Shown: piece after piece, positions 1 to 56,681 of the stretch
Position numbering within the stretch: the stretch's first letter is position 1
Layout of the letters: each line of letters opens with the position of its first letter
DNA from: Nannochloropsis salina CCMP1776
Lineage: Eukaryota; Sar; Eustigmatophyceae; Eustigmatales; Monodopsidaceae
Assembly: GCA_004565275.1 (NCBI GenBank)
Contig: SDOX01000066.1
Coordinates: 419-57,099 of the forward strand
Direction of reading: 5' to 3'
Length of the DNA: 56,681 nt
The notes under the pieces: generated by a model
The model's input: the letters and a program-made list of their open reading frames with translations, nothing else
Told to the model about the DNA's origin: nothing
The model's database searches: none
Program-made: the position numbers and the translations under genes

Positions 1-172
1 CTAACCCTAACCCTAACCCTAACCCTAACCCTAACCCTAACCCTAACCCTAACCCTAACCCTAACCCTAACCCTAACCCTAACCCTAACCCTAACCCTAA
101 CCCTAACCCTAACCCTAACCCTAACCCTAACCCTAACCCTAACCCTAACCCTAACCCTAACCCTAACCCTAA
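1..172. repeat. Telomere, (CCCTAA)n
   Basis: Uninterrupted hexamer array CCCTAA on the + strand, equal to TTAGGG on the other strand, ending at about 172 where it changes to unique sequence. This is the chromosome terminus. TTAGGG telomeres occur in animals, fungi and many protists, including stramenopile algae, so the repeat alone does not fix the organism. Confidence 0.98.
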
Positions 173-934
173 CAAAACTGCAAAATGAAATGAATACTTA
201 CATGGAGAGTCTAAGATCGCAGGGTGATCAGTTCTTTGGGGCTTGGGAAGCTATTCGATGAGATAATATAACCCTAACCCCACTACTTAGGTATCTGGAT
301 GTAGGTGCTAGCGTCATCGAATTTGTAACTTCTCAAAGCGAACGGTTTTGATATCGTTACCATTTTTCCGAAAGCTAATCTAATCCTCTTCTGAAGCGAT
401 ATTTATAAAAAAGACCCTAACCCTAACCCTAACCCTAACCTTTACGAGGATAATTAGAATTGAAGGTTTTGTGGTCCATCCTGCCGAGGTTAGAGATTCT
501 AGGGAGGAGGGAGTGCCACTATGATACGCTAGAAGTGCATAGAGTAGGCTGCTATGACATAATAAGGATTGTTTGTTTGATGATGAATGCTAAACGTATC
601 GGTGCTCAGATTTTATGAGTGATTCATTTTTGGAGAGTGTTTGGGTTTGGAGACAGAACATGAGGACTTGGTTTACGTCAGAGAAGGCACGAGGCGTGCG
701 AAAGTCCTCATTGCTTGGACGGAACGGTTTTGGTGCTCGCGGATTTTTCCAGGCGATGAAGAGGAACGAGATAGGCGGGCACCTTATATCACTGTTTGCC
801 AGGTTTGACTGTTGCCGCAAAAAGGGAAGATCCCTTTTGGTAGATGATATCGCTGTTTTTCCAGGGTGTGGGAAGGTAAGTGTGCAAGAGTCAGTCTTGT
901 AATAATCGTTGATAGCGATGGGACATTAGATCAC
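173..934. other. Subtelomeric spacer with interstitial telomere repeats
   Basis: No convincing gene. Two short telomere-type tracts in the same orientation as the end sit at about 269-281 (two units) and 414-440 (four and a half units). Short open frames on both strands here have no signal peptide, domain or codon pattern I recognise. A GTAAGT donor-like site near 876 (+) is not part of a gene I can support. Confidence 0.7.
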
Positions 935-3734
935 TCACCATTTGGGGAAACATGTGCATTTTGGCGGGTCTTCGACTGAGAAGAAAAAGGGCTGGTTAGG
1001 GTTTGGGTTGCTCGACATCTCTAAAATATTGTAGCAGCTGCCCCAGCATCCGTTTATTAGATCATCTCCCTTGGCGCCAATTTCGACAGCAGCTTGTATG
1101 GCGTTTTCTAGACTGCACGAGAGATTCGGAGTGAATCGTTTGAGTGGACTATCAGACGAATACTCAGGGTTCCACAGACTGGGGTCGTCAACGAGCGCCG
1201 CGCATTTTGGGAGGTCTGGTTTGAGAGCATAGTTTGGAACTGCGCCGAATGCAAAGCCATAGTCACCGTTCAGGTCGACAGATAAGTGTCCGCAGTCAAA
1301 GTACAAATGTGTTAAATAGCCAATTGTAAGATCTGTTGTTGGCAACCCGTATACCCAGAATCCTCCATACGCGAATCCATCCTTTTCGAAGCCTTTCCTC
1401 CACCACTCACAGGTATCGAATACATTTTTAGACTCCGAGTTTTCAAGTAAGACGAATCCTATGCTCCTTAAGTTATCTAGAAAAGGGTCATATCTGTATG
1501 TGAATTCCTGCAGCGACACGCTCCACTTATAGTTACATGAGGAGGGATTGCACGTTTGCGAGAATGGCCATCCTCTTGCCTGAAAGCACTCGTTATTGAT
1601 TTCCTTGAGGACTTGATGAAGGAAGAGGGCACGCTTTTGGGCTGTGAACACTTTCGATGTCAGGTCTATCATAGTCGAGTTATAAAGGCAAGGCTTATTT
1701 GGGTCGGGGTCGACTTTGGCAGGATCGCAATTCGAGGCCATCTGCATGATGACATGCGCTTGCGAGCAAAACATCATCAGGACCGCGGCCATATGTTGAT
1801 AGGCCTGGCCGAACTCTACCAGGCGATTCCATTTGTCTTGACCTTGACCAACATTCTTTATACAGTTTTGTTGAAAAGCCTTGACGTCATTCGAATCATA
1901 TACAGGGGGCGGGTACTGGTTCAAGTTTACTCCCTCGGGCATCCCATCAGGCTTTTTGGTGACTCGGCACTCGTTGGCGTTGTCGTTGATCCAGTGAACA
2001 ACATCTTCGCGAAGATTACTCTCGTCATCGACCGTTCCAAACCACCTGTCATAATTCCTATCTACGGGTTTCAAGTCCTGCTCATAACCGGTCCATGCAT
2101 CATTATACGTGGTTTTTACCCACGTGTCTACCTGGAGAACGTGATACGGGTATTGTAAGAAAGAGGTGATTTCTTGTTGAAATACGCTTGAACGCTGCAT
2201 GGAAGGCTGTTGAATCGTGTCGATGGCCAAGGAGGGATGGGAAAAAGACATTTTCATCGGAAATCTTCCTTACCAGATTATCAATAGTGGCTTGAAAGCC
2301 GTACTTCTTTTGATCTCGAATGCTGGCCAAAGTGCTAGCAAATTGTACCATGTTGGCATTGTCAATGTTTAGGAAAGTTGAGAATTGGTCCAGATCTTCC
2401 TTGTCCCTTGCAGCATCATACTGTGCAAGGCCCTTTCTCACAGCAGCTTCAATCTCCTCAGGTGTAATTTGACCCGCTTGTGAACTTACGGGGTCAAAAA
2501 AAAGACTAGAAAAGAGAAGTCCTATAGATGCTACTACTGTGAACACTGCATCCGCCACGGGAAAAGCGGCTCCGATTGTATAGGCGGCCGTTAGGAGCAG
2601 ATTGGACACACCCTCCACGATATCGTTTTTACTACAGTCTTTCCCATTGCAGTCCTTAATGAGACTTGCAATAGCTTTCATGCTGTCTCCGGCACCCTTG
2701 TAGACGTCTTTAGGGGTAAGGGGCTTTTGCTCAAAACTCCATACTTTAGTGTAGGTTTGCATCACAGGAGTTGTCTGATCAGGACCATTCTCTACTGTTT
2801 GAGCTGCACGGTTAAGTGCGTCAACAGTATCATCTAAGGACGCTGGTGCAGCGCCATAGCTACTACCATTGTCTCCTGACGCGGAATCGATGAAAAGAGA
2901 GCAGTGCTCGTACGTTACCGATGCATTACCGAGGGAATCACTTCCTCGGAAAAAGCGCGAGAGCGGGGAGGTCGCTTCCTGGTCAGACGATTGACCAAGT
3001 TCGTAGACAACAAGGGTAGAGTTGTCGTCCTGCAGGATGAATTGATGGGATGAAAGGAGGACAGAAATAAGGGGTCCTTCAAATGTCTGCTCCGACTGGT
3101 TGTTGTAGACATTGAACGTGAAGGCCGCGTTAGGCTTCTCGACGGGAAAGAGCTCATTAAAAAGATACCCGACAAAAATGCTTGTGGGCCACACGTTGGC
3201 TTGCTGCAAGGGCATCTCTGTAAAAACATAGGTATCTGCATCCATATCTGTGGTGCGAAGGTAGTATCGTCCCGCTGCCCTTTCTAAAGTGCAGTGTTGC
3301 GCCATCTGAACAAATAAGCGTCTCGGCACGTCCAAGGCGTCCTGAGTTTCTTGCAGACGAGTTTCGCACTCCTGCAGCTGTTTCTTCAGCTTTCTCTTGC
3401 TGATCCACCTGCGCTTTCGCGGTTTTCGAAACAAATCACGCGCTTCGAAACGATCCTCACGGGTGGCATTCAGGGCTGTTTCATTTGAGTCCGTCGTACT
3501 GTGTTCTAGAAATTTGTCAGGCTTGTCATAAGGAGACGAGCCACGTCGGACTCCACAGCTTTTACCACAGTGCTTTCCGCTGGACATTACGAATTCTTGC
3601 ATGCGGTTGTGGAGCCCATGCTTATCAAGGCCTCGTGAGGGTCGCAGGCCCGTAAGTCTCGTGGTTTGAGCCTCTATGCGCAACGCTAGCACGGCTAACA
3701 TAATCAAGGCCAATTTGAAGGAGAAAGATGGCAT
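935..3734 (-). CDS. Secreted protein of unknown function, two exons
   Basis: Proposed exons on the minus strand are 3734-2274 and 2194-935, joined by a 79-nt intron (GTAAGG donor, GCAG acceptor) that keeps phase 0 and gives about 906 aa. The start ATG at 3734 begins a clear signal peptide (MPSFSFKLALIMLAVLALRIEA). A basic, Gln/Glu-rich, probably coiled-coil segment lies near residues 110-150. A hydrophobic Ala/Gly-rich stretch follows around residues 390-415 (GAAFPVADAVFTVVASIGLL, then SSLFFDP). The second exon is rich in Cys and Trp and has several Asn-x-Ser/Thr sequons, as expected of an extracellular protein. The terminal TGA lies inside a GGTGAGT string, so the last exon could instead splice onward; I found no good continuation. 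I do not recognise the family. It is the gene nearest the telomere. Confidence 0.7.
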
Positions 3735-4560
3735 GTTTCTTTGCTCTGTATGGCAAAGAGGAGGGAGGGTTGAAAGATTCAGAAGGTCGAAAGCACTCCT
3801 TCAGAAGGTTCATCTGCCAACACAAGTGATGGCGACTGATATGATTTGAATGTTTCCGCATTGGAACGAGATCGGTGAGTTCTCTGTGCATGTGCGTTTG
3901 ACCGGGGTATGGTGACCTGTACCAGGCTCCAATAAGTCGCGCAAAAGCTTTCTTGAAAGTAACTCTCTGACCCTGTGGTCATTTTATGATTTAAGATGAT
4001 AGAAGCAAGATGGAATCGAAGACAGCTGAAAACGCTTCACCGCGAACAAGAGTGACTCTTCGACGCTGAGCAAGGAACTAGGGGGTTGTCAGATTCAGTT
4101 CTGCGATCTCAAGAGGAATCGACTTTTTTCAGTAGAATCTAGTTTAATTTAATCCTCCTACTTCAGGTAGACTGCATTCGATGCAATGCTCCGACTTCAG
4201 CAGAATCGCGGGAAATGTCTCGAAGACCTGGATTTGTCAGTTTTAGCCGAATCTGGGTTGGCTTCAAGGCTGAAGTTTCGGTGAATCTCGGGAGAGGTCT
4301 CGACGACCGCATCTACTCAGTTTTGGATGCCCCACATCCGGGTCGCCTAGCACTGACTTCCTCCGTCATTCCTTCGTCAAAGGAGGCATCATTTGGCAGT
4401 TAGTCTCACAATAGAGCGCAAATAAAAATAAAAATGTCGTAGGAGGCTTCTCTACATCGTACAGTACCTGCATCCGCTGATGAATTGGGACAGGGCCGGG
4501 GTTGCACTTGCGTCCTCCCCTTCGCCCCTTCACTGCCTGACAATTCGATCTTCTTTTTCG
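3735..4560. other. Spacer with a degenerate short duplication
   Basis: No gene seen. Two related segments of about 45 bp at roughly 4204-4248 and 4282-4326 share the pattern GAATC-CGGGA-GTCTCGA followed by CAGTTTT, so part of this spacer is a decayed tandem repeat. The 5' side (3735-4100) is the presumed promoter region of the minus-strand secreted gene ending at 3734; I see no distinct promoter motif. Confidence 0.4.
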
Positions 4561-4565
4561 AGTTA

Positions 4566-5510
4566 CTATCCATCAGGTCCCCTAGACAGCCCCCTTGAAT
4601 GAAAACTTCTATCTACAGGAAGGGCTTTGGAGGGTGGTAGAAGCGCCGTATACGGCGGGTGAGATGCTGAATTGTTTCGTTTCCAGAACCAACAACGCGG
4701 CTCCTCCAACTTCATGGACCAGCTTGGAGAGCGTGGCGAAGGACTTCGTCCCCGCAAACTTCTACACGCGGGTGAGGCATGCAAAGGTGCTGGCGCAGGA
4801 GATGACAGGGATGGAGTCCAACCAGCATTATCAGAACCGGGACCACGGGGCCATGGTCCCTCTCTAGCGCCACTACCGCGGAGGACCTACAGCACAAGTC
4901 GACTTACTTCAAACGCTTTCAAAACTGCATTCATGAAAAGGATATGGAGCACATGCGCTTTCACTTGGGAAGGTCTATCGTCCACGCAATCACCTCCCGG
5001 TGCAGCTGCAACAGCGGCAAGCGGGGCGCTGTGTGCCCCCACCAGCTCGCCGGGTGAGAGATGTACCCCGTCGTGGTCACCTGTATGCACCCCCCCGCAT
5101 CCCTGAACGTAAATTATGCGCAATTTATGCTGCTAGCAAAGGATGAGGCGATTCTGGGGACTGACCCGGCGTTGTGGCGGATCCCCGCGGACCTGTGTGC
5201 TACAACACTCGACTACCAGGAGTCTTATCGGCGGCGAACACTGCAGGGCATCGGGCGGTTGCCACGATGGGGCACAGAGAGGGAAGTGACAATCGCGGCT
5301 GTGGGGATATGCGCGCAATACCGGGACGCTGGGGCCGCCTTCCTGTGTGAGGTAGCTGAGGAGAAGGAGGAGATGGCGCCCGCGTCACCCCACCTGACGT
5401 CGAGGGTAGAGAGCACAGGCCCCCTTTTTGGCACGACAGGCATAGTCGATGAGGAGTCTACTACGGAGGGAGACCCCGAGAGGGTGCAACAGGGGTAACT
5501 TCCCGGTGGA
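4566..5510 (+). pseudogene. GC-rich island with broken open frames
   Basis: This block is clearly more GC-rich than its flanks and has overlapping plus-strand frames at 4595-4867, 4672-5106 and 5061-5498, none of which makes a complete product. Protein-like stretches include one frame at about 4880-5000 with regularly spaced charged and aromatic residues (for example YFKRFQNCIHEKDMEHMRF) and another at 5061-5498. They switch frame several times, as in a decayed gene or old transposon. I cannot name a family. Its composition resembles the core genes at the right end of the window more than the surrounding spacer. Confidence 0.35.
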
Positions 5511-5689
5511 GATGCTCATCTTGATCACCAGGGTAATGATGAACACTTCCACGTAGAGGAGGCTAGTCCATGGGGCGATGATGACGAGAGAACCGGCACA
5601 CGTGACTCACGGGGCCGTAACCTTCCTTTCGGAGTAACGGTTGTCCGAACCTCGTCCCCGAACCACCTTTCTACCTCCTCGTCTCTGGA

Positions 5690-6150
5690 GCGATCATTCA
5701 GTACCTACTGTGTGCTTTGCCCATTTTAGTACGGATACTAATCCCTCTCCGTCATAATCTACTGTACGTGCGCTTTTCCAATGCTGGCACTGCTACTGTT
5801 CCCTGCAGCTACCCTCGCAGTACTTGTCTTTCCTATGCTTTTCGCATGTTGGGACTGCTACGATTCTTTGTAGGAACTATTCTGAGTCTAAGTCAGTACT
5901 TGTTGCAAACCGTAGAAAAGCGCTGTTTTTGTGCAGTTTGCCAATTTTAATACTGCTACTTTTCCCTGTAGCTACCACTCAGCACTGCGCTTTTCCAATT
6001 TTAGTACTGCTACCGCTTCCTGTAGCTATCAAGTCTGTTCCTCTCGCTACTACTACTGCTACTAGTATTCGTGCGTGTTGCCAATGTTAACGGCAACACC
6101 GCTGCCATTACCTGTACTGTAGTACAACTCACTGGCAGAGCGTTTTTTTT
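5690..6150. repeat. Degenerate tandem repeat rich in GTACTGCTAC / CCTGTAGCTA
   Basis: A run of imperfect units built around TTTTCCAATTTTAGTACTGC followed by a TTCCCTGTAGCTA-type segment, repeated at irregular spacing of roughly 50-120 bp (for example near 5775, 5935, 5990). The units are diverged and contain no gene. Open frames across this stretch follow the repeat and show no domain. Confidence 0.6.
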
Positions 6151-6240
6151 GTGCGGTTTGTCAATCATTGTAGTACTGGTAGTATCTACAAAGCTACCAT
6201 TTTTCCTCTATCAAATCTCTCTCCCTACATGACACACATC

Positions 6241-6862
6241 ATGGCATTTACAGAACAAACAACTTCTTTACAAGACGTCTCTTCCGTCCCACCCCGCCTA
6301 GATCGACCCATCAAGACTGAGCCTTTTGATAAAAGTGACGTGCGGGATACATCCGTGGCTACGGGCCCCTCCGCTTCCAGACAGACTCAAGAGCAAAAGT
6401 GCTTGGTACCGAACTTTTCTAAATGTGTGTGGCATACAGATTAAGTCTGATTTTAAAAAGGAAGAGATCTTGGACAAGTACTGGGAGGCCATCAACTGTG
6501 AAGTGCGCACTCTCCGGAATCATTTAAGCTCTTTTATGACAGATCGTGCGCTATACTTTTTCACCGTGCTTTATTGCACAGATACCAGAGTCAGGAATTG
6601 TATGTCTTTGCCGAAGAATGTGGCGGTCCTGTTTCTGGAGCTCATAGGCGCCAACAATCGTTGGCTTAAAGATATGACCGACGAGAAGAAGACCGACTTT
6701 GGACTCTTAAAGGATTTCTTGAGTACCATCCATCGGAAACAGGATGCTGTGAGTGCGAGGGAGGGAAGAAGGAAACATGTGAGAAGGAGCTGGGCCTGGC
6801 TTGGGAAGTATGGTAAGGACGAGAAGAAAGACAAGAGGAAGGAAGTGGAAATGCCACAGTAG
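6241..6862 (+). CDS. Possible hypothetical gene, frame unclear
   Basis: One frame starts with ATG at 6241 (MAFTEQTTSLQDVSSVPPRL) and stops at 6444. A second, overlapping frame runs to 6862 and looks the more protein-like, with a central segment of mixed helical character and a strongly basic Lys/Arg-rich tail near 6750-6850. A short intron joining the two, or a frameshift in a decayed gene, would explain the overlap, but I find no compelling splice pair. No signal peptide and no recognised domain. It lies between a degenerate tandem repeat and an interstitial telomere tract, so decay is likely. Confidence 0.25.
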
Positions 6863-7099
6863 GAGAATTGGCATTCGTGCTTGCTCTTCGGTATTGAACA
6901 GCACGACAGAAGACGTCGGAAAGGACTGCGGGATACGGAGAGGATATTGAAGAGGTCGTCGTCTGGGCTGTGGCACGAAAAATCCGAAGGTGGGATCTTG
7001 AGATTTTGTGGGACCGCCCCCAAAGTACCTTATCGACCAAAGATTTGCCATGAAGATTCCAAAAAATGGGCAATCGAGGCAAGGATCTTAGAGGGAGTC

Positions 7100-7119
7100 A
7101 TAACCCTAACCCTAATCCT
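7100..7119. repeat. Interstitial telomere repeat
   Basis: About three CCCTAA-type units with one variant unit (CCTAATC), in the same orientation as the terminal array. It may mark an old chromosome end or a repaired break. Confidence 0.6.
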
Positions 7120-7149
7120 ACACTGTCCATACTAATTCGTGTTACTTGA

Positions 7150-7335
7150 AAATTGTACCAACGTCCTAGTCCTCGGAAAAAGTTCTTCTCCCGTTTCTTT
7201 GCAGACGGAGTCGTCATTTGCTTTTATATCCTAGCTTGCCGAAATAGTGGCCTTGGGTGCTACCCACCAGCTTTTACTATGCCCTCATCATGGATGACAA
7301 AGCGATCTTAGATTCTAGGCAACTGTACAAATAAA
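7150..7335 (+). repeat. Dispersed repeat, copy 1
   Basis: Matches 14363-14570 at moderate identity. Shared blocks include CTAAGTCCTCGGAAAAA-type sequence, TTTCGTCATT-type sequence, a CAGCTTTTACT-TGCCC segment and a GATCT-AGATTCTA-GCAACT segment. There is no coding potential I can support. It looks like an old dispersed subtelomeric repeat. Confidence 0.55.
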
Positions 7336-7861
7336 CAATGAATTCATGTGACCTGCACTCAGAGTAGGACCATCATATAATTAGTAGTGTGTCCCCATCT
7401 AAATCATTTCTGGGATAGAATCCCTATTCCACCGATCACTTACTCACGATGAGGACTCACGAGGCGGGGCAAAAGAGAGACAATACAACCCCGTGATGGC
7501 CATCAAAAGCAACAAGAGGGGGCTCGTCTTTCGTCCTTTTTTCTTTGAATCCATTTAAGGTCATATTTGATTCGACACACACAAATGCAGTCCTTACGCT
7601 GCTCAAGTATCTCCCCTGTGCTTTCTAATTTTTCCTAAGGCCCTCTCCGTCACTGATCACAGTCACCAGGGAAGGTGCCGAGAGCGATCTTTGATGGACT
7701 ACTCCCTCGTAATCTTTTGGCGAGATTTCCCCGTTGATCGTCGGAAGAAGTCCCTCCCCCTTCCTGCCCTCAACCTCCCATGCCGTCTCTTCTATGAGAG
7801 TCGTATAGTATATTGTCCGGCGGGCCGGAGACTCAGGGCCCCGCTCGCCCTTCCCCTCCCC

Positions 7862-8599
7862 CTATCTTCCCGCCCGACTCTTGCCCACGGAGGAAGACAA
7901 GGAGGAGGAAAGGCCGGAGAGGGAGGTTATGGAGGGTACTCGAAGGGAGGCCAGGGAAATGGGAGTCTGGGGCCGCGACAGGCGTCGAGGGTGGTGGGCT
8001 GGCGAGGAAACGCTTCGTACGCACGCACCGTCCCCGGTGCCCCCCCCGACCTCCTCCCTTTTTTCCCCCTCTTCGACCCAGAGCCCCACCCCTTCCTCGC
8101 CCGCTTCCATCCCCTTTGTCTCCCTCCCCGCCAACCCCGCCCGACACACTACTCCCACCCCCACCAGGGCAACCGCCATGCAAACGTGGTCCATTGGAAG
8201 CCCGAGGCATAGTTGTCCTCCCCCATGCACCCCAGGACTCGCCTTTGCGGCAAGCTCTCCATCAAGATCCCGCCTAAGGGCCCCAGGCACGCGCCCAGGC
8301 TCGTGGCCGCGCTGATCACAGCCGCCAGATGGCCCATGGCGCCTTCCGCCTCCGCCCCGCCCTCGAGCATGAGTCCGGTCAGGGAGGGAGGGAGGGTGAC
8401 GCGCATCAGCTCCACGGCCGGGACCAGCGCCAAGGCCTTGCCGATGCCGACGAGGAGGCAGCCTGTGCCCACGCTGAGCCAGGCAAGAAGGGAGGGGGAA
8501 AGGAAGTGGGGGAGGGGGAGGAGGGGGAAGGGGAGGGGGTCCAGGAACAGCATAGCAGTGGCTTGGCAGGCCAGGCCGGTGAGGGCGAGTGTGCGAAGG
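7862..8599 (-). pseudogene. MFS transporter fragment, C-terminal part
   Basis: On the minus strand a good splice acceptor (TTTTCTCAG) at about 8600 opens a frame with several predicted membrane helices: LALTGLACQATAMLFL, then LLAWLSVGTGCLLVGIGKAL, then AAVISAATSLGACLGPLGGI. The last carries the Gly-rich GPxxGG pattern typical of the major facilitator superfamily, most like vesicular or drug transporters. After about 8190 the likely continuation (VCMAVALVGVGVVCRAGL and a charged tail ending at 7862) is in another frame, so the copy seems shifted once near 8175-8195. No N-terminal half is found upstream, where a GGA microsatellite and AT-rich spacer begin. I read it as a truncated GC-rich core gene stranded in the subtelomere; an assembly error is possible. 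Confidence 0.5.
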
Positions 8600-8620
8600 C
8601 TGAGAAAATGGTATGATGGT

Positions 8621-8668
8621 AGGGAGGAGGAGGGGGAGGAGGAGGAGGAGGAGGAGGAGGAGGAGGTT
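8621..8668. repeat. GGA/GAG microsatellite
   Basis: About 14 near-perfect GGA triplets. It lies just upstream of the transporter fragment on its strand and reads as poly-Ser, poly-Pro or poly-Leu in the three minus frames, which produces spurious open frames. Confidence 0.9.
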
Positions 8669-8729
8669 CGAGTGCTGGCATTCGGCGACGATGGCTGGAT
8701 GCCAGTGTCGGGACAAATATTCAAACACT

Positions 8730-10999
8730 AAGAGAAAACAGAATCTTGATCTTTACGTGGTAGTTATTGAAATACATCCGGCAACGATCAGCACAATAGC
8801 TGCTGATCACTAAAGGAATGAATTACTAACGTAATTACCCTCATAGCGATCGTATCTTATACGCAAGAATTATTTTATGCTTCTTTTTCCTTGAAGTGGA
8901 TTTAACTTTCTAGAAAAATGAAAGGAAACAACTATCGAGCATCGCTCTTAAAATGCAGAATGGATAGCTTCACTCGTTCACAAGCAAAAGTGATGAAGGC
9001 TGGCTTTATTTATGTATTGCCTGTAGGCCTTAGCGAGGGTAAACATCGATCAGAAGGTGTGCAATACACGCGTAAAGAAAGCAAACAGTCTATTTGGGCA
9101 ATTGACTGTGTACAATGCCAAAAGAAGGATATGTTATGTTATATGGGTTACTTTGTCATTTATCATTAGCTTAAATAAAAATTAAGCCTAAAGGATGGAT
9201 TCTTTTTGCGCATCTAAGACATGGACATGCTTTTGGACATTGCATAATCTTAACCCTGCATTCTTTAAAAGGCCTTCTTATCAGGACTTTTGCGCCGTGA
9301 AACCAGTAAGGAGCTCACGGCAGGAGAAAACGATGCACGCCACGTTAAGTACAGCGCATCGATACGACGTGCGACAGCCCCGAATTTCAAAGTTGGTCAG
9401 GCGGTGTGGAAGGTTCGCTTGCGCGATGAACATTTTTTTCTTCTGCCTGGAAAGATCACTACTCAGTCATTGTCATTGTTCATCTGAGTGATCGAGCCCG
9501 CTTTTCCTTAAATAATGCTTGTTTGAAGGCTAAACTGGACCTTTCAAGATAATCGATTCTGAATGACCGTGAGATTCAAGTGGCTTGAAAAGTTGATATC
9601 GTGCATCATCTGGTGCTTATGTATCGCATATATCCAATGATCTCTCTGATGTAGCTCGTCCGACGCAACAAGTGATTTCCGAATGCCGAAGCGCATGGAA
9701 ATGAACGGAAAGAAATAAAAAACGCGGATGGAAGCGGGCCTAAAATAAAACGGATGCATTGTTAGAGAAGCCGAATAGCTTCTTTCTTTCGGGGTGCAAG
9801 GATAAGCTATCGATTTTTGATTCAAAATCCCCCTCTTTTGAAAGACGTTTGTCCTCGTGCTTAAGCTATTTCTCTCTTGTAAGATACATTCTCTCCATTT
9901 CATTCATGCTCTTCCCATGTCGAATAAGAGGGATATTTGTTAAAAGAGATGCTTGCTTTCTTTGGTATTCCCTTTCCCTCCACAGTTCATGCTCTGCTTC
10001 CTACTTTCTTCCCTTCCCCATTTGCTTTCTCGCTCGTATTTCTCACCATCCTTTCATATCATTTTAGTTATCTCCAGCTAACGGGACTTCTTCCTACACC
10101 TTTATAGTAACTGCTACTTCTGATAGGCAAAGTTAGGTAAGAAAGAAAAATGGACATATGAAAGTCAATAAGATGAAAAATTCAATGGCACGCAAAAGCC
10201 ACAGCAAAAGGAGTAATAAAGTAAGTATTGATAGATGTCCAATAGACAATAGACAATTCCTTCATAAGGAAAGTATCGTGATGTATAGTAACGGGAATGG
10301 CACGAGAGACGACAGTTTGTCGTATGTTCGTCGAATTATATCGTCGGTCGTGTTACGCAGGGGTAAAGTATGTCTTTCGTTTTGTCGAGAATGGGCGGTG
10401 CATTCTAGTCACTCAAGCAAACAACACTTGTTTGAAGCTCATCTTCTAGTGCGAGACAATCTGCAGGAGCTGTACTTCTTTAGCTCCTATCGGATCATCG
10501 GATCATCGAATTACCTGAATCGGTTAGACGACTCTCACTTCATCCCTGTATCAGCATAAATCTAGCTTTACATGTTATCGCACCGTCAGCTTTTCAAATC
10601 GAGTGAGTCGACGATATAATTAAATTGTGGGAGATCTCAGATGGCTTGAGAAATCTTGTCATCTATCGAATTTTGGCGATGTTATGTAGACTGATAGGCG
10701 GCTCTGCGTTTCTCATGAAGCCTCATGGATTGATTGTCTTGCTTATAAAATGCAGTCTGAGAGCTGGAAGAAAATGCTTGTACACTTATGAGTTATGAAG
10801 CTGTTTATAAATAGTCGGACGCAAGAAATGTACGTTTTCGTAAGCCTAATTTAGAACAAGCAGCGCGTATTTGAGCAAAGTCTCGTCATAAATTCTAGGC
10901 ATACCATCCCTTTTTCCCAACGGTTGGTTTGACTTTCTTTGCACTTACAGAGAGCTAAAGATCGCGACGGGGAAGAGCTCCTCAGTGACATAGTACCCA
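8730..10999. other. AT-rich spacer without supported genes
   Basis: I see no supported gene in this 2.3 kb. Open frames of 80-130 codons occur (8918-9169, 9290-9487, 10158-10559 on +; 9544-9903 on -) but lack signal peptides, splice structure or recognisable domains. The frame at 9290-9487 has an FKVGQAVW string that faintly recalls the C-terminal end of LTR-retroelement integrases; this is too weak to call. Confidence 0.5.
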
Positions 11000-11001
11000 C
11001 C

Positions 11002-13414
11002 CTACATTCTGATCTTTATCACTTTTCCTGGAGCAGTGTTTGTCCTAAAAGAGATGACAAAGGAGTTATTGTACGAAATTTTAGAATGGATGAGAGAAAA
11101 ATTGGTTAATCTGCTTACCCAAAATATGCGTAGTCGCCACTTATGACAGCAGAATAGAGGCAATCCTCCCCGGCATTCAGCGTTACGTTGTCTAGCCGTC
11201 TGAATGTCGTCAGATCGAGCCTCACCACAATTCCTGGGGAAGTTATAGTCCTATGGGAAGCGATGGCGAGATATTCAAACACAAAAGCAATACACTTTCC
11301 ACGGTCTATTGACGAAATTCATCTTACCCGAAGTAGGCGTTATGTCCTAGCACGACAGCCGAGTAAAGCCCATTTTCCCCGCTATTCAGCGTTAGGGCGT
11401 CGACTCGAGTAAAAGTGTTCAGATCAATTTTAACTACTATGCCTGGTGAAGTTCCAGTTCTGAATAGAAAGAATCATGAATGCGTAGCTCCATGAGAGTT
11501 CATCAATCGCAGCATCTCCTTCTACCCTATTTTCATGTGTATATTTTTTACCCGAAGTAGGCGTATCGACCGCTCACTACAGCTGAGTATGGCTCGTTTT
11601 CTCCGGTATTCAGGGTAATGTTACCGACTCGAGTAAAATTAAGCAAATCGATTTTAACTACAACACCAGGAGATGTTACAGCTCTGTAGGCAGCAGGAGC
11701 AAGAAAGTTTACGAAGAATGAGTCTAATTAGAATTTAAATTCCCTGTAAACCATTTTTTTTTACCCAAAATACGCGAAATTTCCACTGATGACCGCCGAA
11801 TAAAGGTTATTTTCTCCAGAATGAAGTGTTAGCGCATCAACACGGGTAAAGTTCCCCAGATCAATCTTGACAACAACCCCTGGAGAAGTTCCTGTGCTGA
11901 TAGTCGTGGGAGCAGTTGAAGAAGCTAATCAGCCATTTAGACTCCTCCTTCCTATAATTTTCTCCCCCTTAAAGGTGTATTCATACCCGAAATAGGCGTA
12001 GTTCTCGCTACTAACGGCACTGTAAAGGATGTTTTCGCCATCGTTGAGCGTAAGATCGGCTGTCTTGGTAAATGTCGTAAGATCTACTTTTGTGACGACT
12101 CCTGGAGACCTTCTGGCCCTGAGTGAGTCAGTCGTAATTTCGCTATATCAGACATTGTACAAATTATGGTTGTATCCCTTCCCAAGAAAAATGTATCACC
12201 CGAAATAGGCGTAGGCCCCGCTTGCAACAGCTGAAAAGAGTTGAAGATCATATGTACCGATATTTAATCTGAGGGTACCCGATTGCGTGAAATTCCTTAG
12301 ATTGATCCTTGCGATAAAACCTGCTTGAGTGATTGTTCTTCGTGGAGATTATTATGATCAGTGTTGAAATTCAGCTTTTTCGTCATCGATTTTCTCATAG
12401 TACTCGTCCTTACCCGAAAAAGGCGCTGTCCTGGCTCACAACAGCTGAGAGCAGGGAATCTTCACCTTTCTCTACGCTCAAGGCATCAACTCGACTAAAA
12501 TTAGATGGAAGAATTGTTGGGATGGCTGTGGGGCTTGATGTAGCGCTTCTTACTGCTTTGAAAGAAGTGAAAGGCTCATCTAGAATAGTTGTGCACTCTC
12601 TGCCCCCGCAGAAGCATTGCTTGGCTACCGAATTCCAGTTGAAGAAAAACGGCGCCGTTATTTCCCCATTTAATGAGCAAAAAGTATAACACTCCGATGG
12701 TGTGGTAGCCGGTGAAATTAGCCGGTGAGTGTCATAAGTGTCTAAGTTTAGCAGGCTAGCTGTCGTAGGACGTTCTGCGCTGATGAGTGATTGAGCGGTT
12801 TCGAAAGCAACCAGGTGATTAGTCTCAAGGCAGCGCTGTTTCAGACCGAATGGTACAAAAGAGACCTCTGGTCCAGGGGTTGGCGTACACGGCACCGATT
12901 TTTTTCCATTCTGGAAACGAGCTTGCACGCTAGCAGGGTTTGTGAGTTCCGTCGCACAAATGTTCGACGAATAAGTGGAGTTGACTTGATAGGCCAAAGC
13001 TGTGATCAGTAGTACCTCGGGGGCACATTCATGAATGTTCACCTTAGTACGATACAAGCGCTTTCCGCCACTGTTCCTTGGAAAGTCAATTCCTAGCCAG
13101 TATAGGGCTGTTGATTCATCTTCATTTTCCACAATTTGTAAACCAACTGAAGGCTTTACCAGGGGACGAGTGGCTCTTTGTGCTACTGACAGACCAGCAG
13201 GGAGACTTACTTTAAGAGCGAAGTCATTGAAGTTTTCGTTACTCCTGAGCGCGAAGGTCAATCTGACATGGCCTCTACCTGCCAAGAAGCCGCGCTTCCG
13301 CTTCGGACGAGCTTTTGCCGTGAGTTTGAGACTAGGACATTGCTGTAAAGCAAATGTTTGAGCGTAGAAAACGCACAAAAGGAGAAGACATGTAACTGAA
13401 AATGCTCCGTGCAT
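11002..13414 (-). CDS. Secreted WSC-like / seven-bladed beta-propeller protein, one blade per exon
   Basis: Eight exons: 13414-12414, 12337-12200, 12118-11987, 11896-11765, 11683-11552, 11459-11328, 11250-11119, 11044-11002. Introns are 74-92 nt, all inserted after the second base of a Gly codon (GG|N), and the sum is exactly 614 codons (613 aa). Residues 1-22 are a signal peptide. Residues 24-160 form a beta-rich domain of unknown type. Residues 195-288 have spaced Cys (CYTFC, CFCGGREC) resembling WSC carbohydrate-binding modules. Exons 2-7 each encode one repeat with the pattern SPGxVVKIDLxxFTRV, LTLNxGENxLYSAV, SGxYAYFG; five are exactly 132 nt, the first is 138. Exon 1 ends with the second half of a repeat and the tiny last exon supplies the first half (TAPGKVIKIRM), so together they make the seventh blade, the usual ring closure of a propeller. 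Likely an extracellular or wall-associated binding protein. Ligand unknown. Confidence 0.88.
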
Positions 13415-16400
13415 AAGTGAGATCCTAAGACAAGTGAAAGTGGAAGGGAAAAGTGGTCGGACATCGTAATGATTGACAAATAGACCTCATAGTCTGACAT
13501 GGCAGGATTTGGGTTTTGGACATCGAGAAGGCAGAAACCAAATCGTCGAAAGCAAGCCATATTTTTTGTATGAAAGAGATTCCTGGCGAATATTTAACAG
13601 ACGATGTCAGAGATTTACGAGATTTCATAAGCAATTAATAGACGAGGCTCAACTCAGACAGAAGCCTTACTCCTTTTGTACTATCATGAGGACAAATATT
13701 TGAATCTGAATTGTTTACTCCACACTGCGGGTGATAAACAGACTTAGCACTGTTGACGTCGTATGACCGTTTTTGACCGTAGTTACCGTTAGCTCGTTGA
13801 GAGAAGTACTGCGAGTCTGTGCTACAACACTTGAACACAACAACAGATACATTTCTGAAGGAATAGCATCGGGGAAGAGTTGAAAACAAGTCAGTTATTT
13901 CCAGATTTAAAATGATTCTTGAACAAGTAGATGTCGATCGAGCAAGAGAAAGTAAATTACCATATGGTAGGCCGAGCGCAGCACTCTGACGGACACACAG
14001 ACAGACGTAGCCCTTTTCCAAAAAGAAATTCAACTTTCACTGTATTTATATAATATAGCACGCTGGTACTCTAAAAAGAATGATTTTAGACTTCCTTTTG
14101 TAGGCATCGCTAGCTATGACATTGTTGTGGACCATTAAAATCAAGTAGTTCATCTAAATTTTGAATGCAAAGGCACTTACCATCGGGACCGCATACAAGA
14201 CCTCACAATACATGCAGAGCTCTTTTACGCAGCCTTAAATGCTTTACATTCTCTAAGAAAATGTGCTCGACTTACTTGACCAAGTAAGTCTCACAAAGTT
14301 GAATAAGACAGATCTCTGAACTGTTTTAGGCCGAAAAGTTGTTTCTAATTATGTGGTAAGCCAAGATGTTTCCAATATTCTAAGTCCTCGGAAAAACTCC
14401 TACTCTCATCTTGGCAGAGCATTTCGTCATTATTTTTTCTATCTCCTCATCGAAACAATAGCCCATTACCACTCGTGGGGTGCCGTCCAACAGCTTTTAC
14501 TGTGCCCCCATCAAGGTTTTATGGACGAAAAATGGATCTCAGATTTCTATGCAACTTGAGAAATTAGAGTGGCACACTGTTTCTCAACCCTGATATAGAT
14601 GTCTTGAAACGTAAATGCACAGTAAAGGAATGTTAAAACTACTGATCACTCATTCCAAGCTCTTCTAGGGGCAGGTAAATATATAATAAACGTGAAAAGC
14701 GCAGTATGTCTTTCTGGATATCTCTCCCAAAAACATTAGGCCTTTGACACCTAATCATATTTGATTTCTTTTGATGAACACCAGCCTTTTAACCATCCAA
14801 ATAAACCCCGCTTGCTATCATTCCCCGCTCCCCGAGCTGCCGTCTGAGAAACTCCTGCCCAAGTGGCTTTCATAAGAGTCACGGGAACGACCTCCCAGCT
14901 TTAATCTCCTCAGGCTCCTCAATCACTGAAGGACGTTATCCTGAAATCCTATCCTACCAGCTCCTTGGCTGGACACTTCGGATATGTTAATACATACAGG
15001 CGAACCAGAACCCAATACTTTTTGAGACTTCGGTTCGGAATACAAATTTATAGTACTGTCCTTTATCGATATTGCTGCTCCAGTAAAAGCAGTAATCGCC
15101 CCCGTTATAATGGTACTTAGACTGCAAAGACGTCTGGGGGAGTCCTTACCTGTCGAAGACGGTGCAGTTTGCCGGTGAGATTTGAAGATGTCCACTTTTT
15201 TAGGGATTTTGCGTAAGTGCAACTTTTCGGGCGGTAAGACCAGAGGATGTCAGCTAACTATTGTAGAGTTTTGATGAGAGCTCAGACAAAATGAGATTCG
15301 TTGAGCGCAGACTTACGTTCCCATTTTGTGAATGATGATCGCGCATAGCTTACCATCTTGAAATATGCACATCAATAATAAATCAAAAACACGAGAACTG
15401 TAACACTTCGTCGCGCAATGATTCTCGGTGGCTTCCGAATTAAATTATAAAGTGAACGTTTTCAGTATTGACATCGCTAAAATTACAACCCAAGAATGAA
15501 GAATAACTAGATATTGGCCCATCAGACACGTAGGAAAGTGCCCAAAGAGTATCAACCCGCTAAAGTGTGCACCGGATGAAGAATCCTCGGAGAAAAGTCG
15601 GACATCACTCCATGAATCGCACCACCCGTAGGCGAGCGTAACCTTTACTTGGTTAATGTGAGGAAAGAGGACGACGTGGATAGGGGAAGGAGGACGCACC
15701 GTGGGTTGCTTCGTGGACGGAAGAATAGAGGAAAAACAGGAGAAGCGAGGAGAGAGGACGAGAAGAGGGAAATCACGGTAAAAGGCGTGAGAGGGGAAGA
15801 GAAAGAGACGAACACAGAGGTGACCTCGAGACAGGGGAAGGGATAAGGGAGGGAGGGAGGATGGAAGGGCGGGCAGGAGAAAGGGGGAAAGGAATCGGGG
15901 AATGATTAAATGGAGGCAGGGTAGGGCAACGAAATGACCGACTTAAGAATATTCACGATTAAAGGGGAAAGGATGCAAGTCCTTCGTAAGAAGATCTGAT
16001 CTTCATTCTTTTATCGCTCCTTTTATACTACTGACGAAGATAGAGATGGCTAGCTGCCTCGATGTCGGGTCGGTCGCGGCATCCCTACGGGAAACACCGG
16101 AGAGTTATGCGCCAGCATTCCTTCTTCTCTCCGTCCCTCCCTCCCTCGCATTATTTCTTCTTTTTCGAGAATTTGTGCGACCGATGCGCACCGCCACATG
16201 TAATCTGGAAGGAGGAATGAATGAGAGAAGAAGAGCATGAATAAATACGCGAGCACGGGAGAACGGATTCCGGGGTAGATTCGCTCTTCAGGCCGGTTGC
16301 GAGCGGCAACTATGCGTGATTCAGATAAGCAACGGCTGAGCAGAAGGGCACCGTGCCATTGTTGATCCGAATTAAGCATGGTCCCCCTCGCAAAGGACAT

Positions 16401-16830
16401 GACAAGCGAATCTTCAACCGAGTCGAGCAGCGGACTGTGCATACGAGCTGCCATCGGCTGCATCGCCAGTGCCATGATTGGTCGAGACTGCAATCGGTAG
16501 CGTCGTCAGCGATATGCACGTGGGAGCGTCCCACGCTGAAGGCACGAGGGAGGAAGAAAAGGAGGGAGGGAAGAAAAGAGGGTGGGAGGGAGATCAAGCC
16601 TCTAACTCCATACATACTGCTCCGTGTTTTTTCCTATGAATTCGTCTTCTTTCAAAGCCTTTGTCCTTACCTTCATCCTTACCTTTTCCATTCCATCTCC
16701 CCAACATTCCCTCGCTGTCCTGGGAAGGGCGGTCAAGGATACTTCCTGAGAACAGTCAAGGATACTTCCTAAGGGGGGAGGAGCGAAGGAGGGAGGAACA
16801 AAGGGCGACGGACGACATCTGCCATGATTC
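13415..16830. other. Spacer; one possible relic exon
   Basis: No intact gene seen. On the minus strand a frame at 14923-15222 contains a beta-rich stretch (FTGAAISIKDSTINLYSE) similar in style to the fibre-like S and P genes to the right, so it may be a stranded exon of that kind; the evidence is only stylistic. 15640-15850 and 16540-16600 are purine-rich. The frames at 16046-16772 show no domain. Confidence 0.45.
14363..14570 (+). repeat. Dispersed repeat, copy 2
   Basis: Diverged partner of the repeat at 7150-7335, same orientation, about 7.2 kb apart. Similarity fades on both sides and seems to resume weakly further on (an ATCATATTTGATT string near 14755 resembles one near 7560), so the original duplicated segment may have been longer. 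Confidence 0.55.
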
Positions 16831-16835
16831 ATACT

Positions 16836-16884
16836 CCTAATCTTAACCTCAACTCTAACCTCAACCCTAAACTTAACCCTTACG
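16836..16884. repeat. Degenerate interstitial telomere-like tract
   Basis: About eight diverged units of the CTAACC / CTTAACC / CAACCCTAA kind in the same orientation as the chromosome end. It directly precedes the Copia fossil. Compatible with an eroded former telomere or a telomere-healed break. Confidence 0.6.
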
Positions 16885-16904
16885 CCAAGGAGTTTTGCTA
16901 TTTG

Positions 16905-17290
16905 TTGCATAAAGCTTGAAGCACACCGATACAGCCTTCCAAAATGCCTTTCGCACAGTCGTGTCGCAATTCGTATCTTAGCAAATTTGCTTTTGTGACA
17001 GATTTGCCTTGGGTGTTTGGGAAGACGAAGAATCCTCGCATCAACATAAGGCTATGATTATGGAAGATTATCAAGCTTGCATTGCGATGAGCAATTATCC
17101 GATTACGCATAAGAGGACGAAGCTCATTGATGTACGTTTTCATTTTGTGCGTGAGAAAGTTGAGAGTAAGGAAGTAGAACTGGTTTACATCCCTACTCAG
17201 TATCAACTTGCAGATATTTTGACAAAACCTTTATCTAATATTCGATTGGCGATGATACGTAATCGAATGATGGGTTATGAGTCTTAATTG
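16905..17290 (+). mobile_element. Ty1/Copia fossil, 3' end of pol (RNase H end)
   Basis: The conceptual product carries the hallmark end of Copia polyproteins: an HKRTKLIDVRFHFVREKVE string followed by LVYIPTQYQLADILTKPL, which is the conserved C-terminal part of the RNase H region. Only this terminal part is present; the rest of pol is absent, so the element is a broken relic. It is followed by LTR-like sequence in the same orientation. Confidence 0.85.
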
Positions 17291-17415
17291 GGATCTGGAA
17301 ACAGCTGTGGGATCAGCTGATTAGAGATAAAAGATATCATTCTTATATTAAGTGTGCGAGTTATGGGATTAATTGCTGTGGATCATATTTAAATGATTAG
17401 GAGTACGAGTGGGGG

Positions 17416-17795
17416 TGACGCGAATATAAGGATGACATGATGATGTTAAGGGAGCATGAGATCGGCGATAGGAGGTTAAGTGAGCCGAGGAGGTTAAGCG
17501 AGCCATCTTACAGTGTTGCACCTATATCCTGTATGGATCCAACAGTCTGTATCACGATGTGCTGTTCGCTACTGTATCATGTCATGGTTTGCGTCCACCT
17601 AATCATTTGTATGTTATATTGTTATACGACAACAGGACTGGCGTCGACCAGTGTCTTTGATTGTCTTTGGTTATCTTAGTACGAGATTCTTGGGTGAATC
17701 ATTGGTCCACATTCTCAGGGAGAACTAGTGGTCGTACTGAAGAATCAACTAGGTATTGGGTTACCTCTGGTATTAGTTTGTTTATTCGCATCACT
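17416..17795 (+). mobile_element. Copia LTR-like sequence
   Basis: About 380 bp beginning TGACGCGAATATAAGG, closely matching 45532-45930 in the second Copia fossil. It lies downstream of the pol end at 17290, as a 3' LTR would. Age cannot be judged without a pair from the same element; the two copies in this window remain very similar, suggesting fairly recent activity of the family. Confidence 0.7.
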
Positions 17796-17796
17796 G

Positions 17797-17995
17797 TTGT
17801 CGTACAATAATATAACATACAAATGATTAGGTGGACGCAAATCATGACATGATACAGCAGCGATCAGCACATCACAATACAGACTGTTGGATCCATAAAG
17901 GATATAGGTGCAACACTGTAAGATGGCTCGCTTAACCTCCTATCGCTGATCTCATGCTCCCTTAGCACCATCATGTCATCCTTATATTCGCGTCA
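17797..17995 (-). mobile_element. Inverted partial Copia LTR
   Basis: Reverse complement of the first half of the adjoining LTR-like sequence, ending GCGTCA where the forward copy begins TGACGC. The two form a head-to-head inverted repeat with a short spacer. It is directly followed by a carbonic anhydrase gene fragment. Confidence 0.8.
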
Positions 17996-17997
17996 GC

Positions 17998-18174
17998 CAA
18001 AGCCGTCATAGCCCTCCTCAAAGGCGTCCAGGTTGATGGGAGACTGCTGGCCTCCACCGTTCCCCGGCAAGCACGTCTGAAAGCAAGCAGCACTGATGTA
18101 TGGCCAGTTCAAGGGCCCACAGGGCTCGGCAGTGCCTGCACCGCACGGGCAGCTGTCGAAGGTAGTCCCGTTGC
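17998..18174 (-). pseudogene. Alpha carbonic anhydrase gene fragment
   Basis: About 175 bp almost identical to 48579-48751 and the matching part of the second carbonic anhydrase gene (51219-51392). It covers the Cys-rich N-terminal region through the start of the QSPINL motif region and has none of the zinc ligands. One edge coincides with the end of the inverted LTR piece, the other stops at CCGTTGC where the full genes continue. Too short to be functional; its high identity shows a recent copy event. Confidence 0.85.
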
Positions 18175-18722
18175 TTGACTAATATGTATGTCATCGCTAC
18201 GTACATTTCATGTATGACCTTTGTATCATCTTATATGTGAACACTCGCGTTTTATACGAAATGCCACAACCTCACTGATTATCACGACTTCCAGGCTCTA
18301 CACCATGGAGAAACGATGATGTGCAGATCTTTTGATTGCTTTAAAAGTAAAACTTAATGTGATGAAGAAATAAGATCTTTGAAGGAGACTCATCAAATTT
18401 CTTAAGCATTCTTATTTCCTTTCAATCTATATCCTTTCAGTCCTTCGAAGTATTTTTAAAAACCTAAAAAGCCTCTTAAATTCTTCGAATTCGGATTCAG
18501 CAGTTGCAAATATCATTGCTTTGAATGGCTATTTACCGCATTCGTAGCTAGGCGTGTTTGTGTTTGAACCCCTTTCTGGCTGATGCTCCATAACAGGAGA
18601 AAATATCATCGCGCGTACTATACTTTTCTCGTAGGCTTCGAACTTCCATTAACTATTCAGTAGTCCATTATCCACGGCACAAACTCAACGGTAAGATTTG
18701 CATCGTGCCAATGGTACGAATA
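18175..18722. other. AT-rich spacer
   Basis: No gene seen. This lies between the carbonic anhydrase fragment and the 3' end of the S-A gene and should contain that gene's terminator; no distinct signal recognised. Confidence 0.5.
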
Positions 18723-21665
18723 TTAGCTGAAAACATTCCATTCCGAAGCAGTGTAGAGGAAGAGTGTAAATTGGCCACTTCGCAAAGTTTTTGTTGTACT
18801 GAATGGCATTATTCCTCCTATATTCCCATCCTCGCTGGGAACAAAGTTTATAGGCGCAGACCCTGTTTGGTAAATGACGACGATTTCTCCAGTTGTAGGT
18901 AGAGATGAGTTGCTGCTATATACGATATTGTCCACGTACACCTGTATGTTTTGAAAGCGAAAAAGTCGTCCCGATTGAGACTTTGAGGGATCATTTCCAT
19001 GCATCACTCATAGAATGACCAGATAGACCTACCTCACTTGTAGAATTACCGGTGATTCCTACAGAGTATACACCAGAGCCAGACCCGCTTAAAGTGAGTG
19101 TGCAGGGGTCTGTCAAGTCAGTACAGTCTTCCCTACTCAACGTAGATAACGATGAGGGCATGCCGCCTGCCTGCACCGCCAGTCCTGTGAAAGCCACTAT
19201 CCCTGCTGTCATTTGTCCCATACTATCCTGTCCGACTTGCACATTGTTAGAGAACACTGTGTTCCCGTCTTCACTGGTTGTAATGGTGCTTGTCGTCTGC
19301 GAAGGCTCTGCCAAACCTGAGTCATATTCAAGTACTAGCTTATTCGCAGATATCCTACCTGTAGCCATACTCCCTGGCAACAGCCGTGTAGCCAAAATAT
19401 CACCTGTGCTCAAGCTCACTGCAGTCAATCAAATTCAGAGGGAAAAGCTAAATATAAGAGATTTAAATCGACATAATGAAAGGAATGATGAACATCTAGC
19501 GACGTACCAGAGCTAAGTTCTCCTGTGGCGCCGTTTGCACTGATGGTCTCTAACAAATCACTCCTATCTCCATTCAAGATCGATAGTTGTCCACTTGTGG
19601 TCTCATTTCCCATGACGACGGGACCCGCTAGATTAATGGATTTGGAGATCATGGTCATCGACAGATCTGAAAGAATTTTCGTATCCTGACTAAGAATCTC
19701 GAGATTAGGAGACACCACCGTTGTGGAATTGCCAACCAGCATATCTACCGTTTCGGTACTATCTAGCTCGTACACATCTGAAAACAGCCTAACATCTTTT
19801 GACTGCCAAGTGATACTCTCAGTTCCATTAATTTCCATCACATCTGAACTTTGAATATAGTAAGGAGAATTTAGCGTCGTCGCATTCCCAACAACCACGC
19901 CAAATGTCTCGCTGCTGTCAAGCTTAAACACGTCAGAAGAAAGACGCACGTCCGAAGACTGCCATGTAATGCTTTCGGTACTCGTCACTTCCATCACGTC
20001 CGAATACTGCGTCACGTAGGGTGAAGTCAGCGTTGTCGCGTTCCCGACAAGCATATCTACGCTCTCGCTGCTATTAAGGTTGTACTTGTCCGAGAACAGG
20101 CTAACATTCGAGGATCGCCACGTGATGCTTTCGGTGCTGTCCACCGTCGTGACATCAGAATATTGAGCCATGAACGGGGAAGTCAAGATCGTCGACTCGC
20201 CAACTAGCATGTCTACGGTCTCACTGCTATTAAGCCTGTACCTGTCCGAGAACAGGCTCACATCCGAGGATCGCCACGTGATGCTCTCGGTGCTGTCCAC
20301 CTTCGTGACATTCGAGAGCTGCATCATGTATGGAGAAGTCAAGGTCGTCATCTCGCCCACTAGAATGTCCACGATCGCACTGCTGTTGAGCTTGTACGTG
20401 TCGGAGGATAGGCTTACATCCGAGGATCGCCATGTGATGCTCTCGGTGCTGTCTATTGTCGTAACAGCCGAATATTGAGCCATGGACGGGGAGCTGATTG
20501 TCGTCATCTCGCCGACTAGAATGTCCACGATCACACTGCTGTTGAGCTCGTAGGTATCGGAAAATAGACTCACATCCGAGGATCGCCACGCGATGCTCTC
20601 AGTGCTCGTTACTTCCGTAGTATCCGAGTGTTGCGTCAGATGGGGAGATGTGAGTGTCGTCGTGTTCCCAGCTGTCATTTCAACGGACGCACTGCTGTCA
20701 AGCTTGTATATATCGGACATAAGATTCATGCTCGATGACCGCCACGTGATCCTATCAGTGCTGTTCACTTCCATGACGGTGGAGGACTGTATCACGAACG
20801 GAGATGTCAGTGTCGTAACGTTCCCAGAAGAAGTGTCGATGCTTTTCTTACTGTCTACAATGAGTTGCTGGGATGTTTGCCGATGTAAGTTGGTCTCAAG
20901 TGTTATAGATTCGGCACCAGTCGCAGAAAAATGGCCGGTTGTGTGCGAAATGGAGTTTTGCTGTCCGACGATTTGCGAAACCGCTCCATCACTAAGTGTT
21001 TTAAGGGTTTCGGTATCTGCAGCAACGAAATGAAACTTCCTATTTGCTTGAACCGTAAGATCTTCCGTTAAGACTTCAAAATTGTCGGTATTTGCCGCAA
21101 AGGTGCCTGCAAGTGTACATGGTCCACTCTGAATTAGATGTCGATGGCGGTACAGATACTTGGATCACAGGACTATCCCGAAGCCTAAATTTACCTGATA
21201 GAAGCTCAAAACCAGTGCCCACTGTGGCCTTTTTAGCGACGGACATCCCAGTATTGGTCCAATTGGCCGCCACACCTGTGTACGATGAGAGGAAAAGTCA
21301 GAAGAGTGATGCAAGTGTCGAGCCTGGGTAGCCTGCTCACCTCCATTGATCCGTGTTTGCACTAGTCGACCAGCTCCAACAGCAACATAAGGTGGGCATG
21401 ACTTGGCATCGCAGCCACATTTCGCAGCACCGCTTGGTATAATTGCAACAGGTCGTCCACTTTTCCCATCATAGGGTCCGGTAGAGACAGGATTGAGTGA
21501 CTTCTTTTGCTCCACCTTGCATTTGTCAGGAAAGTCCTTTGTTCCTGTCTTTAACAGGCTCTGACCCAGTACTTTGGGATTCTCGACGCTTGCCGCCTGA
21601 GCTACCGCAGCAGCTGAAGGCAAAACCGTGGTTGCAAGGCAACACAGAAGTAAGAGGGATCGCAT
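18723..21665 (-). CDS. S-A: secreted fibre-like protein with 52-residue repeats
   Basis: Five exons: 21665-21341, 21275-21195, 21106-19508, 19403-19033, 18941-18723; phases are consistent and total 865 codons (864 aa). The start gives a signal peptide (MRSLLLLCCLATTVLPSAAA). Exon 1 ends with a Cys cluster (KCGCDAKSCPPY). Exon 3 (1599 nt) encodes about seven repeats of 52 residues of the form STESITWRSSDVSLFSD, LNSS-VDILVG, TTLTSP, alternating short beta-strands like the triple-stranded beta-helix of phage and virus fibres, and dotted with Asn-x-Ser/Thr sequons. Exons 4 and 5 encode a distinct C-terminal head ending VFS. Its 5' part and upstream DNA are nearly identical to gene S-B, whereas the last two exons are only about half identical in protein. 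Likely an extracellular, glycosylated, perhaps trimeric surface fibre; partner unknown. Confidence 0.85.
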
Positions 21666-23457
21666 TTCAAGTAACCAGCGTCTACTCCTAATCGAAAATT
21701 TATGAAGCGCGTAGTGAGGGGTCTTCGTGAGAAGCCTGGCATGCAAACATCGTATTTTATGCACCATGGCCCTGATCTTTTGTTATCAGCTCGAGCTTTT
21801 GCATGTTCTGAAAGTTCAACTGTCGAAAAACGGCACAGGTCGATGCGCTTTTGCATAAATTGTCGCGCCAGCAAGATATGCTACGTTGTTATCATTGTGA
21901 CTAGGAAAACTAAAATCTGAATGAATCTTCTGCGGGGAATGCATCGAGAGATGGATCTCAACCGCCAATCGGTGCTAATTTTTCCTAGATCTAAGTTTGC
22001 CCCGAAATCAGCGAACGACGAATCTTTCCCACACTGGCGGCTAACGGTCGCTTGGAGAGGGCTGAGGTGTGAGACAGACGTTAACCTTGGTGGCTACTGC
22101 ATGAGTCAACAGGCTTTGAAACTGTCTTCCAAAGATTTTAAAAATAATAGCTGCGCTTATGGCCCATAGTCATTGCGGAGCAGGACCAGCACTCCAATTG
22201 TTTCTCGGTATGAGCGCTCCAGGATAGCCCGAGAGCAACTGAAGCCCGAGTTGGTGGCACGATTTTTGACATGTACGCCTTATTTCATGTGTTCCTCGGG
22301 CATACTTGAACACTGATGCATGAATACGAGGAGACTTGCTTAAAGTTGTGTCTGAGTTGATAAAGTAGCTCGAGTTGAGGGAGAGCGGTGTGATGAGCAC
22401 GAAGTGTTCCATTTTCAGAAGCAGATGATTGCCAAACGCACGACATAAGCAAGGAAGCCAAACTCAATCGAATCTACTAAACCTCACTGAGGAAGAGGAG
22501 AGAGCCGACGGCATTGGTTTTCAGCTTGTAGAATTCGATCAATGGGTAAGAGGGCGATAATCCTACAATCCCCATGTTAATCATAGGAAAACCGTGATAT
22601 CAAGAATGCGTCGACAATTGCCCCCCCTGGTTGTATGCATGATCGCTTTTTTGGCGCCGCACATGGCTAAAATGGATTCAACAGCCACAAAAAGCACGGC
22701 CTATGTTCCTGTTGCGGCAAAATATTGCGATGAATGCCAGCGATGCCCTGTGGTGTATCCTTACAAAGATATGCAAAGTTCTTGTCTGAAAAAAATCTGC
22801 TGAAAAAGGTGCGTAGCGCGGGGGGGTCTGTGTTTGACAACATAACCTTAACTTTAGTCTAGAATTTCGGGCCCGATATGCCTAATAAATCGTCATCTTA
22901 TGTATACGCTATATTTTTATTTCAATTTCTCTTATTCAGTCCCGATCTTGTTAAGATATCTGTTGAGGAAGGTGTAGTCACCCATGTATGTGTTTGGTGA
23001 CACCCGTCATAGACAGTTTCGCAGTGGATGGAAGTACCCATGTTGGCGGCACCTTAGAGGTCGTTCTTAACACACGTCTCAGACAGAATTTATCCGTCGA
23101 GGGGGATGTTCATATCAATGGAATGGTCAATATAAATAGAAGCATGTATCTGAAGTAAAATTTTTACTGGTGCATAGGAGCGTTCAGTCGCGTGGAAGCC
23201 TTGATGTGGCAAGCGACACGCATCTGCACCAAAGTCTTGTGGTGAGTGGAAGTTCTCATCTGTACGGGCCCCTTAATGTTGCAAATCATACCCACTTACA
23301 AAATAACTTGTCGGTTGATAGGAGTACACAGATGGGTGGACTTTTTGACGTAATGGGTAATACACATCTGAGACAAAATTTCTCGGTGAATGGCGATGCC
23401 CAACTTAAAGGAACTCTTCATGTAGCTGGAGACACCTTCTTTAAGCAAAACATCGTT
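20227..23457. repeat. S-family duplicated block, copy 1
   Basis: Near-identical to 27382-30612 at a constant offset of 7155 bases; only a few substitutions were seen (for example near 20235 and 20532). The block begins inside the repeat exon of gene S-A, spans its first exons and the intergenic region, and ends inside the divergent plus-strand fibre-like gene. The sequence outside the block differs on both sides. Confidence 0.95.
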
Positions 23458-24216
23458 GCAGACGGGAGCGTCGAGATGCATGGAGGCTGGACGTGACTGG
23501 AAATACTGTTATGAAGCAAAACATTTCTGTCAATGGGAGCACTCAGCTTGATGGAAGTCTAAACGTCGTTGGTAGCACGCGTTTGAATGGTGCGTATTCT
23601 ATTATTCAACAAAATAAAAATATCGAAGCTATTGCCTTAACGAGATCATTTTTTCTAAACAGGGGTACTGAATGTCGAAGGTCCTGTCACCTATGCTGAA
23701 GCTGCAATGTTTGAAGGTTCTGCAACCCATATGGGTAACGTCGTCTTCAAGAGGATGGTAACTTTCGAACAGCCTGCCTCAGATACAATCGTGGGAACAC
23801 TGCTAGCTGCTGGAGTCGACAGCTCTATAAATGAGGGGGTTACTATCCCCACGACATCTTTCGATGGGTATGGCTGGGAAACGTCGGTAATGTTCACATA
23901 TAAGCCCAAGAGTACCTCGTCGCGCCTCTTAATTCGTTTCGATAACGCGTACAATATCACTGGTGGCGGCGAAGATATAGTTTCTTCCCGTATCCTGGTA
24001 GATGGCACGTCTATCACATCAAGATCGCAAACTTTCCAGCTTGGTGGTGGTACGGGCACGCGATCAAATGTCCTATTCCCAATTTTAGGCATTGTTAAAA
24101 ATGAGGCACTCGAGCCACGTACGATTGCGATTCAAATTAATAGAGGAGAGAGCGATGATATTGTCAATGTTTCTGATACTGAATGGACCCTCGAAGTCTT
24201 TGAAACGCAAGTTTAG
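22606..24216 (+). pseudogene. D-A: divergent fibre-like gene, broken, with intact C-terminal knob frame
   Basis: It begins 941 bp upstream of S-A on the other strand. The ATG at 22606 gives a signal-like N-terminus (MRRQLPPLVVCMIAFLAPHM) and a Cys cluster (YCDECQRCPVVYPY) echoing that of the S genes. From about 23000 come roughly 24-residue repeats of the kind NTHLRQNFSVNGDAQLKGTL, typical of phage-type fibre shafts. 23665-24216 is an open C-terminal domain with a jelly-roll-like pattern (KSTSSRLLIRF, ILVDGTSITSRSQTFQLGGG) like receptor-binding knobs of viral fibres. The shaft region has about three or four breaks, so the gene looks like a fossil, possibly of viral origin long ago. The upstream part of the copy near S-B carries the same breaks. 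Confidence 0.6.
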
Positions 24217-25844
24217 GTAATTCCAAGGTCCAATACGCGCGGACCCGACTTAAAGATATTCGTAGTCCAACAATTAACAAACTATACGTGTTTTTCTTTC
24301 CTGTATTAAGCGTGTTTCTCCCCTCGTCAGAGATGAGAAAAGAAGTCAGAACTAAAGGATAAGAACATAGTGAAGATGTTGTGCTCAAAAATGATCATGG
24401 CGCATAGGTCGCAGGTTCTTTAGCAAATTATTTGCTCATTAATAAGCTCCCTAGATAGACATGCTTCTGTGGGTAACTTGTAGTCAGCTTGACCCTTATA
24501 TCCTGTCCTTTTTAACTAAATGTCCAGTCTCTCACGAAAGTTTGTGAGTGTGGGTGTCAATTGCCATGCCTTAGGCCGCAAATGTTATCTTTTGCTTCAC
24601 TATTCTTACTACGAACGTAAAAAAGGCAAAGGATTTTTAATAAAATACCAATTATATACACCCCTTCGTGTACAACATGACCATCATCCTTTCAGGTGGT
24701 GATTTTAGGCTAAGAATTTCGATTTCATGACGCAGTATGTAGAATATATTGTTTAAACTCTGACCACTCTAGCACTACCCCAGGGCAAGATGGTAGAACA
24801 GTACCAGAAAAATACCTTGATCGAAAGCTAAACCTTTTTTTTTCCAATTTCTCGAATTCCTCACCAACCAGTAACTATTCACATAGAATACGGCTACACG
24901 CGTCTCCTTTATCACTCGTGTTGAAAGGTGGAAGTGTCTCGGGGGAAGACTTCAAGATCACTCCCACTTTGGCTCATAAATTCTTCTTGAGGGGTCAGAA
25001 ATATAGTGCAATGCTTACCAATGTGATATGTTGACGATAAACGACTCATTGGCCGCTCCACTAGCACCAATGGCGTCCTAATATTGTTCCTAGATTTCTG
25101 GGTCTGAATGTAGGGAAGATAATGCACTGATATGAGATTCAGTCCGAAGTAATACTGGGGCGAGCAAAAAAGGGACTCGTCCTCCATGATGAGACAAGAA
25201 AACAACTTCGAAAGACAAATCGACGAGCTACGACGAATTGAGCCTGACTGCGTGGTGTTGGTGCTAAAGAAAAAGAAGTGTTAAACACACCATGACCGTT
25301 TTCGACTGTATATTTATGTATCAAATTTAAGGGCGCGACTGATTGCGAATGTTATATACGTGCTTCACCAAGACGTAGACGGGATCGTAGACGAAATCGT
25401 ATCTTTCATTCTTTGCGCTTTGGCACGAGGACAGCTTTAATAAGGATTCGCTGGATATTATTAGTGGTTGTCCTTGTTCACTGGACACTTTCAAGCTTCA
25501 TCCCAGCATTGAAAATTGTGGATAAAGAAAAGGATCCAAAATGTATGAAGCCTCATCTCGTAAATTTAAAAGATCATGAAATTGTGCACAAAGCATATAT
25601 ATAGATTTCCTTCTCCATTCCGTTCCCCAAAATTTATTTTGATTCCCTAGTGATCGGCGATAACGTATTGCCAATCTTTGTGTCCTCTTTTTGTTTCTCA
25701 ACCTCTTGCAAGGTAGCCTATCCCATTTTGCAGTTTCATTGATCTCGAGAGGGCGTAATCAGGCGTCTGATGTTACAAGTAATTGGTATCCTATTTAGCT
25801 TTCTCGTGAATGATAAAATACCCTTTCTCGTGAAAAGTAGCTGC
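24217..25844. other. Spacer between D-A and S-B
   Basis: No gene seen in 1.6 kb of AT-rich sequence. It holds the 3' ends of the convergent genes D-A (+) and S-B (-). Small open frames (24520-24702, 25413-25604) show no domain or splice context. Confidence 0.5.
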
Positions 25845-28820
25845 CTACGAAAGGGCATACCAGGTCGTAGCAGTGAAGAGGAACGGGGTGATATGGCCGC
25901 TTCGCATGGTTTTTGTGATGGTGAGGGGCAGTGCCTCTCCGATATTGCCATCAATATTTGAGACAAAGTTTATTGGAGTGTAACCTGTTTGATGGAGTAT
26001 TATTATTTCTCCGGGCTCCGGCGAAACACCATTTTGATACAGAATATTATCGACATAGACCTGTAATGAGGGGTACCAAGGTGACGTTTGGATACCAAAA
26101 ATTGAGCAAAACGTACAAGTTCTAACATTTTCCACAATCGTCACCTTTTCACACTCACCTCAGGAATATTATCACCTATGCTTGGTAGATCTATTCCTGT
26201 TGCGTACATTCCAGGTTTTGACCCCGTGAGAGTTAGGGAGCATGGATTTGTGCGATCGGTGCAATTTCTTCTACTCAACCTCGAAAAGGTTGAAGGCGTG
26301 CCCACCATTTGCAATGTTAACCCTGCAACTCCGACTACACCCACTTTTACATTTCCTATTCCACTCTCTTTAATGTTGAGACCATTGCTGATGGTGGTAC
26401 TACCATTCTGATTGGTCGCGATAGAACTAGTGGTCTGGGAAGGCTCGGGTAGGCCATTATCATACTCCAATACAAACTGAGTGGCTGTGACACTCCCATT
26501 GGTACTACCATTTGAAGTGTTGTCTGGTTGTAAGCGCGACGCCACGATATCGCCTGCGGTAAAGAGTACTTTAATAAAAGATCAGGGAAAAGAACTTTTC
26601 ATCAGCCCAGTATCTGAGGGAATACTTTGTCAAGAATGACCAAAACGATGCAATTAACTTACCGGAGGCCACTTTTCCTGTAGCGCCATTAGCTGTTATG
26701 GTCTCTGATACGTTTGACTGACTTCTATTTAACAACGTGAAATGTCCCGGTGAGCTTTCGTCTCCAATAGTCACCTCACCAACGAGATTAATGGACGTAG
26801 ATGTCATTGTTATACTGTCATTCGAAATCATGCTTGTGTTCTGACTAAGAGTTTTGAAGTACGGAGAAATCCAGGCCGTCGAGTTCCCTGCTTCCATCTT
26901 CATTCTGTCGCTACTGCTAATTTTATATATGGTAGAATGGAGGCCTACATCCTTTGAACGCCACGTTATCCTTTCAGCACTGTTCACTTTTATAATTTCT
27001 GAATGCTGCGTCATGAGTGGCATGGTCGCAAAAGTTGAATTTCCTACTTGCATCTCGATATATTTGGCGCAGTCAACCACAATCAAGTCGGAGATAAGAC
27101 TCACATTTGATGAAGTCCCAAGTATACTCGTTGCGCTGTCAATAATCATTACCTGCGAATGCGTGGTCACTAGAGGTGATGTCAGCCTCAATTTGTCGCC
27201 AACTTGTACATGCAGCAAGTCGCTGCTGTTCAGCATGTATGAGCCCGATGAAAGGCTAATGTCCGATGACTGCCATGTAATGCTTTCGGTACTGGTCACT
27301 TCACTAACATCTGAGTACTGCGTCACGTATGGCGAAGTCAGCGTTGTCACGTTTCCGACAAGCAAATCTACGCTCCCGCTGCTATTAAGCTTGTACCTGT
27401 CCGAGAACAGGCTCACATCCGAGGATCGCCACGTGATGCTCTCGGTGCTGTCCACCTTCGTGACATTCGAGAGCTGCATCATGTATGGAGAAGTCAAGGT
27501 CGTCATCTCGCCCACTAGAATGTCCACGATCGCACTGCTGTTGAGCTTGTACGTGTCGGAGGATAGGCTTACATCCGAGGATCGCCATGTGATGCTCTCG
27601 GTGCTGTCTATTGTCGTAACAGCCGAATATTGAGCCATGGACGGGGAGCTGATTGTCGTCATCTCGCCGACTAGAATGTCCACGATCGCACTGCTGTTGA
27701 GCTCGTAGGTATCGGAAAATAGACTCACATCCGAGGATCGCCACGCGATGCTCTCAGTGCTCGTTACTTCCGTAGTATCCGAGTGTTGCGTCAGATGGGG
27801 AGATGTGAGTGTCGTCGTGTTCCCAGCTGTCATTTCAACGGACGCACTGCTGTCAAGCTTGTATATATCGGACATAAGATTCATGCTCGATGACCGCCAC
27901 GTGATCCTATCAGTGCTGTTCACTTCCATGACGGTGGAGGACTGTATCACGAACGGAGATGTCAGTGTCGTAACGTTCCCAGAAGAAGTGTCGATGCTTT
28001 TCTTACTGTCTACAATGAGTTGCTGGGATGTTTGCCGATGTAAGTTGGTCTCAAGTGTTATAGATTCGGCACCAGTCGCAGAAAAATGGCCGGTTGTGTG
28101 CGAAATGGAGTTTTGCTGTCCGACGATTTGCGAAACCGCTCCATCACTAAGTGTTTTAAGGGTTTCGGTATCTGCAGCAACGAAATGAAACTTCCTATTT
28201 GCTTGAACCGTAAGATCTTCCGTTAAGACTTCAAAATTGTCGGTATTTGCCGCAAAGGTGCCTGCAAGTGTACATGGTCCACTCTGAATTAGATGTCGAT
28301 GGCGGTACAGATACTTGGATCACAGGACTATCCCGAAGCCTAAATTTACCTGATAGAAGCTCAAAACCAGTGCCCACTGTGGCCTTTTTAGCGACGGACA
28401 TCCCAGTATTGGTCCAATTGGCCGCCACACCTGTGTACGATGAGAGGAAAAGTCAGAAGAGTGATGCAAGTGTCGAGCCTGGGTAGCCTGCTCACCTCCA
28501 TTGATCCGTGTTTGCACTAGTCGACCAGCTCCAACAGCAACATAAGGTGGGCATGACTTGGCATCGCAGCCACATTTCGCAGCACCGCTTGGTATAATTG
28601 CAACAGGTCGTCCACTTTTCCCATCATAGGGTCCGGTAGAGACAGGATTGAGTGACTTCTTTTGCTCCACCTTGCATTTGTCAGGAAAGTCCTTTGTTCC
28701 TGTCTTTAACAGGCTCTGACCCAGTACTTTGGGATTCTCGACGCTTGCCGCCTGAGCTACCGCAGCAGCTGAAGGCAAAACCGTGGTTGCAAGGCAACAC
28801 AGAAGTAAGAGGGATCGCAT
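25845..28820 (-). CDS. S-B: secreted fibre-like protein with 52-residue repeats
   Basis: Same five-exon plan as S-A: 28820-28496, 28430-28350, 28261-26663, 26553-26159, 26060-25845; 872 codons (871 aa). Signal peptide, Cys cluster and first four repeats are almost identical to S-A. From about 27380 toward the 3' end the repeats diverge (units with ISLSSGSYMLNSSDLLHVQV and CAKYIEMQVGNSTF), yet exon 3 has exactly the same length, 1599 nt. Exons 4-5 share domain plan with S-A (VYVDN, then GEI, TPINFV, DGNIG, TKTMRSG) at roughly 50% identity. The genes therefore have a shared shaft base and different distal shafts and tips. Expected secreted and N-glycosylated. Function unknown; a cell-surface fibre is the best reading. 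Confidence 0.86.
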
Positions 28821-30612
28821 TTCAAGTAACCAGCGTCTACTCCTAATCGAAAATTTATGAAGCGCGTAGTGAGGGGTCTTCGTGAGAAGCCTGGCATGCA
28901 AACATCGTATTTTATGCACCATGGCCCTGATCTTTTGTTATCAGCTCGAGCTTTTGCATGTTCTGAAAGTTCAACTGTCGAAAAACGGCACAGGTCGATG
29001 CGCTTTTGCATAAATTGTCGCGCCAGCAAGATATGCTACGTTGTTATCATTGTGACTAGGAAAACTAAAATCTGAATGAATCTTCTGCGGGGAATGCATC
29101 GAGAGATGGATCTCAACCGCCAATCGGTGCTAATTTTTCCTAGATCTAAGTTTGCCCCGAAATCAGCGAACGACGAATCTTTCCCACACTGGCGGCTAAC
29201 GGTCGCTTGGAGAGGGCTGAGGTGTGAGACAGACGTTAACCTTGGTGGCTACTGCATGAGTCAACAGGCTTTGAAACTGTCTTCCAAAGATTTTAAAAAT
29301 AATAGCTGCGCTTATGGCCCATAGTCATTGCGGAGCAGGACCAGCACTCCAATTGTTTCTCGGTATGAGCGCTCCAGGATAGCCCGAGAGCAACTGAAGC
29401 CCGAGTTGGTGGCACGATTTTTGACATGTACGCCTTATTTCATGTGTTCCTCGGGCATACTTGAACACTGATGCATGAATACGAGGAGACTTGCTTAAAG
29501 TTGTGTCTGAGTTGATAAAGTAGCTCGAGTTGAGGGAGAGCGGTGTGATGAGCACGAAGTGTTCCATTTTCAGAAGCAGATGATTGCCAAACGCACGACA
29601 TAAGCAAGGAAGCCAAACTCAATCGAATCTACTAAACCTCACTGAGGAAGAGGAGAGAGCCGACGGCATTGGTTTTCAGCTTGTAGAATTCGATCAATGG
29701 GTAAGAGGGCGATAATCCTACAATCCCCATGTTAATCATAGGAAAACCGTGATATCAAGAATGCGTCGACAATTGCCCCCCCTGGTTGTATGCATGATCG
29801 CTTTTTTGGCGCCGCACATGGCTAAAATGGATTCAACAGCCACAAAAAGCACGGCCTATGTTCCTGTTGCGGCAAAATATTGCGATGAATGCCAGCGATG
29901 CCCTGTGGTGTATCCTTACAAAGATATGCAAAGTTCTTGTCTGAAAAAAATCTGCTGAAAAAGGTGCGTAGCGCGGGGGGGTCTGTGTTTGACAACATAA
30001 CCTTAACTTTAGTCTAGAATTTCGGGCCCGATATGCCTAATAAATCGTCATCTTATGTATACGCTATATTTTTATTTCAATTTCTCTTATTCAGTCCCGA
30101 TCTTGTTAAGATATCTGTTGAGGAAGGTGTAGTCACCCATGTATGTGTTTGGTGACACCCGTCATAGACAGTTTCGCAGTGGATGGAAGTACCCATGTTG
30201 GCGGCACCTTAGAGGTCGTTCTTAACACACGTCTCAGACAGAATTTATCCGTCGAGGGGGATGTTCATATCAATGGAATGGTCAATATAAATAGAAGCAT
30301 GTATCTGAAGTAAAATTTTTACTGGTGCATAGGAGCGTTCAGTCGCGTGGAAGCCTTGATGTGGCAAGCGACACGCATCTGCACCAAAGTCTTGTGGTGA
30401 GTGGAAGTTCTCATCTGTACGGGCCCCTTAATGTTGCAAATCATACCCACTTACAAAATAACTTGTCGGTTGATAGGAGTACACAGATGGGTGGACTTTT
30501 TGACGTAATGGGTAATACACATCTGAGACAAAATTTCTCGGTGAATGGCGATGCCCAACTTAAAGGAACTCTTCATGTAGCTGGAGACACCTTCTTTAAG
30601 CAAAACATCGTT
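27382..30612. repeat. S-family duplicated block, copy 2
   Basis: Partner of 20227-23457. The right edge is sharp: the D-gene repeat reads ACATCGTT in both and then changes to an unrelated sequence beginning TTTCTTCTGG. The left edge lies in the repeat exon of S-B and is blurred by the homologous repeats. Confidence 0.95.
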
Positions 30613-30613
30613 T
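29761..30613 (+). pseudogene. D-B: 5' part of the divergent fibre-like gene
   Basis: Nearly identical to 22606-23457, including the same breaks, and cut off at the block edge so that the knob region present in D-A is missing. It is a fossil fragment. Its upstream region may still serve as the promoter side of S-B. Confidence 0.75.
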
Positions 30614-32381
30614 TTCTTCTGGAAAACGTAAGCAGCACGTACATTGGCGTTTGATGGGTGAGTTGAAGAAAGCGAAGTTCTGTCAAATTTCTGATTTGTC
30701 TCATCTGTGTGCTGCCGCTGCTCTAGCTGTTTGAGGGACTCTGATGACTTGATTGCTTTTCCCATGCTTCTCATTTTCATTTTTGATGCATGTCAATAAA
30801 TTCTCGTTGGGCCATCGACAATTAAGTTGCAGGATGATGAGACAGGAGAGGTCATAGCCGCTGACCCGAGAAGCGACGACACGCAGGGTTCACCGGAGGG
30901 TGTGGGTGCAGGAATAAACGAACGCTTATCCGTCGATGGCTTAATCGTTCTTACATTGTCACGAACTGTCTTACACGTACTATATAATTGGGACTCTGCT
31001 GGGCCCTCGAGTACAACTGAAGGCCTTTCTACAGGCTCAGGCCGAATCATGCCTATGATATCCTCGCTAAAAGTGACAAACCACATGAACTTCTACACGT
31101 TGCATCCAGCAAGCTTCACTACCATAGTTTTTCCCTGTTGTTCCTGATGTCATTGTATGTCCTTCCTTCACATTTTGCAGCCTACACCTTTCGATGTGAT
31201 TGAAGCCTTATTTCCTAAGTGATTGCAAACCAAGTAGTCATTGTATACTGGTCACAATATATATAGACACGCTTTCTATGAAGACCCGCATCAGATCCGA
31301 TCATGTCCATGATTTCTCACCGATCGACCGTGCTTGCTCCCAATGCCATAGATCCATTATATCCAGGAAGTTGTGAAAAGTGCCTTGGGGTGATCGGGAA
31401 AAACAGAGGTGAGAGAAATCCGATTGGGATCACATATGGGCAGGAGATCAAATCTTGTAATTCGCATTGCACCTTCGCAACAGCTTGCGAATGGATTTTT
31501 ACGCCATGGTAATCTAAAGTGTCTAGTATTACTTTGTATAGAAACCATTTTATCACACGGAAAGGTTTTTGGAAGGCCAAACAAAGGAGCAAGTAAGACG
31601 GTGAAAAAAGGAAGGTGGTAGAAGATGGAGGATTGCCCGTAATCTTTTCCCCCGCCCGCATTATGTCTTTGTGCTTTAGATGCCTGATTGCACCCTCCGG
31701 TCTTAGTTTCACTTATGTTCAGGTACCAATTATTCAGCCACAGAGAGATTTTCACCGGAGGTCTTCGAGGGAGGAAAAGGTCGAAAAAGTAAAAATGGCG
31801 GCGAAAAAAAGAGGAAGCTTGCGAATAAATATTCGAGATAATAAATATAAAAAGCAAAGATGGTGACGATCGGATGCTAAAATTATTTTGTACCATTACG
31901 GCATGAAAGAAGCCTACGACTTTTCTTTGCCATCCAGCCACAAGTCCTCTGTATCTCCACCATGATATCCATTTGTTAATAGAGTGCATATTAGCGTAAG
32001 AGTTCTTCTTGCTACTCTATCGGAGTCCACGCACAACTTCTTCTCGGTACTTGCATAGAGGTGATGGACGCTAGCATGAAGACGCGAGCTCTTAACTTGA
32101 GAATTAGATAGGCGCCTTTGCTTCTATGCGTGGACTAGTGGAAGTTGTGTTCTTGAGCGCTAGTAAAGAGAAGCTATTGAGAAGACATGAAGTTCTATAG
32201 TGCTGTAAACGTCTTGTGAACATTTTGGTCTTTTGACCATGGAAGTCCGGTATTGGATCATAGTAGATCCAAGTCAGAGATTGAAGACTTTATCTTCTTT
32301 GACATCGTCTTGAGTAGTATTGCTGCATATTCTGTTGCATTTTAGAACACGAAATCATGTATACGAGATCACTACTCATTA
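30614..32381. other. Spacer with unrecognised minus-strand frames
   Basis: Two consecutive minus-strand frames (31086-30793 and 30780 to the block edge near 30613) are Ser/Thr/Gln-rich and hydrophilic (for example SLKQLEQRQHTDETNQKF) and could be parts of one gene truncated by the S-block junction. No domain recognised and no signal peptide. The frames at 31317-31989 show nothing convincing. The remainder is AT-rich. Confidence 0.35.
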
Positions 32382-35365
32382 TTAGAAGAACGACGAGCCT
32401 CCTATCGCTCGCCATTCCATATTGATTCCTGTATTATAGCAAAGCAACAGAAAGATCGACTGCTCCTGGTCTCGATTCAGGCATCCATATGCTATCTTCC
32501 CATCGTCTATATCAGCAAGAGAGCAACGCTTGTAAGGCATCATACCCAGCACAGAGCCTTTAAAGGCCGTCTGCGAGATGCCCTCGATGGTGAAGCCGTC
32601 TAGTTGAGTGTAAACAGGCAGGAGTGAGTGTGATATCGGAAAGCTTGTAATAACTAAGATACTAGCGTACCTTCGATGCTGAGTGACGACAATGTTTGAA
32701 GTGGCACTATAGTCGATGTTCAGGAAAAAGTGTAGATAGAAGAGACTGTCAAAATTGAACGCTTTTGCTTTGGAAGGCTGCTCACTTAAACATACCTTGG
32801 ACAGAAATTTTATTTTCGGTAATTTGAAAAAAGGTTTCCTGTCGTTCAACGTCGAGTACCTCGAATTGTCCATTTAAACGGGTTACCCCATCTACCACTA
32901 AAGCAAGATCACTGTTATCTACGGCATCGACATTTGCAATAATATGCAAGGGGTTCGGTGCGGTAAAGTACGTGTCGTTGAAGTTTTTACCATTCGCATC
33001 GTCGATCGATATCTCAGGAGCTGTTGCGTAGAGGAACGATGCAGAAGGATGCAATCTTCGTCGTTCATTCAAATGCTTGAGGCCAAGAGACCGATCACTA
33101 GCGCTCGGTAGGTGACGATTGCGTGCTGGGAATGGCAAAGGAAGACAACTTACACAAGCGACCGCAGTTATTTTCAGCACGGCAATATCCAACGCAGTAA
33201 GTGAGAGGGGAAGAGCATTAAAGGTGCTATGTCCTAGCACAAACAAACCAGTATGTACCGTCAAATCTTTTGTGAGATTGTGGAAAATGGAGGTTTTAGA
33301 GTCCGAGTAAGTATCACGAATGAAATACATAGTAAATAAACATCGACGGAGACGACAACATCCCCTCCCACCTGACATAAATTGCGCGGAACCGCTAGCT
33401 TCTAAGCCACCCGCAAACGTCGTAGTGCCTGGAATCTCCAGATTGAGGCCTCTCCGGAAGTTTCCGAGGGGACCGAAGTTGTCTCCAGGAACTCCAAGCG
33501 ATATACCGAGCTTAATAGTAGCATCCCTTGAGACGGTCATCTGACCATAGATATCGCCATCACCTTCGGCAGTGAACTTTCCCTCCACAGTTGCAGATTC
33601 TCGCACTACTAGTTTTGCCTGCAAGGTTGTGTCGCCATTTACGCCGAGAGTTGCAGAGATATTTGTGGGAGCTATTATATTTACTCTACTTGCAGTAATG
33701 TTGGTTTGATTCGCAGACTTCAAGGATATCGTACTTCCTGCCGTTATATCGACCTTGGCGCTTGTGTGAGCGATCACAGTCTTTCCATTTAACCAGAGGT
33801 CACCATACATGGATGTGTTGCCATGCATTGTCAAGGCACCTGGTGATGGAGCCTCCCCTGCAGGTACCTTTGGAGCAACCAGCAAAGGCTTATCAACAAT
33901 CAAATAGGAGCCCGTGATATTGATGGACATGGGCGATGTGGTGTAGTTCCCGCGTAGTGAGCCGTAGGCAGCCTCAAAATTTCTCGCACTATCCGCTTTT
34001 GCCAAGGGATGCCCTGTGTAGAAAAAAAGTTTTCCCTTCAACCCTTCACACGCTTTCGTTCGGTTTCCCGATGTGGTGCAGTAGTGCTTGGTAATGTTGA
34101 ATCCTTGTGACAATCCTAGGCCTAGTACAAGAGAAGCCTCATTTCCATATATGGCTGCCGTGTCGAGTCCTAGTGAAGTGTCGGTGAAAAAGATTTGCCC
34201 GCCTATACCCTTGCCGTCTTGAACCGTGCTGTTTGTAGAATCGTTGAAGCCGTCTCCTACTTCGACAATGGGCATCAGAAATCCTGCACTCAGGTCATTC
34301 TATGTCCGTCATAGCATGCGCGAAAATGGCAGGGTAGTCGACGGAAAGAATGTTAGAATGAGGAAGCAAGGATTTACACAACAAGTACGAGCGTCGCAAG
34401 TGTATTTACAATCTATGAGCGGTTAGAATTGACGAGAATGACACCCTACCTGATTATAATTTCCTTTGATCGGTATCGCTCCTGACTTGGCAGCCAGTTG
34501 GTCATCTGAGAGTGCGCCACCCTCGAGTAAGAACATGCCACTGCGGGACTGGTTAATTCCAAGCAATAAGGGCAAGTCATTGTTCAATTGCGCACCTCGC
34601 TTCCTATCCCAATATCCTTGCAACGTCGAGAAACTCCCGTTATGTCCTGTCATAAACTGTGTTACTCCGGCAATCTCAGGAGTCTTCCCCGGTATTCCAG
34701 GAGGGCGGACATGCTGAGGCAAGCCTACCATTGGTGACGTTCCAAAAGTTGTGGTCCCAACACAATGCGTGCTTCCCTCCATTGTTGCTTGTGACGTGGT
34801 GGCATGAAAATAGCGTTATCATGAGGCTGAAAAACGCGTGAAATACATAATCTGTGCAGCTCTGCTTTTGCTTACCATCTAGACGAGCTTGGAGCGATCG
34901 GACAGATGCTAAATGAAATACTTTCAAATCGCCGCTCCCAGCCCCAACAAGTAGATCTCCATCGACCACAAGGTCCTTCTGAGCTCTTATGGTTCCCTGA
35001 GACCATATTTCGCTAGATGTGTTCATCTGACCAGTCACCAGCACGCCCGATTCTCCGATCCACATGCCAGAACTGAGTCTCACTTCTCCTCCCACCTGTA
35101 GATCCCCGACAACGCGGGCATTTTTGTCCACAAGTAGACCTGCCACCCCTTGATAGCCCGTATCCAGTATTCGAGTGTATGTCATTGAAGTCAAACCATC
35201 AATTTGGGCGTTGTGACCCACGATCAGACTGCCTTCCACGGTCCCATTAAGGCCCGTATGGACACTCGCAGGCGTCTTCAGGACGTCGTGTGAGAAAGCG
35301 AAGGATCGTTTTACAGCAGTTGATTGGATGACCCATGACATCAAGATACAGACTGTCCACTTCAT
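32382..35365 (-). CDS. P1: secreted fibre-like protein of the P family
   Basis: Exons 35365-34876, 34787-34450, 34299-33372, 33266-32796, 32599-32382; phases agree, 815 codons (814 aa). Exon 1 has a signal peptide (MKWTVCILMSWVIQSTAV) and short beta-helix repeats (RVVGDLQVGGEVRLSSG). Exons 2-3 encode a globular domain with NDLSAGFLMPIVEVGDG and a two-Cys loop (HYCTTSGNRTKACEG), then further V-x-G-x-L shaft repeats (VVRESATVEGKFTAEGDG). Exon 4 encodes a head module with SDLALVVDGVTRLNGQFEV, and exon 5 a terminal module ending LLLCYNTGINMEWRAIGG. Equivalent head and tip modules recur in P2 and P4. The whole resembles phage-type tail fibres in architecture but has five exons and a eukaryotic secretion signal. 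Likely surface-exposed; ligand unknown. Confidence 0.85.
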
Positions 35366-37049
35366 TCTATAGAAAAAGCACTCGAGCAGACCGATAACTT
35401 TGTTTGTCCATCGCAGATCGAGTTCTCATTGCTTTCATGGCATTTAACGATTATGTGTACCCTTAGCAAGCTGTCATCGAGAAGAAGATTCCTGTGAGTC
35501 AAATAATACTTCACCCATGGTGAGAAACAGACTGTTAATGGTTTCTTATAAGCGACTGAGGGTGGTCTGTGAGACATCATCAACCAGATTCCATGCCATC
35601 GAAAATCGGTTCTTTGAAAAGGTTGCACACTCATCTCCGGTGAATCTCGGAATCTCGGTACACCTGCCCGGCGAAGAGCGACGGTCATGACCTAAGAATC
35701 TTCGAACTCGCAGAGTCCAAGACCAAAATAACTCAAGGTCAGACACAGCATTGAGATCGAAAATTGATCAATCTGAGATCGATCAATCAAAGAAACATTT
35801 CTAGGATGCGTCACGGCCATAGAAGTTTCCTGATGCGTTCCCAAAGGCAAAAGAGGCAAATACTGAGAGCCTGGGCTTGGGCCCAAGGAGCGAGACGACT
35901 CAGTGCAACCGTCGCCCAGAGGCACGGGTCTGCCTGAGCGCCTGAGCGCCTGTGTTTCTCATTCTTTGAGAGGGAAAGTCTCCCTTAAAGCTGATCTTCG
36001 ATCTTTGTTTGCAATCAATTTTCTTATGTGTGCACGCGGCCGTGCGCATATCTTGCCTTCATTGAAAGCATCTTTTTAGGTTTCTCCATTTCCTTGCTTG
36101 ACTGCTGCAGTCGTAGCCGAGGCCGTTCAATGAAAGTTCGCCACTCACAGGCTGAAAGGGCTTGGACCGGATGCGTTTCGACAGGAGTGACGTCGTATGA
36201 GCAGGCAGAAGTAGACGGTGGTTTAAATATAGTGCATGGGGATGAGTCTACCATTAATGGCGATTTGCAGAGAGGTATCGTACCAGTCGTTCGGCGACAC
36301 GTTCGTCCACTTTCTACAGGCTTGCCCGCCTCGTAAAACCTCAATAATATCATCATTCCATGGATTCTGCTCATTCAAGCCGCTCCGATGGAAGTTGTTC
36401 ACTCTACTATTCCTAACAATGTCGCTAAGATCAATTCGAACCTAGATTCGTAATCCAAGTCCTCGACTTGATCATGCGGACTCGACCTTACTGGTTTCTC
36501 GGACTCAGCGACGAGTCCGGACATTTTCTGGACTCATGAACTGAAGAAAAGCTAACGTGCAATCGATAAGTATGTCCTCTGCGGGGCTTCGATTTATAAA
36601 TGTGTTTTTTTTTTCCCCTAAAATAAATTTATTCGAATTTCAATAAAAACAAGAAACAAAAGCTGACAAAACGCAATGGTGGCGGCCTTGAGTCATCGAT
36701 TTGAAAGCATGTTGGTTTGGACAGGAGTGGTGCGTGATTGTGTCGGATAACTTATTACGTCCTAAATGGAAGGACTGGTTCATCAAAACATTTCGCACGC
36801 CACATTCCTAATATGGCTCGTGTTTGTGTCGTATTTGTAGTACCCACGGGTTGCACGCTTTGTTTTGATAAGGCCTCTCTTGACATTCTGTTGTTGAGTA
36901 AAAATGACTCGATTGTAGCTTTGATAGAGTCTCGTAAAATGCAACTGTCCAGGTAAGATATAAAATTCATTTCGTATCAAATGCATTATACGACTATCGT
37001 TCTGGGGAAAAATATTTCTTAAAGCGAGGTCCCTCCCATTGCTCTCCAT
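33552..37049. repeat. P-family duplicated block, copy 1
   Basis: Near-identical to 39973-43467 at an offset of 6418-6421; the differences I saw are mostly length changes in T runs (near 33680 and 36610). The block starts within exon 3 of the P gene, covers its 5' exons and all upstream DNA, and ends in the last exon of the next P gene (P4). Confidence 0.95.
35366..37018. other. Upstream region of P1, duplicated in front of P2
   Basis: No gene seen. It holds a cluster of GGACTC/GAGTCC motifs in both orientations at about 36457-36536, including a 6-bp perfect hairpin at 36501-36518. An AT-rich, T-run-containing stretch lies at 36600-36660. The same sequence precedes P2 (41786-43436), so both genes share their putative promoter. 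Confidence 0.6.
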
Positions 37050-38191
37050 TCCAGGGAATTTCCCGATAAAGAGCACAGCAATATAAAACCAATCTGACGT
37101 TTTCCCTTTTCCTGTAGGTATCCGTACGCCGCTTTTCCTTCATCTGTACCCACAATGCTGCAGCGGTTATGTGGAGGAACTCCGTAAACTGCACCGTGAA
37201 AAGCCTTGTTTGACCGGTTTTGTAAAGAGAATTCCCCTGTCCAGTTTTTGTCAGCAGTCATCGAAATTGAAGAAAAAGTTTAGTTAAAGGCAAAACTCGC
37301 CACACTTTTGTGACATCTGCGTACCTTTTACGGCTAGTGACGAGGTGTGCATTGGGACTGTGCAGAGAGCGTGGGTGTATATACTTCAAGATAAATTGAA
37401 AATAGCCCTTGTAAATCTAGTTTTACATGACTCACCGTGGGCCGAAATTTGGCTTGAAGTAACGTAAAAGCTTTCGTCCCCTCCTTCATGGTCCATCACT
37501 TCAAAATCTCCATACAGCTTAGTAGCGCCATCAACCATCAATGCGAGATGATCAGCATCCGTAGCGTCAAAACTAGTGACAAGATGTAGAGGAGTACTCA
37601 TGGCAAAGTATGATCCATTGAAGTTACTGAACTTAGTCGCATTTTGAGTGCTTGCATCGCTATTTGCGTGCAGAAAAGTGGACAAGTCCTTAGACTGATG
37701 CCATGGCGCGGTGTTGTACGGTTCGCTTGTCTGTCTGTTTTTTATGGCCAGATACCGGTCACGACGTCTCAGACAACCGTTGCATCCTAAGGCTTCGATG
37801 TATCCGACGAGAATATCGTTGGCTTTGATATCTCTCATCACTGTGCCTGGAGCAATTAATTTGCCATGTACTTTGGTATCTGTCGTCTCCATGCGGAAGA
37901 AAATAGTTCGAAAGAGAAAACATAAATGAGAGAAAGCCTGCAAAAAAAACACTGAAATTTCCCTTCGTATACTATACCTCCTCCAATGTCAGCGTCCCCC
38001 TTCACTTCCAGAGGTCCCAAGACGTTTGTTTTCTCAAGGATTGTCAATCTGCCTTTTACATGAGCACCTTTAAAGACTTGAAGCAGGTCTTTGACTTCTG
38101 CATTTCCGTCGACAGTAAACTTTCCCTCCACAGTTGAAGTAAGCACCATTAAAGACTTGAAGCAATTTTTCTGGGTAAATGGTGTTGTCAT
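37019..38191 (-). pseudogene. P4: 5'-truncated P-family gene
   Basis: Recognisable exons: about 38191-37978 (shaft repeats, VEGKFTVDGNAEVKDLLQV), 37879-37436 (head module with DHLALMVDGATKLYGDFEV) and 37236-37019 (tip ending LCSLSGNSLEWRAMGG). The last exon is 218 nt, the same as in P1, and phases match. No signal-peptide exon or NDLSAGF-type domain lies upstream, where unrelated sequence begins near 38200. It therefore lacks the 5' half and is probably not expressed as a secreted protein, although these exons look intact. It sits between P2 and P1 in the same direction. Confidence 0.75.
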
Positions 38192-38945
38192 AGTTTCACC
38201 TACTTGGTATTTGTCTGTACCTTTCTTCTACCAGTGAGTGCCATCAATTTGTAATTTGTAAGGACCTTTACCGGTAGCGACGGGACGAGTTGCACGAGAG
38301 GGCGGGACTCCTGTCAATAGGTCTGTTTCCCCTGGACGTGTTTGTATTCGCGCTCACAGGGAAAAGAAACGAGCGCGGAGAGGCATCTGCTTCCTTCTTG
38401 TCCTTTTGCCTCTGAGCTGGAATGAAACTTTACCCCGAAATGTTCCCCTCTTTTCCAGGAGTCTTTCCCGCACCCTCGGAGAGCTCACTGCTAACTCGCT
38501 CTTAGGGGGCGCACGGACCGGTTTTAAATAGTGAATTTCTCTCGTCTTTGGAGCAATTTCTGAAGAAACATAACGGCGGCTTTTGATCATCAACTGAAAA
38601 GCACGTTTGTTTGGACCAAACTGATGCGTAATCGGGTCGGATGACTTCGAAAAACCTAGAGGGACGTTTCGAACCTTTCTCTTGAACAAAATATTTCGCA
38701 TGTAACATTCGTAAGGCACATAGTGATCAGTTGAGGTTCTTGAGCTCCCTTGTAAAGCATCATAAATGATTTTTTTTTGCATTTGAAGTGCTTGCACTGG
38801 TAGGTGTGTGCGATGCGGCTGTGACGGTATCATTAGGTATTGAAACATTCAAATCAGAGCTGTGGTTTCAATAAAATATGATGGCTCACAATTTTTTTCT
38901 TGAAAACAAGAAATGTCTTCGATGATGTGCGCAAGTATCTTTCTT
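38192..38945. other. Spacer between P2 and P4
   Basis: No supported gene. The minus frame 38354-38848 is basic and shows no domain. The sequence at 38520-38720 resembles in style, and in short words, the one at 36680-36810 (an AACGGCGG-TTTGA-CATC segment followed by a GTTTGGAC segment), so this may be a diverged copy of the P upstream region. AATAAAATA occurs near 38871. Confidence 0.4.
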
Positions 38946-41785
38946 TTAATGAGAGCCTTCTACGCGGGACGCCCCGCCTACAGCTCTCCATTCCATATCG
39001 TTTCCAGTATTGTAGCACATAAGCAAGTAAAGTGCTCCCTGCCCGCTACGTTCTAAGCGACCACTACCCAATTTGCCATCGTCTTCACCAGATATTCTGC
39101 ACCGGTTCTGGGGAGCTACACCGTTCACGGTCCCTGCAAAAGCATTTCCAGAAATTCCTGAAAATGTGAAATCGCCTATTTCGGTATAAGAGAGAATCGA
39201 TAATATCGCGTCAGACAACAAGAATATTGCTCTAAAACATTTTGATGATTATCTAGTTGCTTACCGCCTATGGCAAGTGACTTAGTGGTCATTGGTACTG
39301 GACATGTTGTGTAAAAAACGATCTGTAAATAAGTGGATGGTAGGGAGATCCAAGACAGATCACGAACCTGGCAAATGCCACTACGAACCTTGAACAGAGG
39401 CTTGTCGGGAACTGATGCTCAAGAGTTTATCTTCTTGATTTTCATTGAAGACTGCAAAATCTTCGTGAACATGCATATTCCCCCCAATCAAGAGGGCGAG
39501 ATGACTGTTATGATCAGCTTCCGGACTCGCGACGATGTACAAGGGATTCACCATGGTAAGGTACGGTCCAACGAAATCTCTTTGGCCTGTCAACTCATAT
39601 ATTCTGTTGTTAGCAGTACCAAACATATAACTGGAAGAGGGATTGGACAGTCTACGTTTATGTACCTTTTCGGGGATGTAACGTCCTTCCCTAAGTGCAA
39701 GACGCCTGCCGGGTTTGCCGCCACCTCCATCTGGTATTGGTAGGGGTTCACAAAATACACAACCAAACGCAGCGATCACGCCAACGTTTAGATTTCCTGC
39801 AGTAATTCCACCAAATACAGCAAGACCATCAACATTTAGTTCTCCTCGAATCGTAGCTACATCTGCTTGCGCGTTTCCGCTAGTAGTTAGTCCATCGGAT
39901 ACACTAGTAAACCCATCAATCCGGGAATCACCTCCGACCCGTGCACGACCAACAAGCAAATCATCCTTGATATCTCCATCACCTTCGGCAGTGAACTTTC
40001 CCTCCACATTTGCAGATTCTCGCACTACTAGTTTTGCCTGCAAGGTTGTGTCGCCATTTACGCCGAGAGTTGCAGAGATATTTGTGGGAGCTATTATATT
40101 TTACTCTACTTGCAGTAATGTTGGTTTGATTCGCAGACTTCAAGGATATCGTACTTCCTGCCGTTATATCGACCTTGGCGCTTGTGTGAGCGATCACAGT
40201 CTTTCCATTTAACCAGAGGTCACCATACATGGATGTGTTGCCATGCATTGTCAAGGCACCTGGTGATGGAGCCTCCCCTGCAGGTACCTTTGGAGCAACC
40301 AGCAAAGGCTTATCAACAATCAAATAGGAGCCCGTGATATTGATGGACATGGGCGATGTGGTGTAGTTCCCGCGTAGTGAGCCGTAGGCAGCCTCAAAAT
40401 TTCTCGCACTATCCGCTTTTGCCAAGGGATGCCCTGTGTAGAAAAAAAGTTTTCCCTTCAACCCTTCACACGCTTTCGTTCGGTTTCCCGATGTGGTGCA
40501 GTAGTGCTTGGTAATGTTGAATCCTTGTGACAATCCTAGGCCTAGTACAAGAGAAGCCTCATTTCCATATATGGCTGCCGTGTCGAGTCCTAGTGAAGTG
40601 TCGGTGAAAAAGATTTGCCCGCCTATACCCTTGCCGTCTTGAACCGTGCTGTTTGTAGAATCGTTGAAGCCGTCTCCTACTTCGACAATGGGCATCAGAA
40701 ATCCTGCACTCAGGTCATTCTATGTCCGTCATAGCATGCGCGAAAATGGCAGGGTAGTCGACGGAAAGAATGTTAGAATGAGGAAGCAAGGATTTACACA
40801 ACAAGTACGAGCGTCGCAAGTGTATTTACAATCTATGAGCGGTTAGAATTGACGAGAATGACACCCTACCTGATTATAATTTCCTTTGATCGGTATCGCT
40901 CCTGACTTGGCAGCCAGTTGGTCATCTGAGAGTGCGCCACCCTCGAGTAAGAACATGCCACTGCGGGACTGGTTAATTCCAAGCAATAAGGGCAAGTCAT
41001 TGTTCAATTGCGCACCTCGCTTCCTATCCCAATATCCTTGCAACGTCGAGAAACTCCCGTTATGTCCTGTCATAAACTGTGTTACTCCGGCAATCTCAGG
41101 AGTCTTCCCCGGTATTCCAGGAGGGCGGACATGCTGAGGCAAGCCTACCATTGGTGACGTTCCAAAAGTTGTGGTCCCAACACAATGCGTGCTTCCCTCC
41201 ATTGTTGCTTGTGACGTGGTGGCATGAAAATAGCGTTATCATGAGGCTGAAAAACGCGTGAAATACATAATCTGTGCAGCTCTGCTTTTGCTTACCATCT
41301 AGACGAGCTTGGAGCGATCGGACAGATGCTAAATGAAATACTTTCAAATCGCCGCTCCCAGCCCCAACAAGTAGATCTCCATCGACCACAAGGTCCTTCT
41401 GAGCTCTTATGGTTCCCTGAGACCATATTTCGCTAGATGTGTTCATCTGACCAGTCACCAGCACGCCCGATTCTCCGATCCACATGCCAGAACTGAGTCT
41501 CACTTCTCCTCCCACCTGTAGATCCCCGACAACGCGGGCATTTTTGTCCACAAGTAGACCTGCCACCCCTTGATAGCCCGTATCCAGTATTCGAGTGTAT
41601 GTCATTGAAGTCAAACCATCAATTTGGGCGTTGTGACCCACGATCAGACTGCCTTCCACGGTCCCATTAAGGCCCGTATGGACACTCGCAGGCGTCTTCA
41701 GGACGTCGTGTGAGAAAGCGAAGGATCGTTTTACAGCAGTTGATTGGATGACCCATGACATCAAGATACAGACTGTCCACTTCAT
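38946..41785 (-). CDS. P2: secreted fibre-like protein, frame interrupted once in exon 3
   Basis: Exons 41785-41296, 41207-40870, 40719-39389, 39175-38946. The first two exons and most of the third are nearly identical to P1. At about 40100 a T run is one base longer than in P1 and interrupts the frame; everything after it is open and in register with the splice phases, so either a sequencing error or a young pseudogene is possible. The distal part is unlike P1: shaft repeats (LLVGRARVGGDSRIDGFTSV) run straight into the head module (NSHLALLIGGNMHVHEDFAV) with no intron, then a tip exon ending LLMCYNTGNDMEWRAVGG. The donor after the head (GTTCGT) is weak. Role as for P1. Confidence 0.78.
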
Positions 41786-43467
41786 TCTATAGAAAAAGCA
41801 CTCGAGCAGACCGATAACTTTGTTTGTCCATCGCAGATCGAGTTCTCATTGCTTTCATGGCATTTAACGATTATGTGTACCCTTAGCAAGCTGTCATCGA
41901 GAAGAAGATTCCTGTGAGTCAAATAATACTTCACCCATGGTGAGAAACAGACTGTTAATGGTTTCTTATAAGCGACTGAGGGTGGTCTGTGAGACATCAT
42001 CAACCAGATTCCATGCCATCGAAAATCGGTTCTTTGAAAAGGTTGCACACTCATCTCCGGTGAATCTCGGAATCTCGGTACACCTGCCCGGCGAAGAGCG
42101 ACGGTCATGACCTAAGAATCTTCGAACTCGCAGAGTCCAAGACCAAAATAACTCAAGGTCAGACACAGCATTGAGATCGAAAATTGATCAATCTGAGATC
42201 GATCAATCAAAGAAACATTTCTAGGATGCGTCACGGCCATAGAAGTTTCCTGATGCGTTCCCAAAGGCAAAAGAGGCAAATACTGAGAGCCTGGGCTTGG
42301 GCCCAAGGAGCGAGACGACTCAGTGCAACCGTCGCCCAGAGGCACGGGTCTGCCTGAGCGCCTGAGCGCCTGTGTTTCTCATTCTTTGAGAGGGAAAGTC
42401 TCCCTTAAAGCTGATCTTCGATCTTTGTTTGCAATCAATTTTCTTATGTGTGCACGCGGCCGTGCGCATATCTTGCCTTCATTGAAAGCATCTTTTTAGG
42501 TTTCTCCATTTCCTTGCTTGACTGCTGCAGTCGTAGCCGAGGCCGTTCAATGAAAGTTCGCCACTCACAGGCTGAAAGGGCTTGGACCGGATGCGTTTCG
42601 ACAGGAGTGACGTCGTATGAGCAGGCAGAAGTAGACGGTGGTTTAAATATAGTGCATGGGGATGAGTCTACCATTAATGGCGATTTGCAGAGAGGTATCG
42701 TACCAGTCGTTCGGCGACACGTTCGTCCACTTTCTACAGGCTTGCCCGCCTCGTAAAACCTCAATAATATCATCATTCCATGGATTCTGCTCATTCAAGC
42801 CGCTCCGATGGAAGTTGTTCACTCTACTATTCCTAACAATGTCGCTAAGATCAATTCGAACCTAGATTCGTAATCCAAGTCCTCGACTTGATCATGCGGA
42901 CTCGACCTTACTGGTTTCTCGGACTCAGCGACGAGTCCGGACATTTTCTGGACTCATGAACTGAAGAAAAGCTAACGTGCAATCGATAAGTATGTCCTCT
43001 GCGGGGCTTCGATTTATAAATGTGTTTTTTTTCCCCTAAAATAAATTTATTCGAATTTCAATAAAAACAAGAAACAAAAGCTGACAAAACGCAATGGTGG
43101 CGGCCTTGAGTCATCGATTTGAAAGCATGTTGGTTTGGACAGGAGTGGTGCGTGATTGTGTCGGATAACTTATTACGTCCTAAATGGAAGGACTGGTTCA
43201 TCAAAACATTTCGCACGCCACATTCCTAATATGGCTCGTGTTTGTGTCGTATTTGTAGTACCCACGGGTTGCACGCTTTGTTTTGATAAGGCCTCTCTTG
43301 ACATTCTGTTGTTGAGTAAAAATGACTCGATTGTAGCTTTGATAGAGTCTCGTAAAATGCAACTGTCCAGGTAAGATATAAAATTCATTTCGTATCAAAT
43401 GCATTATACGACTATCGTTCTGGGGAAAAATATTTCTTAAAGCGAGGTCCCTCCCATTGCTCTCCAT
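39973..43467. repeat. P-family duplicated block, copy 2
   Basis: Partner of 33552-37049. At the right edge only the last residues of a P-type tip exon (43437-43467) survive before unrelated sequence. The block therefore once stood next to another P gene that has since been lost or replaced. Confidence 0.95.
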
Positions 43468-44999
43468 ACCAGGAACAGAGACCGCAGTAAAGTCGCATGG
43501 AGCTTGCTTAGCATGATGCCTGTGAAGTCAAGGAAATCACGGAGGCGCATACGCTTTCATATAAGTTTCGTAATTCTGAGAAAGGATTCTTTCCATGCAT
43601 GTTTTAAATACTCGGAGTCATTCGTAACAGAATCGAGGTCTACTTTCTTATTATTCACCGTCTAAATTGCGAAAGTGGAAGAGCCATAGCAAATCAGCTA
43701 GTAGCCCTCTACTGCGGCATCCCCTCTTTCAGTACTTTACAATGTGAAGCATGACAAAGGAGGACACAGTTATGCGACGGAGAAGAGGAAGGATAAAATG
43801 ATTGAGGGAGGAGTGGACGAAGGGGATAGGGAGTAGGAGGGCAGGGAGGCAAAATTTAAGCCAAACCTGAGCTGCTTATACACTGATAGTCTTTTCCTCA
43901 TATCACTATCTGGACTTGAGGGGAGAGGAGCCTTCCTCTAGAAGAGAGATACGGGCAAGAAAAAGAAAGGTAACGACAAGCAGGATGGATGAAAGGGGGA
44001 GGGACAAAATATAGACAGGGAAAAGAAGGTAGGAAGGGCACGTGCCCTACCATATTATTTTTTGGTGTACGGCATATTACTGTAGCTTACTTCCGTGCAC
44101 GACTGATTTCAATCTTTCCTGATAGTCCTTTTGGCTCTGCTGATATGCTCCATGTACTCTTGACCCTGACCTTGACACACGCACACCCATTACACACTCA
44201 CACTCACGCACACCCACACATAGTCTGGTGACGGATATATTTCCCTTACCGATCTATACTCCCACTCATTTGCAATTCATATTCACGCTCACACTTTTCG
44301 AAGAGACCTTATCCACTTCATCGCTCTTCGCTACCGGTTTCTTCGAAAATCGCGTAAACTTAACCCGTCAATCCTATCTGCTGTTTTTACACATTCTCTC
44401 CAAGACTTTCAAATCTTTTATCTAACACTTCCCGTCCCACCCGCTATGCAGGCTATAGAACTGTGCATAGTTTTCAAGTGAGCTGGCTCGATCGTAGTCC
44501 TTGGCATCCTTCCTTTTCTCGCCTCCCTTCATATTCAAGCCTCTCGTGCGACCAGATCAGGAATTTCCGAGCGGCACCCCCTCTAATAACAAAGCCTTTG
44601 GTTCCTCGAATGTTTTCGACCCTAATTGCACCGCATAATTTTCCGCCTACACCGACTTGATGGCTTCTCGTATTATGAAGGCCGCCTGGTGTATGATGAA
44701 CAGGACGCATAAAGCCCCATTATCCTTGCTCTCCCGCCAGTAGATTGTGCCCGTCCTACTGCTCTCTCGCCAGTAGACCGTGCCCTACGAAACATCTACA
44801 ACAAGCATCGAATGCAAGCAACCTCCCTCTAGACGTATGCAGGTATATGACTACCGACTACTCATTTCCACCTCGGCTTCGGGTGGTGACGAGGCCGTGA
44901 GACATAGCAAATGATGTCGGTGTTTGCAGGTCGTAAATCCTAATCTTGTCGCTCTACCCCCATAATACTTGGAACCGGGTCTGTTTTGAGTCATGCGCG
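43468..44999. other. Spacer without supported genes
   Basis: No gene seen. Purine-rich at 43770-44040, and a short CACACTCAC-type simple repeat at about 44175-44220. The frames at 43989-44710 have no domain. Confidence 0.55.
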
Positions 45000-47440
45000 A
45001 GAACTCGCTACAAAACACTCAGCTCTGCTCCTTTTTTGAATTTAGTGGCATGGCTTGACGCGTGCCAGGCGACATTTATAAAGCATTTCTTTGAGGGATG
45101 ATGGGAGAAGGACGTGGAGAAAGAATTATTTACAGCTAGGCTGAAGGCGATTGATCTACAAGGGCCTCCGCGATCTAGACTCTGCTCCTTTTTTGAATTT
45201 AGAGTCATGGCTTGACGCGTGCCAGGCGACATTTATATAAATCGGGCCGGTATGAGCGTGTACCTGGCAACCCCTACAATGGCCCTGGCAAAGGCGGGCG
45301 CATTAGCTACGGACGGGGAAATGGAGGCCGTGGAGGCCGTAATGGACGTGGTCGTGGCAAAGGATTGCACGGCGGAAATGGTTGTCGTTATTGTGGAAGC
45401 GCAGATCACTGGGGAAATGAATGCCCCAAGAATAAAACGGAGCATTCTTACACATGCTTGCTGGCAACCAAGAATATGTATGGAAACCCGAGGCAGATGA
45501 AATCGACCCCTGTTATGGTTGATAGCGGGGCTGACGCGAATATAAGGATGACATGATGATGTTAAGGGAGCATGAGATCGGCGATAGGAGGTTAAGTGAG
45601 CCGAGGAGGTTAAGCGAGCCATCTTACAGTGTTGCACCTATATCCTGTATGGATCCAACAGTCTGTATCACGATGTGCTGTTCGCTACTGTATCATGTCA
45701 TGGTTTGCGTCCACCTAATCATTTGTATGTTATATTGTTATACGACAACAGGACTGGCGTCGACCAGTGTCTTTGGTTGTCTTTGGTTATCTGTCGTATT
45801 GGTTATCTTAGTGCGAGATTCTTGGGTGAATCATTGGTCTACATTCTCAGGGAGAATAGTAGTCGTACTGAAGAACTGAATTGGATATTGGGTTATCCAC
45901 AACGTTGTTTTGGTTTGTTTATTCGCATCAGGTTATGGGCCCTAACTGACCTAACCTTTGAACTGGATAAATAGCTGATTATTCAAGACACTGATCGACG
46001 GTCTATTTTGGTGCAATTGGATTTGCAGAAATAGAGGTCTGGACGCATTTGAATCACTCTGGTGCAATTGGATTTGCAGAGATTCAGGACTGCTTTAATT
46101 GGTAATTGGATTTACTAGATTGAAGACAGCATTTGATTTGATCTGGAGGCTGAATATTGGACTGGCCAGGATCACAACCTCAAAGTCATGAGTGATATGG
46201 ATGACTACAGAATGGCAATCTTCAGTGGAAGATTGGAGGATTGGGACGCGTGGAAACGCGATATCGAAAGCTTCATTGGTGCCAAGGACCCAGAGATGGC
46301 ATATATCATTGTTGGATTAACCAAGTCACCGATTTCTGGGGACGAGGTAAAATCTTATGATAAGAAGAATGCGAAGAGCTACTTCATTCTCAAGAAGTAC
46401 TTGAAGGGAGCAGCCGCCAGTTTGATCGAAAAATTTCGTCAAGATAAAAATGGGGCTGGTGCATTCCGGTGAAATACATAATAATCTGTGCAGCTCTGCT
46501 TTTGCTTACCATCTAGACGAGCTTGGAGCGATCGGACAGATGCTAAATGAAATACTTTCAAATCGCCGCTCCCAGCCCCAACAAGTAGATCTCCATCGAC
46601 CACAAGGTCCTTCTGAGCTCTTATGGTTCCCTGAGACCATATTTCGCTAGATGTGTTCATCTGACCAGTCACCAGCACGCCCGATTCTCCGATCCACATG
46701 CCAGAACTGAGTCTCACTTCTCCTCCCACCTGTAGATCCCCGACAACGCGGGCATTTTTGTCCACAAGTAGACCTGCCACCCCTTGATAGCCCGTATCCA
46801 GTATTCGAGTGTATGTCATTGAAGTCAAACCATCAATTTGGGCGTTGTGACCCACGATCAGACTGCCTTCCACGGTCCCATTAAGGCCCGTATGGACACT
46901 CGCAGGCGTCTTCAGGACGTCGTGTGAGAAAGCGAAGGATCGTTTTACAGCAGTTGATTGGATGACCCATGACATCAAGATACAGACTGTCCACTTCATT
47001 CTATAGAAAAGCACTCGAGCAGACCGATAACTTTGTTTGTCCATCGCAGATCGAGTTCTCATTGCTTTCATGGCATTTAACGATTATGTGTACCCTTAGC
47101 AAGCTGTCATCGAGAAGAAGATTCCTGTGAGTCAAATAATACTTCACCCATGGTGAGAAACAGACTGTTAATGGTTTCTTATAAGCGACTGAGGGTGGTC
47201 TGTGAGACATCATCAACCAGATTCCATGCCATCGAAAATCGGTTCTTTGAAAAGGTTGCACACTCATCTCCGGTGAATCTCGGAATCTCGGTACACCTGC
47301 CCGGCGAAGAGCGAGTGTGTGCCAGGCGACATTTATAAAGCATTTCTTTGAGGGATGATGGGAGAAGGACGAGGAGAAAGAATTATTGTCAGCAAGGCTA
47401 AAGGCGATTGATCTACAAGGGCCTCCGTGACCTAGATTGA
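45000..47440 (+). mobile_element. Ty1/Copia fossil mosaic
   Basis: Broken Copia pieces in one orientation: gag-region repeats near 45024-45088 and 45180-45240, a CCHC zinc knuckle (CRYCGSADHWGNECP) with the start of the aspartic protease motif (VDSGAD) at 45212-45545, LTR-like sequence at about 45532-45930, leader sequence, then the N-terminal gag region at 46188-46470 (DWDAWKRDIESFIGAKDP). A P-family gene fragment occupies 46470-47313, after which gag-region sequence like that at 45063-45180 resumes to about 47434. Clearly not a whole element; order and duplication of parts imply nested or recombined insertions. Confidence 0.8.
46470..47313 (-). pseudogene. P-family exon 1 fragment inside Copia fossil
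   Basis: Almost identical to 34840-35681 and 41260-42101. It holds the complete first exon (46999-46510: signal peptide plus V-x-G shaft repeats) and about 310 bp upstream, but none of the other exons. Both edges fall exactly in retroelement sequence. Not a working gene on its own. The near-identity shows that the copy is young. Confidence 0.88.
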
Positions 47441-47891
47441 GGAAGTGGCCTGACAGAGATGGGGAGGGATTGCCAGACAAGGCGAGAAATTCGAAGATGT
47501 GGTAAAGATACCCTCATCGCATGAAGCAAGCTGGCTGCCTTCGCACAAAAGAAAGACAACCAATCAGGGTGACAGTAAATTCACATTTCAGTCCTTTTCA
47601 TTAATTCCTCCTACGATATCTATGTCATCATCAGTGCTGTCGCTGCTGTAAATTTCTTCGCTTTTTTGTTCTTCGAGCATCAAATGCGTTCTCGCTTGCT
47701 ATTCTAACATCTACATTACCGGGCTGCCGTATTAGCCCAACGCATAACGCCCTCATTCATCATCACAGGGACGCAGCATGTCGATCAAGGATTCTGCTAT
47801 ATTGTGACAGGACCTCTCTTAATCGGTCAATAACAGATGCTTTTCCTCCCGCTAAAACCTCCTGACCCTAACAGCTACAGTGCGCGCTTTT
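47441..47891. other. Spacer
   Basis: No gene seen; includes the 3' flank of the first carbonic anhydrase gene. Confidence 0.5.
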
Positions 47892-48914
47892 CTATTTGAG
47901 CACCTTGCCATATGAATAAACCTGGGTCTCGGGCAGAATCTCTTGCAGCGGACGGTTGTTCCTGCATAAATATGGTAGAGGCAAGCCACAAGCGTAATCT
48001 GTGTACCAAGCTATCTGGGACGTGCTAGCCGTCTGCTGATGCTTGAACACGTACCACTGGACATTGTTTATCGTGCTGTTGAAGCTGGGGCCGGGATTGA
48101 GCTGACATGCACGAAAGAAAGATGGAGTGCCAAGAGAGCCTTGGTAGTGCCAATAGTCCTTTCGTTTCGGCAGCAACCAATAGGGACTGCCGGCTTTGAC
48201 CATGCGCACTTCCTTTCCACCAGGCACCGTCCCCTCGTCGGCAGGCCGAGCAGTCAGGATGTTGAAGAGCCTGTTGGCCTTCCCGGGCCTTAAAAACACG
48301 GCTAAGACCAACGCATTGGTATCGGCCGTGGTTGGCGTCTTGCCTACAGGCAAATGTGCCATATGCACCTCAATTGGGCTATAACGACCATTTACCGAAT
48401 GTAGAGATGTGCCGTGGAAATGTATTTGCCACAGCACCCATACCTGCCCGTCGACAGTAAGCGTGAAAGGTTTTCGGCATGCGCCCCCGAAAAAGCTGAC
48501 CTCGTAAGTAAGATTGTTCTGTTCCACGACCCCTGCACACCGTCCTCCCGAGAACTTCATCCGACCTCGAGCCTTGCCTAAGCCCTCATAGCCCTCCTCA
48601 AAGGCGTCCAGGTTGATGGGAGACTGCTGGCCTCCACCGTTCCCCGGCAAGCACGTCTGAAAGCAAGCAGCACTGATGTATGGCCAGTTCAAGGGCCCAC
48701 AGGGCTCGGCAGTGCCTGCGCCGCACGGGCAGCTGTCGAAGGTAGTCCCGTTGCACGTTCCAAAGGTGTTGGGGTAGTAGCTCCAGGTATCTACCGCCAA
48801 GGAGGGCTGAGGCTTCTGGGTTGGGTCCGAGAAAAGGCCACCGGTGTACTTTTGTTTGGTGACGGCAGCAAACGTGGCGAATGGCAATATGGAAAGTATA
48901 ATAAGGAAGCGCAT
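47892..48914 (-). CDS. CA1: secreted alpha carbonic anhydrase-like protein, altered active site
   Basis: A single exon of 340 aa from the ATG at 48914, chosen because it opens a signal peptide (MRFLIILSILPFATFAA) matching that of CA2. An upstream in-frame ATG at 48992 is possible. Residues 53-90 are Cys-rich. QSPINLD (97-103) and the zinc ligands His165, His167 (WQIHFHG) and His184 (EVHMAH) mark the alpha family, which interconverts CO2 and bicarbonate; such enzymes act in the periplasm or a lumen in algal carbon acquisition. The Glu next to the active site (Glu106 of human CA II) is Leu171 here and the gatekeeper Thr199 is Gly262 (GSLGT). The protein may therefore have little hydratase activity although it should bind zinc. 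It lies 1.6 kb from its paralogue on the same strand. Confidence 0.92.
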   Translation of the reverse strand: MRFLIILSILPFATFAAVTKQKYTGGLFSDPTQKPQPSLAVDTWSYYPNTFGTCNGTTFDSCPCGAGTAEPCGPLNWPYISAACFQTCLPGNGGGQQSPINLDAFEEGYEGLGKARGRMKFSGGRCAGVVEQNNLTYEVSFFGGACRKPFTLTVDGQVWVLWQIHFHGTSLHSVNGRYSPIEVHMAHLPVGKTPTTADTNALVLAVFLRPGKANRLFNILTARPADEGTVPGGKEVRMVKAGSPYWLLPKRKDYWHYQGSLGTPSFFRACQLNPGPSFNSTINNVQWYVFKHQQTASTSQIAWYTDYACGLPLPYLCRNNRPLQEILPETQVYSYGKVLK

Positions 48915-50530
48915 GCAATCTGAAGTGAGTGACAAGGACGAAGCCGTCTTGTATATACTAAGTAGTGATGGATATGGAATGAATGTCGGCAATGAGTAAA
49001 AGATGAGTGAACATCTTGTCTTCCCTTGAACTTTTGCCGGTGAGGAAGACTGTACCTTTCAAAATCTGGCTGCATTCTATTAATAAAGAGATCGGAAACA
49101 CATCGTAAGAGAGTATGCATAGTATGTCACGAGGAGTCGACATTTATAAGAAATATTACATCATTACAAGATGTCTCACAAGTGTGAGAGAAAAATGTGA
49201 TGGCATACGACTTCGTAAAATTATGGGTTTACACATGTTTATTAACTGTAATGGTTCGCTGGCGGCTTAATCGAGGTAGCCATCACTGTCTCCCCTTTTT
49301 TGAATAAGCCCCAGATTTCGACATAATGCAAAATGGTTCCAGCAGGTGGACAGTAAAGTTTCATTGGATAACCGTGTCACGATGAGTTCTAGCCATCTCG
49401 TCTCTTTTTCAATTAGTTCTCATCGTGAAGGTCAACATTTTCCTGTACAGGTCGGCTGTTCAACAAGTTGCGAGCAGTGCGCATTAGGTTTCCTGAGCTT
49501 TCTGATTGGAAAGGCGGTCTCTTTACGGGCAGTTCGATCCGTCTTCGCCATACATGACAGACTCTCTCAAAGAAGTCGGTTAAGTGAGTGCAAATTTCGC
49601 AAACTCATTTGCCTTTGCTCCTTTATCGCGTCCAGGTGGATGATCAGCTCGCTGCCGAAGAAGCATGTTCACCCATCGCCTGAACACCTGTGTAACGGCT
49701 AGAAATCGGCCTCAGATATGAGGAAACGGCGAAGAAAAGAAAAGGAAAATTATTCCAAGAAAACTATTTTTCCTTCGCGAAGGAATTCATGCAAAAGTAT
49801 TTAAAAGAAAATTCTTCCTCGTAAAAGAATGTCTCCTTCTCTTGAACTGAAAATACTTTTTCTTCATCCCCTGGCCATACCCCAGAAAATTTTTCTGGCT
49901 CAAGAAAAATATTTTCTTTTCTTAGATTTAAGACATTTTAATTTGACCTCTGGCCTTTTACGTAAAATTCTCTTTTCAAAGGCAAAGAGGAAAGATGGTG
50001 GGGTTCTATATGCCTAAAACTTTAAATATTCTTTCTGATGGCATTTCTGCGCCATTCAAAATACAAAAGACAAGGCTAAAATGTTCACGATGGATTCATA
50101 TGTCCTACTCTTTTAAACCAAGCAACTTTTTTGAGACTCCCCTACGTTTGTTGCATAGTACGCGAGTGAGTTTATACATGAGGCGACGAGGGATTTGAAC
50201 CGTTGCATGACATTTTGGAGAGAAACCTGCCCATTATCAAATGATATGTAGACACTTTTTCATCAACAAGGTAAAATGAAGCCAACAAGATGTAAGATCT
50301 CAGGATCAGAAAATGATTCTTTGTTTCCAGATGTAAGACCTCTGCAACTCAGGCTAGATCTCTCAACACATAACAGCAGCTTAGGAGGATGCGGGTCATA
50401 TTCCGCAAGTCATTTTCGCCCCCAAAGGACGCAATTGTTCAGGGTTATCAATATGCAATAAAGGTTTTTGAAAAGGGTACTAAGAAATGTCAGATAATAT
50501 GTTGATAGCCGCGTAGTTACAGGGCGCTTA
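48915..50530. other. Intergenic region between the carbonic anhydrases
   Basis: No supported gene in 1.6 kb; includes the CA1 upstream region. The frame at 49346-49702 (+) has no domain. AT-rich, with a 16-bp perfect palindrome (TTCCTTCGCGAAGGAA) at 49770-49785. Confidence 0.55.
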
Positions 50531-51556
50531 CTATTTGAGCACCTTGCCATATGAATAAACCTGGGTCTCGGGCAGTATCTCTTGCAAGGGACGATTGCTC
50601 GTGCACAGATATGGCAGAGGCAAGCCACAGAGATAGTCCGTGAGCCATGCTATCTGGGAGACGCTTGCTGTCTGTTGATGCTTGAACACGTACCACTGGA
50701 CATTGTTGATCGTGCTGTTGAAGCTGGGGCCGGGATTGAGCTGACATCCGCCGTACGATACGGTTGTAAGGGAGCCTTGGTAGTGCCAATAGTCCTTTCG
50801 TTTCGGCAGCAACCAATAGGGACTGCCGGCTTTGACCATGCGCACTTCCTCCCCACCAGGCACCGTCCCTTCGTCGGCAGGCCGAGCAGTCAGGATGTTG
50901 AAGAGCCTGTTGGCCTTCCCGGGCCTTAAAAACACGGCTAAGACCAACGCATTGGTATCGGCCGTGGTTGGCGTCTTGCCTACAGGCAAATGAACCATAT
51001 GAGCTTCAACAGGGCTATATATCCCGTTTACTGAGTGCTCGGAAGGGCCATGTAGATGGATCTGCCACAGCACCCATACCTGCCCGTCGACAGTAAGCGT
51101 GAAAGGTTTCCGGCAAGCATCCCCAAAGAATACCACCTCATAGGTACTGAGTCCCTTTTTTATTAGTCCTGCACACCGTCCTCCCGAGAACTTCATCCGA
51201 CCTCGAGCCTTGCCTAAGCCCTCATAGCCCTCCTCAAAGGCGTCCAGGTTGATGGGAGACTGCTGGCCTCCACCGTTCCCCGGCAAGCACGTCTGAAAGC
51301 AAGCAGCACTGATGTATGGCCAGTTCAAGGGCCCACAGGGCTCGGCAGTGCCTGCGCCGCACGGGCAGCTGTCGAAGGTAGTCCCGTTGCACGTTCCAAA
51401 GGTGTTGGGGTAGTAGCTCCAGGCATTTACCGCCAAGGAGGGCTGAGGCTTCTGGGTTGGGTCCGAGAAAAGGCTACCGGTGTACTTTTGTTTGGTGAAG
51501 GCGGAAAACGTGGCGAATGGAAGGATAAAAAGGATGCAGAGTTGCAAGCGGTGCAT
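50531..51556 (-). CDS. CA2: secreted alpha carbonic anhydrase
   Basis: A single exon of 341 aa starting with a signal peptide (MHRLQLCILFILPFATFSA). Compared with CA1 the key residues are complete: zinc ligands His167, His169 (WQIHLHG) and His186 (EAHMVH), the active-site Glu173 (GPSEHS) and Thr264 (GSLTT). It should therefore catalyse reversible CO2 hydration outside the plasma membrane or in a lumen. The histidine proton shuttle of animal enzymes (His64) is not obvious. Long stretches are identical to CA1 at nucleotide level; differences cluster in patches. The likely role is inorganic carbon supply to photosynthesis, which is inference from the family and secretion. Confidence 0.94.
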   Translation of the reverse strand: MHRLQLCILFILPFATFSAFTKQKYTGSLFSDPTQKPQPSLAVNAWSYYPNTFGTCNGTTFDSCPCGAGTAEPCGPLNWPYISAACFQTCLPGNGGGQQSPINLDAFEEGYEGLGKARGRMKFSGGRCAGLIKKGLSTYEVVFFGDACRKPFTLTVDGQVWVLWQIHLHGPSEHSVNGIYSPVEAHMVHLPVGKTPTTADTNALVLAVFLRPGKANRLFNILTARPADEGTVPGGEEVRMVKAGSPYWLLPKRKDYWHYQGSLTTVSYGGCQLNPGPSFNSTINNVQWYVFKHQQTASVSQIAWLTDYLCGLPLPYLCTSNRPLQEILPETQVYSYGKVLK

Positions 51557-52770
51557 TGGAGCAAAGGGCAGTTGCCTGATCAGGGATTCATTTGACGAGT
51601 AAAGGAACAGAAAAAGGTCATTGACGACTGAGGATTGAGATTAAAGGGCTAGTACTCTAATGATTTAAGGCCCAAATGACGAGAACTGATAGTATTTCGC
51701 ATATGCATTGCAACAATATAGAGAGAAGGTCCGTTACAATTTGATTTGGGGGGTGTCATCCATGTTTTTTTCACCGTACGTAATTATTCGTCAAAGCGCC
51801 AGACTTTCCTTACATAGAAAGTCCCTTAAAGAGAAAAAGAATTTGAAGCATTTGTGAGCATAGAGGAAGTTGTTGGCGGGCCCTCTCAAAGCCTGCTGCT
51901 TTTGGCCTATCCTCAGTGGATTCCAGGATATGCTTTATGCTCGGCATTTTTTTCTCTCGAATTTTACGTGCTAGGAGGAAGATTCGGTCCCAGAAATTTC
52001 GTGCTTCGTCAACCTACGCTTTGTAAAAATGTACGACTAACAATTGAAGAGGTCATATAGCCCAAAAATATTTGAAAATCATTCGTTATTTTCTGGGAAG
52101 AGGCGTGAGTACATGCTGAAAACCTCCACACGGTCAAGAAGATCGGGCTCTATCATGAGCATCTCTATCATCTGTATGTTTATGCTTTCAACCCGCCAAG
52201 TAAGTCGTCGAAACCCAAGCTACGATGTCAGAGCCTGAACAGAATTGCTCTTTGCTCTATGTAATACATTTCTTTCATATGAAAAGAAGAACATAGTGGC
52301 CCATAATGTCGGATACTTTCTTGAGCGAAGCGTCGCTGCTTTCCTCATGTACTCTGTATATACAGCCTTATGCATTTTGACCTACCGTACACGTACGTAA
52401 GCGGTAGTTGAACCAGATTTGAGTCTTGCAATCTCTTCTGCTACGTTTGTGTCTGTAGAAACTTTACATTCCTCATTTTTGGATGACAAGGTAATTCTGA
52501 AGAAGAGTAGATGTCACCTTATGAATGCCATGAACTCTTTCAAAATAATATGATACAAAAGGGTTCGTGAGTAGAATTGGTTTTAATAGGTACAGCGCGC
52601 AGCTTCGTAATTCCAGATGAGTAAGCGCATGGAGAGAAAGCCTGCAAAAGAACACGATTCGAACACGAACGGGAAAAACTACATTTCAATCCCGACGACT
52701 GAGGTCTTCCAGAGAGACATCTCAAGGGTTTCGATTTCAGTATTTTTCTACACAACAACATCGTTCTCCC
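51557..52770. other. Spacer at the subtelomere-core boundary
   Basis: No supported gene; AT-rich up to about 52740, then abruptly GC-rich. Contains the upstream region of CA2 and the 3' flank of the rhomboid-like gene. Frames at 51854-52238 have no domain. Confidence 0.55.
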
Positions 52771-54346
52771 CTACCGCCGGAGCAACGTGGCCGTCTCTTC
52801 CTCGTTTTCGTTCGAAGAGGACGCCGTGGGCCCGTTCGGACCACCGAACTTCGCGGCCCGTGCCTCTGCCAGCTCTCGAGCATTGGCGGGGGGCCTGGAA
52901 GCACTGCTACCACTGCTGCTGCTCCCACCACCCCCTAGTCCTAGCAAACCCCGTGCTCCTCCTGTCCGCGCGCCGCCCCCCCCCCCCAACGTTTGCCCAC
53001 TTCCCTGAAAAGCAGCTCCCCCTGCCCCCCCTCCCGCTAGTTTTGAACCCTCCACCCCCTCGCCCCCACCTCCGTTATGTATCGTGGGTGGATTTCTCGC
53101 CACGCCAAAACCCCTCCCGGCCACTCCGCCTCCCTCCCTCCCTCCCTCTGCCCCGCCCCCCCCCTCCCCCACCACTGTTGGCAACCACGCCTCCGCCCCC
53201 CTCGCTGCTGCCGCAGACACAAACCCCGTCCTCGACCCCAGCCACGAGCCAATTCGCCCCTCTTCCCAGCGAGTCAGACAGGCAAGGGAAGGAAGCAATA
53301 CGTCCAGGTAGCCCCATCCTATCAAGTAGCCTACTCCCACGGCGAGACCCAGGTCGAGGCGGGGGCCCGCGAAGAGGGAGAACAGAAGGAAGAGGAGGAG
53401 GGGGAAGTAGAGGGAGGGGATCTGGCAGGGGAGGCCGAAGAGCTGCCGGGTAGGGAGGTTGGAGGCCAGGCAGTCGACTGGGAGAGGGAGGGGAAGGGAA
53501 AAACGGGGGAGGGGGGGAGGAAGGGTTGGGTCAATGTTGCACAAACAGCTTACTAGATCCTTGGATTCGGTCTATAAGAGTGACTGAGAAATAGAAGTCC
53601 TCGTCATGCCCGAAAGCCTCCCCCGGCCCTTCCGGCTAGCTCTTTCCCTTCGACAGACCCTCTAGTACCCTCTAGTAACCCCCATTTCGCTCCCTGCCTT
53701 GCTCCCTCGCCGTATATACACCTGTCAGAAGGCCCAGAACGACGATCCAGAAAGATCCTGCCGAGAGGTAAAGCGCTGAGGGCTGAAGCACGGAGAGGAG
53801 GAGACAGATCAGGAGGAAGAGGAGGTTGGTGAGGAAGGAGGTGGCCGCCATCAGACACAGGAAAGAGGTACTGCCCTTGGCCTGGGAAGCGAAAATATGG
53901 CGGGTAAAAGGAAGAAATGGAGGAAAAACGGACCAAATGTGAGTCTATCAAGTAAGACTGAGCAATAGTGACAAGATCGCCGCATTTCTGCCTCTTCTTA
54001 GGCCCTCCAAGGCATGCCCTCAGCCCCATCTCCTGCCCACCTGCTCGAGCGTGGTGGCCATCCCTCCCAGGGACAAGCAGAGGAACAACACAGAGAGCAA
54101 GCCCTCGGTGTAAAAGGGAGAGAGGAAAGGCCGCCAGAGCTGCAGCTTGTAGATGCTCATGTACGGGATGTTGGCCAGGTATGCCGTCAGATCCACAACC
54201 CATGAGAGTGCATAGAGGGCAAGGAGGAGATGAAGAGTGCTGCGTGTGATGAAGGGTGTGGAGGCGCACCAATTGTGGTACCATTCCTTCACAGAGGCGA
54301 GGGGAGAGGGGGCCGTGCCGCCAGAGGGCGGGGCACTTGAGGCCAT
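52771..54346 (-). CDS. Rhomboid-like multi-pass membrane protein, probably a pseudoprotease
   Basis: Exons 54346-54041, 53875-53722, 53477-52771; phases agree, 389 codons (388 aa). Five or more hydrophobic segments follow a short soluble N-terminus. Residues 60-76 (NIPYMSIYKLQLWRPFLSP) match the rhomboid superfamily pattern of a loop followed by QLWR. The catalytic GxSG is replaced by SAGSFW (140-145), and the segment that should bear the catalytic His reads AVGVGYLIGWGYLDVL without one. It is thus more like the non-protease branch (derlin, UBAC2 or TMEM115 type), which works in ER or Golgi protein handling. The C-terminal 180 residues are Gly-rich and low in complexity, with an acidic Ser/Asn end. 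Exon 3 could start at a second nearby acceptor. GC-rich codon use contrasts with the subtelomeric genes. Confidence 0.75.
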
Positions 54347-55497
54347 CTGAAGATAAGAGAAGAGAAAAGGGGGACCACGACTGTAAGTCTATATTCTAAG
54401 AATGGCTTCAAAACAAGATGCACGTGAGAAAATGTCCCAATATTCACTCCCAAGGAGAAAGAGAGCCGGCTGGTCTGTCCGGGGGAGGGGGGGCGCGTGG
54501 AAAGGAAAGGAATAATGCACCATCTCTCCATGCTCCGAAATGGAAAAATCATCATGCGTCCCTTCCCAAAAGCTCAGTATTTGCATGAGAACAGTCATGG
54601 TTCCATTTGCACATTTAATGACCTGTTGTGCATGTGAGGCACAGGAACAGCCTCTTTCATAGTGCTTCCTTCTTTCTTCTTCCGAAACTCGAACTAAGCG
54701 CCGTGGACTGTGATTCTGAAGGCATTAAGTCTCCACGTGCTGGTCCTTAGCCTCCATTCACTGAACCTGAGAACCGTGCATACGATAGAACATGCGTGCT
54801 TGCGGGCGCGCTTGGTGTCTTCAGGGGCTCAATAATGGAACAAAATCTCACACGACCGGGCACGGGCCGTTCGCGCCGTGCCGGTAATAATACAGCCGTC
54901 GTAATTATCATGTGATTTCTTCCTCCGGCATGCCACGCGCACTGTACCAATTCCGTTTCCTTCATTTATCTTCCCATTCGTATGGTCCGTGTGATGCCAT
55001 GCCCGTGGGCGTTTTGTGCTGGTATTGTCTCTTAAAGAGGGAGGTGACGGCTTCTAGGCCGGTGTCGGCCGTGGCCCGCCCGGGCGCACACGTTTAGTCG
55101 CATAATCACGGCCAATGGATCCGTCAGAATAACTGCTGGGCAACCAATGCTCGCAGTGAAGCATATGGATGTAGGGTGTGATGCTACTTAAGCCAGGATT
55201 GTCGTGCCACGACTTTTACAGCACGGAGGACTCGTCACGGGCCCGCCTGTGTGAGCACAGCGGCCGCCCCCCTTTCGATGTGCCGTGACAGGCTGTTCGA
55301 CCTTAGGCACCCTTCCCACGGGAGCTTCTGTCGCAGCATCAGATGCATTAGATCTCTACACAAGCACCACGCGGCAATTTGGCTCTGAATGAGGCAACGG
55401 CCGCCTGAAATGTACTCCAGGCAGATTTTTCAATAAATCACCCTCATCCCTCCCTCCCTCCTACTCCCTTCTCCTCGTTGCATTTCTGTAGAGTAAG
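54347..55497. promoter_or_regulatory. Divergent intergenic region
   Basis: No gene seen. About 1.15 kb separates the start of the rhomboid-like gene (-) from the start of the Tudor-like gene (+), so promoters of both should lie here. I recognise no specific motif. Confidence 0.4.
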
Positions 55498-56681
55498 ATG
55501 TCTCTGCGCTTGGCTATTAAAGCCTCGCTGGAGTCCACAGTACCTGTGAGTGGGGCGAGCGGTGGTACTACCAAACCGCCAGGTCCGTCCTCCCAGAGGC
55601 CTCAAGCAGGGCAACAAGTAAGCGGGGCGGGAGGCACAAGCGCCGGGCGCCGAAAGTCTTGGGTGAGTGGGGATGTGGGGTGATATACCAGGGGCAAAAG
55701 ACTGCGTGAGGGGGGCCTGACAGTGTGCACGTGTCAATTCTAGCAAGAAAAGAGGCGTGGGAGGGGTCAGGCCCTACCAAGCGGGGCGAGCGATATGATC
55801 AGGGTGGCGACACGGCGTATATGCATGCCACGCGACCGGCTGCCACACCTTTACCACCACTGATCACGCCACACCCCCCTTTGTGTTACAGGAGCCGCCC
55901 AAGGCCGGGAGCAAGGGAGGCAGCGTCTCCTCCAAGAAGAGCGCCGGGGGCAGCGCCAGTAGCAGTCAGAGCAGCCGGCGGAGGGGAGGCGAGGCCGCCC
56001 GAGAAAGAGCTTCCGCAAGGAAGGTCGGACGGAAGAGCCCCGGGCATGCTCCCCTCAGCCGGAAGACCTCGAGTGCGAGCGTGGACGATTCCAGCTTGAG
56101 CCTCTCCTCAGCTTCGTCCTCTCCCGGCTCCTCAGGCGGGGAGGAGGAGGAGGAGGAGGAGGAGGAGGAGGAGGAGGAGGAGGAGGAGGAGGAGGAGGAG
56201 AGGAGTGGGTGGAGAGGTGGCGTTGCGTCGGAGTGGAGGGAGGGAACGGGCGGGAAGTCGTTGGGGGCGGGAGAAAGGAGGGATTCGGCGACGGAGGAAG
56301 GAAGGCGGGGAGGAGATGGAGGAGGGAGAGGAAGAGGAAGTGGAGGAGGAGGAGGACGAGGAGGAGGAAGGGGTGGCGAGAAGCCCGCCGAGCCCTGGCA
56401 TGCTCCGACGGGCGCAAGGGCTGCGGTACATGGTAGGAGCGCGGGTGCGTGCGAGGAAGCGAGGGAGGGAGGGGTGGTGGGCGGCCACGGTGTCTTCGGT
56501 GGACTGCCTGGGGGGCCGGGGCTGGATCGAGTTTGACGACGATGGGGAGGAGGAGGAGGACGAGGAGTTTTCGCTCGACGGCGCTGACGTGGTCCTAGAA
56601 ACGGACCGGGAGGGGAGGCACAGGCTGACCCGGCGGGGGAGTACGGGGGGGGGCGGGGAGGGAGGGGCCCGTCCGTCCCGT
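55498..56681 (+). CDS. Ser/Lys-rich, acidic protein with Tudor-like domain, 3' partial
   Basis: The ATG at 55498 begins MSLRLAIKASLESTVP. A first exon ends at a GTAAGC (55619) or GTGAGT (about 55663) donor, both phase 0, and exon 2 starts after TTTGTGTTACAG at about 55890. Exon 2 is Ser/Lys/Arg-rich (GGSVSSKKSAGGSASSSQSS) and reaches a run of about 20 Glu encoded by a GAG microsatellite. From about 56300 another frame becomes acidic, then gives VGARVRARKRGREGWWAATV and GWIEFDDDG, a Tudor/Agenet-like fold pattern found in chromatin or methyl-mark readers. The frame change between the Glu run and this domain means either an unseen intron or an uncertain microsatellite length. The gene runs off the window. 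Confidence 0.6.
56139..56201. repeat. GAG/GGA microsatellite
   Basis: About 20 GAG triplets, read as poly-Glu in the frame of exon 2. Such tracts are prone to length error in sequencing and in vivo, which bears on the frame change of the surrounding gene. Confidence 0.95.

Follow-up and report, generated by a model that had tools for sequence, protein, structure and literature searches.

A telomere-linked gene family in Nannochloropsis salina with one propeller blade per exon and a probable role in extracellular recognition

Introduction

In fungal proteins of the HNWD/STAND NLR type, a NACHT ATPase and a HET domain precede the repeats, and in C1q, the collectins and the ficolins a collagen-like stalk carries a C-terminal recognition head. 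Paoletti and co-workers (PMC1805685) describe the het-d and het-e genes of Podospora anserina as having four diversifying codons, which form two pairs (7/9 and 25/27) around conserved residues, one located in the d-a loop and the other in the b-c turn; the 69 HNWD repeats show 55 distinct combinations at these four sites, and repeat numbers range from 2 to 15 (Table 2 of that source). For WD40-like propellers, Pereira and Lupas 2022 (PMC9218822) give blade counts with maxima at 7 and 14 and with intermediate numbers forming a continuum, mention one exon duplication (in Bombyx) and raise a role in immunity or self-recognition.

Here we describe a family of propeller genes of the alga Nannochloropsis salina CCMP1776, one member of which lies in the window, that is, the whole stretch of 56,681 nucleotides analysed (contig SDOX01000066.1, positions 419 to 57,099). 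The family appears to work like the diversifying HNWD propellers without being a member of that group. As reported for the HNWD WD40 repeats in PMC1805685 and PMC2873952, its blades show concerted evolution within and between genes. Unlike the HNWD genes, which are fungal incompatibility genes, the algal genes encode stalked and probably secreted proteins, use one exon for each blade, hold their blades in sets of 7 or 14 and lie near telomeres; in addition, no NACHT or HET match was returned by Pfam in the window protein or in the eight paralogue parts scanned. With the recently amplified propellers treated in PMC9218822 the family shares rings of near-identical blades; in the text available from that source the word 'exon' occurs twice, 'intron' and 'telomer' never, and no stalked telomeric family was found there. 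Literature searches on subtelomeric, propeller, exon-per-blade and Nannochloropsis subjects, partly covering the best 10-15 entries of longer lists, returned no description of the family.

Results

Exon-intron structure of the window gene

The features of the window gene are collected in Table 1; the exon/intron borders of the model were derived from the DNA letters alone. Its seven introns (74-92 nt, rebuilt from the sequence) all follow the GT-AG rule and all interrupt a Gly codon in phase 2, in agreement with a preliminary description of this DNA, which had placed every intron at the same point of a Gly codon. That description had also assigned one full propeller blade to each of six internal exons, five of them exactly 132 nt long, and the open spliced frame together with the HMM matches bears this out; exon 3 offers two in-frame acceptors, 6 nt apart. 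Its count of seven blades, one per exon, likewise finds support in the gene model, in 11 paralogous arrays and in confident models of two bacterial relatives. The closure of the ring had been proposed to be split between the first and the last repeat exon, half a blade each. The split itself was recovered but not the equal halves, as exon 1 supplies three strands and exon 8 one strand, a 3+1 closure taken from the strand lists of the two bacterial relatives' models (L074 and L095).

Table 1. Positions of the window gene, its parts and the nearby telomere repeat within the window
Feature	Position	Strand	Description
Whole gene	11002..13414	-	8 exons, 613-aa product, probably secreted propeller protein; spliced frame open
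Exon 1	12414..13414	-	1001 nt; N-terminal ectodomain after a start resembling a signal peptide, and the opening three strands of the split blade
N-terminal domain (residues about 26-176)	12887..13339	-	blastp 33-40% identity to paralogues, and alignment
Cys-rich module C242-C246...C267-x-C269...C274	12593..12691	-	WSC-like pattern; cysteines invariant in 11 aligned members
First part of split blade (strands 2-4)	12414..12505	-	HMM match positions 15-44
Exon 2	12200..12337	-	full blade, 138 nt
Exon 3	11987..12118	-	full blade, 132 nt (126 with the alternative in-frame acceptor)
Exon 4	11765..11896	-	full blade, 132 nt
Exon 5	11552..11683	-	full blade, 132 nt
Exon 6	11328..11459	-	full blade, 132 nt
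Exon 7	11119..11250	-	full blade, 132 nt
Exon 8	11002..11044	-	43 nt; contributes strand 1 to the split blade and carries the stop codon; HMM match positions 2-13
Telomere repeat (CCCTAA)n	1..174		contig positions 419 to about 592; the window gene points towards it

The blade exons of the window gene have a mean mutual identity of 63%, and its introns one of 0.522, compared to 0.521 for shuffled sequence. This comparison of exon and intron divergence, which had been proposed as a means of counting blade gains and losses, pointed to exchange in the family, as detailed below, but showed no recent gain or loss of blades in the window gene. Judged from its sequence, the window gene is an old, settled family member without recent blade exchange, so that the family, rather than the window gene, is the finding. 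The 418 contig bases ahead of the telomere repeat of the window are all N.

The propeller fold

Searches of the window protein against Pfam, NCBIfam and PDB sequences gave no significant match. Specifically, no Pfam WD40 match was obtained (the HMMER filters drop most matches above E 0.1) and no YVTN match in Pfam or NCBIfam, the similarity to the latter proteins being one of fold only; compared to the YncE/YVTN-type bacterial propellers of solved structure (e.g. 3vgz), identity is 15% and no YVTN model matches.

The intronless bacterial relatives, in turn, were modelled as seven-bladed propellers with a pLDDT of 95. The L074 model contains 28 strands and aligns over its full length to solved seven-bladed rings; L095, which is 58% identical to the window blades, also gave a model with 28 strands, two of its five models having lower pLDDT values (77 and 69). 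In structure comparisons with the PDB, the top rows were occupied by propellers, including WD40 proteins, YncE, a designed protein and hydrazine synthase. All together, the models of these close relatives support a head of the window protein made of seven four-stranded blades in a closed ring. A Pfam match of L074 to NOMO1-like_2nd (E 3.8e-9, above the cut-off) was set aside as a presumed short-repeat match; no stretch of it is significant alone.

A family at chromosome ends with 7 or 14 blades

A search of the same genome with three blades returned at least 101 matches at no fewer than 18 places, match counts which are lower bounds; besides the window, 17 regions were fetched. None of the 18 places is more than 12 kb away from a contig end, and transcription runs outward at 17 of them, all but the L045 fragment; as the genes of the family are related, these counts of position and orientation are not independent. 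Of the 17 fetched regions, 12 contain telomere repeats, as does the start of the window contig, which makes 13 of the 18 places; no such repeats were seen in the fetched regions L032, L037, L041, L042 and L048. With telomere repeats at so many places a bare contig-end artefact is unlikely, and the location at contig ends is partly an effect of repeats on assembly.

Twelve arrays, the one in the window included, are intact: ten consist of six full blades and the split blade, and two (L033 and L040) of thirteen full blades and the split blade. Their 86 full-blade exons, 70 of which measure exactly 132 nt when the nearest acceptor is taken, can be joined into open frames with phase-2 acceptors, a test that for the 11 paralogues covered the propeller arrays only. 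Since twelve arrays of one genome behave in this way, the exon model of the window gene is not a product of chance. The donors read GG/GT throughout in 11 arrays, and L037 has one GC/GT.

Blade number does not look free, as 12 out of 12 intact arrays hold either 7 or 14 blades, multiples of seven which, owing to the common ancestry of the arrays, do not count as independent. Among the other places, the frameshifted L043 has four blades (three full ones, one of them frameshifted, and the split blade), L032 runs off its contig, L038 stops at telomere repeats, and L045 (lying against telomere repeats), L042 and L048 are fragments. We also considered the 14-blade genes as plain block duplications of seven blades. 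This origin is weakly supported: the mean identity does not favour an offset of seven, offset-7 pairs are found among the best matches (blades 3/10 of L033, 97.7%; blades 1/8 of L040, 95.5%), and the neighbouring blades 5/6 of L040 are 96.2% identical.

In the seven-blade gene L044, one intron contains a strand-1 relic of an additional blade (between 3749 and 3921, gene strand). At L045 (1-480) and at the end of L038, telomere repeats abut blade sequence, and in L045 short telomere-like repeats are also present on the inner side; these ends perhaps reflect breakage and healing within the gene family.

A common N-terminal base with different stalks and heads

Exon 1 of the window gene begins with a hydrophobic, signal-peptide-like start, and the window protein and its family are probably secreted. 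The N-terminal part gave no significant Pfam match in the 11 members scanned; our guess is that its domain forms a beta-sandwich. The Cys-rich module had been called WSC-like, a likeness which comes down to cysteine spacing, since neither the window protein nor the 11 members matched PF01822 of Pfam. Its fusion to a propeller had also been regarded as unusual; within this genome the N-terminal module is not unusual, the window ectodomain being matched in 13 of the 17 fetched paralogous regions (none in L042, L043, L045 and L048) and in some genes with other heads. Further ectodomain matches lie just outside L043 and within contig C70.

The stalk is short in the window gene. It is Pro/Thr-rich by eye in nine others (L032, L035-L039, L041, L044 and L046), and among those scanned the Pfam PT model scored above cut-off in L041, L044 and L046. 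A collagen-like stalk, with PF01391 above cut-off, is present in L033 (5.5e-65) and L047 (3.2e-59), and by eye in L034, L040 and L043. L033 and L047 have in common with C1q, collectins and ficolins the architecture of stalk and head, their head being a propeller; no homology is claimed.

The ectodomain alone has at least 62 matches in the genome, many of them near contig ends and many at places without propeller matches. On account of the latter, five of which were examined, the heads seem interchangeable on one N-terminal base. Specifically, L135 (contig C23) and L132 (contig C4) combine the same ectodomain and stalk with another head made of Asp-box/BNR-like repeats, which are spaced by about 270 nt, apparently one per exon, and whose BNR match is weak (E 0.02); places with such a head also occur in contigs C41, C84, C7, C70, C78 and C26, mostly near contig ends. 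In L133 (contig C48) and L134 (contig C66), a Hint domain (Vint PF14623, E 6.3e-13 and 3.5e-13, respectively) comes after the end of the ectodomain and a Pro/Thr stalk, which adds a third head type to the common base.

Homogenised blades with a few highly variable codons

Young copies of the arrays consist of near-identical exon-intron units of about 220 bp. Across the seven young arrays, L034 included, mean intron identity is 0.898-0.985 compared to 0.840-0.918 for exons, and the introns are the more alike in all seven (intron distances per gene were taken from equal-length introns only). By exon identity, the nearest relative of a blade sits in the same gene for 38 of 54 blades and in another gene for the remaining 16, which suggests that blades have been exchanged within and between chromosome ends. 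Thus, the proposal that symmetrical exons allow shuffling fits the exchange seen in the family (introns 90-98% identical, 16 of 54 blades), but its corollary of a freely changing blade number looks less apt, as the intact arrays keep to 7 or 14.

Among 48 blades of six genes (L034 was used apart), most of the diversity falls on codons 3, 31 and 33, with smaller contributions from 5, 21, 24, 26, 27 and 30; the 48 blades show 43 distinct combinations of residues at sites 3, 31 and 33. Of the 42 introns of these genes, the 39 with a length of exactly 88 nt were counted alongside. Rates were obtained as pairwise counts among paralogous blades of one genome rather than from a codon model, and counts of this kind are distorted by gene conversion. 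Within genes, pN is 0.58 and pS 0.33 at sites 3, 31 and 33, against 0.07 and 0.10 at 35 other codons and 0.086 in the introns. Between genes, where a random sample of 300 exon pairs was used, the corresponding values are 0.71 and 0.35 at the three sites, 0.08 and 0.11 at the other codons and 0.113 in the introns. The pN/pS ratio is 1.00-1.01 when entire exons are taken and 1.8-2.0 at sites 3, 31 and 33, where pS is raised too (0.33-0.35); the argument for fast sites is therefore drawn from how they compare to introns and to the remaining codons. As pS at the 35 codons is near the intron distance, the two provide a rough neutral baseline, and relaxed constraint alone is insufficient to account for the excess.

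Because sites 3, 31 and 33 had been picked after inspection, a held-out test was carried out in which the top five sites were chosen from the other genes. In all seven held-out genes the distance at codon positions 1+2 of these sites (0.33-0.57) exceeded that of the introns (0.015-0.102), by 4 to 22 times. Five of the rounds selected sites 3, 21, 24, 30 and 31, and the other two sites 3, 21, 30, 31 and 33, so that site 33 was picked in just 2 of 7 rounds. L034, which had not been used to pick sites 3, 31 and 33, showed a pN of 0.59 there compared to 0.03 at the 35 codons. The same three sites are the most variable in six old algal genes, which were analysed separately on 27 of their 36 full blades, namely the ones that an early scan with a pattern had picked up.

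When mapped on L074, sites 3 and 5 lie in the stretch that links strand 4 to strand 1, sites 30 and 31 between strands 2 and 3, and site 33 at the start of strand 3, while sites 21 and 24 are inside strand 2. In the strand order of YVTN-type propellers, we take the strand 4-1 and 2-3 loops to be the d-a and b-c connections of one face. Sites 3/5 flank the conserved T4 and sites 31/33 the conserved L32, site 5 being the weakest of these; variable sites paired around a conserved residue are also a trait of the HNWD repeats in PMC1805685, the loop positions on the algal side being predicted ones. The presence of sites 21 and 24 on a strand, together with the whole-exon ratio of 1.0, weakens the loop-based reading a little.

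Bacterial and viral relatives

A DNA pattern for YFGTxTxPGxVxK recovered 76 stretches in genome contigs, prokaryotic and intronless, and one in viral contigs. An alignment-based search of genome and viral contigs gave no confirmed relative, and tblastn at E 1e-5 found none in phage and plasmid records. The single viral stretch belongs to L126 (contig IMGVR_UViG_3300036766_002280), where an open frame of 1069 aa holds 12 matches to the blade. The prokaryotic relatives carry their blades in one open frame without introns, with periods of 44, 46 or 50 aa and with differing flanking domains, and several have by eye the 3+1 seven-blade layout. In four bacterial arrays selected from 94 ORFs (L063, L104, L125 and L095; 20, 7, 8 and 4 blades were used, those of the commonest length only), sites 3, 31 and 33 are among the most variable, as are 30 and 5 in some. 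PADLOC returned nothing for the bacterial relatives L074, L095 and L088, and in PHROGs L074 had no match, while L095 matched one family, weakly and of unknown function.

Among the matches listed, the closest repeats outside the N. salina genome are open bacterial frames, in a comparison that included no eukaryote collection. We suggest that the algal genes may derive from a bacterial transfer, after which one blade could have acquired an intron and the resulting exon-intron unit could have been re-amplified, a course of events that would account for the identical intron positions. An alternative to re-amplification is the parallel insertion of introns into a shared site.

Discussion

The data presented above are probably best explained, in a judgement we hold with moderate confidence, by a family of recognition proteins, linked to telomeres and either secreted or displayed on the cell surface, that forms a diversifying extracellular repertoire and has the window gene as an old member. 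By sequence, the proteins consist of an N-terminal ectodomain, a stalk and a one-blade-per-exon head with 7 or 14 blades in the intact arrays, and a few codons per blade are highly diverse inside otherwise homogenised arrays. The variable residues, placed in or beside the strand 4-1 and 2-3 loops on one face of the ring, could form a variable binding surface, and the stalks might render some heads multimeric. Unequal exchange at telomeres would shuffle the blades and selection would retain new combinations of surfaces, while closure through the first and last exons would let only whole rings of 7 or 14 blades survive. Such proteins would likely serve to recognise what the cell meets outside, be it partners, rivals, viruses or bacteria.

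The family might instead comprise ordinary wall or adhesive glycoproteins, with neutral turnover of repeats at recombining chromosome ends and with variable residues that are simply unconstrained. Subtelomeric repeat genes do turn over fast in many genomes, Pro/Thr-rich and collagen-like stalks suit wall proteins, and a whole-exon pN/pS of about 1 is in line with such a neutral regime. This explanation, however, expects the intron or synonymous rate (0.086-0.113 and 0.10-0.11, respectively) at the variable codons as well, whereas pN at sites 3, 31 and 33 reaches 0.58-0.71, and even when the sites are picked without the held-out gene, their distance in that gene amounts to 0.33-0.57. We regard this explanation as unlikely. 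Heads that serve as decoys or attachment proteins, bound by algal viruses or bacteria and diversified through escape from binding, are a very unlikely alternative in our estimate. A probable extracellular position and diversity at a few sites would fit either side of an arms race, and a relative is present on one viral contig, but the variation of the same sites in four bacterial arrays suggests that the head itself has a role in binding.

Still less credence is given to targeted hypermutation, in which a mutational mechanism would aim at a few codons per blade and selection would merely tolerate the outcome. The changes are indeed limited to few codons, many of which differ by more than one base, and synonymous counts are raised at the variable codons (pS 0.33-0.35). 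Diversity-generating retroelements leave a single-base bias, whereas here the codons are by eye mixed and free of it; moreover, variation of the same sites in bacterial relatives and in old algal genes points to a property of the surface rather than to a machine specific to the alga.

The favoured reading, a diversifying recognition repertoire, has a stronger form that we hold to be quite unlikely, namely an antigen-receptor-like repertoire in which telomeric, phase-symmetric blade exons are recombined from one chromosome end to another, or alternatively spliced from 14-blade arrays, so that cells or clones would display different hypervariable rings. In that form, skipping seven blades would keep the frame and could keep the ring, some rings would be borne on collagen-like stalks, and the quantised closure of the ring would act as a quality check that discards wrong blade numbers.

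Gain or loss of an exon would keep the reading frame, yet the 12 intact arrays stay at 7 or 14 blades. Since the frame tolerates such changes and these numbers are nevertheless kept, selection for ring closure may be readable from gene structures, with the propeller fold as a natural experiment. In addition, the family suggests an extracellular, telomere-based system of diversifying recognition in a microalga, convergent with fungal non-self recognition. The light-harvesting proteins, too, make a eustigmatophyte likely: 34 matches to such proteins were obtained in the genome, and one of the proteins aligns with the complete 223-residue chain of VCPI-2 in PDB 8zo9 (E 2.9e-136), a structure from Nannochloropsis oceanica.

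Other features of the window

Further inside the window, other duplicated frames are present on the minus strand. A frame pair at 19425-21782 and 26571-28937 carries a 156-nt (52-aa) internal repeat in differing copy numbers. The frames at 32782-35425, 39381-41845 and 46439-47083 are by eye partly identical duplicates coding for large proteins, and a 300-nt stretch in them is 100% identical at a spacing of 6420 nt. Finally, two adjacent frames at 47892-49058 and 50531-51640 encode carbonic anhydrases of the eukaryotic type (PF00194, E 1.6e-15 and 2.7e-15, respectively).
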